Shown: positions 1 through 64,000 of the stretch, in pieces
Layout of the letters: each line of letters opens with the position of its first letter
How positions within the stretch are numbered: position 1 is the stretch's first letter
DNA from: Proteobacteria bacterium bin106
Lineage (GTDB): Bacteria > Bdellovibrionota_B > Oligoflexia > Oligoflexales > Bin106
Direction of reading: 5' to 3'
Length of the DNA stretch: 64,000 nucleotides
NCBI GenBank assembly: GCA_002238945.1
Contig: MPNI01000002.1
Span: forward strand, 1 to 64,000
Made by a program: the position numbers and the translations under genes
The notes under the pieces: generated by a model
Databases searched by the model: none
What the model was told of the DNA's origin: nothing
What the model saw: the letters and a program-made list of their open reading frames with translations, nothing else

Positions 1-46
1 TTAAGTAATTCTGTTTGTCATTTTTTATCAAAAAATAGGATTTGCA

Positions 47-1132
47 ATGATAGACTCAAGAATTAGATTTAAAGCATACAATCCAAAGCAAGATTCGCTC
101 TTTCCAAATAGAGTAGAAGATTGGGTGCCTGAAAATGACCTTTCTTTTTTTATCTCTAATATCTTAAATGAATTCTACAAAAAAGGTCATCTCAAACCTT
201 TTTATGATAAATTTCAGAATAGAAAGACAGCTGGTAGAGCAGCCTACAGTCCTGTAATGATGTTGGGTATTATATGCTACTCTTATGCTAAGGGCATATT
301 CTCTTCTCGCGAAATAGAAAAGAAACTCCGCCAAGACGGGCCTTTTCGGTATTTATGTGATGGTAACTTCCCGAGTTACAGAACAATTTGTCGGTTTAGA
401 AAAAATCATCTCAATGATTTTAAAGATTTATTCGTTAACGTGATTAATCATGCAGCTAATGTTTGTAACCTTGATTTTAATGAGATCGGCATTGATGGCA
501 CAAAGATAAAAGCTAATGCTAGTAAATTAAAGAATCGTACAAATAGTGAGGAAGATCAGAATAAACCTAAGAAAATAAACAGAACTGACCCTGACAGTAG
601 ATTGATGAAGACATCTCAAGAAGGTTTTCAGCAGAGCTATAATGCCCAGATAGCGGTAGATAAAAAAAGTCAATTAATTTTAAGTTGTGAAGTTATACAA
701 AAATTCAATGATCAGGGTGAGCTCATTCCGATGATTGATGAAACTATAAACAATGTTGGCAAAAAGCCAAAGGTTGTTTTGGCTGATGCTGGCTATGCCA
801 ACGAACAAGATTTGAAAGAGTTAGAGCGTAGAAACATAGAGGGTTATGTAGCAACTAAGAAGTTTAAACATAAAAAGAATAAGGAAAAAAACAAAAAAAT
901 AAAAGTAGAGAATGAAGCCACACGTAGGATGTCGGAACGACTTTCTACACCAGAAGGTAGAAATGAATATCGAAATCGTGCATGGATTGTAGAGACTCCA
1001 ATAGCCTGGATAAAACGAGGGCGTAGATTTAAGCAATTTTGTATTCGAGGCCTTGAACATGTCAAAGGTGAATGGAATCTGGTGTGTTTAGTGCAGAATT
1101 TATATCGTCTTCATTCTTATTTAAAGTCATAA
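47..1132 (+). CDS. IS1182-family (DDE) transposase
   Basis: Cut-and-paste transposase of the IS1182/IS5-like group. The N-terminal DUF772-type region (about residues 20-130) is followed by a DDE catalytic core: Asp150 in GIDGTK, Asp247 in LADAGYA and Glu316 in WIVETPIAW, with the family's basic RGRRFKQF stretch after it. The frame is intact at 361 codons, somewhat shorter than many IS1182 transposases, and a hairpin terminator follows directly. Only 46 bases precede the start, so the left inverted repeat may lie at or beyond the window edge; I could not identify matching ends. It may still be active. The neighbouring gene at 1302 looks damaged, which fits insertion nearby. Confidence 0.88.
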   Translation: MIDSRIRFKAYNPKQDSLFPNRVEDWVPENDLSFFISNILNEFYKKGHLKPFYDKFQNRKTAGRAAYSPVMMLGIICYSYAKGIFSSREIEKKLRQDGPFRYLCDGNFPSYRTICRFRKNHLNDFKDLFVNVINHAANVCNLDFNEIGIDGTKIKANASKLKNRTNSEEDQNKPKKINRTDPDSRLMKTSQEGFQQSYNAQIAVDKKSQLILSCEVIQKFNDQGELIPMIDETINNVGKKPKVVLADAGYANEQDLKELERRNIEGYVATKKFKHKKNKEKNKKIKVENEATRRMSERLSTPEGRNEYRNRAWIVETPIAWIKRGRRFKQFCIRGLEHVKGEWNLVCLVQNLYRLHSYLKS

Positions 1133-1150
1133 ATAGCAAAAACAACTTAA

Positions 1151-1183
1151 AAAACCATCTTTTTGCAAAAAGATGGTTTTTTT
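1151..1183 (+). terminator. Rho-independent terminator after the transposase
   Basis: A perfect 14-bp stem (AAAACCATCTTTTT pairing with AAAAAGATGGTTTT) with a 2-base GC centre at 1151-1180, running into a T tract, 19 bases after the transposase stop codon. Confidence 0.8.
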
Positions 1184-1301
1184 ATTGCAATATATAAATT
1201 TTTTATAAAATCTTACACTATCTATTAATATAATAATAATATTCTCATCAAAATACGTTCTTATAATTTATTTTTTCTATGATTTTAGAAAAAATTTACT
1301 T

Positions 1302-2684
1302 TTGTGTCACAGACTCTATAAAGACTATCTGATTAGACATATATATAGTAAAACTTATCGACATCTAACAGCAACAGACTACAAAGAGTTTGTGAAAAGT
1401 CAAAAAGAAGAGAGTAATCGAGAATTTAATAGCTGTTTGGAAATAGCTAAACTCCACGAAAATAATCCACTTTATTGTTATGAAGAGCATTTAGGACTTA
1501 ATAATTTAGAGACTAATAAAAAGCTAGTAAGTAGTTATGAACAATTGCTAGAAACACAACACGATGATTCTGGTCTTGTTTTTTACAATGACAACGATGA
1601 TAAATTACGGCACTTTTCACACATACTTTGTGAACATTCATTGGCGGCTTTAGACGCATCTTTTAAGAAAACTATTTTAAACAATAAAAGTGATAATTGG
1701 CAAGGCCTAAATAGCAATACCCAACCTAGTACATGCGAAGTTAATTCTTTCCAAAATTGGAGGTACACACGAGACTATATAAATCATGGAAAGGGTGGCG
1801 CTTACGGAGGCGATATAGCATATTTGAGATATGGCAATAAAATTTATATCAATCAGGATATAAACTATAATTATTTAAAAGACTTAACAAATCCTTCTAT
1901 AAACATGTGTCAATCGATGCATACTACTTTACAAGGAGACCATAATAATATAACCCTAGATGAGATACTTGCTGCGTACACCAAAGCTTCAGAATTACCC
2001 TATGATCCTACCATACAAGCATTTGAAGGGAAGTGCTTTTTAGTTACTGCCAGTACAAATAAATCTACCACCTTAAAAAATCTTACAAAACAAAACGAAA
2101 AAGAAAAATGCAATGTTAAAAGAGTAGGTGTTGAATATATAAAGCTTCAAGAATTTTTTGGTGGTTTAAAAGCAAATTTTTGTCATATACAAGGTGATCA
2201 CCAGTATCGTCAGAGCAGAAAAAAACAAATAGAAGACAAATTTATCCATAAGATTAAAGAATCAAGAAGTAGGTTTTCAGAATATAATCCCGGATTAATA
2301 CGTCTACCTCCTAGTGAAAACGATAGTGAAAAGAGCTATAGTAAAAACGTTAGAAAAAATGTTTATAATGACTTTGAAGGCCCTATTAAATCCATTAAAT
2401 TAACTCATGTCAATGGATCAAATAAATCCACTTACCTTGCTAGTATTGATGGCGCTAATAGATGTGTAATTAAGTCACTTAATAGATACATCCATAAGAC
2501 AATACAACCACAAGACCCGCTTTTTTTACGACTAATGATCAACGAAATGCACTTCGAAGAAGACTCTTGTAGTGTAGAGGGAAAGAACTATCTGACTAAA
2601 CTCAAGGAACTAGAGGCTGATGATGATCCAGAAAATAACAAAAAGAGTGGTGATAACATTGAAATCAAGTATGTTGATTTATGA
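1302..2684 (+). CDS. Hypothetical protein, probably a decaying gene
   Basis: Unrecognised 460-codon frame, rich in Asn, Lys and Ser, with no signal peptide or membrane segment. The only start is a TTG with no Shine-Dalgarno sequence. The frame is open upstream to 1209, next to the transposase unit, so the 5' end may have been lost. Downstream, the same frame continues past TGA (2682) and TAG and stays open to 2888, ending in a Pro-rich tail (LHFTPPPHRNPLKK). That pattern suggests nonsense mutations in a once longer protein. Residues about 150-190 (SFQNWRYTRDYINHGKGG) are the most protein-like part. No function is proposed. Confidence 0.45.
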   Translation: MCHRLYKDYLIRHIYSKTYRHLTATDYKEFVKSQKEESNREFNSCLEIAKLHENNPLYCYEEHLGLNNLETNKKLVSSYEQLLETQHDDSGLVFYNDNDDKLRHFSHILCEHSLAALDASFKKTILNNKSDNWQGLNSNTQPSTCEVNSFQNWRYTRDYINHGKGGAYGGDIAYLRYGNKIYINQDINYNYLKDLTNPSINMCQSMHTTLQGDHNNITLDEILAAYTKASELPYDPTIQAFEGKCFLVTASTNKSTTLKNLTKQNEKEKCNVKRVGVEYIKLQEFFGGLKANFCHIQGDHQYRQSRKKQIEDKFIHKIKESRSRFSEYNPGLIRLPPSENDSEKSYSKNVRKNVYNDFEGPIKSIKLTHVNGSNKSTYLASIDGANRCVIKSLNRYIHKTIQPQDPLFLRLMINEMHFEEDSCSVEGKNYLTKLKELEADDDPENNKKSGDNIEIKYVDL

Positions 2685-2888
2685 CCATTTGAATTATAGA
2701 CAATCTTATCTTTGCGTACTACAAAGATCTTTTGTCATGAGTCACATACGAGTTATGCCAAAGATCATGGCGAATTTTTTCTTAAGGGTACCTTCAAACA
2801 ATATAAGACTCCTTCAACTGTTAATTTACACTTTACACCGCCACCTCATCGAAACCCTCTAAAGAAAATAGGATCAAACGACAACTAA

Positions 2889-3250
2889 GCTGCTATCTCT
2901 TCAAGAAGAACACTTAAAGATGCAAACTGTGTCCTGTGACCACTCAGACACAGCCGTCTATCTAAAGCACTAGCTTGATAAGTCTTTCTTCGTTCTATGC
3001 TGGCAAGATTTAGAGATGTGTAAACAGCTAAGAAGTAAGCCTAGCCAAAAATCCTAGACACCAAATCCTTGATTCAATATTGAAAAAATGTTTTTAGTAT
3101 CAATGGGTTATATCGTTTTTTGTTATGAATTTTGCGAAACTTCCGTATCTCGCATGAATCATCACCAGCTTATATCATTCAAGAATTCTAAAAATGCTCT
3201 GTCTCTTTTTATGAAAAATTCAGTGCTTAAAGCTTGAGAGTGATACGATA
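2889..3250. other. Intergenic stretch, no gene seen
   Basis: About 360 AT-rich bases between the decayed gene and the 3' end of mutY. I see no ORF, hairpin terminator or RNA gene. Confidence 0.4.
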
Positions 3251-4318
3251 TCAAGATAAGGACACATTTTGATGTTTTATGACACACTTTAAAGCTTTAT
3301 GATCTAAAGAACTGACACAATAATCCTTAAATGTCTTATAGGGGATTTTGATAAGCTGGGATGATTTTGCGTGTCCTTTGTAACGAGAGAGGTCTTTGAA
3401 GTACACGTGCACCATGATTTTGTGATGTGTAATAGCATGTTTAAAGCATCCTATATGTTTTGATTCCTCTGATAGTCTGCTTACATGTTGCTGTTTACAC
3501 ACTGTAAAAGGAAAACCGTAGGTATTGGCTAACAAAGGCACATCAGAGGTTCGTTTTTCTATATAGAGATGAGATGATTGCACATAAATGGTCATATGCA
3601 TGTAAACCAAAGTCTGTTTTCTTCTCTCCGATGGTGCGGGATTTAAGGCTTGAGTCTTTCTTTTGTTAGCTAAACACAGTGACTTGATAGGACACATTGA
3701 GCAATGTGGTTTTTTTATACAAATACTTTGCCCAAGTTCCATGAGTGCTTCGTTAAAACATCCTGGTTGCACGTTAGGGATGATGCTATTCAGATGTGCC
3801 TGCAAAGCCGTAGTCAATTGAGAATATTTGAGATCCACTCGAAGATCGTATAAGCGAATCATGACCCGCTTAACATTGCCATCCACCACAGCACATGGCT
3901 GCTTAAAACAGATACTTGCTATGGAAGCTGCTGTATAAGGACCGATGCCTTTCCATTGGATCAGTTGTTCGTAAGAGCTAGGGAAAGCTTGCTGATACTT
4001 CATAAGTCTTTGGGCATTCTCATGCATCCAACCAAATCTTCTATAATAGCCAAGACCCACAATATATGGCCTGAGATCAGCAGCACTAGCACAGCCAAGT
4101 TGTTGGACAGTCGCAAAGCGCTCCATAAAGCGAATATATTTAGGAATGACAGCTTCTATGGTGGTTTGTTGCAGCATAACTTCTGCCACCCAGATAACAT
4201 AAGGATCTTTAGATTGTTGAAAAAGCGTACGCCAAGGACGCTTTTTACGATGCTGCAAGTGATGATCAAGCAAGAACGCTACAAAACGTTTGTGCTCAAA
4301 ATCAGGAAATATGATCAA
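3251..4318 (-). CDS. mutY: A/G-specific adenine DNA glycosylase MutY
   Basis: Removes adenine mispaired with 8-oxoguanine in base-excision repair. The N-terminal half carries the family motif VAEVMLQQTTIEAVIPKY and the helix-hairpin-helix-Asp region GIGPYTAASIA...AVVDGNVKRV, containing the catalytic Asp. An iron-sulfur cluster motif follows (CIKKPHCSMCPIKSLC). The spacing seen is C-x5-C-x2-C-x5-C, one residue shorter in the first gap than the usual C-x6-C. The C-terminal ~120 residues correspond to the NUDIX-like 8-oxoG recognition domain. The frame starts at TTG with an upstream GAGAG; family alignment wants the start close to here. Length of 355 aa is normal. Confidence 0.93.
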   Translation of the reverse strand: MIIFPDFEHKRFVAFLLDHHLQHRKKRPWRTLFQQSKDPYVIWVAEVMLQQTTIEAVIPKYIRFMERFATVQQLGCASAADLRPYIVGLGYYRRFGWMHENAQRLMKYQQAFPSSYEQLIQWKGIGPYTAASIASICFKQPCAVVDGNVKRVMIRLYDLRVDLKYSQLTTALQAHLNSIIPNVQPGCFNEALMELGQSICIKKPHCSMCPIKSLCLANKRKTQALNPAPSERRKQTLVYMHMTIYVQSSHLYIEKRTSDVPLLANTYGFPFTVCKQQHVSRLSEESKHIGCFKHAITHHKIMVHVYFKDLSRYKGHAKSSQLIKIPYKTFKDYCVSSLDHKALKCVIKHQNVSLS

Positions 4319-4428
4319 AGCCGTAAATCTCTCAGATATACATTCCTATTCATATAAACCACAAGCAAGAACTAAAAGACAACTTTAACGAAGAAAAGCC
4401 TGACAAACACTCATACAAACATCCATAT

Positions 4429-5085
4429 TTATGAAGATGCCTTAGACTTACTGCGTTGTGTTTGCATACTGCGAGATGTGTTTTTCTTCTTGGCTGCACT
4501 TGATGGTGATTGCTTCTTCTTTTGAGATGTTTTAGCTGTTTGAGACTTGACTTTACTTTTTGAATGTGTCTGTTTTGATACTGACGTTTTGGCCCGAGAA
4601 GTTGCGGTTTTGGCTTGTTTAGACTGAGGCCTAGATTGAAGCTTAGATGGAGTACTTTTAGCAGTCCTTGATGATTGAGCTTTTGGAGGCTTTTGTTTGG
4701 CTGGCTTCTGTGTCTTATGTTCTGAAGGGGCAGATGTTTTTTGTGACTGCCTCGAAGTTGTTGTGTTTTCCTTTTCAGGAGATGGGTCTTCTTTTTGAGA
4801 TGTACCTTTCTCTGATTTTGGCTCTGATTTTGGCTCTGATTTTGGCTCCGGGTAAAGCCAATCATGAATAGGATCTTTCAGACAAGAGGGCCATTTTTCT
4901 GTGAAAAAACAGATAGTGCGCTTTTTTTCATCATTGAGATAGTTATCACGCGCATTGTTTGCACACGTTTTTAAAGCACCTAAAGCGGTAACCACAAAAG
5001 CTTCCCAAGAGTCTTCGTATTGATGTGTGTTTTCATGCTGCTTGCTATCCTGCTGTTTAGATGCCGGCCCCTGTGATGATTTCAT
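4429..5085 (-). CDS. Lys/Ser/Gln-rich histone-H1-like tailed protein
   Basis: A 218-residue protein with two parts. Residues about 1-78 form a compact region with aromatic and Cys residues (SWEAFVVTALGALKTCANNA) and no family I recognise. From about residue 80 to the end it is low-complexity and very basic, rich in Lys, Ser, Thr, Gln and Pro, beginning with three EPKS units encoded by a 12-bp tandem repeat. Such tails resemble eukaryotic H1 and bacterial nucleoid proteins, so nucleic-acid binding is a reasonable inference but unproven. The ATG is preceded by AGGA at 8-base spacing. It is divergent from pabB. The window has a second basic-tailed DNA-binding candidate at 10200. Confidence 0.72.
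   Translation of the reverse strand: MKSSQGPASKQQDSKQHENTHQYEDSWEAFVVTALGALKTCANNARDNYLNDEKKRTICFFTEKWPSCLKDPIHDWLYPEPKSEPKSEPKSEKGTSQKEDPSPEKENTTTSRQSQKTSAPSEHKTQKPAKQKPPKAQSSRTAKSTPSKLQSRPQSKQAKTATSRAKTSVSKQTHSKSKVKSQTAKTSQKKKQSPSSAAKKKNTSRSMQTQRSKSKASS
4811..4849. repeat. 12-bp tandem repeat x3 (EPKS units)
   Basis: Three perfect copies of TCTGATTTTGGC within the Lys/Ser-rich gene. The unit is a multiple of three, so copy-number change would keep the frame. Confidence 0.9.
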
Positions 5086-5344
5086 GTATGATGTCCTATG
5101 TGTTATATGCTCTTAAAACGGTAAGTGTGAGCCTACGAATATATAAAAGAATGAAATATGAGAAAAGGAGACGTGAATATTTTATGATGTTTTTTGAACT
5201 ATAAGACCATAACCTACACTCCAATAGTACCATAATATACATTCTAGATAAAATTTTGATAATACTCTTCGTATTTTTTAACAAGAACATATGCTCCAAA
5301 GAGATGCACAATGACTATACATTTGCCTAAAAAAAGGAAGGCTT

Positions 5345-6703
5345 GTGAAAAAAGCTTATGATGATCCTAAGTGGCAGGCTAGCTGTCACTTATTAGCTGA
5401 GTTATTTTCCCACAAAGAGTGTATCTATTTAGGAGGTATGGGATCATCAAAGCAGTTGCTTTCCTGTGACTTTGAAGAGTGTTCGTGGCAAGACATACAA
5501 GGACTTTCCTATTCTGACATTGTCACACGTTTAGATGATGTAACATCCCATCAAGACAACGCTTTTAAGTCATGTTATGTGGCACTGCTAAGTTATGATG
5601 ATTTTTCTTTTCTTGACACAATGTCTCCCTCACGACTCTTTAAAATCCATGGTGAAGTGTGTATCGATGATCATTTAGATATAGAACTGAAAGGTAACAT
5701 TTCCGAAGAAACACGATCTTATATTGATAGATACTGTCAGAATTTTCCTAAAGAAAAGAGACGATTATGGCAGAAAGGCTGTGACCTTTCTGCCAATGAC
5801 ACCACCATAGAATGGGTCAGTCAGAACTCTCAAGAGGATTATTTAAAGTGTGTACGTAACATTCAAAAAGACATTGAAAAAGGCCGTTACTATCAACTCA
5901 ATTATCTGCGCTATTTTATCCTAAAAAATGTCACGTATTCTTTATCCAAGGTGCATACAAAAAGTAAAGAACATCTTCAAAATGCGAAAAATCTGCATTG
6001 GATTATGCAGCGTTTTGCTCGTTTTGGAGAACATATGTCTGCTGTCATAGCTTTACAAGAAGAAGCTGTGGTCTCGTTTTCTCCAGAAAGATTTGTGGAT
6101 ATCGTCCCTTATGGATCCTCACAAGACTTAAAGTATCTTCTGTCCACGTATCCTATTAAAGGTACAGCGCCGAGATATGCCTCGAAACAAAAAGATCGCC
6201 TTTCTGCTGAACACTTGAAAGCCTCACTCAAAGACCAAGCCGAACTGAATATGATTGTGGATTTGATGCGCCATGATCTTGCCCAGGTGTGTGAGCGTGG
6301 CAGTGTCAACGTATTGAATCCAGGACGTGTTCATGGGTTTCGTTCGGTGTTTCATCGTATGGCGCATATTCAAGGAATTATGGACTCATCTTTGAATATG
6401 GATAGATTGTGTCGTACATTGCTACCAGCAGGCTCCATAACCGGAGCTCCCAAAAAAGAAGTGATAGGAGCCATTAGAGAATATGAACAGAAAGGACGCG
6501 GCTATTTTATGGGACATATCTGTTGGTTACGCCCAGGAGGGTTTTTGGATTCTTCACTCCTTATCCGCACCCTACATCTCACAACTCACAAAGCAGAATA
6601 CGCTGCTGGTTCAGGAATTGTCATCCATTCTGTGGCAGAAAAAGAATATGAAGAAGTGAAAGCCAAATCACGTATGTGGACAGATGGAACAGACGACACA
6701 TAA
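5345..6703 (+). CDS. pabB: Aminodeoxychorismate synthase component I (PabB)
   Basis: Chorismate-binding enzyme making 4-amino-4-deoxychorismate, the precursor of p-aminobenzoate for folate. The C-terminal ~270 residues contain the family hallmarks: PIKGTAPR, whose Lys separates PabB from anthranilate synthase TrpE (PIAGT), then DLMRHDLAQVCERGSV, LLPAGSITGAPK and the final GSGIVIHSVAEKEYEE. Starts at GTG with AAGGAAGG 5 to 12 bases upstream. The N-terminal ~130 residues are more divergent. No pabA or pabC is adjacent. Another folate-related gene, folE2, lies 36 kb away. Confidence 0.92.
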   Translation: MKKAYDDPKWQASCHLLAELFSHKECIYLGGMGSSKQLLSCDFEECSWQDIQGLSYSDIVTRLDDVTSHQDNAFKSCYVALLSYDDFSFLDTMSPSRLFKIHGEVCIDDHLDIELKGNISEETRSYIDRYCQNFPKEKRRLWQKGCDLSANDTTIEWVSQNSQEDYLKCVRNIQKDIEKGRYYQLNYLRYFILKNVTYSLSKVHTKSKEHLQNAKNLHWIMQRFARFGEHMSAVIALQEEAVVSFSPERFVDIVPYGSSQDLKYLLSTYPIKGTAPRYASKQKDRLSAEHLKASLKDQAELNMIVDLMRHDLAQVCERGSVNVLNPGRVHGFRSVFHRMAHIQGIMDSSLNMDRLCRTLLPAGSITGAPKKEVIGAIREYEQKGRGYFMGHICWLRPGGFLDSSLLIRTLHLTTHKAEYAAGSGIVIHSVAEKEYEEVKAKSRMWTDGTDDT

Positions 6704-6719
6704 AACAGTTAATAGAAAG

Positions 6720-6796
6720 TGGTGGGGCTATCCTGACTCGAACAGGAGACCTCTACGATGTCAACGTAGCGCTCTAACCAACTGAGCTATAGCCCC
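6720..6796 (-). tRNA. tRNA-Val (anticodon GAC)
   Basis: Folds as a full cloverleaf on the minus strand: acceptor GGGGCTA/TAGCCCC, D arm GCTC/GAGC, anticodon stem CTACG/CGTAG with loop TTGACAT giving anticodon GAC, and T arm TCCTG-TTCGAGT-CAGGA. The CCA end is encoded (6720-6722). It lies between convergent pabB and ftsY. Confidence 0.96.
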
Positions 6797-6850
6797 CCTT
6801 CAAAAAACCTTTATATCATAGAAGAAGTGGCATATGTGATCATAACATGC

Positions 6851-8134
6851 TTATGTACCTTCCTCGATAGTGAGCAACTCATCCACAAAAGCCTGTGCAT
6901 GAAAAGCTCTTAGATCTGAGGCTTTTTCTCCAATGCCAATGTATTGAATAGCAATATTTTCGCTATGACTAATACCCACGATAGCTCCACCTTTGGCAGT
7001 ACCATCAAGCTTTGTCACAATAAGTCCACTCAAAGGAAGAATGTCTTTAAAAGCTTTCACCTGTTCTTTAGCATTAGAACCGGTGGTGGCATCGATCACT
7101 TGCCAAATCTCATGAGGAGCTTCGGGAATATGTTTTTTGATCACCCGGTTGATTTTAAGCAATTGATCCATCAATTCTTTACGATTATGTAGTCGTCCTG
7201 CAGTATCAATAAGCAACACATCCACCTCACGAGCTTTAGCTGCTTCCATACCATTAAAAACCACTGCTGCAGGATCCGATTTGGGTTTATTGCTAATCAC
7301 ATCCACACCAAGACGTTCGCCCCAAATATGCAATTGTTTAATGGCTCCTGCACGAAAAGTATCAGCAGCACATAGCAAAACTTTTTTGTTAGCAGCACAA
7401 AATTGTGCTGCTAACTTTCCTGTGGTGGTGGTTTTTCCCACTCCATTCACACCCACAATCAATATAATACGAGGTCCTGATAAAGGTATTGTAGGCTTAG
7501 GAGCATCCTGAGAAGTAAGCAAAGAAAGCATACACGTACTGAGATGCTGGGTGATATCAGCAAATGTGAAAGCTTTCGCAGAGCTTTTGTGTTGTTTTTC
7601 TAAATAGCTCGTCAGTTTCTCCGTTGTATCTACTCCCAGATCCGCTTGATAAAGAATCTTGCGGATATCTTCTATGGCTTCTACAGAAAAAGGCTGTTCT
7701 GATGTCACCATCTTTTTGATCTGAACACTAAGCCGTTCTCGAGAATGTTGCAAAGCCCCTCTTAGCTTACCCAGCCAGTCAGACTCGCTTAATACAGTTA
7801 CTCTTTCTGTATCTTTAGAAGGCTCCTCTGAAGAGGACGTTTCCGTTTTTGCATCCTCTTCTATGACCTCTTTTGTTTCTGCTGCTGTTTCCTTTTCTAA
7901 GAATGGATCATAACTTACTGGTTCTGGAGAATCAGCTGGAAGGGACTTCTCGCTTTCTTGTTCGATCTCATTCATAGCATCGGTGATGCTAGCATGCGAG
8001 CGTTTTGTATAAATCAGCACGGCCACAAAAAAGAGCAACAAGATGCCAATAACAACACCAAAGACAATGAGTATGGTGGGATTGTTTATGAATAAATCGA
8101 TGCCATCAAAAACAGAATTGATATGATTATCCAC
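6851..8134 (-). CDS. ftsY: Signal recognition particle receptor FtsY
   Basis: SRP-receptor GTPase that docks ribosome-nascent-chain/SRP complexes at the inner membrane. Residues about 19-42 form a membrane anchor, unlike E. coli FtsY which only associates peripherally. An acidic, Glu/Ser-rich A region follows to about residue 115. The NG domain comes next: P-loop GVNGVGKT (228-235), DTFRAGAIKQL, DTAGR (310-314) and TKLDGTAKGG (374-383). Starts at GTG with GAGGA upstream. No ftsE or ftsX is nearby. Confidence 0.96.
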   Translation of the reverse strand: MDNHINSVFDGIDLFINNPTILIVFGVVIGILLLFFVAVLIYTKRSHASITDAMNEIEQESEKSLPADSPEPVSYDPFLEKETAAETKEVIEEDAKTETSSSEEPSKDTERVTVLSESDWLGKLRGALQHSRERLSVQIKKMVTSEQPFSVEAIEDIRKILYQADLGVDTTEKLTSYLEKQHKSSAKAFTFADITQHLSTCMLSLLTSQDAPKPTIPLSGPRIILIVGVNGVGKTTTTGKLAAQFCAANKKVLLCAADTFRAGAIKQLHIWGERLGVDVISNKPKSDPAAVVFNGMEAAKAREVDVLLIDTAGRLHNRKELMDQLLKINRVIKKHIPEAPHEIWQVIDATTGSNAKEQVKAFKDILPLSGLIVTKLDGTAKGGAIVGISHSENIAIQYIGIGEKASDLRAFHAQAFVDELLTIEEGT

Positions 8135-8428
8135 GGGTTATTCCTCATGTGTGATGGTAGAATCCATGATGTTATCTAAAAAACCTGACAGTCTTCAACT
8201 ACTTATTCATAACGCCTCTGTCACTACATATTAGCAACAGCTAAGATACTCTTGAATATGTATGCTGACATATATTGATGATGGATTGAATATGTTTCTT
8301 TGGGATGATCTCTATTTCTCATAAAAGCGATGGTTGATGAAGTGATGAATGAACACTTTATAAATGCTATGCTTTTTATGATTATAAGATATAACATGCG
8401 AACTTAGCTGTATTGGGTATTTGAAAAA

Positions 8429-9232
8429 ATGGTTTTATATCATATGCGTATAGTGTGGCACATTATTATAGTATATTCTCTGATGATTTTAAGTGGAGTG
8501 ATTATATGGTTTTTGGTATGGGAAACAGCTTTTGCCAACGAAGCTCAAAAATCTTCATCATCTCCAGACGAGGATCTGAGTGACATCATTGCACGTCGCA
8601 AGACGTCGCAAAAAATGGGACATTTTGTGGACGTAAGTTTAGGTGTATTAAGTGGTACATATAGCTTAAGTTATACAGGTATCGAAGACGATAAAGACTA
8701 CCTTATAGAAAAGACTATCCCCATATATTCTTTAGGCTTTGATTACAGTTATCATCTGAATCTATACCGTTCTCTTAACTATTTTGTAGGTACTGGAGTT
8801 GTTTTAAACGCAAGTTTCTTGCCTAATAGTGATGAAGTTTATATTCCTTGGTCTTATAATGTGCCATCTTTTATTGGAGGTCTTGCATTGCATCTTGGCA
8901 CATCTCACAGTATCTGGATTTTTGGAGAATATGCATTACGTCTACTGAAGAATGTTACTTATACAAAAAAAGGCATAAGCTCCTCAGGCAATGCCCCTAA
9001 CACCACCAGTTCAAAGAGAACAACGGTAGGTTTTGTTGCCCAAGACATGAAATGGGTGATAAAATGGGCGTACTATCTTGATGCATCTATGGCGTTAGTC
9101 ATATCAGGTATTTGGGGCAAAATAGTCTATAAACCTTACTTACTACTCAAACCAAAAGAAGCACCCTCTTTGAACTTTACTTTTCAGTGGCCTGTCATAG
9201 GCAGTCGATTGGGTATCATTTATTATTTCTAA
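8429..9232 (+). CDS. Putative outer-membrane beta-barrel protein
   Basis: A 267-codon frame with an N-terminal hydrophobic signal segment ending near ETAFA (about residue 36). Alternating polar/aromatic strands follow, with a C-terminal ...GSRLGIIYYF that ends in Phe, the usual BAM-recognition feature. Glycine and tyrosine are frequent. The start is uncertain: the ATG at 8429 and an in-frame ATG at 8444 are both possible and neither has a strong ribosome-binding site. No specific family recognised. Similar in style, not clearly in sequence, to the barrel-like proteins at 57538 and 63290. Confidence 0.6.
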   Translation: MVLYHMRIVWHIIIVYSLMILSGVIIWFLVWETAFANEAQKSSSSPDEDLSDIIARRKTSQKMGHFVDVSLGVLSGTYSLSYTGIEDDKDYLIEKTIPIYSLGFDYSYHLNLYRSLNYFVGTGVVLNASFLPNSDEVYIPWSYNVPSFIGGLALHLGTSHSIWIFGEYALRLLKNVTYTKKGISSSGNAPNTTSSKRTTVGFVAQDMKWVIKWAYYLDASMALVISGIWGKIVYKPYLLLKPKEAPSLNFTFQWPVIGSRLGIIYYF

Positions 9233-10199
9233 GATGATCTCAAGGTATAGAGTTTGTGCCAAAATTTGCTAAAGCTTAATTTTAATAAAAGCGATCTACA
9301 TACCCATTAGCTGATGTTTGTTCTCAGAAATAGAACGCTTAACCCACGAAACGAATAGTAGCTGGAAAAATAATATAACTATTTGAATTTATTGAAAAAA
9401 ATACTTTAACTATGACACAAACACATCATATACATTAAGATAGTTCATGGATTTTTAAAACTTTTGAGCTTTGTTCGATGACTCAAATATATCTCTTCAT
9501 AAACATGTTGTTAATGATATGCTTTTGCATTATGCTTGCATTAGCAAAATAATCCGTTTAACGTGATAACTAGATCTGCTATATGTGTTATAAACATTGG
9601 ATAAGTATTATTTCATGTTTTGCGGTCCGCTAAATGTAGCCACGTTTGCAAAGAGAGACAGCAAAAAGAAACAGATAGATACAAATATACAAATAGAGAT
9701 GCGGACAAAGCGCACAGCAATAACCTACCAGAAAATGTGTCGCATAGCCTGCCTCAAGGACCTGAAAAAAAAGAGTTGAAAAAACCACCACCCATTGTAT
9801 TCATGAATATCTAGGATGCTTTCCATACAAATATGTACTATGATGAAACCATAGATAAGCATGTATTTGTAAAATAACACCCACAAGTGCGATATAATGA
9901 TGATGGATTGTGAATGATGCCTAGAAAAATCATAAGAAAACAGGTAGAGTTAACAGATAGAAGTTATAACGATCTAAAAAGATAACAGGATAAAAAAAGT
10001 AAAGAAATAAAAAAACATGAACATAAAGTCCATATGTATAAAAATATGATAAAAATGCGATAAGAATATAACAAGAAAATATAATATGTGATAGTTTTAG
10101 TGTTAAAGATATGTTAAGAATATGATAACAAGATACTGATGAAACAGAAGCCGATTGTATAGTCTAACAGGTGTGTAAATATGTTTTGGAGGGTTGTCA
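9233..10199. other. Long intergenic stretch, no convincing gene
   Basis: About 960 bases of very AT-rich DNA upstream of the AT-hook/HU gene. Two overlapping short frames (9597-9779 and 9620-9814) lack ribosome-binding sites and look accidental. Immediately before the next gene there is a good Shine-Dalgarno sequence, GGAGGG at 10188-10193. A long 5' leader is possible. Confidence 0.4.
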
Positions 10200-11090
10200 A
10201 TGCTAATGAAGAATGAAAGTTCTGCGGGAGCAAGCAGAGGAGTAAACAGAAGAACACCTCGACCGGTATCGGCTAGTAAAGCTGCTGGTGGGTTATCTTC
10301 AGGTGTAAAGAGACGAGTAGGACGGCCTAGAAAAACAGAAAGCGCAGCACCTACTAGCATGCGTAAAGTGGGACGACCTAAAAAAACAGAAAGCGCAGCA
10401 CCTACTGGTAAACGTAGAGTAGGACGACCTAAAAAAACAGAAAGCGCAGCACCTACTGGCAAACGTAAAGTGGGACGACCCAAAAAAACAGAAAGCGCAG
10501 CACCTACTGGCAAACGTAGAGTAGGACGACCTAAAAAAACAGAAAGCGCAGCACCTACTGGCAAACGTAGAGTAGGACGACCTAAAAAAACAGAAGCAGC
10601 TTTGAAACAAACCACAAGTGCTGCAAAAGCTAAGAAAAAATCTGCTGGAAAAGGAAAAGTAGGACGACCTAAAAAATCCACATCTGCTGTATCCAAGAGT
10701 GTGGTTACTAAGAAGTCCAGCGCAGCTAAAAATAAAGCAAGTGTTTTACACACACCTGTAGCCGTCAGTAAAGTGGCACCTAAGACTTTGAAAGTACGCA
10801 CAAAAACAAATGTGGTTAACATTGTCTCAGAAGCAACAGCGCTGTCACGCAATGATGTTAAGGCGGTCTTTGCAGCTTTAAGTGATCTGATTGCTTATGA
10901 TTTGGGCAAAAAAGGCCCAGGTGCGTTTTCATTATTAGGTCTTTTGAAATTGACGAGGGTACACAAAAAAGCTACTAAATCAAAAAAGACAACCAATCCT
11001 TTTACAGGAGAGCCTATGACTGTAAAAGCGAAGCCTGCACGAAAGCTTGTGAAAGTTCGTCCTTTAAAAACGTTAAAAGATTTTGTGTGA
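10200..11090 (+). CDS. AT-hook array fused to an HU-like DNA-binding domain
   Basis: Likely nucleoid-associated architectural protein. Residues about 38-165 carry seven GRP cores of the AT-hook type (VGRPKK/VGRPRK) that bind AT-rich minor groove. The first six recur every 16 residues, separated by TESAAPTGKR, and are encoded by a 48-bp DNA repeat. The C-terminal ~95 residues look HU/IHF-like: NVVNIVSEATALSRNDVKAV for the helical start, then NPFTGEPMTVKAKPARKL and VRPLKTLKDF, matching the arm and C-terminal helix of HU. ATG 10200 sits 6 bases after GGAGGG. An upstream TTG at 10194 would touch the ribosome-binding site. A strong terminator follows, so the gene is monocistronic. Confidence 0.82.
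   Translation: MLMKNESSAGASRGVNRRTPRPVSASKAAGGLSSGVKRRVGRPRKTESAAPTSMRKVGRPKKTESAAPTGKRRVGRPKKTESAAPTGKRKVGRPKKTESAAPTGKRRVGRPKKTESAAPTGKRRVGRPKKTEAALKQTTSAAKAKKKSAGKGKVGRPKKSTSAVSKSVVTKKSSAAKNKASVLHTPVAVSKVAPKTLKVRTKTNVVNIVSEATALSRNDVKAVFAALSDLIAYDLGKKGPGAFSLLGLLKLTRVHKKATKSKKTTNPFTGEPMTVKAKPARKLVKVRPLKTLKDFV
10314..10592. repeat. 48-bp tandem repeat array encoding AT-hooks
   Basis: Nearly identical 48-bp units (16 codons each), with third-position drift only in a few units and one variant unit (SMRK in place of GKRR/GKRK). The close DNA identity points to recent expansion or gene conversion. Confidence 0.92.
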
Positions 11091-11121
11091 TACGGACCTG
11101 AATGACTTCATAAGACCTCAT

Positions 11122-11165
11122 AAAAGAACCTCTTCGTTTTCATAGCTGAAGAGGTTCTTTTTTTG
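11122..11165 (+). terminator. Rho-independent terminator
   Basis: Perfect 14-bp stem (AAAAGAACCTCTTC pairing with GAAGAGGTTCTTTT), 12-base loop and a T tract, 31 bases after the AT-hook/HU gene. Confidence 0.9.
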
Positions 11166-11260
11166 TTTCATATTATGGATGATGAGAAATAAACCTACCG
11201 CCACTTTCTTGCTTGTATATAAGATGTTCCTCATCTCAGGATCATCAGCTTCTACATCTT

Positions 11261-12112
11261 CTATTTTTTCTTGCCTAAAAACCCATAAGGGTGTTTGTGG
11301 TGATGCTGGTAGAGAATGCTAAGGATATAAGACGATCCTGCTTGGCTAAAGGGATATACTTTTAGATACAGGTATAAAGGAAGCTTTGAAGATATGATAT
11401 GACCTTTATTCTTGTATTTGAAAGTACACAACCATTCTTGTTCATAAAGACGATAGCGGTGAGTTTTGTGAGATCTAACAAAGTAAAGCTCATAATGAAG
11501 GGCATACTTTTCCATGCCATAACGTCCCAAAGCCTTGTGGATAGCTTCTTTACCAGAAAAAGCCAGAGCTCCTAGAAAGTTATACAACGCCTGTGGTTCT
11601 CCTTGACTGGCTTGACTGGCTTGACTGGCATGCCTGCAAAGAACTGCCATATCATAGGGGCGTACTATCTCTGAGAGCAAACGCTTAGAGAGACGATCAG
11701 AAACATGTCTTTTTTCAATATCAACACCAAAGAAAAGCCCTTGATGAGCCGGGAAGGCGGTAGTTCTTCCAACGATCACTAGATCTTTTTTATAAGTTAT
11801 ACTCACGCAATGGTAAGGGTTTATATACACATATCCATTGTCTAGACGACGCGGTGCATATGGATAGAATAACTCACAAAGCATCCGACGTGATCTCAAA
11901 AAATTGTTGCGCCTTTGAGGATGCTTACAAGATTTCAGCCATTGTCTATCTTTGTTACATAACCTAGCAATGGTATCAACAGTAGATAGTTGGTTCTTAT
12001 TCTTATGAGTATCCTTATGCTTATTGTGCGCATGCTTTGTGATGCTGGATTTTTGAAAATAGAGAGCATACTCTGAGGTGAAAAAAAAGGGAGCTAATGA
12101 ATCCATCGACAT
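11261..12112 (-). CDS. 4'-phosphopantetheinyl transferase (Sfp/EntD type)
   Basis: Transfers phosphopantetheine from CoA to a carrier-protein serine. The two diagnostic motifs are present: GVDIEKRH (metal-binding Asp/Glu) and AFSGKEAIHKALGRYG (the F/W-S-x-KE-A-x-x-K motif). SITYKKDLVIVG corresponds to the S-x-S/T strand before them. A basic N-terminal region (RRNNFLRSRRMLCELF) matches the group's R-rich start. Length of 283 aa is at the upper end. A 9-bp DNA repeat gives the QASQASQ linker. No carrier protein or NRPS/PKS gene is adjacent, so it may serve fatty-acid ACP. The start lacks a clear ribosome-binding site. Confidence 0.82.
   Translation of the reverse strand: MSMDSLAPFFFTSEYALYFQKSSITKHAHNKHKDTHKNKNQLSTVDTIARLCNKDRQWLKSCKHPQRRNNFLRSRRMLCELFYPYAPRRLDNGYVYINPYHCVSITYKKDLVIVGRTTAFPAHQGLFFGVDIEKRHVSDRLSKRLLSEIVRPYDMAVLCRHASQASQASQGEPQALYNFLGALAFSGKEAIHKALGRYGMEKYALHYELYFVRSHKTHRYRLYEQEWLCTFKYKNKGHIISSKLPLYLYLKVYPFSQAGSSYILSILYQHHHKHPYGFLGKKK
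11602..11628. repeat. 9-bp tandem repeat x3
   Basis: Three copies of CTTGACTGG within the phosphopantetheinyl transferase gene; in-frame unit. Confidence 0.85.
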
Positions 12113-12136
12113 ACATCACATATGAGTGAAAATGGG

Positions 12137-12814
12137 TTAACTGATTTGTATAAAGATATGTTCTCGAAAATAACGCAACTCTTCGATGCTTTCTTTAATA
12201 TCATCCATTGCTCGGTGTTGACCTTTTTTGGTAGGTAAGCTCAAGTGAGGATACCACCTTTTCGATAGCTCCTTGATGGCTGAAACATCCACCAATCTAT
12301 AATGCAAATGTTGATCCACCTCAGGCATGTAACGTCTAAGAAAGCGCCTATCCTGCCACACACTGTTACCTGCCAAAGGCAGTGTCGAAGGTTTCGAGTG
12401 TTGTCGCAAAAATTCCACCGTCAACACTTCAGCTTCGGCAAGCTTTGTGGTTGATGCCAACACCTTATCCCATAAACCACTTTTTTGATGATGCTTTTGG
12501 TTCCAAGAATCCATGTTCTCTAAAACACTCAGCGGCTGATGGATGATCAGCTCAGGTCCTGTGGCCAAAATATTCAGATGTTTATCCGTTATCAATGTGG
12601 CCACTTCAATAATAAGATCACGCTGAGGATCCAAACCTGTCATTTCCAGGTCCATCCAGACAATATCAAGTGCAGGGGGTGATTCAGAATTGTGACTGTT
12701 AACCAATTTGCGCTTCTTATGTGAGGCGTTGTGGCTGCCGTTGTTTTGAGAGTTCGTACGAAAAGACATATTATTGTGCTTAGGAAAGTGCGAAGGTGGG
12801 GAGTCAAAGCTCAT
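12137..12814 (-). CDS. orn: Oligoribonuclease (DEDDh 3'-5' exonuclease)
   Basis: Degrades 2-5 nt RNA fragments (and pGpG) to mononucleotides, finishing mRNA turnover. DEDDh signatures: WMDLEMTGLDPQRDLIIEVA (first D and E), AGNSVWQDRRFLRRYMP (D), then HRAMDDIKESIEELRYF with His and the last Asp. The catalytic domain starts near residue 50. The ~48-residue Asn/His/Ser-rich N-terminal extension is unusual for a ~180-aa family, but the ATG at 12814 has AGGAG at 6-base spacing, so it is probably translated. It lies 24 bases upstream of the PPTase gene on the same strand, so co-transcription is likely. Confidence 0.94.
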   Translation of the reverse strand: MSFDSPPSHFPKHNNMSFRTNSQNNGSHNASHKKRKLVNSHNSESPPALDIVWMDLEMTGLDPQRDLIIEVATLITDKHLNILATGPELIIHQPLSVLENMDSWNQKHHQKSGLWDKVLASTTKLAEAEVLTVEFLRQHSKPSTLPLAGNSVWQDRRFLRRYMPEVDQHLHYRLVDVSAIKELSKRWYPHLSLPTKKGQHRAMDDIKESIEELRYFREHIFIQIS

Positions 12815-13338
12815 CCAAGGCTCCTAGAAAAGTAACGTGTAATTAGCATCATTGCTAAAATAAAGACCATCAGACCATATCGGTACTATCATAGTCTATC
12901 CTTGAGATGAGACAACAACAACCTTAGTGCACTACTCTCAAACGGTTTATGTTACTCTTTCTAAGGCTACTATCTCTAATACTATCCAGTACTAACAGAG
13001 TTTCTAAACCGTCCTAAATGGTATAAAGAATATAGATGATATCAAGATATAAACACATGGTAAAATACAAAGAATATACAGACACGAAAAAATAGGCAGC
13101 ATTTTCTAAGTTTTGTAGAAAGTTTTGCTCTTTTTAAACCGTTAACGCTGGGGACAAGAAGATAGAGAGACAGGTAGACAGAAAACCATGCAGAAAGAAA
13201 GTACTGTGTTTTTGTGGTCTACCATAATCTTTTGATCATCTCTTAACTGAGAATAGATCACCAAGAGATGGCTATGAGATATATCTTAGAAATATGTAAA
13301 TGGTAAATATTAAGGATACTAAGGAAAGTAGGGTAGCT
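12815..13338. other. Intergenic region between divergent genes
   Basis: About 520 AT-rich bases separating orn (minus) from the DsbA-like gene (plus). It should hold both promoters, but I could not pick out a confident -35/-10 pair. No RNA gene seen. Confidence 0.35.
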
Positions 13339-14484
13339 ATGAAAGCTCAATGCATATGGATAGTGAGAGTATTGGTATTATTGATACTGCTTCCTGTGGG
13401 AGCGGGATATGGACAAACAACAGAAAAAAAAGTAACCAAGGATACTGATGCTACAACGTTTATGTTAAAGAGTGACACCACGATCTATACGCTAAATGGA
13501 AAGTCTATGACTTTAGAAGAACTCAAGCGTAGCAATCCTAAAGCTATCTATGATCTGGAAACCAAAGTGTATCAAGAGATGTTCAACTTGATGCGACAGC
13601 AGTACTTTACAACTTATTTTGAAAAACTAGCCAAAAAGTCTGGCAAGAGTGTCACAGAGGTACAAGACGAATATTTTGCTAAAAAGTTAAAAGAAAATAG
13701 CAAGCTCCTTGATCAAAGGGTAGAGGATTTCTTAAAAAATAACTCCAATCATCCAGACCTTGCCTCAAAGAGCAAAAAAGAGCAAAAGAAAATGGTGAGG
13801 GATAGCTTTGAAGGACAGGTCAGGCAACAAAGTGTAAGTGACTTTATGGATGATGCGATGCGCAGTGGCCAGATGGTCTTTATGTTACCTCTACCAAAAC
13901 TTCCAGCTATTCAATTTACAATGCACGAAGATGAGTATACTCGTTATGGAGAAAAGCCTGAAGATGAAGGCAAATCTTTTGGTTGCCAAGGAGATCAATG
14001 CCCAGTAACCATCATAGAGTATTCGGGTTTTCAATGTCCCGCTTGTGCTTCTATCATTCCCATAACCTCTAAAATCATGAAAAAGAATAAAGGGAAAGTA
14101 CGCTGGATTGTTCGTGATTTCCCTTTTTCTCATCATCGCCGTAGTCGGCCAGCTGCTATAGCAGCTGGCTGTGCTTATGAGCAAGGAAAGTACTGGCAGA
14201 TGTATCATGCCTTGTTTAAAAATCAAAGTGATCTAAGTGATAAGTCTTTTGTGATGCATGCCAAGAAACTTGGCATATACAACAATAAATTTAAGGACTG
14301 TCAAGCAAAACCCGAGAAGGTAGGTGAAAGAGTTGATCGTAATCTTGCAAGTGCAACGAAACATGGGATGAATTCAACTCCTTCGTTTTACGTAAACGGT
14401 CGTTATTTACAAGTACGTAGTGGTGATGATTTTCAAGCAGCCATCGATAGAGAATTAGCTGAGGCAAAACAAGCAAGTAAATAA
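13339..14484 (+). CDS. Secreted DsbA-family thiol oxidoreductase
   Basis: Periplasmic thioredoxin-fold protein. A signal peptide (IWIVRVLVLLILLPVGAGYG) is followed by a Lys-rich helical domain of about 150 residues. The C-terminal DsbA-like domain has active site CPAC at residues 233-236, a preceding IIEYSGFQ strand, RDFPF with the inserted helices, and the cis-Pro segment NSTPSFYVNGR. The helical domain resembles the SurA-like N-terminal regions seen in delta-proteobacterial DsbA fusions. I chose ATG 13339: the longer frame from 13300 would place 13 residues before the signal peptide. No partner DsbB is nearby. Confidence 0.86.
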   Translation: MKAQCIWIVRVLVLLILLPVGAGYGQTTEKKVTKDTDATTFMLKSDTTIYTLNGKSMTLEELKRSNPKAIYDLETKVYQEMFNLMRQQYFTTYFEKLAKKSGKSVTEVQDEYFAKKLKENSKLLDQRVEDFLKNNSNHPDLASKSKKEQKKMVRDSFEGQVRQQSVSDFMDDAMRSGQMVFMLPLPKLPAIQFTMHEDEYTRYGEKPEDEGKSFGCQGDQCPVTIIEYSGFQCPACASIIPITSKIMKKNKGKVRWIVRDFPFSHHRRSRPAAIAAGCAYEQGKYWQMYHALFKNQSDLSDKSFVMHAKKLGIYNNKFKDCQAKPEKVGERVDRNLASATKHGMNSTPSFYVNGRYLQVRSGDDFQAAIDRELAEAKQASK

Positions 14485-14575
14485 TAAAATAATGAGTAAA
14501 CCCAGCTGCTGTGATATATAGACCCCCTGAAGTTAACTAGAGAGTGTCTGAGGTTAACTAGAGAAGGAACGAGGA

Positions 14576-14986
14576 ATGGAACAAAGAGAAAGAGATAACC
14601 GTAAGATTTCTCGTATTCGCCTCCAAGAACCTCTTGAGGTAAGTTTGGCAAGTATTGGTAGTAGCCTCATCTACACCCTTATGACCAATGATATATCCTC
14701 TCAAGGATTTTTTTTTGAATTTGAATCACCAGCACGATTTCCTTTCCTCCCCTCTTCGATCCTAGAGATATGGCTAAAAATACCTGACGGTGAAAAGATT
14801 TTTTTAAATGGCAAGATGGCTCGAGTGGTTCATTCTATGGAATCACAAGGTGAGCTGCGCAAAGGGATAGCCATCAGTATCATTCAAATATCACCAGAAG
14901 ATAAACGTGCCTTAAAAAACTTCATCGAAAAACAACAAGAAAAGAATCACTCCATGGATTATTCTGAAGTAGTTGGTGCTGCTTAA
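14576..14986 (+). CDS. PilZ-domain protein (likely c-di-GMP receptor)
   Basis: Single PilZ domain of 136 residues. The c-di-GMP-binding RxxxR is seen as RKISR near residue 9, and the (D/N)xSxxG motif as NDISSQGFFFE near residue 40. The rest fits the six-strand barrel, ending in a helix EDKRALKNFIEKQQEK. By family knowledge it could bind c-di-GMP and act on motility, surface attachment or a partner protein. GAAGGAACGAGGA precedes the ATG. It lies 90 bases after the DsbA-like gene, and the gap holds two GTTAACTAGAGA copies. Confidence 0.78.
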   Translation: MEQRERDNRKISRIRLQEPLEVSLASIGSSLIYTLMTNDISSQGFFFEFESPARFPFLPSSILEIWLKIPDGEKIFLNGKMARVVHSMESQGELRKGIAISIIQISPEDKRALKNFIEKQQEKNHSMDYSEVVGAA

Positions 14987-15431
14987 ACAACATGACATCA
15001 GCTTTGATGGTACATAACTCACTTAGGTGCTCTACGCAACGAGACGAACCCCTTAACCACGACAAACTAACACATAGACAATAAGAAAAGACAATAAAAA
15101 GAACCCAAGCCAAAAGAGTCAAAAGCTTGCTTTTTGGATCCTTCTGTGCTAGGGTAGCTCAGAGAGTGTCGCTTTGGTATATGCTTTTATCTTTATATAC
15201 CCCCTCACTCGTTACATCACTGTTCATCCATGGCTATTTACCCTGTGTTCTTATAAGGACGTTTTCTGTCCTGATTTTTCCTATGTTTCAGCTTTCTGTA
15301 ACACGTGACACGAGATTCTTTGTTGTTCTTTCAAAGATCTTAAGGCAAAAAGCATTAACGTAAAAAGCTTTAGCATTTTCATGCCCAAAAGACATATCAC
15401 ATCTAAAATCTTCTTTGTCGGAGTAACCATA
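14987..15431. other. Intergenic stretch
   Basis: About 440 bases with a 78-codon frame (15127-15363) that lacks a ribosome-binding site and is not convincing. No RNA gene or terminator seen. Confidence 0.35.
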
Positions 15432-16670
15432 ATGCTTTCAAGAATGACACAATCAAGCTATATCAAAAATGTTATGATCGGATGGATCACTCTCACGGGG
15501 TTATCTTTATGTGCTTTCAAAGCAATGGCTTCACCCAACCCAACCGTAACATATGCACCTTTTATGGACCTAACCGTTTCCACAACAAATCAGACCCAGG
15601 ATAACAATGAAATAACACGAGCCTTTCATAAGACATTTCCTCATTTCTCATCTCCTATGTCTCAAGAGCAGATAGATGAAATACGCGCTATTACTTTGAT
15701 GCACTTTCCAGACCTAGCTGAAGAAACATTATTCAATCGTGAAGTTTTCTATTTGTATTACTATATACAAAAATTTCAACAATTATCTACAAGCGATCTC
15801 AATAATAGGCTACTTTCTTTAAAACTATCTGATGTTTTCCCTTCTTCTGAAAATACAGCTTTGCTATTCCATGATGGTAACTTGGGGGTTATTCCAGGAT
15901 TTAAAAAACTGTTTAATAATAGTCAAGAATATATGAAAAAATTTATAAAACATGTTCATAAAGAAGATATTGATAAAGGCTTTTTTGATATCGAGCACAA
16001 TAATTTATTGCAACTTGATTATAAAACTATTCTAGGTGTGTTTTTTGGAGGTGTATTGCATTTTGATGAAGATCTTCCTGAAGAACTTCGTAATAAAATC
16101 CCTGCATCATGGCAAAACAATAGTGATGGATTGTACAGTGATACACAGATGTATTTAACCCAAGACCTTTATTATTATCTTACCTATGTTTTTTTGTATA
16201 CCCAAATAGCAGGTGATTATTACAAGTTTCCTGAAACAATGTCTTTGCAGCAATTGCTACTCGTAGCTGATATACTACACACCTACCTACCGATTCATTT
16301 CCTGAATTATATTCAATATACCACCTATACATGTTCAGGATGTAAAATCACTCAAAAACAGGCTTTAAAGATCTATGAACAATTAGGAGACTTTTTACTT
16401 CATCGCAGAAAGTCTCAACACTCTCATGATGGTTATCTGCCTTTACAGCGTTTATTTTCAAACACAAATATGGCCTATTCGATGGCAAAAATAAATATTG
16501 CAGATCAACCGGCTTATCTGCATCTGTTTTTAGCCAAGGTCTTAGGATTACAAGACATCGAACTTGCAAAGCTCGCTCAGCTTTACCCAACCATTTCTGA
16601 AGATGATATGAGCCAAATTTTAAAAAGCATGACACATACTTTGATTGTTAACAACTCCCCTTTTCCATAA
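15432..16670 (+). CDS. Secreted hypothetical protein
   Basis: Unrecognised exported protein of about 412 residues. Signal peptide: MIGWITLTGLSLCAFKAMA with probable cleavage before SPNP. The mature part is helical and rich in Leu, Tyr and Gln (YLYYYIQKFQQLSTSDLN; LYYYLTYVFLYTQIAGDYY), with a CSGC pair in YTCSGCKITQKQALKIYEQL that could form a disulfide or bind metal. ATG 15432 has GGAG eight bases upstream; an upstream in-frame ATG at 15381 would put extra residues before the signal. It stands alone, with no operon partner. Confidence 0.65.
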   Translation: MLSRMTQSSYIKNVMIGWITLTGLSLCAFKAMASPNPTVTYAPFMDLTVSTTNQTQDNNEITRAFHKTFPHFSSPMSQEQIDEIRAITLMHFPDLAEETLFNREVFYLYYYIQKFQQLSTSDLNNRLLSLKLSDVFPSSENTALLFHDGNLGVIPGFKKLFNNSQEYMKKFIKHVHKEDIDKGFFDIEHNNLLQLDYKTILGVFFGGVLHFDEDLPEELRNKIPASWQNNSDGLYSDTQMYLTQDLYYYLTYVFLYTQIAGDYYKFPETMSLQQLLLVADILHTYLPIHFLNYIQYTTYTCSGCKITQKQALKIYEQLGDFLLHRRKSQHSHDGYLPLQRLFSNTNMAYSMAKINIADQPAYLHLFLAKVLGLQDIELAKLAQLYPTISEDDMSQILKSMTHTLIVNNSPFP

Positions 16671-17118
16671 GATCTCACCTCATAAAGGATAGAAAGTAGG
16701 TGATTTTAAAAGCCAGTCCTCAATAGAGATGATGCGGGCACTGAGACTTCGATGTTTTTATACCAAAAACACCCACACAATCCCTTAGTCATCATCTCTC
16801 AAACACTACCATTTCCAAACAAACCGATCTCATCTCCCATTACCTACGAGCAAGCACTTATTGACATGTAATCCCCTCTTAAAAAGAGTTGATCTACAAC
16901 ACCACTCTCTTCCCATTGTCCCGAGCTATCTCCAACAAAACCCATCATGATAAGCACTTATCTCAGCTATCTTTATAGATGGCAAAAATGAGCGAAAAAA
17001 CCTTATACTTATATAAAACAGTCCGATAAGGATCGGCCTGATCGTCGAGGTATATGCAACGGAGGCAAGACCACCAAGTGATAAAAGATAAAATAGGTAT
17101 TCCAAACGAGTTTGCACC
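16671..17118. other. Intergenic stretch, nothing identified
   Basis: About 450 bases between two exported-protein genes; only shadow frames and no hairpin followed by a T tract. Confidence 0.35.
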
Positions 17119-17775
17119 ATGATACGTCTGCTCCACTCCACGTTTTCTTTGATTCCAAGCACGGAATTCAACAAAACACGTAGCAGTCAGCAACGGAACC
17201 AACATATATCCCGCCTCTTCTATCTTTGCTGTACAGCAGCTTTTGTACTTTCTATGACAAGCTGCAAGCCCTTTGGCAATAGCAGCACGAAACTTCAAGG
17301 CGCAAACTGCCTTCTCAATAAAACCATCGAATCATTCAGTGTTTTTGTAGCCATAGGCAACTTCGATCTTGGCAATGTCAACTACCATTTTGAATTCTCT
17401 GAAAACTTCTACATCCCTTATATCTATGGCCAATACACACCCAACAATGCCGATCAAAACCGTATCATTGGCTGGGATATGCAAAGAGGCTTGAAGGTTC
17501 AAGATAAACTGAAATACCTCAAAGCAGAATACATCACACCATGCCTAGGAAATGACTATTGGGCCTCAAGAGGCGATAATAACTGGCCTCAAGATCCAAC
17601 TATTCGTATTGATGTCAATAGTGTTCCCTTCTTTCAAGCCACCTTTCAACCCATGATCATTGACCTACCTGATGCCTGTAGTCAACAAGGCAAAAAAGCC
17701 AAGAAAGTGGTTATCGAAAAAGTCACACTTGCGAGCAACCCCACCTACGCTGAACACAGAAGACTTTGCAACTAA
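17119..17775 (+). CDS. Putative lipoprotein
   Basis: 218-codon frame with a hydrophobic segment and lipobox-like end (FVLSMTSC, Cys near residue 49). The n-region before it is unusually long, so the true start may be a later non-ATG codon, but none has a good ribosome-binding site. The mature part has several Cys residues (ANCLLN, TPCLGN, DACSQQ, RLCN) and aromatic strands such as NVNYHFEFSENFYIPYIYGQ. No family recognised. Confidence 0.55.
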   Translation: MIRLLHSTFSLIPSTEFNKTRSSQQRNQHISRLFYLCCTAAFVLSMTSCKPFGNSSTKLQGANCLLNKTIESFSVFVAIGNFDLGNVNYHFEFSENFYIPYIYGQYTPNNADQNRIIGWDMQRGLKVQDKLKYLKAEYITPCLGNDYWASRGDNNWPQDPTIRIDVNSVPFFQATFQPMIIDLPDACSQQGKKAKKVVIEKVTLASNPTYAEHRRLCN

Positions 17776-18137
17776 ACCCAACACAACTGCCCTGTGGATA
17801 ACTCACCCATAAAGCTGGCAGCCATCTTGCCAATCCCCCCAACAAAAAACATAACATTGTGCAAGCAAAAAATGTCTTAGCATCATTATATGTCTTTTTC
17901 TATCACCATCTAATCATATATAACTCTTTGTTATCATTATATTTTTCCTAAAATAGCACTCTTTCTAGCCTCTCCCCCACTACCCTTTCAAAACCCAGAA
18001 CACTCCATCCATACATCCCTGTCATAGCCACAAAAATCTCACCCCAAAAAAATATCCACAGGCACAACAAGACCTGTGGATAACTTTAAGCAGGATACAA
18101 AACCGAGCTTATATGAAAAATATGTACCAGCTTTCCG
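17776..18137. other. Intergenic stretch with rplT terminator
   Basis: About 360 bases, C-rich on the plus strand. The only clear element is the terminator for the ribosomal-protein operon at 18046-18082. Confidence 0.5.
18046..18082 (-). terminator. Rho-independent terminator of rpmI-rplT
   Basis: Perfect 10-bp stem (TATCCACAGG/CCTGTGGATA), 10-base loop and a run of seven T on the minus strand, about 55 bases after rplT. Confidence 0.88.
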
Positions 18138-18497
18138 TTAAGCTGCCAGAGCTTTTTTAGAAACTTTGACCAACTCCGCAAAAGCATTCTCGTCACGAAC
18201 AGCGTAGTCTGCTAGAACGCTACGATCCAACTCCACACCAGCACGTTGCAGGCCATACATAAACTGCGAATACTTCAAGCCATGAGCACGTGCAGCAGCA
18301 TTGATACGAACAATCCAAAGACGCCTAAACTCACGCTTCTTCACCCGACGATCACGATAAGCATAAGACAGTGCACGATGCACGACATGCACAGCACTAC
18401 GGAAATTACGGTGCCTCGTGCCCCGAAACCCCTTTGCTAAGTTAAGTACACGTTTGCGACGACGATTGGCTTTAAAACCACGTGTAACTCTAGACAT
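18138..18497 (-). CDS. rplT: 50S ribosomal protein L20
   Basis: Large-subunit assembly protein that binds 23S rRNA and in many bacteria represses its own operon. Typical L20: basic N-terminus ([20 protein letters not shown]), [13 protein letters not shown] and the C-terminal [15 protein letters not shown]. 119 residues, normal length. It follows rpmI by 52 bases, and a terminator follows. Confidence 0.98.
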
Positions 18498-18549
18498 ATA
18501 CCTTACCTCTTTTTACTGGCTTGCTTAACTAGCTTGTTCATCATTATCA

Positions 18550-18744
18550 TTACAACGCCAAACAACGCCGAACGTTCTTCATATCACTAGCGTGAACAAA
18601 AGATCCTTTTTTCAAACGATTCTTTCGCAAACGAGATTTTTTTGTCAGAATGTGCTCTTTAAAAGCGCTAGCACGTTTAATACGACCAGAAGCTGTCACT
18701 CGAAAACGCTTCGCAGCTGCTTTGCGTGTTTTCATCTTGGGCAT
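18550..18744 (-). CDS. rpmI: 50S ribosomal protein L35
   Basis: Full-length 64-residue L35, starting [14 protein letters not shown], with [16 protein letters not shown] in the middle. It pairs with rplT as usual, but infC is not upstream: the next gene on this strand is an exported hypothetical. The customary infC-rpmI-rplT operon has therefore been split here. Confidence 0.97.
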
Positions 18745-18919
18745 CTTATACCATCCCTACTCATATAAACATTTATAAACATTCATAAACATGATTTTCT
18801 ACAGTTAGTTACACGTTCAAGTTACAAAAACTGCAAAACAATAAGCTTGAAGCTTAACAAAGCTAGCATAAAAAAACAAGCCCTAACACTCAAGTATTGG
18901 CTTTATCTTACTCCATCAC

Positions 18920-20041
18920 TCACTCATAAATAAAGGCAACACTTGCACTACTCACCAGCCATTGCCGTAACCCCTCAGGCATGTGCTTCCACAGTTCAGG
19001 ACGATCAAGATCAAAAATAGCCGGATGATCTGTACATCTCACATCTAACGATAAAGGACTACCGTAAAACATAGATATATCCTCACTGGCCATGGCAAGC
19101 TCTCCAAGAGGCGGACTGTCTGTAAGCTTCGATACATTTTTTTTAAGCAACCATGTTCCCATAAGCTTTTCTCTATACACATCTTGAGCCACCAGATGTG
19201 GTGCATATATAACCTCTCCCTCACTACGAATAGTCAAAGACGGACGAGGTGAGATGGGACATAAAAAACGCACTAAGAGTCGTGAAACCTCTTTTTTTTC
19301 CACCAATACAGGAGATTTTAGAAGGTGAGACGTATGAAGGCGTGCAAACACCGGAGCTAAACGAGAACTTAATCGCACCCTCACCTTACCATCACTATAA
19401 TACTCACTCAATGTGGAAAACACATAACGCGAAGCACGCTGTGATGCTTGCTTCGCCTCCTCAAACAAAGATACATCGCCTGTCTCACCAGAACTAACTG
19501 CTCCAGAGCCCATCATCCCAGAGCTAGCCACAGGTGCAGACAAAGAATCTTGCCAAAAAATCACCCTCTGCAAAATATCCATTTTAGATAAAGACATATC
19601 TTTATAATGCAAATAATACAACCATCTGGCTAACTTAAGATACCACTGCATCCCCTCTTGCCAGGCCTGTTCTACCAACGTACTATATGATCCATCAGAT
19701 TTTTGTGTGATCATAAGATGAAGTAACGATCGATCCCAATCAATCCAATAGGTATCCAAAGATACATCAGCACCACTCACAGATTCTGCCTTTGCCATAT
19801 CTTCCATAGCATCCCCGCTAGATTCACTCTTTGGAGATTCTAATGGAGATCTGGAATAAAACTCTTGTTCCGACTGAGACTGAGATGATAGCGAGTCTTC
19901 GCTGACAACAGGATGTTGCTGTTGATCTTGTTGACTGGGTGGATCACTCCCTTCAGGAAGCTGAGCAAACACCACCATCCACGACCAACATAGCCCTATG
20001 ACAACATATACACATCGTCTCATAATGGTGCTTTTCTCCAT
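18920..20041 (-). CDS. Secreted hypothetical protein
   Basis: Unrecognised exported protein of 373 codons. The signal peptide MRRCVYVVIGLCWSWMVVFA probably cleaves before QLPEG. A Ser/Gln/Glu/Pro-rich linker runs to about residue 85, followed by a folded region with many Trp and Tyr (WIDWDRSLLHLMI; WYLKLARWLYYLHY) and a C-terminal half containing RLLVRFLCPISPRPSLTIR. The frame begins with ATG 20041, but the signal peptide fits better from the in-frame ATG at 20023, which has GGAG 12 bases upstream. It precedes rpmI by about 175 bases on the same strand. Confidence 0.62.
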   Translation of the reverse strand: MEKSTIMRRCVYVVIGLCWSWMVVFAQLPEGSDPPSQQDQQQHPVVSEDSLSSQSQSEQEFYSRSPLESPKSESSGDAMEDMAKAESVSGADVSLDTYWIDWDRSLLHLMITQKSDGSYSTLVEQAWQEGMQWYLKLARWLYYLHYKDMSLSKMDILQRVIFWQDSLSAPVASSGMMGSGAVSSGETGDVSLFEEAKQASQRASRYVFSTLSEYYSDGKVRVRLSSRLAPVFARLHTSHLLKSPVLVEKKEVSRLLVRFLCPISPRPSLTIRSEGEVIYAPHLVAQDVYREKLMGTWLLKKNVSKLTDSPPLGELAMASEDISMFYGSPLSLDVRCTDHPAIFDLDRPELWKHMPEGLRQWLVSSASVAFIYE

Positions 20042-20233
20042 TGCCCATCACTCATTTTTCACCGCTCATTACCTCTCATCACATCATGAAAAAAGATGAG
20101 CTCATCACTCCAAAAACAAGTGAATGTGGTTCTTGGTGGTTCTTTTTGTAGCTTATTTTGTAGCTTATTTTTTGTAGCTTACTGTGATTCTTGTATGTGT
20201 GTTAAGCACAATACCTTACATACCACACCTTAA

Positions 20234-20263
20234 TCTTTCTGCAGTGTAATCACTGCAGAAAGA
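20234..20263. promoter_or_regulatory. Perfect 13-bp inverted repeat
   Basis: TCTTTCTGCAGTG - TAAT - CACTGCAGAAAGA. It lies about 100 bases past the suhB stop on the minus strand but has no T tract. It could be a weak terminator, or an operator for the exported-protein gene that starts about 200 bases further on. Confidence 0.5.
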
Positions 20264-20270
20264 AAACTCA

Positions 20271-20324
20271 ACTGATCTTTACCACAGAACTGATCTTTAC
20301 CACAGAACTGATCTTTACCACAGA
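20271..20324. repeat. 18-bp tandem repeat x3
   Basis: Three perfect copies of ACTGATCTTTACCACAGA. The third copy overlaps the 31-bp element that recurs at 51934-51964. Confidence 0.9.
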
Positions 20325-20339
20325 ACAAGGATCATCATT
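20309..20339. repeat. Dispersed 31-bp element, copy 1
   Basis: From TGATCTTTACCACAG to GGATCATCATT. It matches 51934-51964 at 30 of 31 positions by eye. Both copies are intergenic and both lie beside an 18-bp tandem repeat. Confidence 0.75.
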
Positions 20340-20361
20340 TCAAGTTAACTTTCATCTAGCA

Positions 20362-21237
20362 TCAAACAGCTAGGTCTTTACTCACACTTTGTGAGAATTG
20401 ATGATAAACCAGCTCAGCTGTAACCGGAGCACCACAAATGATCCCCTCACGACGTATATCATCAGACTTATACGGTGATACAGAAGGAAAAGATAAAGAT
20501 AACCCACCGACTTCTTCAAGAATAAGCCTTCCAGCCATAATATCCCACGCCTTCACCTTGGGATCAAAAAACACATGAAAATGCCCTTCTGCTGTCTTGG
20601 CAATATCTAAAGCTGCTGAACCCATACGACGGGAGCTTTCCACAGTCATCATGATCTTACGATAACGTTCCACAAAATGAGATGAATGATCATTACCATG
20701 ATAACCACAAGCCACAAAAGCCTGAGATAATGGCATTCCTCTATCAAGGGACAACAGCTGATGAGTGTAAGGAGTGACACGCTTGTAAGCTCCACCACCA
20801 CGCTGGGCATAATACATTTCCAAACTTATGGGATTATATACCACCCCGACCATAGTCTCAAAACAGGCAGGTAATCCCACAAGACGAGCACAAGCCAAAG
20901 AAACATTGAAATAAGGCAAACCATGAATAAAATTTGATGTACCATCAAGAGGATCAACAACCCAAAGATATGTCTCTTGAGACATATCATATCTTTTAGC
21001 AATGGTTGCCAGTAAATCTGCCATCACCTGATCTTGATCATCTTCTTCACTCAAAATCACATGATCAGGATAAACCTCACTAATAAGCCGCTTAATCAAC
21101 CCATGACTTTCCATATCCGCACTCGAAACAAAAGATCGATCTTTTTTCACATCATAGCTCACACCACAGCGAAAGTGTTTTATTAACCTCTCACCTGCTG
21201 CTTGCGCAATAGCTACAGCTTGACTTAAAAGTGACAC
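20362..21237 (-). CDS. suhB: Inositol-1-monophosphatase family protein (SuhB-like)
   Basis: Mg-dependent phosphatase of the IMPase/FIG superfamily. Motifs: LSEEDD (metal Glu), WVVDPLDGTSNFIHGLPYF (the DPxDGT signature), GVVYNP and VKAWDIMAGRLILEEVGG (the WDxAxG signature). 291 residues, slightly longer than the ~270 usual. Starts at GTG with TTGAGGG upstream. Substrate cannot be decided from sequence: inositol monophosphate, other sugar phosphates or a SuhB-like regulatory role are all possible. Confidence 0.88.
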   Translation of the reverse strand: MSLLSQAVAIAQAAGERLIKHFRCGVSYDVKKDRSFVSSADMESHGLIKRLISEVYPDHVILSEEDDQDQVMADLLATIAKRYDMSQETYLWVVDPLDGTSNFIHGLPYFNVSLACARLVGLPACFETMVGVVYNPISLEMYYAQRGGGAYKRVTPYTHQLLSLDRGMPLSQAFVACGYHGNDHSSHFVERYRKIMMTVESSRRMGSAALDIAKTAEGHFHVFFDPKVKAWDIMAGRLILEEVGGLSLSFPSVSPYKSDDIRREGIICGAPVTAELVYHQFSQSVSKDLAV

Positions 21238-22222
21238 TTTACCCTCAATTCCATAGCTCTCTTTTCTTATATAAACTATATATTTATATAAAATAACATC
21301 ATCTCTTCAGCCACCACCATAACCACAACCTTGCTAACAACCCCCATCCTGCCACACACTCTCGGTTGACTTTAAGGTAAGTTTATCCTTCTTGTTCCAC
21401 TCTCTTTGAGGTAGTATCTCAAAGAAGTTCCTCAGGGATAATCGTAGTCTCTAGGCTCTCCTTGCAAAAATATCACATATAAGGAATGTAATATAGAAAT
21501 GTATACATGTATAAATGTACAAAAAAACATATAGAGCTATATAAACCCACAAGAAATAAAACGGATGTTACCCAAAAAACCGACAAGAAAAGGCACATAC
21601 ATCAAAGAAATGAATACAGCACGTATACACTAGATACAAAGACACAAAGATAATGACGATAGTAAAGAAAAGGAAAGAAGGCAGGGCAGGGCAGGGCAGG
21701 AAGATAAGGAAGGATAAGAGAAGGATGAAGGATGAAGGATGAAGGATGAAGGATGAAGGATAAAAAAAACCCTCATCACTCACTTAAACAACAACAAACC
21801 ATCTCATATACTCACGTTTCTCACACAAACAAGCTACCCATAACCCATACTCAATGAACTACTAACTACTAACTACTAAAAGAACTGAGATATACTAGAT
21901 CTACTCACACGAGATCTCGCTACCTTGTTAGGTAAAGATGACAGATGACAGCTTATAAACTTATAAAATAGCTAGCTTATGAAAAAACACAGATCACAGC
22001 TCCCACTAGCTGGGTTATGAAGAGATTGTGCTTTACGCTCATTTAGGAGCTAACTTTAAGAGCTGATTTTAGAAGCTAGTTGTAGGAGCTAGTTTTAAAA
22101 ACTGACTCAACGAACACAGAAAACACCGCCTGAGGTTTACACTTTGACACAAGACTTCACACAAAAAAGAACCCACCATAGTCTTTTTCGTACGTGTCTT
22201 ACATTACATTGGAGAACATCCT
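21238..22222. other. Long intergenic region with microsatellites
   Basis: About 985 bases between divergent suhB and rny. It contains a small hairpin (TCTTTGAG/CTCAAAGA at 21403-21425), GCAGG x4, GGATGAA x5, ACTAACT repeats near 21860 and AGCTAGTTTTAAAA-type repeats near 22080. A 71-codon minus frame over the microsatellite is an artefact. The rny promoter should be in its last part. Confidence 0.5.
21681..21760. repeat. 5-bp (GCAGG x4) and 7-bp (GGATGAA x5) microsatellites
   Basis: GCAGG x4 at 21681-21700 and GGATGAA x5 plus a partial copy from 21723. Purine-rich, intergenic. Confidence 0.9.
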
Positions 22223-23776
22223 ATGATTGATATTTACACAGCTATAACACTCATCCTTTCAGCATCAGCAGGGTATGGGTTGTATCGCCTGCTTGTAGCC
22301 TTCGTTCCAGCCACTTTCATGAAGCAACCAAGAACTCAAGCAAAAAGCATCATTCAAGAAGCCCAAAAACAGCAGAAAAATATCCGATCTCAATCCTCTC
22401 AGAAAGAATCCCTAGAACTTGCCAGAGAAGAACTCAAAGCCGATCTGGATTCTCTTAAAACCACACTGCGTGAAGATGAGAAACTTCTCGATGAACGAGA
22501 AAACAAATTAGCAGATGAAGAACAACGACTCCAAAAACGTCATCAACGTATTGAGGCATACACCACAAAAGTCAGTCTATCTAAGCAACAACACAATGAA
22601 ACGATGATGTCTTGGCAAGCATCACAAGAAACCCTACAAGAAGCTTTGCAAAAAAAATGTCATGTGGAAGCAACGACATTAAAAGAACACACCAAAAACC
22701 ATTTTGTTGAAGAAAAAACGCTTGAATATCAAAAAGCTCTCAAATTCATGGAGACCGAAACACAGACTTTATCTAAGAAAAAAGCTAATCTTATTTTAAC
22801 CAGCATTCATGCACGTTATAGCCCAGACTTTGTATGGCCAAAAGTATCTCATGTTGTCACAGAAAAACGAGAAGGGCATATAGAACAACTCATGAAGATA
22901 CATCCCCACCTTGTGGATGAACTCCATGAACTATCCGGTGTCACCATCACCCCTATTTCTACCGACTCATCATCCTCCATAAAATTTGCTGGTGGCTTTG
23001 GTATTTATCGGGAGGCTGCAAAACTAGCATTCACCGAGATGTTAGCTAGCAATAGCCATACGTCCATCAAAGAACTTTATGGCAAATACACAGAAAAACT
23101 CAACAAAGAAGCCAGAGAACTGGGAGCTATTGCCATCCAAGATCTGAAACTGCTGGATATTCATCCTGAAATTCAATACCTGATTGGATCACTCAACTGG
23201 CGAACAAGTTACCGCCAAAATCAATGGCTTCATACCATGGAAGTAGCGGTACTGGCAGGACTCTTAGCTGCTGAAATAGGTGAAGATCCTCAAGCAGCAA
23301 AAAGATGCGGACTACTCCATGATATAGGCAAGGCCCTAGATTACCGCATAGAAGGTAGTCATGCCATTATTTCAGGTGATTATGCAGACCGTTTTGGTGA
23401 AGATAAACTCATCTGCGATACCGTAATGAGTCATCATGCCGACCTTGTGGTAGAAAGCCCACTAGCCTACACCTTAATGGCCGCTGACACCCTATCAGGA
23501 GCACGTCCAGGGGCACGTGTCAATATTGAAGAAGGCTATCAACTCCGCCTCTCTGCCATCACCGAAATTGTCAGAAGCTTTCGCGGTGTCAGTGATCTTG
23601 CCATGATGAATGGTGGGCGTGAGGTCCATGTCAAAGTCAACCATCGCATAGTCAGTGAGCCAAAAGCACGAGAGTTAGCCCATAACATCGCTCGCAAAAT
23701 CGAAGAAGATGTCTCTTATCCATCACAGATTAAAGTACAGGTTTCACGCATTTTTGAATCTCAAGCCGTGGCTTAA
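22223..23776 (+). CDS. rny: Ribonuclease Y with degenerate KH domain
   Basis: Membrane-anchored endoribonuclease starting mRNA decay. Order: one N-terminal membrane helix (about residues 8-28), a long coiled coil (about 40-190), a KH region (about 205-275) and the HD phosphohydrolase domain with LLHDIGKA (HD at 366-367) and VMSHHAD. The C-terminus ends INVKV-like (YPSQIKVQVSR), as in typical RNase Y. The oddity is the KH domain: where orthologues have the RNA-binding GxxG loop (IIGREGRN), this protein reads EQLMKIHPHLVDEL. GGAG precedes the ATG. A TPR gene follows after 25 bases, probably co-transcribed. Confidence 0.92.
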   Translation: MIDIYTAITLILSASAGYGLYRLLVAFVPATFMKQPRTQAKSIIQEAQKQQKNIRSQSSQKESLELAREELKADLDSLKTTLREDEKLLDERENKLADEEQRLQKRHQRIEAYTTKVSLSKQQHNETMMSWQASQETLQEALQKKCHVEATTLKEHTKNHFVEEKTLEYQKALKFMETETQTLSKKKANLILTSIHARYSPDFVWPKVSHVVTEKREGHIEQLMKIHPHLVDELHELSGVTITPISTDSSSSIKFAGGFGIYREAAKLAFTEMLASNSHTSIKELYGKYTEKLNKEARELGAIAIQDLKLLDIHPEIQYLIGSLNWRTSYRQNQWLHTMEVAVLAGLLAAEIGEDPQAAKRCGLLHDIGKALDYRIEGSHAIISGDYADRFGEDKLICDTVMSHHADLVVESPLAYTLMAADTLSGARPGARVNIEEGYQLRLSAITEIVRSFRGVSDLAMMNGGREVHVKVNHRIVSEPKARELAHNIARKIEEDVSYPSQIKVQVSRIFESQAVA

Positions 23777-23801
23777 TGATCTCTCACCTACAGAATGACA
23801 T

Positions 23802-24650
23802 ATGAACCTCAGCCACTCTGACAACCATCATAGTCTTCATCGCGAGCTTCACAAAAAGGTCATGTTGTACCTCTCTGTGGGACGCTATGAAGTGGCCGAG
23901 AAACTCTTAAACGAAGCCATCGAAACCCACGAAAGTAACGGTGTAACAAGCGAGCATTCCCAGCCATCAGACGATGACAGCCTCCATAACGCAAAAATGG
24001 CAGAACTGCATAATCTTGCCGGCTTTGTCTACCATCGCCAATCAAAATTCCAAGAAGCAATGGCCTCGTTTCAACGAGCCACAGAAAATGATCCTCACCA
24101 TATAGAAGCACGCATCAATTACGCCCTCACTCTCTGCGACCTTGGTGAATATCATCGCGCCAAACATATACTAGCTGCCGGAAAACACCACACCGATAAG
24201 CATCACTCTCAATCCTATCTCACCTTAAGACGACTAGCCCAACATCATCAAGCCTTAGGTGATGATTATATCCGTTGTGGCATGGAACACCACAGCCTGA
24301 GCGAATACCAAAAAGCTCTACGACTTTATAAAAACAACCCATCATTACGCCTCAAAATAGCCAAAGTCCTCATGAGCATAGGCAGTCATAAAGAAGCTAT
24401 AGAGCACCTCAACAAACTCACTCTTTACCCACAAACACAAGAAAAAGCTCATTCTTTGCTGGGCATCATAGCAGCTCGTCAAGGCGATGAACAACAGTGC
24501 ATCAAACACTGGCAAAAAATCACTGAACCCAAAGAAAGACTTCTTAGAGGCTACCAAAGCTTAACAAAGTACTGGCAAACATCTCCACATGCAACGCATC
24601 CATACAACCCACCATCATCAACATCTCACCACCAAGAACCCTCTCTATAA
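23802..24650 (+). CDS. TPR-repeat protein
   Basis: 282 residues with several tetratricopeptide repeats, clearest at AELHNLAGFVYHRQSKFQEA, ATENDPHHIEARINYALTLC and LGEYHRAKHIL, and again at EYQKALRLYKNNPSLRLKIA and SHKEAIEHLNKL. No signal peptide or membrane segment, so it is cytoplasmic. TPR proteins are scaffolds; the tight spacing with rny suggests a partner in RNA turnover, but that is inference. The tail is His/Pro/Ser-rich. Confidence 0.8.
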   Translation: MNLSHSDNHHSLHRELHKKVMLYLSVGRYEVAEKLLNEAIETHESNGVTSEHSQPSDDDSLHNAKMAELHNLAGFVYHRQSKFQEAMASFQRATENDPHHIEARINYALTLCDLGEYHRAKHILAAGKHHTDKHHSQSYLTLRRLAQHHQALGDDYIRCGMEHHSLSEYQKALRLYKNNPSLRLKIAKVLMSIGSHKEAIEHLNKLTLYPQTQEKAHSLLGIIAARQGDEQQCIKHWQKITEPKERLLRGYQSLTKYWQTSPHATHPYNPPSSTSHHQEPSL

Positions 24651-24851
24651 AATCCATAAAGCATCTTAGCAAACTCTTTGGACTGGCATTATTGGCTTGA
24701 CTCATCATGGCTGCGAGTGTAACTATTACCCGCTACAGTCATCATGCTTCTTGTCGATGCACGCACCGCGTTATCGATGTCGTTTGATGTGCAGTCACGT
24801 TATTTCCAAGCCTCTATCATCACTCAAACATCATTTTAGGACTTTAGGATT

Positions 24852-25937
24852 ATGAGTATATTTATGTTGATTCTTCAATATCTCAAGTCTATGACTTTCC
24901 TCACGGCACTTTTAACAGGACTTGTCTGGGTAACATTAGTCAGCTGTGGAGCTATGTTTCCGCAAGAACCACAAGAAACTATCTCATCAGACCTGAGTGC
25001 TATCAAAGACAGTTTTTACCATTTAGTACTGGCAAAAGCCGATTTACATAGCAACGGATCTTTCACTAGCTATGCCTTTTATGTCTGTCATATCCAAGGA
25101 AAATATGTTCCAAAAGATGTAGCTGGTTCAAAGTACTGTGTTAACGCTTTTGCTGATCGCAAAGGCCAACCTCTCACCATCCCCAAAGCATTGGTGGAAA
25201 CAACTGTCAACCTGAAATTTTTCCGTAATCACATTAATAGAGAAACAGAGATAGGGAAATGGACAGAACGTATCGTCTTTGGGATTCCCGCTATTATTCT
25301 TCTCGTCCCCGCAGCTCTTTCCACCAAATCAGCATTCCACAACCTTTTGCACTCTAGTTCATCATGGGGTTTTGAAAAAGCCTTTGAGTTCATCTTTTTT
25401 GCCACTCCAGCTGTGGCTATAGGTGGTGCTTACTGGAAATTCCATAATGCCTTTTGGCAACCTCCAAAGGACCAAGGCGGCATATCTGAAGTAGAAGAAT
25501 ACATTGATCCTACTATATATAGAAAACTCACTGAGGCTGCCACTTCCAATGGCCAGGTCGATTATGCTCAACTCCAAAAGGCGCTTTACGAATACAATTT
25601 CAACAACCCCACAGACCGCTGGCAACTTGTTGTGGCAGGTCAAAATCGCCATGATGTAGCTGAGTACCTCAGAAGCTTATCACTCAATCTTAATGACCAT
25701 GAAACCGTGACATTGGTAAACACCAAAGTACCTGATTTGCTACCACTGCTCGCAAACATGCTCAAAGATGTCAAGTGGTTCACAAGTGAAGTGCACTGGC
25801 ATTGCTTACCTAAAAGAAAGGTCGAGCAAGCCAACCCACGTATGTGTTTAAATCTCAACACCAAATGGAATACCGGAAGTTTCTTGAAATACAACAAGCC
25901 TGCAGAATTCAAATTACCTGGAACACTACTTTACTAA
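24852..25937 (+). CDS. Lipoprotein, first of a tandem paralogous pair
   Basis: Signal peptide with lipobox LVSC (about residue 33), so predicted to be lipidated. The mature protein shares an ordered set of motifs with the next gene: DLSAIKDSFY, FYVCHI, YCVNAFA, IPKA, NPTDRWQLVV, then HCLPKR and RMC near the end. Two hydrophobic segments lie mid-protein (IVFGIPAIILLVPAAL and FEFIFFATPAVAIGGAYW), suggesting re-insertion into the membrane. The conserved Cys residues may form disulfides. TAGGA precedes the ATG. I recognise no family. It looks like a lineage-specific protein that duplicated in place and diverged. Confidence 0.72.
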   Translation: MSIFMLILQYLKSMTFLTALLTGLVWVTLVSCGAMFPQEPQETISSDLSAIKDSFYHLVLAKADLHSNGSFTSYAFYVCHIQGKYVPKDVAGSKYCVNAFADRKGQPLTIPKALVETTVNLKFFRNHINRETEIGKWTERIVFGIPAIILLVPAALSTKSAFHNLLHSSSSWGFEKAFEFIFFATPAVAIGGAYWKFHNAFWQPPKDQGGISEVEEYIDPTIYRKLTEAATSNGQVDYAQLQKALYEYNFNNPTDRWQLVVAGQNRHDVAEYLRSLSLNLNDHETVTLVNTKVPDLLPLLANMLKDVKWFTSEVHWHCLPKRKVEQANPRMCLNLNTKWNTGSFLKYNKPAEFKLPGTLLY

Positions 25938-26003
25938 GTCACTTTCCTACTCACTGAACATTCTATGAAAACTTCATTCTAAAAGCATAAAGGGAAATAA
26001 ACC

Positions 26004-27026
26004 ATGAAGTATCTTGCCACATTGAGCCCCAAAACCCTTCTAAGCATTCTATTGATTGTAGGATTGGCCTTTAGTGGATGCCGAACGCATTATAATTCTT
26101 CTTTAGAACCCACCGCCTCAGATCTCAGTGCCATCAAGGATAGTTACTATTACTTGCTAGCAGCACCCATCAGTTCCTCACCTTCTGAAAACTACTTAGG
26201 TTTTTATGTATGCCATATCTTTCAAGAAAGTGCACCTCCTGCTGTTCCTTCTGAATCACAATACTGCGTCAATGCATTTGCCTCACAAGATGGCGAAGAA
26301 TTCTCCATCCCTAAAGCTATGATCATGCATGGCACTGCATCAGGTGCGATCGCAAGAAAAGGCGCAGAAGTTGAAAGATTAGGAGCCTTCACACGCAATG
26401 CCACTCTCATCACATTGACAGCAATACTTGTGACACCCGCGGTGTTTGCTGGCATAGGAGCTTGGGGACACCTGAAATCAATGTCAAAAATGTCTGACCT
26501 CTCTAAACTGGCCCAGCAATCTCTTCTGTTTCTAGGACTGAGCACACCAGCGAACATGTTTGTATACCATGGGATCAATCCTCCCACATCTTCTCATCTC
26601 GACCCTCACATAGATAGTACCTATATGGATCCCGAACTGTTAGGCGAAATAGCTGAGAGATCCACTGCTCGAGATGGAACGGTAGATTATGATAAAATTC
26701 ACAATTTCATCAGAGAACATAACGTCAAAAATCCACGAGATAGATTACAAATGGTTATTACTGGAACCAATAGAAAAGAGGCAGGTAAGTTCTTTAAAAA
26801 TCTCACCCAGCACTTGAAAAATGAAAAAACGGAATTTACACCAGCAAAAATACCAGAAATGTTGCCCATCCTAGGCTATATGATCAGAGATATGAAGTGG
26901 GCTACGGATACACAACTGGCACAACATTGTCTTCCTCGAAGAGATGAGGGATACAGCCGCATGTGTAAAACCTTAAAGCAGTGGTGGCCCACCTCTAATT
27001 CACCTCTCAATTACATCAAGCCCTAA
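26004..27026 (+). CDS. Lipoprotein, second of the tandem paralogous pair
   Basis: Lipobox AFSGC at about residue 26. Same motif order as its upstream neighbour: DLSAIKDSYY, FYVCHI, YCVNAFA, IPKAMI, two mid-protein hydrophobic stretches (ATLITLTAILVTPAVFAGIG; LLFLGLSTPANMFVY), NPRDRLQMVITG, LPILGYMIRDMKW, HCLPRR and RMC. The pair is separated by 66 bases and the second ends at a strong terminator, so the two form one transcript. Function unknown. Confidence 0.72.
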   Translation: MKYLATLSPKTLLSILLIVGLAFSGCRTHYNSSLEPTASDLSAIKDSYYYLLAAPISSSPSENYLGFYVCHIFQESAPPAVPSESQYCVNAFASQDGEEFSIPKAMIMHGTASGAIARKGAEVERLGAFTRNATLITLTAILVTPAVFAGIGAWGHLKSMSKMSDLSKLAQQSLLFLGLSTPANMFVYHGINPPTSSHLDPHIDSTYMDPELLGEIAERSTARDGTVDYDKIHNFIREHNVKNPRDRLQMVITGTNRKEAGKFFKNLTQHLKNEKTEFTPAKIPEMLPILGYMIRDMKWATDTQLAQHCLPRRDEGYSRMCKTLKQWWPTSNSPLNYIKP

Positions 27027-27060
27027 ATCATACACATCATACAGTAGACTCTACTTGTAG

Positions 27061-27093
27061 CCACATAACATAATATGTTATGTGGTTTTTTTT
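27061..27093 (+). terminator. Rho-independent terminator of the lipoprotein pair
   Basis: Perfect 12-bp stem CCACATAACATA/TATGTTATGTGG with one central base, then eight T. TTTTCAAACTC then repeats three times (27090-27122). Confidence 0.92.
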
Positions 27094-27122
27094 CAAACTC
27101 TTTTCAAACTCTTTTCAAACTC
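27090..27122. repeat. 11-bp tandem repeat x3
   Basis: Three copies of TTTTCAAACTC fused to the terminator T tract. Confidence 0.88.
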
Positions 27123-27160
27123 AAAAAAGCTTAAGACAAAAAAAAAATAAAGGATTGTAT

Positions 27161-28000
27161 CTAAAGCAGCCCAATACAAAGCAGTACCGTACCACACACA
27201 CCACCCAGCCAAGTAAGATATTTCTTGATAATATGCATTCGAGGGGAAACGTTGTAAGATCCATTTTTTTTCAAAGCTTGCATCTCTTCACTTAGCTGTC
27301 CTAACTGAGCATGAATACGTTCTAAAGTTGCCTCAGAGACATCAGCCAAATAATCCACATTCACATGTGAAAAAAAATCCTTTTTCTCTTCATCTGTAAG
27401 ATCAGATACAGCAACTCCTTTTTTAAACGCATACAATTCAAGACCTTTCGTTTGAATCTCTTCAAGTAGCTGAGCTTCATAGTGAACATTTTTTAACTGA
27501 ATATCCAAGCTTTTAACATCTCGTGCTAAACGCCCAGCAGGTTTTTCCTTATCCTTCTTATCTTTCTTATCCTTTTCATCATCACCAACATCACTTAGAG
27601 CAGGAAACCATGGTGGTATTTTGTGAGACTGTGGATCCTCAAGTGATAAAAATACATCTCCTGTAATAACCTCTGATGGATTATTTTCTGGTGTTTTCAT
27701 AAAAACAATATGATCCTGACCCACAAGATAGGAAGCTAGATAGCCAGATATGATCATCACTGCCGCTCCTGCAGCCATCAATCTCTGGTGAGCACCACGC
27801 TGCAACACACCAGGCAATAAAACACCACCCAAAACCTGAAAAGCCAAATGCACATTTTCTACCGCTGGTAAGTGCTCATAATCTACCACCGTAGAAACTG
27901 GCTCAGTTTCTTGCTGCAAAGCCATGGCGTTATTCTTGCCATAAGCCAGATGAAACGGATGGCACAACATCAACACGATAAAGACAACACTTATTTTCAT
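27161..28000 (-). CDS. Exported/membrane hypothetical protein
   Basis: 279 residues. Signal peptide MKISVVFIVLMLCHPFHLAYG, two internal hydrophobic segments (VLGGVLLPGVLQRG... to AAVMIISGYLASYLVG) and a C-terminal membrane helix (YLTWLGGVCGTVLLCIGLL). A highly charged segment (DDEKDKKDKKDKEK) is followed by a probable coiled coil (about residues 165-245). Topology suggests an envelope protein anchored at its C-terminus. Not recognised. Convergent with the lipoprotein pair. Confidence 0.6.
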   Translation of the reverse strand: MKISVVFIVLMLCHPFHLAYGKNNAMALQQETEPVSTVVDYEHLPAVENVHLAFQVLGGVLLPGVLQRGAHQRLMAAGAAVMIISGYLASYLVGQDHIVFMKTPENNPSEVITGDVFLSLEDPQSHKIPPWFPALSDVGDDEKDKKDKKDKEKPAGRLARDVKSLDIQLKNVHYEAQLLEEIQTKGLELYAFKKGVAVSDLTDEEKKDFFSHVNVDYLADVSEATLERIHAQLGQLSEEMQALKKNGSYNVSPRMHIIKKYLTWLGGVCGTVLLCIGLL

Positions 28001-28323
28001 ATCAACACCATACTGAGTCGAAAAGATTTTCTAAAATAACACAATACAACCACACACAAAACCTACACCATCCACAAAAAACACTCCAAAAAGTATCTTT
28101 TGTTCAAGCAGCTGGGAGGGTATCAAAAAAATATCAGGATGTACAGATTATTCATCCATATCTTAAAAAGGATCATAGCTCACAAAGTTGATTGCAGGGT
28201 GCAAGCAAAAAACACCAGGGGCCTAACATAGGGATATTTCATCTACCGAGAGATCTCATAATATGCGAAAATCTTTTCAACAAAAGATTTTGTTGTATCA
28301 ACTCACCTAAACGAGGAAAGCAT

Positions 28324-29841
28324 ATGCCATCAGTGCAAAGCGAATATGTCCTTGCAATGGATCTTGGCACAAGTTCTGCCACAGCTGTTTTGTGTTCGCT
28401 TAACACACTTCAGCCAGTCACACAGTATTCTGTGGAACTTCAGCAATCTTACCCCAAGCCTTCATGGGTAGAACAAGACCTTGAACAACTCTGGCAAGCC
28501 ATCACACATGCTAGCAAACAAGCCTTGGCTCAACTTAAAGCACAAGATCCAGCAGCCAATATCGCCTGTATTGGCATCACCAACCAACGAGAAACCCTCT
28601 GTGTATTTGATAAAGAACATGGTAAGCCTTTAGCACCTGCCATTTCTTGGCAATGCAATCGCAGCATAGAACAATGCCAAAACCTCAAAAAAGCTGGCTA
28701 TGCAAAAGATCTACATGCCAAAACAGGACTATCACTCGATCCCTATTTTTCAGGAAGCAAAATCCTTTGGTTAATGGAACATAACCCTGAGATCAAAACA
28801 TTACTCACCTCTCAAAAAGCCTTACTCGGTACTGTGGATACCTATTTGCTTATGCGATTAACACATGGCAAAACCTTTGCCACTGAACCTTCTAATGCCA
28901 GCCGGACATTACTACTGGACCTACAAAAAAACAGTTGGGATGAAGATCTTCTTCAGATATTTTCACTACCATCTATAAACAATTTAGCTGCCATATTACC
29001 GTCTTGTTCTCACTTTGGTAGTACCAAGAATGTGGATGGTCTACCTGATGGCATCCCCATTACAGGCATCCTCGGTGATCAGCAAGCTGCTCTACTCGGA
29101 CAGCAATGCCTCAACCCCCTACAAGCGAAATGCACTTACGGCAGTGGAGCTTTCTTACTCATCAACACCGGTGAAAAACCCACCTTTTCCAAATCAGGAC
29201 TGCTCACAACCATAGCATGGCAAATTGAAGACAAACGCTACTATGCTTTAGAAGGAAGCAGCTTTATAGCCGGTACAGGCATAGATTATCTCAAAGACAG
29301 TTGGCAATTCTTCAAAGATATCAAAGCCACAACAACTACCCTTCAAAATGTCACAGCTTCTCCTCATATGCATTTTGTGCCAGCTTTTTCTGGAGTGGGC
29401 TCGCCCCACTGGAAAGCTAACGCACGAGCAGCTCTATTTGGGCTATCACTGGACACCTCAAAAGCCATGATTATCCGAGCTATGCTCGAAGGGATTGCTT
29501 TCAGCGTTGCTGATCTCATAGAAGCTGCTGAAAGCGATCTGTCTCAATCTTTATCCTCTTTGAGAGTGGATGGTGGTGTCTCTCAAAACGATGCATTGCT
29601 GCAATTTCAAGCCGACATATCCAACATAACCATCACCCGTCCTCAAAAAATAGAAAGCACAGCACTCGGCGCTGCTATGATAGCCACCCATGGCTTTACA
29701 GGAGCTAAAACCATCCATCAACTCCAAAACAACAGCCAAGAAGCGAGCCACTTCAAACCACAGATCAACACAGAGCTCAGAAAACAGCATAGAACAGCAT
29801 GGCAGAAAGCCATGCAAGCATGCCTTTCTGTGAGTTCCTAG
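28324..29841 (+). CDS. glpK: Glycerol kinase
   Basis: FGGY-family kinase converting glycerol to glycerol 3-phosphate with ATP. Motifs: LAMDLGTSSATAVL (phosphate 1), ACIGITNQRETLCVFDKEHG, GILGDQQAALLGQQC (adenosine/phosphate 2 region), CTYGSGAFLLINTG and DGGVSQNDALLQFQADI near the C-terminus. 505 residues from ATG 28324, which has GAGGAAAG just upstream. The frame is open back to 28192 but that part is not GlpK-like. No glpF or glpD is adjacent. Its product could feed the acyltransferases encoded at 44008. Confidence 0.94.
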   Translation: MPSVQSEYVLAMDLGTSSATAVLCSLNTLQPVTQYSVELQQSYPKPSWVEQDLEQLWQAITHASKQALAQLKAQDPAANIACIGITNQRETLCVFDKEHGKPLAPAISWQCNRSIEQCQNLKKAGYAKDLHAKTGLSLDPYFSGSKILWLMEHNPEIKTLLTSQKALLGTVDTYLLMRLTHGKTFATEPSNASRTLLLDLQKNSWDEDLLQIFSLPSINNLAAILPSCSHFGSTKNVDGLPDGIPITGILGDQQAALLGQQCLNPLQAKCTYGSGAFLLINTGEKPTFSKSGLLTTIAWQIEDKRYYALEGSSFIAGTGIDYLKDSWQFFKDIKATTTTLQNVTASPHMHFVPAFSGVGSPHWKANARAALFGLSLDTSKAMIIRAMLEGIAFSVADLIEAAESDLSQSLSSLRVDGGVSQNDALLQFQADISNITITRPQKIESTALGAAMIATHGFTGAKTIHQLQNNSQEASHFKPQINTELRKQHRTAWQKAMQACLSVSS

Positions 29842-29868
29842 CGTATAAAATAAGCTTATAAAATGAGC

Positions 29869-31125
29869 TTATATAGAACTCTCATAATGCTTAAAAACCA
29901 AAGTGGCATTGGCTCCACCAAAGCCAAAAGAGTTGGACATCACCACTTTTGCATCGATCTGGCGAGCTCCATCTTGTACATAATCCAGATCACAGAGAGG
30001 ATCCTTATTCTTCCAATGAATTGTGGGAGGTGCTATTTGATGATACAACGTCAAAACACTAAAGCATCCTTCCACACCACCAGCACCACCCAACAAATGA
30101 CCTGTGGCTCCTTTTGTGGATGAAATAGCCAGTTTATAAGCATGATCAGAAAAAACATCTTTTATAGCCTGAGTTTCATAGGCATCATTCAGTGGCGTTG
30201 ATGTGCCATGAGCATTGATATAATCCACCTGCTCAGGTGCTATGGATGATAATTCAAGAGCCTTATTCATACACCTCCTCGCTCCTTGGCCTTGTGGAGC
30301 TGGTGCTGTCATATGATAAGCATCACCACTCATTCCATAACCAATGATTTCAGCATATATTTTCCCTTGCCGCTTTTGAGCAAGATCTAATCTTTCAAGC
30401 AACAATACTCCAGCTCCCTCTCCTATGACAAAGCCATCACGCTCAGCGTCAAAAGGACGAGAAGCCAAACGAGGATCCTCTTGAGCCGAAAGTGCTTTCA
30501 TATTACCAAAACTCGCTAAAGCTACAGGAGTGATAACACTCTCAGATCCTCCAGCAAGCATGCGATCAGCAAGCCCTTGTTTGATCAACATATAAGCCTC
30601 ACCAATACCATGACTCCCCGAACTACACGCTGTGGTAGTGCAAATATTAGGCCCTTTAAGACCATGAAGATAAGCCACCATACCTGAGGCCATATTAGGA
30701 ATGATCTGAGGAATTAAAAAAGGCGATACTCTAAGAGGCCCTTTTTGTTGATAAACAAGACTGGTACGGTAAAGATGGTCCACTCCTCCCATCCCCACAC
30801 CAATACTCACCCCAAAATCACAGTAATCATCAGCAGATACATCCTCCAACACCCCAGAATCATACAAAGCTTCCCGAGAGGCTACACAAGCAAATTGGAC
30901 AAAACGATCCATGCGTCGCAAAGCTTTTGGAGGTAAAACCGATGTATCAAAATCTTTGACAATGCCCGCAACCTTAGCGCGATAATGTTCACTATAAAGA
31001 TCTGTTAAAGGCGATAAACCATGCTCTCCAGCAAGCAACCGCTGCCAGCTAGGAACCACTCCATCAGCTAAAGGCGTTATAGCACCCAATCCTGTGACCA
31101 CAACCCGCCTACTGGCATCTTTCAT
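29869..31125 (-). CDS. fabF: Beta-ketoacyl-ACP synthase II
   Basis: Condensing enzyme of fatty-acid elongation. Nucleophile Cys167 in TTTACSSGSHG, His in NAHGTSTPLND, second His and Lys in STKGATGHLLGGAGGVE, and the C-terminal NSFGFGGANA loop. 418 residues, complete. It stands alone, without fabD/G/acpP, and is convergent with glpK with only 27 bases between the stops. Confidence 0.95.
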   Translation of the reverse strand: MKDASRRVVVTGLGAITPLADGVVPSWQRLLAGEHGLSPLTDLYSEHYRAKVAGIVKDFDTSVLPPKALRRMDRFVQFACVASREALYDSGVLEDVSADDYCDFGVSIGVGMGGVDHLYRTSLVYQQKGPLRVSPFLIPQIIPNMASGMVAYLHGLKGPNICTTTACSSGSHGIGEAYMLIKQGLADRMLAGGSESVITPVALASFGNMKALSAQEDPRLASRPFDAERDGFVIGEGAGVLLLERLDLAQKRQGKIYAEIIGYGMSGDAYHMTAPAPQGQGARRCMNKALELSSIAPEQVDYINAHGTSTPLNDAYETQAIKDVFSDHAYKLAISSTKGATGHLLGGAGGVEGCFSVLTLYHQIAPPTIHWKNKDPLCDLDYVQDGARQIDAKVVMSNSFGFGGANATLVFKHYESSI

Positions 31126-31224
31126 TGCATTCCCATAATGTGTTTAGATATAAAGACTACCTTACTTCTTCAGAACTTCAGAATTGCCAACAGCATCACC
31201 AAAAACAACAATCCAAAGCCCATT

Positions 31225-32175
31225 ATGAACCACCATGATCAGAAAACATACCATCATTTTATCACCGGAGGTAGTGGGCTTATCGGCACAAGCCTTGTAC
31301 AAAGACTCGCTGAAGCTGGCCATTCAGGAACCATACTTTCCAGAAAATCCTCCTTACCCCCATCAAGCCAGAACACATCTTTTTCCCTATTACAAGGAGA
31401 TATCCGTGATGCATCTTGGTGTAAACATATCAAAGGACATCACACCATTATCAATCTTGCAGGATTTCCCTTATTTCAACACAGATGGAACGCTAAAACC
31501 AAACAACTCATTCAATCCTCACGCATCCAAGGCAGTCACAATATTGCCGACTACGTTCTCTCACAACCCCCCTCTGAAAGATGCAAACATCTTATTCAAG
31601 CATCAGCTGTGGGCTATTATGGCACATCCTTAACCGAAAAATTTGATGAATCATCTCCAGCAGGACATGATTACCTGGCAGACGTTGCACAAAAATGGGA
31701 ACAACAAGCCCTGCGTCTTAAAGGCGCAATAGATAAAGTAACTATTATGCGCATTGGGATCGTTCTGTCCACCCGCGGAGGAATGATCAAAAAAGTTTTA
31801 CCTATTTTTCAAAAAGGCCTAGGAGGACGATTAGGCAGCGGTAAACAATGGGTTTCATGGATTCATATCCACGATCTCACAGCAGCACTCTATCAAGCCT
31901 GCACCGACTCCCACTGGCAAGAAGGCGTTTACAATCTCACCAGCCCCCATCCTGTAACCAATTCCCAACTCACCAAAGCATTAAGCAAACATCTCAAATT
32001 GCCAGCTTTTTTCCCTGTGGCCAAAACTTTTCTCAAAGCTGTGCTTGGTGAAGGAGCAAACTATATCACCCAAGGACAATATGTCATAGCAAGCAAAGAC
32101 GTTCAGCAAAAATTCCATTACCAATACCCTCACATAGATGAGGCCTTAGCACACCTTATCAAAACCAAAAACTAA
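31225..32175 (+). CDS. TIGR01777-type epimerase (extended SDR)
   Basis: NAD(P)-binding Rossmann protein of the YfcH/SDR39U1 group. N-terminal ITGGSGLIGTSLVQRLAEAGH gives the GxxGxxG dinucleotide site; ASAVGYYGT holds the family's Tyr; VTIMRIGIVLSTRGGMIKK and VSWIHIHDL are group signatures. 316 residues from ATG 31225. The upstream part of the frame (from 31138) does not look coding and overlaps the fabF promoter region. The physiological substrate of this family is unknown. Confidence 0.87.
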   Translation: MNHHDQKTYHHFITGGSGLIGTSLVQRLAEAGHSGTILSRKSSLPPSSQNTSFSLLQGDIRDASWCKHIKGHHTIINLAGFPLFQHRWNAKTKQLIQSSRIQGSHNIADYVLSQPPSERCKHLIQASAVGYYGTSLTEKFDESSPAGHDYLADVAQKWEQQALRLKGAIDKVTIMRIGIVLSTRGGMIKKVLPIFQKGLGGRLGSGKQWVSWIHIHDLTAALYQACTDSHWQEGVYNLTSPHPVTNSQLTKALSKHLKLPAFFPVAKTFLKAVLGEGANYITQGQYVIASKDVQQKFHYQYPHIDEALAHLIKTKN

Positions 32176-32244
32176 AACCTCTCACAAGCTCACAAGACCT
32201 TGCTTGCAAGCTATCATCACATGCTGAGATGCCACATGTGATAT

Positions 32245-33801
32245 TTATCCAAGGATGGAATCTTCAAAGGCCGCCAGAGCTGCCTTTGCACCATCACCCA
32301 TGGAAATAATAATCTGTTTATATGGAATGGTTGTGACATCACCCGTAGCATACACCCCTTTCATGGACGTACGATTCTTTTCATCCACCACCACTTCTCC
32401 ATGCTCTGAAAGATCCACCGATCCTTTAAGAAATTGGGAATTAGGAAGCAAGCCAATCTGGACAAAAACAGCAGAGGTTTTCAGCTCTTTTACCTCTTCG
32501 CTGTTACGATCAAGATACCTCACACCAGTGACCATCTTACCATCACCCTCTACCGTACGAAGAGCCACAGAAGTCATAATAGAAGTGTTTTTGCGACCCT
32601 TCAAAACATCCACAAGAACACGATCGGCTTTCAACTCATCACAAAACTCAAAAAGAGTCACGGACTTCACCATCCCCGAAAGATCAATAGCCGCCTCAAC
32701 TCCCGAATTACCCCCTCCCACAACAATCACATCTTTACCTTTAAAGTATGGACCATCACAATGAGGACAATAAGCCACACCTTTACCCAAATACCGTTTC
32801 TCACCTTCAACACCCAACTCACGCCAACGCGCACCAGTGGCAATAATCACCCTAGTGGCTGTCACAACCTCACCACTGGTTAAGGTCAGGATCTTTTTTT
32901 CACTTTGATCACTTACAGATGATAAAGAGCTCACCAAACGATGTTCGAGAATATCCACAGGATATTCTCGCAGATGATTCACCATCTGTCCTGCTAGTTG
33001 AGCTCCTTGGGTATAAATCACAGAAACAAAATTCTCAATACCCTGAGTCTCATTTAACTGTCCTCCTAAAGCCTCAGCAACAATAGCTGTTTTCATACCC
33101 TTGCGTGCTGCATAAATGGCTGCCGAAACCCCCGCAGGACCTCCTCCCACCACCACCATATCGTAAGCTTTTTGCTCAAAAGAAACAGGCTCGCGCTCAA
33201 CAACACCCAAATGCTTTTCAAGCTTTGCTAGCAACTCCGCTAACGTTGCACGACCTGCATGCACCAATGTCGAACCATCATACACAGCAGGTACACTTGA
33301 AGAACCCAAACGCTGAAATTCCTCTTCAGCCATCCCCCCATCAACCATGGTATGACTGATGGATGGATGCAATGAAGCTATAAGATTCATAGCCTGAACA
33401 ATCAAAGGACAATTGCTACAACTCAACGAAATATAGGTGCGAAAATGCCGTTCCCCTTTCAGTGAGCGAATACGCTGTTGAATATGTTCATCAGGCAGTT
33501 GTCCCTTCAAATCCACATGCAAAATAGCCAGTACCAAAGAACTAAACTCATGACCCGTAGGTAAACCACAAAAAGCTATCCCTGTGGGACCATCGTCTCG
33601 ATGTATGGAAAAATACGGCAAATCAGATACTTCTTCACTCAACCGATACTGCACCCGTTCATGGGTTGAAGCTGTCTCAGAAAGAAGCTCCTCAAGCAAA
33701 GATTGATGCTCAGATAAAGAACTTTTTGCCACTAACATCACAGCAGCATCCAACTTGGCAAAATGCTTTCCTAAAGTATCTTTTATTTCACGGGTTAACA
33801 T
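32245..33801 (-). CDS. ahpF: Alkyl hydroperoxide reductase subunit F
   Basis: NADH:peroxiredoxin disulfide reductase that recycles AhpC. The N-terminal tandem thioredoxin-like domain has CSNC at 128-131. The C-terminal thioredoxin-reductase part has FAD motif GGGPAG (219-224), NAD motif VVGGGNSGVEAA and redox pair CPHC (345-348). 518 residues, full length. It lies downstream of ahpC on the same strand. The leader just before the ATG is a 7-bp repeat containing GAGGA four times. A short inverted repeat (ATCACATG/CATGTGAT, 32216-32242) follows the stop. Confidence 0.95.
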   Translation of the reverse strand: MLTREIKDTLGKHFAKLDAAVMLVAKSSLSEHQSLLEELLSETASTHERVQYRLSEEVSDLPYFSIHRDDGPTGIAFCGLPTGHEFSSLVLAILHVDLKGQLPDEHIQQRIRSLKGERHFRTYISLSCSNCPLIVQAMNLIASLHPSISHTMVDGGMAEEEFQRLGSSSVPAVYDGSTLVHAGRATLAELLAKLEKHLGVVEREPVSFEQKAYDMVVVGGGPAGVSAAIYAARKGMKTAIVAEALGGQLNETQGIENFVSVIYTQGAQLAGQMVNHLREYPVDILEHRLVSSLSSVSDQSEKKILTLTSGEVVTATRVIIATGARWRELGVEGEKRYLGKGVAYCPHCDGPYFKGKDVIVVGGGNSGVEAAIDLSGMVKSVTLFEFCDELKADRVLVDVLKGRKNTSIMTSVALRTVEGDGKMVTGVRYLDRNSEEVKELKTSAVFVQIGLLPNSQFLKGSVDLSEHGEVVVDEKNRTSMKGVYATGDVTTIPYKQIIISMGDGAKAALAAFEDSILG

Positions 33802-33813
33802 AAAAAGTTCTTT

Positions 33814-33841
33814 TCCTCATTCCTCATTCCTCATTCCTCAT
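33814..33841. repeat. 7-bp tandem repeat x4 in the ahpF leader
   Basis: Four perfect TCCTCAT units, read on the minus strand as ATGAGGA. They place four Shine-Dalgarno-like GAGGA motifs before the ahpF ATG; the nearest is about 13 bases away. Confidence 0.92.
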
Positions 33842-33880
33842 TTTTTTGTCTCATGCTTTCTTCTCTATCATGATAACACC

Positions 33881-33921
33881 ATAAAAGAGGAGTTCGGTGT
33901 ACAAACACACCTCACTCCTCT
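33881..33921 (-). terminator. Hairpin between ahpC and ahpF
   Basis: Stem AGAGGAGT...GGTGT pairing with ACACC...ACTCCTCT around a 6-base loop, flanked by TTTTAT on the minus strand and GTTTTTTAT on the plus strand. It could attenuate read-through from ahpC to ahpF. Confidence 0.6.
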
Positions 33922-33930
33922 GTTTTTTAT

Positions 33931-33978
33931 ATGTATTTATATGTATTTATATGTATTTATATGTATTTATATGTATTT
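33931..33978. repeat. 10-bp tandem repeat, nearly 5 copies
   Basis: ATGTATTTAT repeated four times plus a partial fifth, between ahpC and ahpF. The period is close to one helical turn. Confidence 0.93.
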
Positions 33979-34049
33979 TTTTGCGTTTTTCTATCTATGT
34001 GTTTTTAAACCTAAGACTGTTCTTTATATATTTTCATACCTTATATATT

Positions 34050-34718
34050 TTATATCTTACCCACAAGGTCAAGACTAGGCTTTAAAGTGGTATCACCAGG
34101 ATTCCATTTTGCCGGACAAACCTCACCTTCATGTTCTGCCACAAATTGAGCTGCCTTGATTTTACGCAATAACTCAGAAGCATTACGCCCAATACCATTA
34201 TCGTGCACTTCAGCAAGCTTAATATATCCTTCAGGATTAGCCACAAACGTACCACGATATGCTAGACCTTCATCTTCAATATAAACTCCCAAAGAGCGTG
34301 ACAAATGACCAGTAGGATCAGCAAGCATAGGGTACTTGATTTTACCAATGGATGGTGAAGTGTCATACCAAGCTTTATGAACAAAATGTGTATCTGTACT
34401 CACAGAATACACCTCTACACCCATCTCCTTAAGTTCATTATAATGATCAGCTAAATCCTCTAACTCTGTGGGGCACACAAATGTGAAATCTGCCGGATAG
34501 AAAAACAACACCGACCACTTGCCCTTCAAATCCTCAGATGTCACTGTCTTAAACTCATTATTCCAAAACGCTTGAGCCTTAAAATCCGGTAGCGGCGTAT
34601 TAATCAACGTCGAACGATATCCCGGATACATATCCGGATACCCATCATAAGCGGCATCATAATTTTCATTGTTATTATAATGTGTGCCCGTGTTCTCACT
34701 CTTATTACTGTAACCCAT
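34050..34718 (-). CDS. ahpC: Peroxiredoxin AhpC
   Basis: Two-Cys peroxiredoxin reducing H2O2 and organic peroxides. Peroxidatic Cys82 in PADFTFVCPTE and resolving Cys in GEVCPAKWNPG near the C-terminus, with SVSTDTHFVHKAW between them. 222 residues from ATG 34718, which has GGAGGG at 8-base spacing; the frame continues 12 codons further upstream without support. The first ~38 residues (Asn/Tyr/Asp-rich, NNNENYDAAYDGYPDMYPGY) are an extension not seen in typical AhpC. Confidence 0.95.
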   Translation of the reverse strand: MGYSNKSENTGTHYNNNENYDAAYDGYPDMYPGYRSTLINTPLPDFKAQAFWNNEFKTVTSEDLKGKWSVLFFYPADFTFVCPTELEDLADHYNELKEMGVEVYSVSTDTHFVHKAWYDTSPSIGKIKYPMLADPTGHLSRSLGVYIEDEGLAYRGTFVANPEGYIKLAEVHDNGIGRNASELLRKIKAAQFVAEHEGEVCPAKWNPGDTTLKPSLDLVGKI

Positions 34719-34916
34719 AATATTCCCTCCAATACAGAAAAAACCCTTAGACAACCACTGAAAACATACCTTCCATAAACATATCTCAAAGCTAGTATCA
34801 AAGCTAGCACTTCAACAAGATAGACACAGGACATACACTCATGTCTCTATCCTTCAAGATAAACCTGAAACATCTATTGTCTAGGTTATCCAGGGGTTTT
34901 TCCACATAAAATCCTG

Positions 34917-35228
34917 CTACTGCTTCATACTCAAACGCGCACAACGCTTCACATCAGCTGTTCCCACAATCTTGCCCTCACGCAAAGCTTTCAGAGCTTT
35001 TTTGTATTGATGCTGCTTAAACACCTGAGTATAGCCGACGTGAACAGAACCACCCCATTGCGAATCTGCACCAAGTAACTGATCCACATAATACTCAGAA
35101 AGAGAAGGCACCTTAAACTTCTGTAAAGCTGTTTTGTCATGACAGACTTTGCTACGAGCAAATGCCTGTGTTGATATCAAAAACATACATAAAACACTAA
35201 GAATACTAACCACATTTCGCTTTTTCAC
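34917..35228 (-). CDS. Small secreted hypothetical protein
   Basis: 103 residues. Signal peptide VKKRNVVSILSVLCMFLISTQAFA with cleavage before RSK. The start is the GTG at 35228, six bases after a perfect GGAGG; the longer ATG frame from 35264 would bury the signal. The mature ~79 residues are basic with two Cys (KVCHDK and VKRCARL) that could form one disulfide. Not recognised. It lies upstream of ahpC on the same strand with a 198-base gap. Confidence 0.7.
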   Translation of the reverse strand: MKKRNVVSILSVLCMFLISTQAFARSKVCHDKTALQKFKVPSLSEYYVDQLLGADSQWGGSVHVGYTQVFKQHQYKKALKALREGKIVGTADVKRCARLSMKQ

Positions 35229-35472
35229 TAGAAACCTCCAACAATCAACATAGAAATAAAACAACCCTTAATCCATCGTTGTTGCAGCAAACAAACCCTA
35301 CCTACCTCAACGCACACTTTCTGAGATAAACACAAAGAAAGAAAAGGAACATCCCGACGAGATATCTCATTTTCTGTAATGGTAAAGATGGGAAAAGATA
35401 GAACGATGCAACACTTGAAGCATCGAACAACCAGGAAAGCACTTAAAAAAAGATGATTTATCAAAAAAAATC

Positions 35473-35520
35473 AAGAACTTAACAAACTCATAAGAACTTA
35501 ACAAACTCATAAGAACTTAG
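35473..35520. repeat. 19-bp tandem repeat x2.5
   Basis: AAGAACTTAACAAACTCAT twice plus AAGAACTTA, just past the mqnE stop codon. Confidence 0.88.
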
Positions 35521-35530
35521 AAAGCTCGCC

Positions 35531-37690
35531 TTATAAGCTCGTTTTGCCGAGTTCATTGATGTGAAGACTGCAACCCACATCTGCAGTGATACGCTCTAAA
35601 GACTCTTTGTCTAAAAAAGTACTCTCCCATACCCCTAAATCATTAGCAGCAACTGCAATATACAATGGAGCAACTTTATCGCCAGGATGCTGACTTGCAC
35701 GCACTCCTTGAGCAAACGATGGAGAGAGCAAAGGAAGATGCAATAAAGGCGCTGATAAAGACACATCCTCTAACCATATACGAGCTAAAGCTAGCATTTG
35801 GATATACTCACTAGGAGTAATAGCACTCCCAGGTGCTGCAATAATCTCCCAAGTCACCCACTTCTGATAACAAGCTGATGCCTTGATCATACCAAGCTGC
35901 TGTAAAAAAGATGCCACATCCAATAAACCATCTTCTGCTGTGGTCAAAAGTAAAGTCAAACGCAACTGCATAGGATAATTTTTCTCTGAACATATCCGCA
36001 CACATTGTAACTGATGAGCCAAAGAAGCACTCTTACCATAAGCTAGTCGTTGCTTCAAATCCCGAGCTGGCAAACACTGACGAATATGACGATCACAAAG
36101 ACAAGCAAATACATCAACAAGCCATGACCTGTCATAACCCTCAAGTGAAGACAGTAACTTTTCCACAGAAAACAACACCACAGAACGATCTTGCCTCTGC
36201 TTAGGAATGTGATCATCCAACCAACTGTTAAGTGTTTGACTCAGTTCTTTACGACTTAAAAAGCCACTCAAGGACACATCACTAGCATCTATACCCAACG
36301 GAACAGAAGAATCTTTTATGACTGCATCTGTGCTAGGCTCTGCTATAACGTCAGTTAATACCTCATAAGAACCTATGGTACGCTTATGTTGATAATGCTT
36401 TTTTAAAACCAGCTCAGATGCACGCATTAAAGAAAACCAAGGCTTTTCTAACAACGCAACCAACTGAGTAGGAAAGGAAGACAGTGTATCACGACTATGC
36501 TGCAAAGGAGGAGCTGCAGGTGGAGCAGAAGAAAGCCATTCATAAAGAGATGTACGTCTTTGAGGGACCTTACCAACTCTTTGGATCATACGATCCAAAT
36601 CTGCTGTGGAAGCATGCATCCCTCCTCTACCACCTGCAGCATGGGATATCTTTTCTTCATAAACCGTTCCATCTAAATCGTTAGCACCAAAATGCAAAGC
36701 CAATTGAGCAATATCCTTACCCAACATAATCCAATAAGCTTTGATATGAGCAAAATTATCCAATACCAAACGCGACAAAGCCATCAAACGTAAATCATCA
36801 CTACCAAGAGTGTAATGACGAATACCCATTTCATTTTGATGCGGTTGAAATGACAGAGGAATAAAAGCATTAAACCCCCCAGTTTCATCTTGCAAATCTC
36901 TTAAGCGCAACATATGAGCAATACGATGCTCAGGAGACTCAATATGACCATAAAGCATGGTGGCATTGGATTTCATACCCATACTATGAGCTGTACGATG
37001 GATATCTAACCAACCATCTGCATCCAGCTTGGCTGTGATCAAAGTACGAATGGCCTCATCAAATATCTCCGCACCACCTCCCGGCATAGAATCCAAACCC
37101 GCTTTACGGAGTTTTAACAAAGTCTCTTTTATAGAAAGACGGGATTTCTTTGCAAGCCAATACACTTCCACTGCCGTAAATCCCTTAATATGGATATGCG
37201 GTACTGCCTCTTTGATAGCCTCTAACATCTGGCAGAAATAATCCAATGACCATCGAGGATGCAATCCCCCCACCACATGAATTTCACAAGCACCATCTGC
37301 TGCCGCTTGAAGAGCTTTATCCACCACTTCTTTAATGGAGTAAGCATAAGCTCCCGTCTCTCCCACACGCTTAGCGTAAGCACAAAACTTACAATCATAA
37401 ACACAGATGTTGGTAGGATTGATATGACGGTTAATATTGTAAAGCACCGAAGAACCATGCTTTTTCTCATTCACCTTACTTGCTAACGTGCCAAGAGATA
37501 ACAAATCATAATGATGGTATAACCACAAAGCATCTTCCATAGATAAACGCTGACCACTCACTATAGATGAGACCAGCTGATCTATATCCCCTTGCTCACA
37601 CAGCAAGGGGATATTTATTGTATCGCTTGTATTGCTTGTATCGCTTGTTGCATTATTTGCAACATTTATAAGAGGCTTGAGCATCACCAT
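35531..37690 (-). CDS. mqnE: Aminofutalosine synthase MqnE fused to a degenerate MqnC-like domain
   Basis: Residues 1-390 are a complete radical-SAM MqnE: [4Fe-4S] motif C96-x3-C100-x2-C103 in NICVYDCKFCAY, HVVGGLHP, MPGGGAEIFDEAIR, TMLYGHIESPEHR, DETGGFNAFIPLSFQP and FGANDLDGTVYEE. It adds the carboxyvinyl group of the MqnA product to the adenosine moiety of SAM in the futalosine menaquinone pathway. Residues about 400-719 look like a second, decayed radical-SAM unit. EYIQMLALARIWLEDV (from 628) and AANDLGVWESTFLDKESLER match the C-terminal barrel of MqnC, but no CxxxCxxC motif is present. Orthologues are usually about 370 residues. mqnD lies upstream on the same strand with a 124-base gap. 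Confidence 0.85.
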   Translation of the reverse strand: MVMLKPLINVANNATSDTSNTSDTINIPLLCEQGDIDQLVSSIVSGQRLSMEDALWLYHHYDLLSLGTLASKVNEKKHGSSVLYNINRHINPTNICVYDCKFCAYAKRVGETGAYAYSIKEVVDKALQAAADGACEIHVVGGLHPRWSLDYFCQMLEAIKEAVPHIHIKGFTAVEVYWLAKKSRLSIKETLLKLRKAGLDSMPGGGAEIFDEAIRTLITAKLDADGWLDIHRTAHSMGMKSNATMLYGHIESPEHRIAHMLRLRDLQDETGGFNAFIPLSFQPHQNEMGIRHYTLGSDDLRLMALSRLVLDNFAHIKAYWIMLGKDIAQLALHFGANDLDGTVYEEKISHAAGGRGGMHASTADLDRMIQRVGKVPQRRTSLYEWLSSAPPAAPPLQHSRDTLSSFPTQLVALLEKPWFSLMRASELVLKKHYQHKRTIGSYEVLTDVIAEPSTDAVIKDSSVPLGIDASDVSLSGFLSRKELSQTLNSWLDDHIPKQRQDRSVVLFSVEKLLSSLEGYDRSWLVDVFACLCDRHIRQCLPARDLKQRLAYGKSASLAHQLQCVRICSEKNYPMQLRLTLLLTTAEDGLLDVASFLQQLGMIKASACYQKWVTWEIIAAPGSAITPSEYIQMLALARIWLEDVSLSAPLLHLPLLSPSFAQGVRASQHPGDKVAPLYIAVAANDLGVWESTFLDKESLERITADVGCSLHINELGKTSL
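37584..37614. promoter_or_regulatory. Perfect 13-bp inverted repeat inside the mqnE 5' coding region
   Basis: ATATCCCCTTGCT - CACAC - AGCAAGGGGATAT, covering about codons 26-36. In mRNA it would be a strong GC-containing stem about 75 bases after the start codon. No T tract. Confidence 0.6.
37621..37647. repeat. 9-bp tandem repeat x3 in mqnE
   Basis: TATCGCTTG/TATTGCTTG/TATCGCTTG, encoding the SDTSNTSDT stretch near the MqnE N-terminus. Confidence 0.8.
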
Positions 37691-37814
37691 AACCCGGGTT
37701 GATAAATGATTTCTGTTCTTTTCATCACGCTTATTTCATTTCTCTTATTTCTTACTCACGAGATATCTAGCTCATTGTCGTATCTAGCTAGATATATCTC
37801 TTTTCAGGTCCTTT

Positions 37815-38783
37815 TCATACCATATCCTCTTGAATATGAAATGATGCCTCCCATAACCCTATTTTTCTGCCCTCTCTGTACCAACACTGCAAAGAATCTA
37901 TGTGCTCTGGAGTTAAAGATAACGCCGATGATCCCACATATTGATGGATATATGCCCGGGCTTTCTCCATGGGCAGCTTAACGTTTTGAAGCGCTAAAAT
38001 ATCCGGCAAAATCTCTTGGCAATTCTGCAAACCATACTGAATAGAGAAACGATAACAAGCTAACAACCAATGCTTAGTGTGTTCGCACAAAGATCGTCTT
38101 ATCCCAATCACCCCTAAAGGCAAATACTCACAACCACTCAGGTTATGCCATAGATCACCCAAATGCCCCACAACACGTAACCTGTCTGATGAAAGCTGCA
38201 GTTGCTCTTCGTGAATCAATATCCCCGCACTACACTTGCCTGACAATACCCGAGAAGCTATCTGAGAAAAGGAACAAAAATACGGCTCAAAATCACCAAT
38301 GCACATCCGTGCCGTAGCATAAGCAGATGTATGGGACCCTGGAAGAGCAACCACCTTGCCGCGCAAATCAGCTGGCTTGATCACCGCAGAATCCTTTAAC
38401 GTCACAATAGTAGGACCTAAATCCCGACCAGCAAAACTCATCCCCACACTTAATAACTGATAACGCTCTTTAACCTGAGGAAATACCGCTGCAGATAAAG
38501 CACTCACTTCATAGGTACCATAAAGACTCTGCTGGTTAAGCTTTTCAATGTCTCTAGCAAGATAAACACACCTGTGTGCAGCATAGGAAAAAGGTGAACG
38601 AAAAACATCGGAAGCATTGTCTTGAATGCAAGACTCTTGGCTTGACTTATCACGCAAAAAGACATCACTCAGTCCTCTTTTTAAAGCCCATATCATCAAA
38701 GCATCATCGCTATCCGATGAATAAGCCATAGAAAAAACCGGTGACATATCCACATACTCCCCCTTGTTACCATCACCCATCAA
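37815..38783 (-). CDS. mqnD: 1,4-dihydroxy-6-naphthoate synthase MqnD
   Basis: Periplasmic-binding-protein fold lyase that releases 1,4-dihydroxy-6-naphthoate from cyclic futalosine, the last Mqn-specific step before prenylation. Recognised from AYSSDSDDALMIWAL (family SPDSDDAFMF), YEVSALSAAVFP, GRDLGPTIVT, GKVVALPGSHTSAY, SAGILIHEEQLQ and HLGDLWHNLSGCEYLPLGVIGI. MqnA is the alternative but normally lacks the GLIIHE and DLGxWW signatures. No signal peptide. The start overlaps the mvk stop by 4 bases (ATGA), indicating translational coupling. Confidence 0.86.
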   Translation of the reverse strand: MMGDGNKGEYVDMSPVFSMAYSSDSDDALMIWALKRGLSDVFLRDKSSQESCIQDNASDVFRSPFSYAAHRCVYLARDIEKLNQQSLYGTYEVSALSAAVFPQVKERYQLLSVGMSFAGRDLGPTIVTLKDSAVIKPADLRGKVVALPGSHTSAYATARMCIGDFEPYFCSFSQIASRVLSGKCSAGILIHEEQLQLSSDRLRVVGHLGDLWHNLSGCEYLPLGVIGIRRSLCEHTKHWLLACYRFSIQYGLQNCQEILPDILALQNVKLPMEKARAYIHQYVGSSALSLTPEHIDSLQCWYREGRKIGLWEASFHIQEDMV

Positions 38784-39799
38784 ATAACCAATTCCATATG
38801 TGCCGATTGTGGGTAATGGGACTCAATATGCTCACATACACTCTGTCTTTGTTGAGGATCACTGGGCAGCAACACCAATACATACCCCGCACCTCCTGAA
38901 CCCGTGGGCTTTGCTGCAAGCACTCCCAAGTCCAAAAGTTTTTCCATCATCTGTGAAAGCCTAGCCCCCACCACATCAATTGCCGAAAGAAGCTCAGCAG
39001 AACGCGTCATACTTTGGGCAAGTAAGTTATGATCTTGTAACCTGCAAGCTTTCACAAAAAGATCATGACAATCATCAAAAGCTGCCACCCTTTGAGCGCA
39101 TTGAGAAGATGAAAAATAACCACCACTACGCTCAACCATAGCTTTCGTAGAAGAGCGTAACGTCGAATCTACCAACCAAAAATGAAAACAACGTGGAGAT
39201 GGCAACGTCACATAATGTGGTTTGCCCTCACGCTTGGCAAAACTGATCAATGGTGCTACAGAAAACAAACACACCGCTGCCACATCCAAACCCGATGGCG
39301 AACCATGAAAACGCTCTTCGAGAATATTAGCAAGCCCCATCAAACGCTCAGAACTTAAAGTGATGTCATAACAAGCAGCAAGGGCCCGTATAACACCCAC
39401 ACATAGCGCAGCACTAGCACCTAAACCAGCACCTAAAGGAATATGTGATTGAATATGCACACTCATGCCCCGTTCTACCTTTATCCTCAATAACTCCAAA
39501 GCCTTGTGGATGGTTGAAACACATTCAGCAGTAAAGTCTTTTTCAAACAAAAACACCTTCACACCTGAGTCAATGTCATCGTGAAAGGATACAGAAACAA
39601 ACATCCTTTTATCCACCAAAGCAGCAGCCACTGCCTTAGCTCCATACATGACAGCATGTTCTCCTGTCATAATCACTTTGCCACAACTCTCCACTGTCAC
39701 ATCAGATAAGGGACGAGCCGGCACAGGCATACTCTGCCATCTCTGCACAGAAAGCATTTCAGGTATGCTCGATGGCACAACAATATTTTTCTTTACCAT
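38780..39799 (-). CDS. mvk: Mevalonate kinase (GHMP family)
   Basis: ATP-dependent kinase of the mevalonate route to isoprenoids. GKVIMTGEHAVMYGAKAVAAA matches the mevalonate-kinase N-terminus, IPLGAGLGASAALCVGVIRA is the GHMP ATP loop, GSPSGLDVAAV carries the catalytic Asp, and KPTGSGGAGYVLVL is motif 3. 339 residues. It overlaps mqnD, coupling isoprenoid and menaquinone-ring synthesis. The other mevalonate genes are not in the window. No strong Shine-Dalgarno precedes the ATG. Confidence 0.85.
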   Translation of the reverse strand: MVKKNIVVPSSIPEMLSVQRWQSMPVPARPLSDVTVESCGKVIMTGEHAVMYGAKAVAAALVDKRMFVSVSFHDDIDSGVKVFLFEKDFTAECVSTIHKALELLRIKVERGMSVHIQSHIPLGAGLGASAALCVGVIRALAACYDITLSSERLMGLANILEERFHGSPSGLDVAAVCLFSVAPLISFAKREGKPHYVTLPSPRCFHFWLVDSTLRSSTKAMVERSGGYFSSSQCAQRVAAFDDCHDLFVKACRLQDHNLLAQSMTRSAELLSAIDVVGARLSQMMEKLLDLGVLAAKPTGSGGAGYVLVLLPSDPQQRQSVCEHIESHYPQSAHMELVI

Positions 39800-39955
39800 A
39801 AGATTGATCTATCCAAATCATAAAAAAGTCATAAAGATTACAAACAAAAATCACATAGATCCATACATAGATCCATGCAACAATCACCTTTTCATTATAT
39901 TTTCTATTTTTCTAAAAACCACTTAAAAGCCTTTAAAAACACCAAAAAAATATCC

Positions 39956-39984
39956 TTGACAGCCACTAAAAAATCTTATATATT
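39956..39984 (+). promoter_or_regulatory. Near-consensus sigma70 promoter
   Basis: TTGACA at 39956-39961, 17-base spacer, TATATT at 39979-39984. The transcript would start near 39991 and enter the hairpin ATCTGAG-ACAAAGA-CTCAGcAGAT at 39997-40020. Confidence 0.75.
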
Positions 39985-40018
39985 AAAGACTAGATTATCT
40001 GAGACAAAGACTCAGCAG

Positions 40019-40093
40019 ATGGTGTTTGATGTTTCAGAATTCTTGCACTCAGCTTCTTATACGTGTCCTTATACTTACTTGATCACTTGTTAA
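40019..40093 (+). CDS. Possible 24-residue leader peptide
   Basis: Short frame MVFDVSEFLHSASYTCPYTY + LITC, starting about 28 bases after the predicted transcript start. No Shine-Dalgarno sequence is visible and the ATG lies in the 3' arm of the hairpin, so translation is doubtful. The start could be exposed or hidden by that hairpin. Confidence 0.25.
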   Translation: MVFDVSEFLHSASYTCPYTYLITC

Positions 40094-40118
40094 ACGCGCT
40101 TACTTGGATTTATTAAGC

Positions 40119-40170
40119 TTGCTCTTACTTCTTGCTCTTACTTCTTGCTCTTACTTCTTGCTCTTACTTT
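40119..40170. repeat. 13-bp tandem repeat, nearly 4 copies
   Basis: GCTCTTACTTCTT from 40121, three full copies and most of a fourth, within the region downstream of the 39956 promoter. Confidence 0.9.
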
Positions 40171-40365
40171 AAGCCACTTGAGACTTTAGGTTAATCTTTA
40201 GATTAATGTTAATTAAACTGACTTAAACATTACAAGCAAGTGTTTTTACAACTCACTCAAAAAAAGGTAGATGACTTACTCATATACCATACACACAAAA
40301 GACAAAAGATAATCCATCATTATAAACACATCTCACAAAAACACATAAACACACATAAACAATTC

Positions 40366-40421
40366 CCACCAACTACTTAAAGTAGTTGGTGGAACGTTTA
40401 AGCTAACCATATCAGTTAGCT
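40366..40421. promoter_or_regulatory. Two adjacent inverted repeats
   Basis: CCACCAACTACTT-A-AAGTAGTTGGTGG (40366-40392, perfect 13-bp) and AGCTAAC-CATATCA-GTTAGCT (40401-40421). No T tract. They could end the transcript from 39956 or act as operators for the gene at 40597. Confidence 0.5.
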
Positions 40422-40596
40422 CGCATATGCAAAACACTCATTTAGCAAACAATTGAACAACCTGTAATATACCCTATATAAACAAACCATCACATTTTCA
40501 TAGATTTTTTCATAACATTTATCACATGACGTTTATTACATAAAACCACATATTTATATAACTTACGATTTCTCTTTTTTCTGCTAGGAGTCCACC

Positions 40597-40947
40597 ATGA
40601 GCACGCAAAATCAACCATCTTCTACTCATCCTGACTACTCGCCATCAAAAAATCATCTTGCATACTTTCTTGATGTTGAAGAACAAGAGGAAAAAGAAGA
40701 ACAAGAAGAAGAAAATATCTCATCACCAAACAACAATACACCGCGTAAAGTTAAAAGACTCACCCCTTCAGTACGCCGTGAAATCGATCTTAAAAATCAT
40801 GCACGCCAACTTGCTGGTCTGTCTCTTATTACCATTAAAGTACGCAAATGTATTGTCTGCAATAAACTTTTTGAATCTTCTGGCAAGCGTTCCTGTGGTT
40901 GTCAATCACGACGCTCTGGATATATAGCAGGACGAGAAATTATTTAA
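40597..40947 (+). CDS. Small zinc-ribbon protein with acidic linker
   Basis: 116 residues. A Ser/Pro N-terminus, then an acidic run (EEQEEKEEQEEE), a basic segment (RKVKRLTPSVRREIDLKNHA) and a C-terminal Cys cluster, KCIVCNKLFESSGKRSCGCQ, of the CxxC...CxC zinc-ribbon type. The ATG has CTAGGAG at good spacing. Likely a small DNA- or protein-binding factor, but no family is assigned. Confidence 0.72.
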   Translation: MSTQNQPSSTHPDYSPSKNHLAYFLDVEEQEEKEEQEEENISSPNNNTPRKVKRLTPSVRREIDLKNHARQLAGLSLITIKVRKCIVCNKLFESSGKRSCGCQSRRSGYIAGREII

Positions 40948-41043
40948 TTCCCCTGCAAAGAAAGCTATATCTTCGTATAGTGAAAGTGAAGGTAAATACA
41001 AACCAACTCTTTGCTACCTAAGTACCTGATCTAAATACGTGAT

Positions 41044-41607
41044 TTAAACACGAAAACCTGCTGTATTTTTATGACCAAAATTTTGATACATCATGGACGC
41101 CACAGGACCATGACTTTTTTGAGCATATTTTGCTGTTGGCTTATGGTTATAGGGCACAAGGATATCACCTGATGCCTCAAAATAAATAAGTTGTCCAATG
41201 GGCATACCTGAATAGACACGAACAGGTTTTTTGACAGAAATCTCTAAGGTCCAGCTATTACAAAAGCCAATATCTCCTTTGCCTGCTGTGGCATGAATAT
41301 CAATACCTAATCGCCCCACCGAAGATTTTCCCTCAAGAAACGGCACATGACGATGAGCTTCAGTGTATTCTTCTGTCACTCCCAAATACAGCTCCGAAGG
41401 CTGCATCACAAAGCCTTCTTCTGGAATATCAAAATAGTGCACAGGATTATCTTTTTTAGCATCCAGCTCATTATGTGTGTACTGAGCCAATCTTGTACCC
41501 AGATGCACATCATAGCTATTGGTACCCAAAGAAGATCTTTTAAAAGGAGAGATCACAATATGACCTCTTTCCATTTGAGATAATATTTCACCATCTGTGA
41601 GTATCAA
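41044..41607 (-). CDS. dcd: dCTP deaminase
   Basis: Converts dCTP to dUTP (or dUMP in bifunctional forms) for thymidylate synthesis. Trimeric dUTPase-like fold with SSLGTNSYDVHLG, FLEGKSSVGRLGIDIHATAG (catalytic region) and GDIGFCNSWTLEI. 187 residues. The start is TTG with a strong GAGGAGG at 5-base spacing. sufE lies 11 bases upstream, so the two form an operon. Confidence 0.93.
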   Translation of the reverse strand: MILTDGEILSQMERGHIVISPFKRSSLGTNSYDVHLGTRLAQYTHNELDAKKDNPVHYFDIPEEGFVMQPSELYLGVTEEYTEAHRHVPFLEGKSSVGRLGIDIHATAGKGDIGFCNSWTLEISVKKPVRVYSGMPIGQLIYFEASGDILVPYNHKPTAKYAQKSHGPVASMMYQNFGHKNTAGFRV

Positions 41608-41618
41608 AAAGGCCTCCT

Positions 41619-42305
41619 CTATTTTCTCACATCCTCACAGGTATGTGCCGTCTTATCACCTTGTTCGCTACTTACTTTGCTTTTCCTTTGCTTTTCTAAT
41701 AGCTCATAGGTGAGAGCACACAAACGAATCTGCTCAAGCATATGAGCCACTCCACTCCGACGATTCATAGAAAGCAAAGCCGTTATCCCAACACTTTTCC
41801 AGTACATTCCATCCACAGAGAGTATTTCTGAAACAGAACGCCCATTATAAACTCTCATCAACAACGCTATCAAACCTTTGACAATCAAAGCTTCCGAATC
41901 ACCACGCAAATACACTCTGCCTTCTCTGTATTCACTGATCAACCATGCTTGAGATAAACAGCCTTTAATCAGATAACGATCTATTTTTTCCTGCTGAGTT
42001 AAAGAAGGATGATGTTTGCCACACTCCACGATATATCCAAGCTTCCCTTGAGCATCTGCAAAGCTCGTTAAAGTATCCTTAATACACTGACATGCTTGTT
42101 TAATGCTCTCTGCTTCCATGCTCTCAATTCTTTGCCGCTCTCTCTTCTGTTCCACGCTTGGATCACCTTCATTCTGCTCATCTGTATCACTACCACCTAT
42201 GGGCACAGAAACCGAAAAAGCCAACTGAGGAGAACTATTTTTTCCTTTGTGAGCTTGCCGAAGCCTCCATAAACTCTCTATTCCTTGAGTATGTGATGCA
42301 GACAT
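41619..42305 (-). CDS. sufE: SufE-type cysteine desulfuration protein
   Basis: Accepts persulfide sulfur from SufS for Fe-S assembly. Acceptor Cys in IKGCLSQAWLISEYREG, then the typical GDSEALIVKGLIALLMRVYNGRS. The SufE core starts near residue 75; the ~70 preceding residues (polar, with GGSDTDEQNEGDPS) are an extension beyond the usual ~140-aa protein. No sufS or other suf genes are nearby; dcd follows directly. Confidence 0.9.
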   Translation of the reverse strand: MSASHTQGIESLWRLRQAHKGKNSSPQLAFSVSVPIGGSDTDEQNEGDPSVEQKRERQRIESMEAESIKQACQCIKDTLTSFADAQGKLGYIVECGKHHPSLTQQEKIDRYLIKGCLSQAWLISEYREGRVYLRGDSEALIVKGLIALLMRVYNGRSVSEILSVDGMYWKSVGITALLSMNRRSGVAHMLEQIRLCALTYELLEKQRKSKVSSEQGDKTAHTCEDVRK

Positions 42306-42998
42306 ATTCTTAACTCTTAATTGATAGAGTGACGAACTCTTGCTTATGTTCTTAGTACGTTAGTAGTACCATACTAAGTAGTGCTTATATTCTTAAGTTC
42401 TGAGGATAGCTCTTTACCACACATAACAAGCAAATCATCTATAATAGATGTAAGCTCCGTTTATGCATGTAGCTACTCACGTATAGCCTAATAGGAAAAC
42501 ATACACGTCCCTAACCATAAAACTAGCGAGCAAGCTAGCTCACTGATCGGTAAGAGGCAAAAATACTTCCACTTTCATCACCGACATGCTACAGTAACTT
42601 CAGAGTTTTACACCAAAGAACATGTAGGTCAATGAGCACAGTACATTCATATCAAACCACACACAACTCTTAATATTTTTTGTATTTTTTATTGTAACCA
42701 CATTGTACCCATATCGTACCAGCCTGCATGCGCTCACAATCATATCAAGCTAGATACAGCCCCTAACAACCATTAGATGACTCTTACATACAAGTCTTAC
42801 ATATGTAAACTTTCCAAAGAGTGCTTCTTCGTATTTCCTAATATGATATAAGTGCTTAACGTAATCATATCATCCAAAACTATCATTCAGAACTATCATC
42901 CAAATATAACCATGCTATAACTGTCTTTTATCACTCATACCCTACACTCTGATCATCTTAACTTCTCTATACATTTAAGAGAAGAAGGAATGTCCACT
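42306..42998. other. Intergenic region between divergent sufE and folE2
   Basis: About 690 bases. I see no gene, RNA or clear hairpin. It should hold both promoters. Confidence 0.35.
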
Positions 42999-43919
42999 AT
43001 GACACCTCAAAACTTCCCTGACGTTGCCAAAAACTCCTCTCACCATCATCTTGCCTTAAATGAAGTGGGTATGAGTGAGGTATTTGTCCCAGTACAAGTG
43101 AAGACAAAAAATGGCTTATTGAACCTAGGAGCTACTTCTCAGCTTTCCATCAACCTTAATAAGCCAGAAATTCGTGGTATTCATATGTCACGGTTATACT
43201 TACATGCTCAAAAAACCCTACCCCATCAACCTCTTTGCCAAGAGATGATCCACAATCTTCTCAGTGAGTTTATTGCCACTCAAGAAGGATTATGTGACAA
43301 AGCGTTTATCAATATTGCTTTTGAACTACCTCTGCTGCGTAAAGCATTGATCACAGAGAGTCATGGATGGAAAAAGTATCCCATTGAAATTCAAGCGAGT
43401 CTGACAAAAGAAGAACCACTCAAACTCACTATACATCTACGTGTGGACTACGGCAGTACATGCCCTTGCTCTACAGCGCTGGCAAAAAGTCATATTTGCG
43501 ACTCTTTTGTCACACAACATCCCCATAAAGACACCTTTACGAAAGAAGAAGTCACCCACTGGCTTAATACAAAAGGCCTCACTGCAACACCTCATGGGCA
43601 ACGCTCTCATGCTTTTATTTCCATGCAACGCAGCCAAAACGCCTTTGATTTCGAAGATCTGATCAACACCATAGAAGATATCCTATCCACACCCACTCAA
43701 ACAGCCGTGAAGCGCCAAGATGAACAGCAGTTTGCTGCACTGAGTGCTGAAAACACCATGTTTGCTGAAGATGCAGCACGTAAGTTGACTTTTCATCTTG
43801 CCAAATTACCGCATATCCAACACTTCGAAGCACAAGTATTTCACTACGAAAGCCTACATAGCCATGATGCTTATGCCATAGCATCCAGTGACGCTATCCT
43901 TCCTAACCCAGAACCCTAG
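42999..43919 (+). CDS. folE2: GTP cyclohydrolase FolE2 (type IB)
   Basis: Zinc-independent alternative to FolE, making dihydroneopterin triphosphate for folate (and queuosine). Signatures: AKNSSHHHLALNEVGMSEV, KNGLLNLGATSQLSINL, RGIHMSRLY and the Cys of DYGSTCPCSTALA, then HGQRSHAFISMQ. 306 residues from ATG 42999, with AAGGA at 9-base spacing; the ATG at 42990 sits on top of that site. The stop codon lies within a 13-bp x3 repeat. Confidence 0.93.
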   Translation: MTPQNFPDVAKNSSHHHLALNEVGMSEVFVPVQVKTKNGLLNLGATSQLSINLNKPEIRGIHMSRLYLHAQKTLPHQPLCQEMIHNLLSEFIATQEGLCDKAFINIAFELPLLRKALITESHGWKKYPIEIQASLTKEEPLKLTIHLRVDYGSTCPCSTALAKSHICDSFVTQHPHKDTFTKEEVTHWLNTKGLTATPHGQRSHAFISMQRSQNAFDFEDLINTIEDILSTPTQTAVKRQDEQQFAALSAENTMFAEDAARKLTFHLAKLPHIQHFEAQVFHYESLHSHDAYAIASSDAILPNPEP

Positions 43920-43954
43920 CTTAGAACTCTAGCTTAGAACTCTAGCTTAGAACT
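43916..43954. repeat. 13-bp tandem repeat x3 over the folE2 stop
   Basis: CTAGCTTAGAACT three times; the first unit supplies the TAG stop of folE2. Confidence 0.92.
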
Positions 43955-44007
43955 CTAACCAAAAAACAACATCCAACACCGTACAGAAAACAGCTAAGAG
44001 AACCTCC

Positions 44008-44946
44008 ATGATATCCACTCTTCGCGCCTTCATCCGATTGGGCTATATCTGTCTGATCATCATCAGTTGTTACTTTGCTACGATGTGTTTGCAGATCTTT
44101 GTAAGAACATATGCCTTTTGTGGCAAACACATCTTTTTTTTAAAACCTTTTTATTGCCCAAAGCGTTGGAGTATACGCATCCAACATATGCAGCTAGCCT
44201 ACATCCGCTTTTACTCCTGGATTTTTTGCCAAGCCATGAATGTAAAAATCAAAGTGTATCGCTATGATTGCAACAAATCATATCTTGACGAAAACAACCT
44301 CACTCCCTCATCACGTAAAGAACTTCTCCAATACTTTCCTTCTCACAAAAACACCTCAAACAAAAAAGTATTGGTGCAATCCAACCACGTTTCTTTTCTA
44401 GATGTTCTCTTAATTGGATCAGTGGCTAATGTTTCCTTTCTTGCCAAACAAGAAGTCCAGAGCTGGCCCATTCTTGGCAGAATGATCGGCTGGGCTGGCA
44501 TTCATTTTGTCAATCGTAATAGTGTTTATTCACGTATCCGGGCCTTGATGAAGATGAAGTCATCTTTACAAACCATGCCCTTTTGTCTGTTCCCTGAAGG
44601 CACCACCACCGACTCCACCATTCCCGTATACGGCAAATGGAAATCAGGAAACATCTGGGCTATGAATAAAAAGCAACCTCTCAGCTACCACTCTTTTACC
44701 ATCATTCCCATGTCTATTTGCTACCAAGACACCAAGGACAATGCTTGGATAGGAGAGACAACCTTTGTGCAACTTCTTTACAGAATTGTGAAACGATCCC
44801 ATACTTCTGTTAAAGTTATATGGTCCACTATCGATCCTGCACAGATACCCAGTGCTTACTTAAGACAACAATCACTCTATATTTTTAGCCGGATCACCGC
44901 TCAATGCCTCGCTGGACATAAAGCGTATCAAGACGAACGACTTTAG
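44008..44946 (+). CDS. PlsC/OlsA-type 1-acyl acyltransferase
   Basis: Membrane acyltransferase adding a second acyl chain to a lyso-lipid. N-terminal membrane segment (LGYICLIIISCYFATMCLQ), HxxxxD motif in QSNHVSFLDVLLIGS and glycerol-phosphate-type motif in FCLFPEGTTTDS. 312 residues. The next gene is an OlsB-like N-acyltransferase, so lyso-ornithine lipid acylation (OlsA) is a better guess than plain phosphatidate synthesis, though this protein could do both. Confidence 0.85.
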   Translation: MISTLRAFIRLGYICLIIISCYFATMCLQIFVRTYAFCGKHIFFLKPFYCPKRWSIRIQHMQLAYIRFYSWIFCQAMNVKIKVYRYDCNKSYLDENNLTPSSRKELLQYFPSHKNTSNKKVLVQSNHVSFLDVLLIGSVANVSFLAKQEVQSWPILGRMIGWAGIHFVNRNSVYSRIRALMKMKSSLQTMPFCLFPEGTTTDSTIPVYGKWKSGNIWAMNKKQPLSYHSFTIIPMSICYQDTKDNAWIGETTFVQLLYRIVKRSHTSVKVIWSTIDPAQIPSAYLRQQSLYIFSRITAQCLAGHKAYQDERL

Positions 44947-45200
44947 ACGTAACCTTGTTTAGCTCTTCACAAGAATCACAAGAAAAATAACTCTCCGGTC
45001 AAGACATATGTTGCCTAATAGAGTTTCCAGTCCACAAACCGAGATAGGAAAGTACTGATTGAAAACAGACCTCAAGTAGCTACCATGCTCATAGAGACGG
45101 CCCCGCTCAATTCTCTGTTTATAAATGGATACATATCTTTTATCTTTGAATACAAAAAGAGAGCTTATACCTACTTGCTTCTCAATGTGGAGAAAACCTT

Positions 45201-46202
45201 ATGCTTTCCCAGCCACGGCTCAAAACAGCTCGATCAAAGATGTCAAAATCACCATCCAAGCCTCAAAATGATCCTCATAAAATCAAGCCTAAAAAAACCT
45301 TAGCTAAAATCACGTATAAACCTAAGAAGGTCCTGACACTGACTCAAAATCTTCCTTTCTTTAAAACTCTTATCAATACCACAAAATACTATACCCCTTC
45401 ATATCTACGTAACAAATTTGGTGATACACGTCTTTACTATTTCAGGGGCAGAACAAACAAAAACAACCCAAACGCCTACCCCATACTCCTTACTCTTAAC
45501 GATGTATGTGTCAAGGTGGCATCACCTAGAGAACGAAAAATTTATTACAGTATTCGCTCCCGAGTATTCGGGCGTGAGTTCCGTGGCAATGTGGTAAAGA
45601 TGAAAAAAGACCTCGATCAATGGGATGCACACTCCCAAGTGATTGTTCTTATCAATACCACCACAGGCCGGCTTATCAGTGGATGTCGGGTGATTGAAGC
45701 TGATCATCAGCAAGGCTATTATGCCTCCCATGAATTTGACATTTCACCACTCCTAGCAAAACCTGGCAAAAAACTCGAAATATCCCGATTCTGCATCCAT
45801 CCTCGACACCGCAAAGGCATCCATTTTCTACTGTTATGGCGAGGTATATTTGTTTACGCGCACATGCACCATATCAACTACCTCTTTGGACTACCAAGCA
45901 TCAAAACCACCCATAAAGACTTAGCCCAAAGATATTATGAGCATTTTCAACGTCTTAACTATGTTGGAGAAACTCTCGCTACCCCTCTAGCACGCAGTTT
46001 GAACTTTTCCACTTCGCAACAACCAGAGCCTGGCTTTTCTAACACAAAGGTCTTGCCTATGCCAGATCTCTATAAAATCTATATACGCTCAGGTGCTAAA
46101 ATTTGCTCCACTGCAGGGGTCGATAATGATCTCAAATGCATAGATTTTTTGATCGTCCTCAAGATGAGCGAACTGCATCCCAAATATCAAAAAAAGAGCT
46201 AA
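45201..46202 (+). CDS. OlsB-like N-acyltransferase (hemolysin-type GNAT)
   Basis: GNAT-fold acyltransferase of the Acetyltransf_5/OlsB group. Key parts: VKVASPRERKIYYSIRSRVF (start of domain, about residue 100), LISGCRVIEAD, KLEISRFCIHPRHRKGIHFL (the ExSRFxVHPxxR-type motif), then INYLFGLPSIKT. OlsB joins a 3-hydroxyacyl chain to ornithine using acyl-ACP. The first ~95 residues are basic and unlike OlsB. ATG 45201 has GGAG at 8-base spacing. The amino-acid substrate is inferred, not shown. Confidence 0.78.
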   Translation: MLSQPRLKTARSKMSKSPSKPQNDPHKIKPKKTLAKITYKPKKVLTLTQNLPFFKTLINTTKYYTPSYLRNKFGDTRLYYFRGRTNKNNPNAYPILLTLNDVCVKVASPRERKIYYSIRSRVFGREFRGNVVKMKKDLDQWDAHSQVIVLINTTTGRLISGCRVIEADHQQGYYASHEFDISPLLAKPGKKLEISRFCIHPRHRKGIHFLLLWRGIFVYAHMHHINYLFGLPSIKTTHKDLAQRYYEHFQRLNYVGETLATPLARSLNFSTSQQPEPGFSNTKVLPMPDLYKIYIRSGAKICSTAGVDNDLKCIDFLIVLKMSELHPKYQKKS

Positions 46203-46305
46203 ACAAAGCTCAAGCTGCACGCACATCATGTACCATAGAGTTGTCACACACTCTCATGCGGAAGATACACCAACCCAAGTCACATGATGCACACACATGT
46301 GATTT

Positions 46306-47169
46306 ATGAGTAAAAACCCAACACACACCTCCATTCACCTGCCACTTATTATGTCAAAAGATTTTTCTCTCATCATGATCCGCGGTCCTGTGGGTAGGAG
46401 ATATCATTGGTATGGTTTTGATAAGGCACTGCAACATCTCCTTGATATCTCCCATGTACAGTTCATAGATATGCCTCCTCAACCATCCACATGGAAAGAA
46501 GCTCTCCATTATAAGAACACTAAAGCATCCATGAGCCATCACAATATCAACACCTCTAAGCCTTTTCACCTACTGGCTACCTCACTTGGAGCTCTCACAG
46601 CTTTTCATCTTTTACAATCTCAACACAACATGAAAGATGTCTCTAAGCAATGTCAATCTCTCTGCCTCATCAACCCCTCTCACCGGCAACTATCCTCACT
46701 GCATCAACGCTTCTCACCTCTTGCTGTCATACATCTATTCTGCACTCATTTATTGTCTCGCTCATGCGGTGAAAAGACCATGCTTAAGCTCGCAATCAAC
46801 CGCCCTTCCATTCGTAAATCCATCAAAAAACAAGCACTCACATGGCAAGAGACAAAGCCATGGACCTATAAAGCACTTATTTCTCAACTCTTATTTCATC
46901 ACAAACACAGTCGCCACCTGCCATCGCCAAAAGATCTCCCCCCAACCTTAATCCTCTCAGGAGCCAAAGATCGTTTGGTATCGCCAAAATGCTCTTTAGC
47001 ACTGGCAGAATATCTCCATGCCCCTCACATGATCCATCCAGCAGCAGGACATGATCTCACCACCGAGGATCCCCAGTGGTGTTTGCATCATCTCAAAGTA
47101 TTTTATGATCCATTCTTAAAAAATCTCACCAACACACCACACAAAAACATCCCGTTATCTTCATCATAA
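46306..47169 (+). CDS. Alpha/beta-hydrolase fold protein
   Basis: 287 residues with the hydrolase triad in order: nucleophile Ser in HLLATSLGALTAFHLL (the elbow is A-T-S-L-G rather than G-x-S-x-G), Asp in LSGAKDRLVSP and His in PAAGHDLTTED. An oxyanion region is suggested by IRGPVGRRYHWYG near residue 30. No signal peptide. It follows the two acyltransferase genes on the same strand with a 103-base gap, so it may be a lipid esterase or thioesterase working with them; the substrate is unknown. Confidence 0.75.
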   Translation: MSKNPTHTSIHLPLIMSKDFSLIMIRGPVGRRYHWYGFDKALQHLLDISHVQFIDMPPQPSTWKEALHYKNTKASMSHHNINTSKPFHLLATSLGALTAFHLLQSQHNMKDVSKQCQSLCLINPSHRQLSSLHQRFSPLAVIHLFCTHLLSRSCGEKTMLKLAINRPSIRKSIKKQALTWQETKPWTYKALISQLLFHHKHSRHLPSPKDLPPTLILSGAKDRLVSPKCSLALAEYLHAPHMIHPAAGHDLTTEDPQWCLHHLKVFYDPFLKNLTNTPHKNIPLSSS

Positions 47170-47298
47170 AAAACCAGATATCTTTGTCACTACCAGCAGC
47201 CTACATAACGAGATGGTCGAAGTACTCTGCATCTGATGATGATTCACTGGCATCCATCATCAGTGCCTTCTGCTGTCTGTCAGATTTCCGAACCATTA

Positions 47299-48426
47299 TT
47301 AATCACTGCTTTGCAGCAAACATCCGTGCTCTCTAGTAGTGTGGTGCATTGTTGCGGAGCAACTCTCATACTGACCAATAACCTGCTGAATAAACCTCTT
47401 TTCACCTACTGTTAACACATCTTTCATCCTGTCATCAACTGTCTCCAAAATATTAACAAATAAAGCAGGAATACCAAATGTACCGTAGCCACCATCAGGT
47501 AGCGAGTAGGATTTTTGGAGTATCTCTTCTGTACCTCTAGTTCTAGTAATAATATGAGTATCAGCATCAGCATCATTAAGTACTTGATTAATCTGATCTT
47601 CACTGCTAGAGCCTGAGACAGTAGCAGCAGCTAAAAGTGCACCCGTTGCCATAACACCGGTAGTCATAATAAGCATTGCAAAAAACACTTCAGGACCACC
47701 AAATATGCGACCTGCCGACTGCTCATTTATGAGCTTTTCTAACGTCTCGCTTGCACTATGCAACTTTGCCAACACTTTATATTCCTCATTTATTAGGTTT
47801 TTCCCAGCTTCTATTGTCTTATAAAGCATATCTAATGGAGTAATATAGTATCCCAAAAGATCTTTTTCTACGTCTCGCAGACTACCTGCAAGTCTGCTTT
47901 GAATCATTTTTAATATCTCGACCAAACTACTCGCAATCAAAAGAATATCTTCTTTATTATATTCACCTTTCTCCACAAGTTCTTTTACAACATCTTTATC
48001 AAATAACCTGAACCCAAATTCTGAATTATTGAAAGATTTTACTTGCTTCAGAACTCCTGGAACAACATTCGTATAATTCGTATATTGTGTTTCTTGTTTT
48101 AAAAAGAAAGAATGCAGAGCACTATAAAGCACTACCATACCTACAAAATTGATGCTGTCTTCTTTTTGCTCAGCTTTTTCGAGTGGAAATACACGAGTTG
48201 TCATGCCAAAGACGGCATATTTTTTATCCAGTTGCGACTGCAACTGATCTTGGCTGAGGCTGAGATGCGACAGACTTTTTTTATCTGCACTTTGTACACT
48301 TTCACTTTGTACACTTTCACTTTGTACACCTTGACTTTTTGCACCAGCATCGTCCTCAGAACAACTTACGACAGCTAAAAGCAGTAATAAAGAAACACCA
48401 AGGCTTATTATTTTTAATCGTATCAT
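47299..48426 (-). CDS. Lipoprotein of duplicated lipoprotein/peptide module (copy A)
   Basis: Lipobox AVVSC (about residue 22) after a clear signal peptide. A 15-bp repeat gives the linker QSESVQSESVQSADK. The folded part is paralogous to the gene at 50097: FGMTTRVFPLEKAEQKEDSI, FVGMVVLYSAL, GEYNKEDILLIASSLVEIL, KMIQSRLAGSL, then LIMTTGVMATGALLAAATVS (a hydrophobic segment) and DDRMKDVLTVGEKRFI. It is 375 residues against 324 in copy B; copy A has extra Cys near its end (SCSATMHH). Divergently placed 498 bases from a tiny secreted peptide gene, an arrangement also found in copy B. No known family recognised. Confidence 0.72.
   Translation of the reverse strand: MIRLKIISLGVSLLLLLAVVSCSEDDAGAKSQGVQSESVQSESVQSADKKSLSHLSLSQDQLQSQLDKKYAVFGMTTRVFPLEKAEQKEDSINFVGMVVLYSALHSFFLKQETQYTNYTNVVPGVLKQVKSFNNSEFGFRLFDKDVVKELVEKGEYNKEDILLIASSLVEILKMIQSRLAGSLRDVEKDLLGYYITPLDMLYKTIEAGKNLINEEYKVLAKLHSASETLEKLINEQSAGRIFGGPEVFFAMLIMTTGVMATGALLAAATVSGSSSEDQINQVLNDADADTHIITRTRGTEEILQKSYSLPDGGYGTFGIPALFVNILETVDDRMKDVLTVGEKRFIQQVIGQYESCSATMHHTTREHGCLLQSSD
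48291..48330. repeat. 15-bp tandem repeat in the copy A lipoprotein
   Basis: TTTGTACACTTTCAC repeated (about 2.7 copies), encoding the VQSES units after the lipidated Cys. Confidence 0.85.
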
Positions 48427-48924
48427 ATCAAAAGTCCTTCATTAAATTGTATCAACAGCCTACATAGCTATATCATTGGAGTACTCTATACCACAAAAAA
48501 ACAAACTCGTAAATACCTATCACATACCTGTTACTTGCTGCATACCTAGATTTACCTGAAACAGCGTTCATCATCTCATAAGTAAATGTTTTCTCTCCGC
48601 ACGTAATACAATTTTTTCATTCCGCTGCCATATTCTGGTATCTGAAATTTTGCAAAAAATCACATCACCCATCCCTAAGCCCCTAACTACATAAGCTACT
48701 CTCAGCTTTTTTTGTTCTTTTAAGGCTAGCAAACATGCCCATATTACTGCTAAGTGATTAATATCTTTATTTTTTCTTTGTAATATTGGTTTTCTATGAT
48801 ACATTTGTCGACATGCGTGCTATGATCCTGGTCTTGCTGACAAGATCGGTGGACTTCGCAAACACTACTAACGACACTACTAACGACACTACTAACGACA
48901 CTACTAACGAAAGGAGACTTTGTT
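48427..48924. other. Divergent promoter region of module A
   Basis: 498 bases between the lipoprotein and peptide starts. The part next to the lipoprotein (about 48430-48570) resembles 51075-51230 in module B (for example TTGCATACCTAGATnT), so the upstream region was duplicated too. A 77-codon minus frame (48571-48804) is unconvincing. The last 48 bases are the 12-bp repeat. Confidence 0.5.
48863..48910. repeat. 12-bp tandem repeat x4 abutting the peptide ribosome-binding site
   Basis: Four perfect CACTACTAACGA units ending immediately before AAGGAG of peptide gene A. Not found upstream of peptide gene B. Confidence 0.93.
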
Positions 48925-49089
48925 ATGAAAACCGTCTTGATGAAAACAATTTTTCTTCTGCTAACACTTTCGCTTATGAGTACCTATAGCTATGGGACTG
49001 TAGCTCCTGATCTAGAGGACGCCGTTTCTTTTGGCGGTGATACTTGTGAGTACTTCCCCCAACCTATTGGGGTTGCTTGTCTAGTCTAA
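48925..49089 (+). CDS. Small secreted two-Cys peptide, copy A (54 aa)
   Basis: Short gene with AAGGAG 8-9 bases before the ATG. Signal peptide MKTVLMKTIFLLLTLSLMST (about 23 residues, ending YSYG), a variable stretch, then GGDTCEYFPQPIGVACLV, holding two Cys separated by ten residues. Copy B (51517) aligns without gaps over all 54 residues with 39 identities by my count, concentrated in the signal and the C-terminal 18 residues. A hairpin terminator follows. The exported, probably disulfide-bonded peptide could be a signal, a bacteriocin-like effector or a ligand of the adjacent lipoprotein; none is proven. Confidence 0.75.
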   Translation: MKTVLMKTIFLLLTLSLMSTYSYGTVAPDLEDAVSFGGDTCEYFPQPIGVACLV

Positions 49090-49096
49090 CCTCTAA

Positions 49097-49151
49097 GCAA
49101 CTGACAGGAGCAGTAAATCCTTCACTAACCTGTCAGTTGCTTCTTGCTTTT
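49097..49151 (+). terminator. Terminator of peptide gene A
   Basis: Perfect 12-bp stem GCAACTGACAGG/CCTGTCAGTTGC (49097-49140) with a 20-base loop, followed by TTCTTGCTTTT. The same hairpin is kept after peptide gene B. Confidence 0.8.
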
Positions 49152-49489
49152 GGCCCCTACCTCCCTTTGCAAACCTGCTGTCACATAATATCTTCCATGC
49201 AATGATAAGCTTATAGCACATCTATATGCACCAAATTTTGGACTCAATTCTAAACCAAGATCAAAAGCTGTGTCTTGTTTTTGGGGATATTCACACAAGA
49301 ATTTCATTTTTGATGAGAAACGTTGAGAGGGTTTAGATGGTGGTTGACGCAAAGGTGAAGTAGTGGATTTTGTAGTCCCATTTTTGTAAAAATGTGGTCC
49401 CGATATTGAGATTTTTGATGTCCCAATTTAGGTAGGGGATTAACCTGTAAATGGGTGGTGGCATAAATTGAAAACAGACACCTTGAAGC

Positions 49490-49665
49490 AGCCTTAATAA
49501 AAGGATCTCATAAGTGGAAGCGCAAAGTGCCAACAAACAACTGTCTTCTTCTAGAGGTGTAAGAGGTATTTATCACATTCAAACTGTCAATTCTATACAC
49601 AGTCATTTCAAAGAATTTCTGGCCCCTGACAAAGATGTAGCTAAGTATGAGGTAATTATATAGCT
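49490..49665 (+). pseudogene. ISXO2/IS1595-type transposase remnant
   Basis: A readable fragment gives HKWKRKVPT and then RGVRGIYHIQTVNSIHSHFK. This matches the C-terminal part of IS1595-family transposases, where the family reads RGxYHIQNVNSYHSxLK. It breaks off at a TAG soon after DVAKYEVII. Frame changes and the missing N-terminus show that it is a relic. Confidence 0.65.
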
Positions 49666-50096
49666 CTCTTTGAGTGGTCTTAGAAGGCTGCCACAGAATG
49701 TGCAAAAACATTTAAAGCACGTATCATCTCCACATATTTAAACATAAGATCAAACCAGATGGCCCTTAGAGAAATTAAAAAGGGCTCTTTTTTCAATACT
49801 CGTATTGGTCACATTTATAATCGATATTCAATATGTATTGCTATTTTTACACCGCTTGAGTGGAAACATTTTATTACATACTAAACTATCATATAATAGC
49901 TTCTGGAATTCTCATAAATAACAAACTTTAAGTTATTTTTTAAAAAATTAACTTAAGCCAAAATCCGATCATTCCATATCACGACTTAATCACAACAGAG
50001 CCTTATTTCTATATATACTCTTATCTTGAAAGATACTTTATGCTATAACAGCAATATATTAAGCTGTTTTATTTGGCACTTTTTCATTCAATAATC

Positions 50097-51071
50097 TCAA
50101 ACATCTTGGCATTCTGTCACAGACTCTTCTAGCTCTTTACAATAATCCTTAAAGATTTCCTCATACTGATCAACAACCGTACTAACAAACGTCTTTTCGC
50201 CTGCTGTTAGCACATCTTTCATTCTGTCAGGCACTGACCCCAACATTCCCAAAAACATCATAGCTTTAGAAAATGCTACTTCTACCAATACCTTTTCTGG
50301 AGTTGTTGCATCAGGACCATCAAATACTTTAGAATCTGAGACCGAAACAGCAGCTACGAGTGCACCCGCTGCCATTAAGCTAGTATTCGCCATAAGTGTG
50401 GCAAAGAAAAACTCGCTAGGATCATTGGAGTTATCTTGTGGCTCATCTTCTGTGAACTTTGCACCTATCACATCTAACTGAACCTTACGTGTCACCGCTT
50501 TATATTTCTCCCCCTCTAGATCTATCTCCTCTCCAGCTTCTATTGCTTTATAAAACTCCTCTAATGAGGTAATGTTAGATGTCAAACGTTTACTTTCTGC
50601 ACTTGCCAGACTAGCTGAAAGTCTGTTTTGAATCATCTTTAATACCGCAATCAAACCATTAGCGAGCAAAAGAATATCTTCTTTATCGTACTTACCTTCC
50701 TTCAAAGGGACTCGTAAACCTGACTCATTAAAAAACTCGAGCAGAAAATCTGCATTAGAAGATTGTATTTGCTTCAGCACTTTTGGAATAAAGTTCTTAG
50801 ATCCTGCCTCTTCTAATAATTTAGAAACCATGCCACTATAAAGCAGCACCATACCTATAAAATAGATGCTGTCTTCTTTTTGCTCAGATTCTTCCAGTGG
50901 AAATTCATAAGTGGTCATACCAGAGAAGGCAAATGCTTTCTCTAGCTGCAACTGATCTTGACTCTTAGCACCTTCACTTCCAACACTGGTTTCTTCAGAA
51001 CAGCTTATCAAAGCAGCTAAAACCAGTAATAAACACATACCAATACCAAAACTTATCTTACATCGCTTCAT
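50097..51071 (-). CDS. Lipoprotein of duplicated lipoprotein/peptide module (copy B)
   Basis: Lipobox ALISC (about residue 24). Paralogue of the gene at 47299, with matching blocks FSGMTTYEFPLEESEQKEDS, FIGMVLLYSGM, GKYDKEDILLLANGLIAVL, KMIQNRLSASL, FYKAIEAGE, then LMANTSLMAAGALVAAVSVS and PDRMKDVLTAGEKTFVSTVV. It lacks the VQSES linker repeat and the C-terminal extension of copy A. C-terminal Cys residues (KDYCKEL and TECQDV) may pair. Divergent from peptide gene B, 445 bases away. Confidence 0.72.
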   Translation of the reverse strand: MKRCKISFGIGMCLLLVLAALISCSEETSVGSEGAKSQDQLQLEKAFAFSGMTTYEFPLEESEQKEDSIYFIGMVLLYSGMVSKLLEEAGSKNFIPKVLKQIQSSNADFLLEFFNESGLRVPLKEGKYDKEDILLLANGLIAVLKMIQNRLSASLASAESKRLTSNITSLEEFYKAIEAGEEIDLEGEKYKAVTRKVQLDVIGAKFTEDEPQDNSNDPSEFFFATLMANTSLMAAGALVAAVSVSDSKVFDGPDATTPEKVLVEVAFSKAMMFLGMLGSVPDRMKDVLTAGEKTFVSTVVDQYEEIFKDYCKELEESVTECQDV

Positions 51072-51516
51072 AACAAAAACGCCTCAAAAAATTTTATCAG
51101 CAACTTACTTAGCTGCACTATTGGAACACTCTCTAGCTAAAAAAATCTACAAACTCAAAAGCACCTACCGCATCCCTATTACTTATTGCATACCTAGATA
51201 TGCAAGCCTGAAACAACTTTGAATCAGATTCTAAAGAAGGGTAAATATCATCAAAATCATTCATGATCTTAGAGATACATTTCTTCTTCCCTCACATGTA
51301 CACACTTCCCTGTTCTAGCAGATATCGACTTCAACACCTAAAACATAAAGAAAGGTTGTACCTGAAAAAAGTAGCAGTTTTTATATTTACATTCAAAATA
51401 ACTATGTTATACACGTCACAAGATGTGTGTTTTGGTCTTGCTAAAGGTCTTACTAAAAAAGCCAACGAATTTCACAGAAAACCAAGAAACAACACCACTT
51501 AAAAGAAAAGCGTGCT
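51072..51516. other. Divergent promoter region of module B
   Basis: 445 bases equivalent to 48427-48924, with patches of similarity. A TTTTGGTCTTGCTAAAGG segment near 51431 resembles TCCTGGTCTTGCTGACAAG near 48826 upstream of peptide A, suggesting a shared upstream element. Confidence 0.45.
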
Positions 51517-51696
51517 ATGAAAACAATCCTGATGAAAACAATTATCCTTTTGCTAACACTTTCTCTTATGAGCACCTATAGTTATAGTGCTGTAGCTCAT
51601 AACGAAATAGAATCCAATTTTTTAGGTGGTGATCCTTGTGAGTACTTCCTCCAACCAATTGGTGTTGCTTGTCTAGTCTCACCTCTAAGCAACTGA
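51517..51696 (+). CDS. Small secreted two-Cys peptide, copy B (59 aa)
   Basis: Paralogue of the 48925 gene. Signal MKTILMKTIILLLTLSLMST ending YSYS; mature C-terminus GGDPCEYFLQPIGVACLV plus SPLSN, because the TAA that ends copy A reads TCA here. The middle (AVAHNEIESNFL) is almost unrelated to copy A, while the flanks are nearly identical. The stop codon lies inside the first arm of the terminator hairpin. The ribosome-binding site is weaker (AAAAGAAAAG). Confidence 0.72.
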   Translation: MKTILMKTIILLLTLSLMSTYSYSAVAHNEIESNFLGGDPCEYFLQPIGVACLVSPLSN

Positions 51697-51743
51697 CAGG
51701 AGCAGTAACTCCTTCACTAACCTGTCAGTTGCTTCTTGCTTTT
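51689..51743 (+). terminator. Terminator of peptide gene B
   Basis: The same 12-bp stem as at 49097 (GCAACTGACAGG/CCTGTCAGTTGC, 51689-51732), overlapping the peptide stop codon, then TTCTTGCTTTT. Confidence 0.8.
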
Positions 51744-51836
51744 AGCCTCTCCCCTTGCGAGCCTGCTGTTAGATAAAATCTTTAATGCAACAGTGAGCTA
51801 ATGGCACCTCGTATACCCGCCAGATTTTTAGTGTAC

Positions 51837-51899
51837 TGATGGCTCTTGGTATGCTGATGGCTCTTGGTATGCTGATGGCTCTTGGTATGCTGATGGCTC
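51837..51899. repeat. 18-bp tandem repeat x3.5
   Basis: TGATGGCTCTTGGTATGC three times plus a partial copy. Confidence 0.92.
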
Positions 51900-51933
51900 C
51901 TTTCCCTTTCCCCGCAACTCAATTTCATATATA

Positions 51934-51964
51934 TGATCTTTACCACAGGACAAGGATCATCATT
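51934..51964. repeat. Dispersed 31-bp element, copy 2
   Basis: Differs from 20309-20339 at a single position (CACAGG for CACAGA). It lies about 45 bases from the end of the IS3 open reading frame. Confidence 0.75.
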
Positions 51965-52009
51965 ACACTAATGTATCGGCAACCTTTCTTCAAGCTTAAA
52001 TTCACTACT

Positions 52010-53004
52010 TCAATATGATATATTACTTACTTCGGGATGGGCCAGCTCTTTGGCGTCCTTAGCCCCTTGTTCCACCCGACTATCAAGAGGGTGGGGTTTT
52101 TGACCACTAACTTTCTTTGAGGAGTAGTGAGATTCTCCGTATTGAAACGGAGTTTGATAGCCAAGGGAAGAATGGAGTCTCTGGCGGTTGTACCACACTT
52201 CAATATACTTAAATAAGTGGGCTTGCATCTCCTCTTGACAGTCAATTTTATGCCTGTATATATGTTCTTTTTTGAGTGTGCTAAAGAAACTTTCCACATA
52301 AGCATTATCATAGCAATTACCTCGACGACTCATGCTTGGGAGGATCTGATGTGCATCTAAAAAGTCTTTGTATGCCTTGCTTGCATATTGACTTCCTCGA
52401 TCTGAATGAAAGATTATCTTGACATTGTTTATGGGGGTGGTGGGAGTTTTATGTAATGCATTGCTTGTAGCATTGAGCACTAAAGAAGTCTCTAAGTTCT
52501 TTGCTAGAGACCACCCTAAGACCTCACGAGTAAAGATATCTAACACCACAGCAAGGTAGATATGTTGGCCATTAGACAGCTTTAAATACGTGATATCACC
52601 GGCTAAAACCTCTCTTGGCGATTGAGGATAACTGTTTGGATTTTCTACCTCAAATCTCCTCTCAGCAACAGCAGAGTTATGATCTGAGTCAGTTGTAACA
52701 ATCCTCCTTCTTTTTTTCTTACGGTTCGCATTAACCCCATCTCTTCCATATATTTAGCCACAGTGTTCTTACAAACTGACTTCTCGGAAGTTCTAAGGGC
52801 ATGGAAGATCCTGGGAGATCCATAGGTACCATTTGATTGATCAAACAGGCGCTTAATCTCTGCCTTGATACTATCTTTACGGCTTGGTAGACCTTTGCTT
52901 TGATCGAGTTTCCACTTGTAGAAGCTTGAAGGTGAAACGTCGAAGTGTAGGCATAAAGCTTTAAATGAATGCTTCTCGTTATTGTTTTTTGTCATGTTAA
53001 TCAT
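52010..53004 (-). pseudogene. IS3 transposase OrfB, frameshifted
   Basis: DDE integrase-type OrfB in two frames. The N-terminal part (from 53004) has the HTH_21-like SIKAEIKRLFDQSNGTYGSP region. After VRKK the frame is lost at a run of seven A (T run at 52711-52717 on the plus strand). A -1 shift restores RRRIVTTDSDHNSAVAERRF and then the core: LDIFTREVLGWSL, IFHSDRGSQYASKAY (second Asp), RRGNCYDNAYVESFFSTLKK (Glu) and YNRQRLHSSLGYQTPFQY. It overlaps orfA by ATGA. Either it is inactivated by a homopolymer indel, or slippage at the A run still yields full protein. Confidence 0.8.
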
Positions 53005-53321
53005 TTCATACCTGCGAGGTGGCTTTGCGATAAAATCGCTGCAGTTTTTCTTAGCGTAGAAGCTACATTGTTGAGTATGCTTACTTCTTTCTTAAGGGCA
53101 CGATTTTCTTTAAGAAGCTCAGCATAGCTGCGAGTCTCTCCACTCGTAGGGGATTTGATGTCAAGGTATATACGTCTCCAGCTATATAAACAGGATGCAG
53201 AAACACCCAGCTTCTCTGCAGCAGTTTTGACTCCATGCTCCTCACTTAAGTTGACAGCATCACGCTTAAACTCTTCATTGTAAGAATCTCCTCTCTTCAT
53301 ATCGACCTCCATAATAAACAA
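53001..53321 (-). CDS. IS3 OrfA (helix-turn-helix)
   Basis: 106-residue OrfA: EFKRDAVNLSEEHGVKTAAE-type HTH, then SCLYSWRRIY and a leucine-zipper helix (YAELLKENRALKKEVSILNN). AGGTCGATATG precedes the coding start. Ends by overlapping OrfB at ATGA, so translation of OrfB would be coupled here rather than by the usual A/B frameshift. Confidence 0.88.
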   Translation of the reverse strand: MFIMEVDMKRGDSYNEEFKRDAVNLSEEHGVKTAAEKLGVSASCLYSWRRIYLDIKSPTSGETRSYAELLKENRALKKEVSILNNVASTLRKTAAILSQSHLAGMK

Positions 53322-53348
53322 ACACTATCTTACTTAGCCGATTTTATC

Positions 53349-54368
53349 TTAATGATTCTGATTCAAAGCTTCAATGAGTCTTGACACGAATCTTTTCACA
53401 TATCCTCCTACTACTTTACGTCTTTCATAGTTAACACTCCAACTATTCGTAGAAGAAATAAAACGAAGTGGTACTCCAGTCCTCATACCTACAAGCTTCG
53501 TTATATCTGCTTCTGAAAATTTACTAAAATTATTATAGTAGCCAGCTACAAGGCTCAATATTTTAGTTTCTTCCACACTAAACATTACAGAATGTTGGTG
53601 TTTGTCTATACCAGATTTATATAAATAAAACATTAAGTTTAAATCAGAATATACAGGATAATGACTTTTCAATATAGCAGCTAAAGGACCATCGGCTCTC
53701 AGAGAGGAACCAAAAAGGCTAAGAGTTCCTAATCTATGACCATCTCTTTGAGTTTTAGAAAATTCTATAACTCTTCGGAGGTCAATATCAGGCACGGAAG
53801 AATTAGAAGAAATAGGCACACTTCTTGAACCATTTGGACCTTTAAACCAAACAAATATTTTTGCATAATCATAATGGTTTTGACATTCTGAGCGATCATC
53901 CATACCAAAGAAACGAAAATGACCATGACTATCATTGGCGTATTGAGAAAACACGACAGAAGAGCCTCTATTATTATTATCATACTTAATACAGGTCTTT
54001 TTTTTGCTTTTTACTGAGCTATTATCAACAACAGACCCTACTAAAGAAGAGCTTACAGAGTACTTCGGAGGTGATGGCACATCATCACCTTTATTATTAG
54101 TATCATTAGATATATCAAACAAAAAATCATCTATGCCTTTAGCTAACTCTTCATTTTCCTGTGAAACAGTCAAAGGTGCACTGTCCTGTGAAATAGCAGA
54201 AGGGGCAAGAGATGAACTTTCCCTAGTTTGTGTTGACACATCAGTGCAACCAAACGAAAATGCAGGCAGAAACATAAACAAAGCCAAAGAAAAATTGATA
54301 TGCCTTGATATGCCTTGATATGCCTTGATATTAACCACCTTTTCATTAAATAATGATCTTATATTCAT
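53349..54368 (-). CDS. Lipoprotein with a 10-bp repeat in its signal region
   Basis: 339 codons. Hydrophobic signal INFSLALFMFLPAFSFGC with the lipidation Cys at about residue 41. A Ser/Asn/Asp-rich stretch runs to about 120, then a folded region (DSHGHFRFFGMDDRSECQNH; AKIFVWFKGPNGSRSVPI; SHYPVYSDLNLMFYLYKSG). The n-region is encoded by a 10-bp tandem repeat (AYQGISRHIN), whose copy number sets the reading frame. ATG 54368 has AGGA at 6-base spacing. Family unknown. Directly upstream of the IS3 element on the same strand. Confidence 0.65.
   Translation of the reverse strand: MNIRSLFNEKVVNIKAYQGISRHINFSLALFMFLPAFSFGCTDVSTQTRESSSLAPSAISQDSAPLTVSQENEELAKGIDDFLFDISNDTNNKGDDVPSPPKYSVSSSLVGSVVDNSSVKSKKKTCIKYDNNNRGSSVVFSQYANDSHGHFRFFGMDDRSECQNHYDYAKIFVWFKGPNGSRSVPISSNSSVPDIDLRRVIEFSKTQRDGHRLGTLSLFGSSLRADGPLAAILKSHYPVYSDLNLMFYLYKSGIDKHQHSVMFSVEETKILSLVAGYYNNFSKFSEADITKLVGMRTGVPLRFISSTNSWSVNYERRKVVGGYVKRFVSRLIEALNQNH
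54295..54334. repeat. 10-bp tandem repeat x3.5 inside a coding start
   Basis: TTGATATGCC units, perfect, between the start codon and the hydrophobic core of the lipoprotein signal. Ten is not a multiple of three. Confidence 0.92.
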
Positions 54369-56450
54369 TTGAAATCCTGTATTGAAATCCCATATAGTAC
54401 TAAACTGATAACGTGTTAAAAAATTTATTTTATAATGTTGTAAGCTGTTTTTTATTCAAATTCATAAAGACCTCTTTTTTCTCCTTCTACAGACAAAAAT
54501 GGATAATGCAAGCATAATCAACGCTTAATTACAACAAAACATTAATGTCTAATTGTTAATGTATTTGTTATCTTTTTAATGAACCCCTACCACTTAGTAA
54601 CACCAGGTACTTTCTCTGGCATTACTATCACACTATTAAGCCCTAAACCCCCCGATAATTATAATACTATGATCGGTATAGCACATTAATTCTTTAGGGA
54701 TACTCACTTTACTTGAAAGCAAAGCCCTTTTTAAGATGGCTTTAGTCACCAAGATGGTGGGGAAGGAAAATATAAACTGACACTGAGCTACTCTTCATGC
54801 AGAATTTCACAAAGCCTCTAGCGTAGTACATGCCTCATATCATTGGCAATAGATGTGATAACATGGATGCCGGCAAGTTCATAGGTAATTGTCAGTTTTA
54901 AGTATGTACAAGTACATAGCTGAATCATACATAAAAAACATGTATTCTAAGCCTATCTTTACCATAAGGTTCTATATTATCTGATAGGCTACGAGTATAG
55001 AGTCTGTGATAAATTTTTACATTTTTATCCTTCAAAACATAGAAAAAACAAATTATTAAAATCTACTTTTATGAAGATATTATTTTGGTAACTAGATATT
55101 TTGCGGGTAGGCACAGCTTCTAGGAGAAGAATATTTATTAAAATTTTTAAGTCAAAACAATGTTGATAAACTTGCAGAAGCCCTAAAAATATACCTTGCT
55201 CAAATTCCTTACTTTATTCAGTCTCCATAAAAAGCGTAAACACACCTATGCTCTTATTTTACATAGTCAGCTATGGAATTTACATGGAGATCTACAAGCC
55301 GAAAAGTTTCATCCCGAGGACGCTGTAATATAATGTTTTCCTGTGAGGATCAAAATTTTTTTAAATTAAAGGCCGCATCTGGTGAAAACAAGCAAAAAGA
55401 GACACCAGATGCTGCTATGAATCAAATCCACTCTCAAGAATATGCGGATCCTTATCAAGGTAAGGGTAAATCTATTCATTTGATGGCTTTGGTCTTTGAT
55501 AAAACGAAGCGTAGTCTTCTTACGATGCGTCATGAGACGCTCTAAAATTTGTGATAATTTTGTATAAAAATAACCTCACTACCATATATGCATCTGGTTG
55601 CACTTTACACTTCTGTCTTGCCTGAGTCATCAAAAATTTTTAAGGCGGTACCAAATTTTACCTAAATAGGATTGCAAAATCTACCACTTCTCCTTAATAC
55701 CATCAGTTTTTGGGCAAGTCCAATGATTCAAAAGCCTTGTAACTTTCATGATATTTTTCAGTCTATCTGTTAAACGCATAATGTTTATTTTTAAAAAGAC
55801 ACTCCTTTTTCTAAAATAAATTCCTTAATGACGTTAGCCATAATTTTTTTGCGAAACCTTAAGCATCTATGTTACATCTTATTGGATAAATTTATTCTAG
55901 TGATAATTATTATAAAATTAGCTGACAAGTTCAAAGACCTTAAGCAAAAATGCTCTTTTATCACTCCCTATTTATAAAACTTATATCCGTGTTTTCATTT
56001 TGATAAAAGGTTTTTGTCTAATCAAACAAAAAAGACACTGCATTTCTATTTTCTTAACTGAAAAACTCATAGTAACCTCTTTGCAAACGTCATCTTTAAG
56101 CTCTTCAGGTGTTTGACCACACAAACCTCCGCGTAAAAAAAAGACCGACGTGGTGGATGGGATATCCCAACAACGTAACTTTGCTGAGATAGATCATCTT
56201 ATAAAGACAACGATAGCAAAGTGATACAACTAAGCAGGCCTATAAAGAGAGAGGCTCTTACTAAAGAAGTGATTTCAGAAAGCTCTTCACATGCCGACAA
56301 GGTGCTGGGTTAGTGTCTGTAGCTATAACCAACAGATACTCTACGTTGACAAGATTTTATTAAGATACAAGAAAGAACATCAACCAGCATACCTAGGCAA
56401 GACCTTTGCAGAGAAACATTGTGACAAAGAAGCCTTATGAGATACACATA
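54369..56450. other. Two-kilobase region of decayed DNA
   Basis: Holds the PD-(D/E)XK pseudogene fragment at 55120-55545. Other parts (54720-54760, 56140-56400) give broken frames that may be old transposase or gene remnants, but I cannot assign them. No intact gene seen. Confidence 0.5.
55120..55545 (+). pseudogene. Remnant of AAA-ATPase-like/PD-(D/E)XK protein
   Basis: Broken C-terminal end of the AAA-ATPase_like + PDDEXK_9 family. FLSQNNVDKLAEALKIYLAQ + IPYFIQ corresponds to the family's ...IPY segment. After frame changes, NQIHSQEYADPYQGKGKSIH + LMALVFDKTKR matches the terminal QIxxKxYAxxYxxxGKxIxxIGVxFxxxxR block. Several stops lie between, and the ATPase part is missing. These proteins are common in host-associated bacteria. 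Confidence 0.68.
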
Positions 56451-57212
56451 ATGAAGTGGAATGTTTTCATATCAACAGCTCTATTAACCCTTCTGGTCTC
56501 TTGTTTGAAACCACCGAGTAGTACTACGCCTGATGACAACAACACAACTGATGACAACAACACAACTGATGACAACAACCAAAGTACAACACCAAACACT
56601 GTGACCACACATGAGAACATCACAGCCGATTTTCAATATGTGATCCATAATAATGGAGCCACTCCCACCACCAGTAATGCGACAGCAACCGGTAAGTTTA
56701 AGAGCAAGCTAAAAGAGAAAGGCCATCAAACATTACTTGCTGCCACCAATGTCACCACAAAGTGGGTGATAGAGCTCCAAAACAAAAATAGCAAGCCTTT
56801 CCTGTCTAAAATTGTCGCATCAAATGTTGAAGGAGAAGGGCTAAAATCCACAAAATCAGGCACACATGGCCACACCTATACCATGGAAAATCTCTTTATT
56901 GATGCTGGAAATACCAATATTACCTTTAAAATGGTTCCTACAGAAGCTTGCCAAATAAAATATTCTAGCAACACCAATCTATGCACAACCATTGATTCAG
57001 CTCCAAGCGATGTTACAGCAGAAATAACCGTACCCATAGAGGTCATAGATACAGGAGTAAAAAGTACTACTGATTCCACAACGTGTTCCTTTATACAAGC
57101 TGGAGGCAATATTCTAAGCATTCTTACCGGACAAAGTGCAATGGGCCAACTCTTAGGAAAGACCGCTAGAGACATCATAGCTGCTAGCAATAGTTGTCAG
57201 ATATCACCATAG
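56451..57212 (+). CDS. Lipoprotein with DDNNTT repeat linker
   Basis: Signal MKWNVFISTALLTLLVSC from ATG 56451 (lipidation Cys18); the frame opens 15 codons earlier without support. After Cys comes a spacer of DDNNTT units encoded by an 18-bp repeat. The mature domain reads TADFQYVIHNNGATPTTSNA, KWVIELQNKNSKPFLSKIVA, ITFKMVPTEACQIKYSS and ends in Cys-containing TTCSFIQAGGN and SNSCQISP. It has the look of a beta-sandwich exported protein. Unknown family. Confidence 0.65.
   Translation: MKWNVFISTALLTLLVSCLKPPSSTTPDDNNTTDDNNTTDDNNQSTTPNTVTTHENITADFQYVIHNNGATPTTSNATATGKFKSKLKEKGHQTLLAATNVTTKWVIELQNKNSKPFLSKIVASNVEGEGLKSTKSGTHGHTYTMENLFIDAGNTNITFKMVPTEACQIKYSSNTNLCTTIDSAPSDVTAEITVPIEVIDTGVKSTTDSTTCSFIQAGGNILSILTGQSAMGQLLGKTARDIIAASNSCQISP
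56531..56580. repeat. 18-bp tandem repeat in the lipoprotein spacer
   Basis: TGATGACAACAACACAAC twice plus most of a third copy, in frame. Confidence 0.9.
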
Positions 57213-57537
57213 CAAAAACCAAGACTTTGCAAAAACACATGCCTCTCATGGCTTATGATAAATGCCTTAATACATTTTGTGCTAAAATCGAAGATAATAT
57301 GATGTATACGATCTTGACCTATTTTTTTGAATGTTTTTTAGTAACTGCTTTTTTAGATTTTCACTCAAAACCACACACTGACACTTGAGGTCATATAAAC
57401 AAGAAAAGAAGGTCAACAAACACCTAACAGATAGGCATCAATGTATACCCCCGCCATGTCAACATACAACCACATATGAGTAGAATAAATGTGAGTAACA
57501 TAATATAGTGATCAACGCTTTAAGGCCAACAACCCTC
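57213..57537. other. Intergenic stretch, nothing identified
   Basis: About 325 bases; no terminator or RNA gene seen. Confidence 0.35.
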
Positions 57538-58509
57538 ATGAATACCAAAGATACATCGGTGTATGGCACCTTCGGGATCACTAAACACTCTTTTCTTACC
57601 AACTACCTGTGGTATGCAGTATATGCGGTAATAATATGTCTTGGATGGGTATGGCTATCCACACAAGCTCTGTGCCAAGAGCAACAAGACACCGCTGATC
57701 TTGATGTGGAAATCAAAAACCGTCTTTATAAAACCCGCAGCGCTTTTGATATAGGTGTGCATGGTGGGGCTATTCTTAATCACCCCTATATCCAACCCTG
57801 GACCATTCATGGCACTGCTAATTACTATATTACACGAAGTATCGGAGTAGGACTCGATTATACCCACATCTTAAACAAAGACAAACCAGAACGTATCTGT
57901 GTAGAAAATTTCTATAACACTTTTAACCACGAAAATCTCCCCCTAAGCTCTGTGTGTGCCGGTGATGGCAACCCAGAAACAGCTAAAAAAGAGCTAGCAA
58001 AGGTGCAAAATTCAGCACCTCCTATCCCAAATATGGGACCAGCTTACCCACCCATTCGCGAACTCAACATGATCATACAAGCTGCCTTTATCTGGTCCCC
58101 TATATATGGGAAACTGTTGTTTTTTATGTCACAGGTTGTCCACTTTAGCACATTTGTGTCCCTTGCCGGTGGTGTTACCATTAACACACATTATCCAGGA
58201 AAGTCCAAATCTTCAACAGGCAAGTCGCTGCGAGGATCTGCTCCAGCACAAGGTATCTCAGCTACAATTAGTGAGCTCACCACGCCAGGAGTAAGTGCAG
58301 ATGAAGTGAATGAATATGGTAAAGCAGGCAGGCCAGATAGCCAAAAGTATTACACACCTACCGTTACTATAAGTATTGGTCAAAAGTTTTATGTTACAAA
58401 AAACATCAACCTCCACTTAGAAGGCCGCAGCATGTTCCTGATTGGTACTGGCGGCAGCAAGTATGAGGTCTATTTTGCTTTGTTAGGTGGACTAGGCCTG
58501 AGAATCTAA
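57538..58509 (+). CDS. Putative outer-membrane beta-barrel protein
   Basis: Signal-anchor-like segment LWYAVYAVIICLGWVWLSTQ ends near ALC/QEQQ. Then come strand-like repeats: FDIGVHGGAILNHPY, NYYITRSIGVGLDYTHIL, FVSLAGGVTINTHYPG, VTISIGQKFYVTKNINLHLE and the C-terminal EVYFALLGGLGLRI. A Cys pair (RICVEN and SSVCAGD) sits in a probable extracellular loop. The start is uncertain: ATG 57538 was chosen, but the frame also opens with GTG 57508 and neither has a good ribosome-binding site. Resembles OmpA/Omp_b-brl-type barrels in style. Confidence 0.62.
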   Translation: MNTKDTSVYGTFGITKHSFLTNYLWYAVYAVIICLGWVWLSTQALCQEQQDTADLDVEIKNRLYKTRSAFDIGVHGGAILNHPYIQPWTIHGTANYYITRSIGVGLDYTHILNKDKPERICVENFYNTFNHENLPLSSVCAGDGNPETAKKELAKVQNSAPPIPNMGPAYPPIRELNMIIQAAFIWSPIYGKLLFFMSQVVHFSTFVSLAGGVTINTHYPGKSKSSTGKSLRGSAPAQGISATISELTTPGVSADEVNEYGKAGRPDSQKYYTPTVTISIGQKFYVTKNINLHLEGRSMFLIGTGGSKYEVYFALLGGLGLRI

Positions 58510-58529
58510 AACCTCTTTGCCTGATTATA

Positions 58530-58916
58530 TTAGTACTTTTTCCACCCAGAGATACAGTTAGTTAAAACTCGATCTTCTTCTGCTACAGCGGCGTAATAGC
58601 TTTTCATCTTTTTTAAGATCTTTTGTTTACATGCCGCAGAAGCTTTACTCAGTGGCGTTTGAGCATAACTGTGTGAAAGTGCATCCTTCCATTCAACTCC
58701 ATCGTATTGTGTTACCGCAGTTATACCAGTACATACCTCATCCCAAGTGATTTCGCACTCAAACGAATCATCATCACTCTTACCTTCTTCGCCAGAGCCT
58801 TGACCTGTGTTTGCTAAGACGTAAGAACCACCATTTTGATCGTCCGATTGCATTTTACAACCAAAACACAACACCGCCGCAACTAACAATAATCCAATCA
58901 TCCTTAAATGTTTCAT
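58530..58916 (-). CDS. Small lipoprotein
   Basis: 128 residues. Signal MKHLRMIGLLLVAAVLCFGC with GGGAGG just upstream of the ATG. The mature domain is acidic with Cys residues (FECEITWDEVCTGI, AACKQKI, TNCISGW) likely in two disulfides. Helical C-terminal half (KASAACKQKILKKMKSYYAA). Family unknown. Convergent with the barrel gene, 20 bases between the stops. Confidence 0.72.
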   Translation of the reverse strand: MKHLRMIGLLLVAAVLCFGCKMQSDDQNGGSYVLANTGQGSGEEGKSDDDSFECEITWDEVCTGITAVTQYDGVEWKDALSHSYAQTPLSKASAACKQKILKKMKSYYAAVAEEDRVLTNCISGWKKY

Positions 58917-59216
58917 AAGTTACCTCCCACAAATGAAGCAAACTCACACCATCTATCATTCTATCATAAACATATAAAGCGTGAATCTTAAAAAAATCCC
59001 ACTAAGCACTGTCAAGCAGACACCTAGCCGTACTATTAGCCATACTATGCTGCTACTGTCATCGGCACTTTAGTGAAACAACATGAATCACAATGCACAG
59101 ACACTACAACAAAAAGTCATAAGAAGAGTAGGGGAAGAAAACACACCCATAGCTTGTTGTTAGCAAAGAACAACAAGCTACCAACTAGTAGTGTGCATGA
59201 AAAACTCGATAACAGA
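58917..59216. other. Intergenic stretch with terminator
   Basis: 300 bases; the only clear element is the hairpin at 59150-59180 after the large lipoprotein gene. Confidence 0.5.
59135..59180 (-). terminator. Probable terminator of the large lipoprotein gene
   Basis: Perfect 12-bp stem TAGCTTGTTGTT/AACAACAAGCTA with a 7-base loop, 37 bases past the stop on the minus strand. Downstream minus-strand sequence is GGGTGTGTTTTCTT, a weak T tract. Confidence 0.6.
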
Positions 59217-62200
59217 TCAATAGTTATAATAACCACCTATAGAAGGTAAGACCTGAGAGAAGCGGTTATAGATGAATCCCTTAGGAAATTTGATAAATTT
59301 TTGTGAAGAAGGAAAAAGATTTTTATTTACACTCAACACAGATTTATCGTCTATAAACCATAGTACATAGTCATCGGTCATTTCCTTAAGTCCTGCCAGA
59401 CCAGGAAATTCCGGTATGGTATTCACCTCATTGCGACCCTCCGGATCATCCACATCCAGATCTGTTAGGCTATAGATAAACTTCAAATAATCACTTTGCC
59501 CTCTAAGAGGGTATAACCAACTACGGAACCTCTCTAAGCTGGAATCATAAATGGTTGTATCCTCAAATCGAGGAGCAGGGTAACGATAGTGTTCTACAAC
59601 TGCTACACTAGTTTGCGGATCGGATTCTTTGGCTTTAAGAAGCTCAGGAGGCTGTTTGTCAGTGCATATAAGATACCCATCTCCCATACCTCTAAACAAA
59701 TTCTCGAGCCATTCACGAGCTACCTGTGTGTCCATTATCTTCTTGAACTCACTTTCATGAAAGCCCCCAAAAAAGTTCTTATAAAAGTTCTCATAATTGA
59801 GACGTAACAGAAAACAGTGCTTAGGACGATCAAACTTCAAGTACACCTGCAAGGTGGTCCAATTGGAATAATGTGTCGCCCCACCACCAAGCTCTTCTTG
59901 ATCAGATTCCTCATATTCACCACTTTTTGAAAAAGATGTCTTGAGTCCCACCCCAAAGCTCACAACAGCCTTAGACAAGCTTTCTAAGAATTCCACTGCA
60001 TTAAAACTGGCAGACATGGTCTGATACAACGCCAAGCCCCGAGTAATGGCTTTTGAACGAACATCTTTAAAAGCAAGAATATCCGTACCGGCATCTTTTG
60101 CACGAGCCTCTACCTTAGATCCTTTAAGAAGATGATGAACCACAACGGTCTGACTGAGCCACTCACGAAGCGAATGATGCATTTCACCAGAACGGATCTG
60201 ACGACACTTCTCAAAATAAGGCTCAAAATAGTGCTTAACTAAACCATACCACTCCGGACTTCCGACTTGAAAGAAATGACTCCTTTCATAAAAAAGATAG
60301 TTTTCCCTAAGCATAGTCCGTAAATGAGGTATGTCTTTAAACCACAAGCCACATATTTGATGGACCAACTCCTCCTGACGACTACCTTCACGATTCCAAG
60401 CAATCTCTCTAAGCTCTTCTGCTGTTAAAGACAGACCCACTTCTGAAAAAACCTTTTTATTCAATTGAGCAACCGACATGCTGCGATATTTACTGACATC
60501 ATCCAAACACTCGCCACCTTCCACCAAACAATGCCGCTTAAGAGGCACAGAACCCTTCTGAGTTTTCTGCTTCGGAAAATGCAACGCCGAATAAGGCTTT
60601 TCTTCTAAAGACACATATTTCAAGTTAGAACTCTCCAAATACTCCGAATCCAAAGTATTAAAATGAGCATAATAACGCTCAAGAATATTCCATTTTTTCA
60701 CAAGAAGCTGCACTTCCTCCCAGGAATGATACTCCGAATCACCAAGCAAAGGCTTGCCATCATAGCTCATATCTTCTTCACTTAAAGATACCCGACCACT
60801 ACTAGCATCTTTTTGATCGTTGCCCGAAACACTCTCGCCATCTCGATGAGCCAGATCCACGCCTTCCGTGGATCGCGAAGACTTATTAAACCGCTTGATG
60901 GTAACCCGATTGGTCATAGGAGCAACATCCACGTTTTTAGCAAGCTTTACAGGAGGTGTGAGATGGATGGGAACTGCCAACTCTTTGGTTTCATAAGGAG
61001 TCAAGACAAACGTTAGTTGAGTGGTTAACCAACTCATCCGCGCATCCGGTAACGTAATAGGCAGTACTGTTGGAGGAATATTACCGTCTTTCACATAGAC
61101 ATCCTGACTCGTCATACTCGCAGGACAAAATGTATAGTTGTAAGCTTCGCCAGCCTTTTGCTCTACAGTACGTTGCTCATATGGTGGGAAGCGAAGATAC
61201 TTACGAGGTTTGGAGCTATCACCCTTGTTTTTCATAATATGCTGCACTGTAATCTGCCGTAAATCATCACCAATGGAAAGATGATACAACGATCGATTAA
61301 TCAAATGACGATCTTTTTGTTTAGCACACGTCAAATAGGCATCTAAGCGATACAAACCATCTGGAGCATCCACCACCATGGATTTCTGACCGAACTCCTT
61401 CATGATCTTGGAACGCATTTTCACAGAAGCACTAAATTGATAATCATAATGAATACGCAAAGATAGATCCTTGCGTGGCAAGTAACGGAAATCCTTAGGC
61501 GGCTTTAAGTCATACTTGTGGATGAATACTGTGGGCTTTTTAGCCTTAAGTGCACGATACTTAGCTAACACGTCTGATGAAAGTTTATCTGGGTTTTCTG
61601 AAAGCACTTTACCACTACTCCATACCGTACCATCACCCCAAGGGCGGAAGAATAAAGGTACTTCCACAGACAATGTTTTTTCTGTATTCGTTATAACAAA
61701 ACGCAGATCCTGCAACTTGCTCTGCATCGTGTAAATGTCATACAAGAAAGGGAAATCAAAATGGATCACACCATCACTATTCACCCTCACCTGCCGCGAC
61801 TCATCATGTCCCTGTAAACTCACCAGCAAGTCGGTATTTTTAATAGGCTTTCTTGAAGAGCGATGAATCAGCTTCACAGAAAACTGCAAATCATACGTGA
61901 CTGTTGTTGTCGTACGTGAGCTTTCCTTAAGGAAGGCGATCTTAGGGTTTTGGGCAAAGAATGTGGCATGAGCAAAACCCTCTTTTTGCAAAGGAGGCCC
62001 CTCACCAGCACCCGCCACAGCAGGCACTTCTGCAAGGTCTGCTTCTTGGAGAGTTTCCCTATCAAGATCTTGATTGACAAAATACAAAGTCTTAACCGGT
62101 TTCAAGCCATCCCCTGCAAACTCTGAATGGCTTTTAAGAGATATCTTCAATAAAAGATTATCTCGCTCAGAAGTAATAGCCGAAGAGAGCTTCTCAATGA

Positions 62201-63200
62201 CATGAAGCTTACCAGCCTTAATACTCTGTTTCTTAAAAGTATGTACTTTGAGTGTCTTGGCGTGAGAAAGATTTTGTTTTGTCAAACTATAGTCTTTATT
62301 CAAGCTCATCAACTCCACAACCACATCAAGTGTCCCATTTTCAGGAATAAGTGAATGAGATACCCCCGCGTCATCAAATACTTCAAGTTGTGGGTCAATA
62401 TCAAGATGCCAATGAGTTTCATGATCCCTAGCAGCCGTGTTATGAGCAAAGACTCTCCTTTCAACACGTGAAATCTTCAACAAAGCTGGCTTATTTACAC
62501 CATCAGCCCCATCCGATGGATGAGTTTTCTGATCTGTAGCTGCATTGTTCTGCTCTGTAGCAACGCTCTTATTGTTAGGATTATGAGGGTCATCGTCACC
62601 CACCACTTCCACAAACTCAGCAGAGGTTGTGGGACGTAAACCCGCCCAAGGATTCAACTTGTAAGCAATCACCAAACGACCAGGGTATTTGCCTTCTCCC
62701 ACAATCTCAAATGTTTTGCTCAAAGCATGAGATTGCACATAAGGATTAAATGACTCGGTCTGCTTCCACTTCAAACAGCCCTCTTCATCACTCACATATG
62801 ACTCACCACCTACCTTGAAAAGACTCAAAGGCAAACTGCGCATACTGATACGATCTTTCAGACACGTCTCAAATTCATAGGTTTTCTGAGTAGCTAACAT
62901 CTCACCTTCTGGACGATAAGACTCAATCATACGGTAACTAACTGGAGAACTCACAAAATCATGAAAGCCCATCTGTGCCTTATCTTTATCTTTAAAGCAG
63001 GCACCAACGGATAGCAATACACCACATGTTAGGGCAACCATAAGGTATCTATGGGTTTTTTGTTTCGTAGCAGCTTTCATAGTAGCCTTATGTGCCACAG
63101 CCTTATGTGCCACAGCCTTATGTGCCACAGCAGCCTTACCTCTGAATACATAACGCCTCAGAGAGGATGCGAGATGATTGAGAATAAGTGTGTGTAACAT
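59217..63200 (-). CDS. Very large lipoprotein (about 1290-1327 aa)
   Basis: Unrecognised exported protein. Lipobox LLSVGAC after YLMVALTCGV. The long frame begins at ATG 63200 (GGAG nine bases upstream), which puts about 68 residues before the Cys, including three AVAHK units from a 15-bp repeat. The in-frame ATG at 63080 (TAAGG at 5 bases) gives a normal lipoprotein signal and is the likelier start. The mature protein has strand-rich N-terminal parts (LVIAYKLNPWAGL; VTYDLQFSVKLIHRSSRKPI), a polar linker near residue 800, and a helical C-terminal third (WLSQTVVVHHLLKGSKVEAR; FKDIPHLRTMLRENYLFYER). It lies 89 bases downstream of the barrel gene, so probably one operon. Confidence 0.75.
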   Translation of the reverse strand: MLHTLILNHLASSLRRYVFRGKAAVAHKAVAHKAVAHKATMKAATKQKTHRYLMVALTCGVLLSVGACFKDKDKAQMGFHDFVSSPVSYRMIESYRPEGEMLATQKTYEFETCLKDRISMRSLPLSLFKVGGESYVSDEEGCLKWKQTESFNPYVQSHALSKTFEIVGEGKYPGRLVIAYKLNPWAGLRPTTSAEFVEVVGDDDPHNPNNKSVATEQNNAATDQKTHPSDGADGVNKPALLKISRVERRVFAHNTAARDHETHWHLDIDPQLEVFDDAGVSHSLIPENGTLDVVVELMSLNKDYSLTKQNLSHAKTLKVHTFKKQSIKAGKLHVIEKLSSAITSERDNLLLKISLKSHSEFAGDGLKPVKTLYFVNQDLDRETLQEADLAEVPAVAGAGEGPPLQKEGFAHATFFAQNPKIAFLKESSRTTTTVTYDLQFSVKLIHRSSRKPIKNTDLLVSLQGHDESRQVRVNSDGVIHFDFPFLYDIYTMQSKLQDLRFVITNTEKTLSVEVPLFFRPWGDGTVWSSGKVLSENPDKLSSDVLAKYRALKAKKPTVFIHKYDLKPPKDFRYLPRKDLSLRIHYDYQFSASVKMRSKIMKEFGQKSMVVDAPDGLYRLDAYLTCAKQKDRHLINRSLYHLSIGDDLRQITVQHIMKNKGDSSKPRKYLRFPPYEQRTVEQKAGEAYNYTFCPASMTSQDVYVKDGNIPPTVLPITLPDARMSWLTTQLTFVLTPYETKELAVPIHLTPPVKLAKNVDVAPMTNRVTIKRFNKSSRSTEGVDLAHRDGESVSGNDQKDASSGRVSLSEEDMSYDGKPLLGDSEYHSWEEVQLLVKKWNILERYYAHFNTLDSEYLESSNLKYVSLEEKPYSALHFPKQKTQKGSVPLKRHCLVEGGECLDDVSKYRSMSVAQLNKKVFSEVGLSLTAEELREIAWNREGSRQEELVHQICGLWFKDIPHLRTMLRENYLFYERSHFFQVGSPEWYGLVKHYFEPYFEKCRQIRSGEMHHSLREWLSQTVVVHHLLKGSKVEARAKDAGTDILAFKDVRSKAITRGLALYQTMSASFNAVEFLESLSKAVVSFGVGLKTSFSKSGEYEESDQEELGGGATHYSNWTTLQVYLKFDRPKHCFLLRLNYENFYKNFFGGFHESEFKKIMDTQVAREWLENLFRGMGDGYLICTDKQPPELLKAKESDPQTSVAVVEHYRYPAPRFEDTTIYDSSLERFRSWLYPLRGQSDYLKFIYSLTDLDVDDPEGRNEVNTIPEFPGLAGLKEMTDDYVLWFIDDKSVLSVNKNLFPSSQKFIKFPKGFIYNRFSQVLPSIGGYYNY
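63085..63129. repeat. 15-bp tandem repeat x3
   Basis: GCCTTATGTGCCACA three times, just upstream of the likely start of the large lipoprotein and in frame with the longer version. Confidence 0.92.
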
Positions 63201-63289
63201 ATGTCATATCTCCAAGTATATCTAAATCGTCATTACGGGAATGAAATATCATTCATTATAGTTATAGTTATCGCTCATATCGCTCGTTA

Positions 63290-64000
63290 TCACCACAGCT
63301 TCTGAGTTAACCTCAATTTCACCAGGCTGGTATCACGCTTATACATATTTCTATGACGCGGTGTATGGACATAAAAACCCGCATCCACTTTGGTATCTTC
63401 TTGGCCAAAACTGATGTTCACACCGTATCCTTCCACTCCGGTATAGCCTAGATGATGCTTGCCAAATTCTGCCAAATACACATCTTCACCCACCGAGAAA
63501 AACACCATTCCTAAACCAGCATATGCCTCTCGTTGAGACAAGAAGAAATAACGCTGGTACGAAAGGTCTCCCCATAGCCCATAAGCATACTCTTTTGGGG
63601 CCTGGGTATTGCCTAATATCTCCACTGAAGCATCCACACCATGCTCTGCAGACAGCCTCTTACCAAAGCTAGCACGTGCCCCCAAAGTAGACATGGAATA
63701 AGCTAATGCGTTAACATACTTGCCCTTAATCACACTATTGCCCTTCATGGCATAACGCTCAGCAAGCTCAGATGGAACACCACCTGTGCCAAACCAACGT
63801 AACGACACCGAATTCAGCAAAAAATATCTATCAGGATCAAAGGATCGTCCCGCTTGAAGACCAGCAACATAAGGAACACTTTTAGATACCACTAAAGCAT
63901 CTTTTTTCTTATAAGGTATGGAACTCACAAAGCCCTCTACCTCATACGCATCATAAGAGTAAGTCACCTTCATCGTTGGCAAAGACCTACTGTAAGAAGC
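63290..64000 (-). CDS. Outer-membrane beta-barrel protein, partial (C-terminal part)
   Basis: The frame stays open through the right edge of the window, so the N-terminus is missing. The visible 236 residues show alternating strands (VTYSYDAYEVEGFVSSIPY; RASFGKRLSAEHGVDASVEI; AYAGLGMVFFSVGEDVYLAE; VNISFGQEDTKVDAGFYVHT) and end SLVKLRLTQKLW with a terminal aromatic, the usual barrel signature. It probably forms an operon with the large lipoprotein downstream; a barrel/lipoprotein pair suggests an envelope complex, but no family is recognised. Confidence 0.72.
   Translation of the reverse strand, partial: ASYSRSLPTMKVTYSYDAYEVEGFVSSIPYKKKDALVVSKSVPYVAGLQAGRSFDPDRYFLLNSVSLRWFGTGGVPSELAERYAMKGNSVIKGKYVNALAYSMSTLGARASFGKRLSAEHGVDASVEILGNTQAPKEYAYGLWGDLSYQRYFFLSQREAYAGLGMVFFSVGEDVYLAEFGKHHLGYTGVEGYGVNISFGQEDTKVDAGFYVHTPRHRNMYKRDTSLVKLRLTQKLW

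What the first reader, a model, noticed from the sequence alone, without database searches (positions are those of the whole stretch)
47299..51743. Duplicated module: lipoprotein divergent from a tiny secreted two-Cys peptide
Two units with the same plan: a 324-375-aa lipoprotein on the minus strand, a 445-498-bp divergent region, and a 54/59-aa peptide on the plus strand with a conserved terminator hairpin. The peptides align without gaps over 54 residues with 39 identities. The signal and the GGD-x-CEYF-x-QPIGVACLV end are almost fixed; the middle is nearly unrelated. Fixed ends with a changing core are typical of exported effectors, pheromones or toxin/immunity-type pairs. The lipoprotein may be receptor or immunity partner. 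No known family comes to mind, and the peptides are short enough to be missed by standard calling.
Basis: partly seen in the sequence, partly recalled or inferred. Interest (0 to 1): 0.82.

Follow-up and report, generated by a model that had tools for sequence, protein, structure and literature searches.

The report
Duplicated secreted-peptide and lipoprotein gene pair
A little-known bacterium carries two side-by-side copies of an orphan gene pair, a fast-changing membrane-anchored protein facing a tiny secreted peptide with fixed ends and a scrambled middle; the pair is real, has no known relatives, and looks like a matched peptide-and-partner system whose job is still unknown.

Summary
The anatomy is real at the stated coordinates: two lipoprotein genes (375 and 324 aa, minus strand), each divergent from a 54- or 59-aa secreted peptide (39/54 identical, no gaps) ending at a near-identical 14-bp hairpin. 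Codon analysis supports the peptides as genes: their ends are under strong purifying selection (omega 0.09), while 11 of 13 middle codons changed the amino acid. The lipoproteins diverged similarly at synonymous sites but with omega about 0.8-1.2 and intact frames; a sites test favours positive selection, though it weakens in the best-aligned blocks. The hairpin region differs at 2 of 63 positions where about 21 would be expected. No relative of either protein was found in 57 other genomes of the same class, GTDB contigs or viral contigs (the peptide also not in phages or plasmids); the lipoprotein model is all-helical, low-confidence and unassigned. A weak match to the Bdellovibrio hit protein Bd0108 fails its family cut-off. 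Best explanation (about 0.38): a cognate pair, in which an exported, acidic, single-disulfide peptide is recognised by the outer-membrane lipoprotein and the variable segment sets specificity. Partnership is inferred from arrangement and co-duplication, not shown. Independent envelope proteins are the main rival.

The parts
47299..48426 (-). lipoprotein 1, 375 aa; signal peptide with lipobox VVSC, lipidated Cys22, Ser at +2; acidic (net -13); hydrophobic stretch about 247-271; all-helical low-confidence model
48427..48590 (-). 5' leader/promoter region of lipoprotein 1, partly conserved with copy 2
48862..48910 (.). 12-bp tandem repeat (ACACTACTAACG x4.1) just ahead of the ribosome-binding site AGGAG of peptide 1; absent from copy 2
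48925..49089 (+). secreted peptide 1, 54 aa; Sec-type signal 1-24 (by eye), variable segment 24-36, fixed tail GGDxCEYFxQPIGVACLV 37-54
49095..49142 (+). 14-bp perfect hairpin (terminator-like), nearly identical in both copies, loop included
50097..51071 (-). lipoprotein 2, 324 aa; lipobox LISC, lipidated Cys24, Ser at +2; acidic (net -21)
51072..51235 (-). 5' leader/promoter region of lipoprotein 2
51517..51696 (+). secreted peptide 2, 59 aa; same plan with five more C-terminal residues (SPLSN)
51687..51734 (+). 14-bp hairpin of copy 2; its 5' arm overlaps the last codons and stop of peptide 2

Best explanation
A lineage-specific cognate pair, duplicated once and diversifying. Shown or directly read from sequence: a small protein with a Sec-type signal and a lipoprotein are divergently encoded; both were duplicated as one unit and all four genes are intact. 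Predicted: the peptide is exported and cut near residue 24, leaving about 30-35 acidic residues with one disulfide (C41-C52, 10 residues between) in a fixed tail and a variable segment in front of it; the lipoprotein sits in the outer membrane (Ser at +2). Inferred: the lipoprotein binds its own peptide, the fixed tail being the common scaffold and the variable segment together with the fast-changing lipoprotein surface setting which peptide fits which partner, so that the two copies no longer cross-react. The most likely output is signalling or regulation at the cell envelope rather than killing.
For: Both genes lie in each duplicated unit and stay intact: 321 nucleotide differences in 939 aligned bases would give about 10.7 in-frame stops if unconstrained, none is present, and all internal lipoprotein indels are multiples of three. 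Synonymous divergence is similar for lipoprotein (dS 0.53) and peptide ends (0.47), so both genes appear to date to one duplication. Peptide ends omega 0.09, 2dlnL 16.3 against omega=1; nonsynonymous change concentrates in the middle, 11/13 against 4/41 codons, p=9e-7 with segments chosen after seeing the data. Lipoprotein omega 0.79-1.19; M2a over M1a 2dlnL 19.6 (22.1 away from gaps) against a maximum of 9.0 in 60 null simulations.
Against: No second genome shows the pair together, so co-occurrence cannot be tested. The positive-selection signal falls to 2dlnL 4.0, below the 95% null value of 6.8, when only locally well-aligned blocks are kept, so misalignment may feed it. The peptide middle alone does not exceed omega=1 significantly (2dlnL 1.5). 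Binding, secretion, cleavage site and disulfide are untested; the lipoprotein model has low confidence (pLDDT 55).
Confidence: 0.38

Rival explanations
1. Two unrelated envelope products that happen to be divergent neighbours: the lipoprotein is a fast-evolving surface or periplasmic protein and the peptide an independent small secreted protein; the duplication simply carried both.
For: No co-occurrence outside this genome. Orphan lipoproteins without Pfam matches crowd the right part of this window, and another tandem pair of orphan lipoproteins lies at 24852-27026, so tandem lipoprotein copies are not special here.
Against: Both genes kept intact in both copies at dS about 0.5, when either could have been lost; the other tandem pair is much older (synonymous sites saturated).
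Confidence: 0.3
2. Secreted bacteriocin or contact toxin with a lipoprotein immunity partner, as in lantibiotic LanI lipoproteins.
For: Small secreted disulfide peptide beside a lipoprotein, diversification after duplication, orphan status.
Against: Mature peptides are acidic and lack Lys/Arg; no modification enzyme or exporter gene was recognised beside the pairs; the lipoproteins match no immunity or defence family.
Confidence: 0.12
3. The conserved object is an RNA: a small RNA or dual-function mRNA whose 3' hairpin is the working part, or a type I toxin-antitoxin peptide.
For: The hairpin region differs at 2 of 63 positions against 34% divergence at fourfold sites (p about 2e-9); even the loop is fixed, more than a plain terminator needs.
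Against: Clear codon-level constraint in the peptide frame; no Rfam match above threshold; gene conversion over the hairpin is not excluded with only two copies.
Confidence: 0.1
4. A distant form of the Bdellovibrio hit locus (Bd0108/Bd0109), a small secreted disulfide protein that binds a neighbouring secreted protein and controls pili and the growth switch.
For: NCBIfam hit_Bd0108 is the best-ranked NCBIfam match of peptide 2, 13.8 bits, E 0.062; Bd0108 is secreted, holds one disulfide and binds its neighbour Bd0109 (PMC3818213, PMC4267844).
Against: Far below the 40-bit cut-off, and the match (1-43) is largely the signal peptide; the family search finds nothing in this genome at E<=0.1 while weak chance-level matches appear in unrelated control genomes. 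bd0108 and bd0109 are co-transcribed, here the genes diverge; Cys spacing differs (CxxC against C-x10-C).
Confidence: 0.04

Closest known systems
Bdellovibrio hit locus, Bd0108/Bd0109 (NCBIfam NF053838)
   Same: small Sec-exported protein with one disulfide encoded next to a larger exported protein that binds it (PMC3818213, PMC4267844)
   Different: no sequence membership (13.8 bits against cut-off 40); co-transcribed rather than divergent; CxxC disulfide; Bd0109 is a YD-repeat protein, here an all-helical lipoprotein is predicted
Lantibiotic with LanI immunity lipoprotein (nisin/NisI); own knowledge plus PMC4828448 title and abstract
   Same: secreted peptide with a dedicated lipoprotein from the same locus
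   Different: no modification or transport genes recognised nearby, acidic peptide with a Sec-type signal, lipoproteins match no LanI family; Gram-positive system
Enterococcal pheromone with surface lipoprotein PrgZ/TraC (own knowledge; papers listed, not read)
   Same: secreted peptide recognised by an anchored lipoprotein, an analogy only
   Different: 7-8-residue linear peptides and OppA-type lipoproteins; here a disulfide peptide and a lipoprotein without a peptide-binding-protein match
Lasso peptide achromonodin-1 (PDB 8svb)
   Same: short similarity GG.t.EYFL.PI to the fixed tail (E 1.4)
   Different: not significant; a Sec-type signal is present and no lasso maturation gene was recognised nearby

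Membership tests
hit_Bd0108 (NF053838) | score above the curated 40-bit cut-off | tested here: not met
   13.8 bits for peptide 2, no match for peptide 1; no match in this genome at E<=0.1
hit_Bd0108 (NF053838) | co-transcribed neighbour Bd0109 | tested here: not met
   the neighbouring lipoprotein gene is on the opposite strand and matches no known family above cut-off
lantibiotic or other modified bacteriocin cluster with LanI | modification enzyme and ABC exporter beside the precursor gene | tested here: not met
   neighbours 44-64 kb are an acyltransferase, a GNAT-domain protein, an alpha/beta hydrolase, transposase pieces and orphan lipoproteins or secreted proteins
lantibiotic or other modified bacteriocin cluster with LanI | antimicrobial activity blocked by the lipoprotein | not testable with these tools
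   needs expression and killing assays
lasso peptide | maturation genes (leader-binding/peptidase and cyclase) next to the precursor | tested here: not met
   none among the neighbours
known anti-phage defence system | match to a PADLOC-DB model | tested here: not met
   no match up to E 1 for any of the four proteins
bacterial lipoprotein (general class) | signal peptide with lipobox and Cys | tested here: met
   VVSC and LISC after a hydrophobic stretch in both copies
DUF1844 (PF08899) | score above the 27-bit gathering score | tested here: not met
   18.0 and 17.5 bits over about 45 residues in the two copies

The most novel reading that the evidence does not exclude
A new kind of self/non-self or private signalling system in a poorly studied bacterial class: a Sec-exported disulfide peptide with an exchangeable specificity segment, read by a divergently encoded, co-diversifying outer-membrane lipoprotein, new pairs arising by tandem duplication, with a conserved 3' hairpin adding RNA-level control.
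Probability: 0.12. Interest if true: 0.78.

Novelty: new variant of a known kind. Interest (0 to 1): 0.46.

Why it matters
If the pair is a matched peptide and receptor or immunity protein, the two copies in one genome form a ready natural experiment on how a new specificity arises after duplication: one peptide keeps its frame parts and swaps its core while its partner changes in step. Both families lack relatives in what was searched, so they would also extend the set of small secreted proteins that family-based annotation misses. If the partnership is wrong, it remains a modest case of orphan envelope genes under unusual selection.

Tried and rejected
Bd0108/hit membership: weak signal-peptide-driven match, fails the cut-off and the genome search. 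Lasso peptide: E 1.4 match only. Alpha-pore-forming toxins (SmhB, AhlB): top of the Foldseek list for model 1 but E>=0.1 and TM about 0.15, and not the top of the list for model 2, where only scattered AhlB/XaxB chains appear at E>=0.8 among unrelated helical proteins; both models have low confidence. Hence no fold assigned. Viral-contig matches to the CEYFxQPIG pattern: one unrelated 135-aa phage-type protein in three contigs. DUF1844: sub-threshold. Third copy in this genome: none found, though the genome is 82% complete. Synteny with the only other genome of the genus: the two neighbouring genes tested have no match there, so no empty site could be compared. Background scan of 464 kb of this genome: among 31 loosely defined small ORFs with a hydrophobic start, the two peptides are the only ones that by eye combine a signal-like start with a polar mature part holding two Cys. 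The first call to the genome search used an uninformative pattern.
Full report
What is there. In 47299-51743 two units share one plan: a lipoprotein gene on the minus strand, a divergent spacer of 498 or 445 bp, and a small gene on the plus strand that ends at a hairpin. The lipoproteins are 39% identical (E=1e-62). The peptides are 39/54 identical without gaps. Homology of the units runs by BLASTN from inside the lipoprotein C-terminus to about 90-100 bp past the hairpin, broken by the divergent spacer. The last 20 or so residues of the two lipoproteins do not match and may be a junction of the duplication.

Are the peptides genes? Yes, as far as two copies can tell. The peptide frame is the only one of six without stops in both copies and has the fewest amino-acid changes. 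In residues 1-23 and 37-54, 13 codons differ and 9 of the differences are synonymous; redistributing the same substitutions gives a mean of 9.1 changed residues against 4 seen, p=0.0016. Maximum-likelihood omega is 0.09 there (2dlnL 16.3 against omega=1) and 0.35 over the whole peptide (2dlnL 5.9). Between them, 11 of 13 codons (24-36) change the amino acid; omega is 4.8 but not significantly above 1. The division into segments was made after seeing the data. Copy 1 has a strong ribosome-binding site (AGGAG, 8 bases ahead of the first ATG), copy 2 a weak one (by eye). Proline at 28 makes a cut after VA27 unlikely in copy 1, so I place the signal-peptidase cut after residue 24 in both; this is an estimate by rule, not a prediction program. 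The mature peptides would be 30 and 35 residues, net charge -5 and -4, without Lys or Arg, with Cys41 and Cys52 able to form one disulfide.

The lipoproteins. Both have a lipobox (VVSC, LISC) and Ser at +2, which by the E. coli rule means outer membrane (own knowledge). They are acidic and hold one hydrophobic stretch near residue 250 (copy 1) or 225 (copy 2). Models from a two-sequence alignment are all-helical with mean pLDDT 55 and 56 and match nothing in the PDB (best E 0.1 and 0.23). Pfam, NCBIfam, PHROGs and PADLOC give nothing above a cut-off. Their evolution is unusual: dS 0.53 and dN 0.44; omega 0.79 over all aligned codons, 1.19 away from gaps, neither different from 1. Yet the frames are maintained: 321 differences would create about 10.7 stops if unconstrained (minimum 3 in 1000 trials), none exists, and all internal indels are multiples of three. 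A two-class model without positive selection is beaten by one with it (2dlnL 19.6; 22.1 away from gaps; null maximum 9.0 in 60 simulations), but in blocks of good local identity the gain is only 4.0, below the 95% null value of 6.8. That last filter removes variable sites by construction, but misaligned columns could also make the signal, so I call positive selection likely, not proven. The other tandem lipoprotein pair in the window (24852-27026) is much older: its synonymous sites are saturated.

The hairpin. Over 63 bp after the peptide frame the copies differ at 2 positions, where fourfold sites of the lipoprotein differ at 34% (17 of 50; p about 2e-9). Even the 20-nt loop is kept but for one base. 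A plain terminator does not need this. Either the RNA element has its own function, or gene conversion has homogenised it; two copies cannot decide. The fact that divergence returns right after the T-run speaks mildly for function. No Rfam family fits.

Where else is it? Nowhere found. The lipoprotein profile finds only these two in 58 genomes (this one and 57 others), which is all that the collection holds for the class and also all that it returned for the phylum. The peptide profile finds nothing convincing beyond the two (the best foreign match covers only the signal region of a 294-aa open frame). The pattern CEYFxQP occurs only in this genome. Scans of GTDB contigs and viral contigs found nothing, nor did phage and plasmid searches with the peptide, a plasmid search with lipoprotein 1 or a phage search with lipoprotein 2. 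The only other genome of the genus lacks both, and the two flanking genes tested have no match there either.

How it may work. The most economical account of a divergent, co-duplicated, co-retained pair with one slow frame and two fast surfaces is a cognate pair: the fixed tail is a scaffold, the variable segment and the fast-changing lipoprotein set specificity. The acidic charge makes a membrane-lytic bacteriocin less likely and leaves a ligand or regulator as the better guess. Every step from export onward is inferred. The main rival, two unrelated envelope genes carried by one duplication, is only a little less likely, because orphan lipoproteins are common around here and there is no second genome to test co-occurrence.

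Compared with what is known. Bd0108/Bd0109 of Bdellovibrio is the nearest analogue in working principle, a small exported disulfide protein that binds its neighbour, but family membership fails. Lantibiotic LanI lipoproteins and enterococcal pheromone receptors are analogies from knowledge only; their defining neighbours or families are absent here. I therefore rate the module a new variant of a known kind (secreted peptide with anchored partner), with orphan components and an unproven partnership.

Noticed in passing
window 52010-53321 (-): IS3-type transposase next to module 2: orfA 53001-53321 and an orfB that is split into two open pieces (52645-53004, 52010-52549), so probably inactive.
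   Followed up: partly
window 49514-49663 (+): A 49-aa open piece between the modules that by eye resembles the C-terminal part of an IS1595-type transposase; Pfam gives no support.
   Followed up: partly
window 48862-48910, 48288-48338, 51836-51899: Three tandem repeats around the modules: 12-bp units ahead of peptide 1, in-frame 15-bp units in lipoprotein 1 (SESVQ), 18-bp units behind module 2. Possibly length-variable sites.
   Followed up: partly
window 49065-49071 and 49095-49101; same in copy 2: GUUGCUU in codons 50-52 is complementary to AAGCAAC in the 5' arm of the hairpin and could form a competing 7-bp stem; chance is not excluded.
   Followed up: no
window 24852-27026 (+): Another tandem pair of orphan lipoproteins (361 and 340 aa, about 34% identical), much older and under purifying selection.
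   Followed up: partly
window 53349-63982: Run of orphan lipoproteins and secreted proteins without Pfam matches, including a 1327-aa lipoprotein at 59217-63200.
   Followed up: partly
window 10194-11090 (+): 298-aa protein with tandem KRRVGRPKKTESAAPTG (AT-hook-like) repeats ahead of an HU-like C-terminal part, judged by eye.
   Followed up: no
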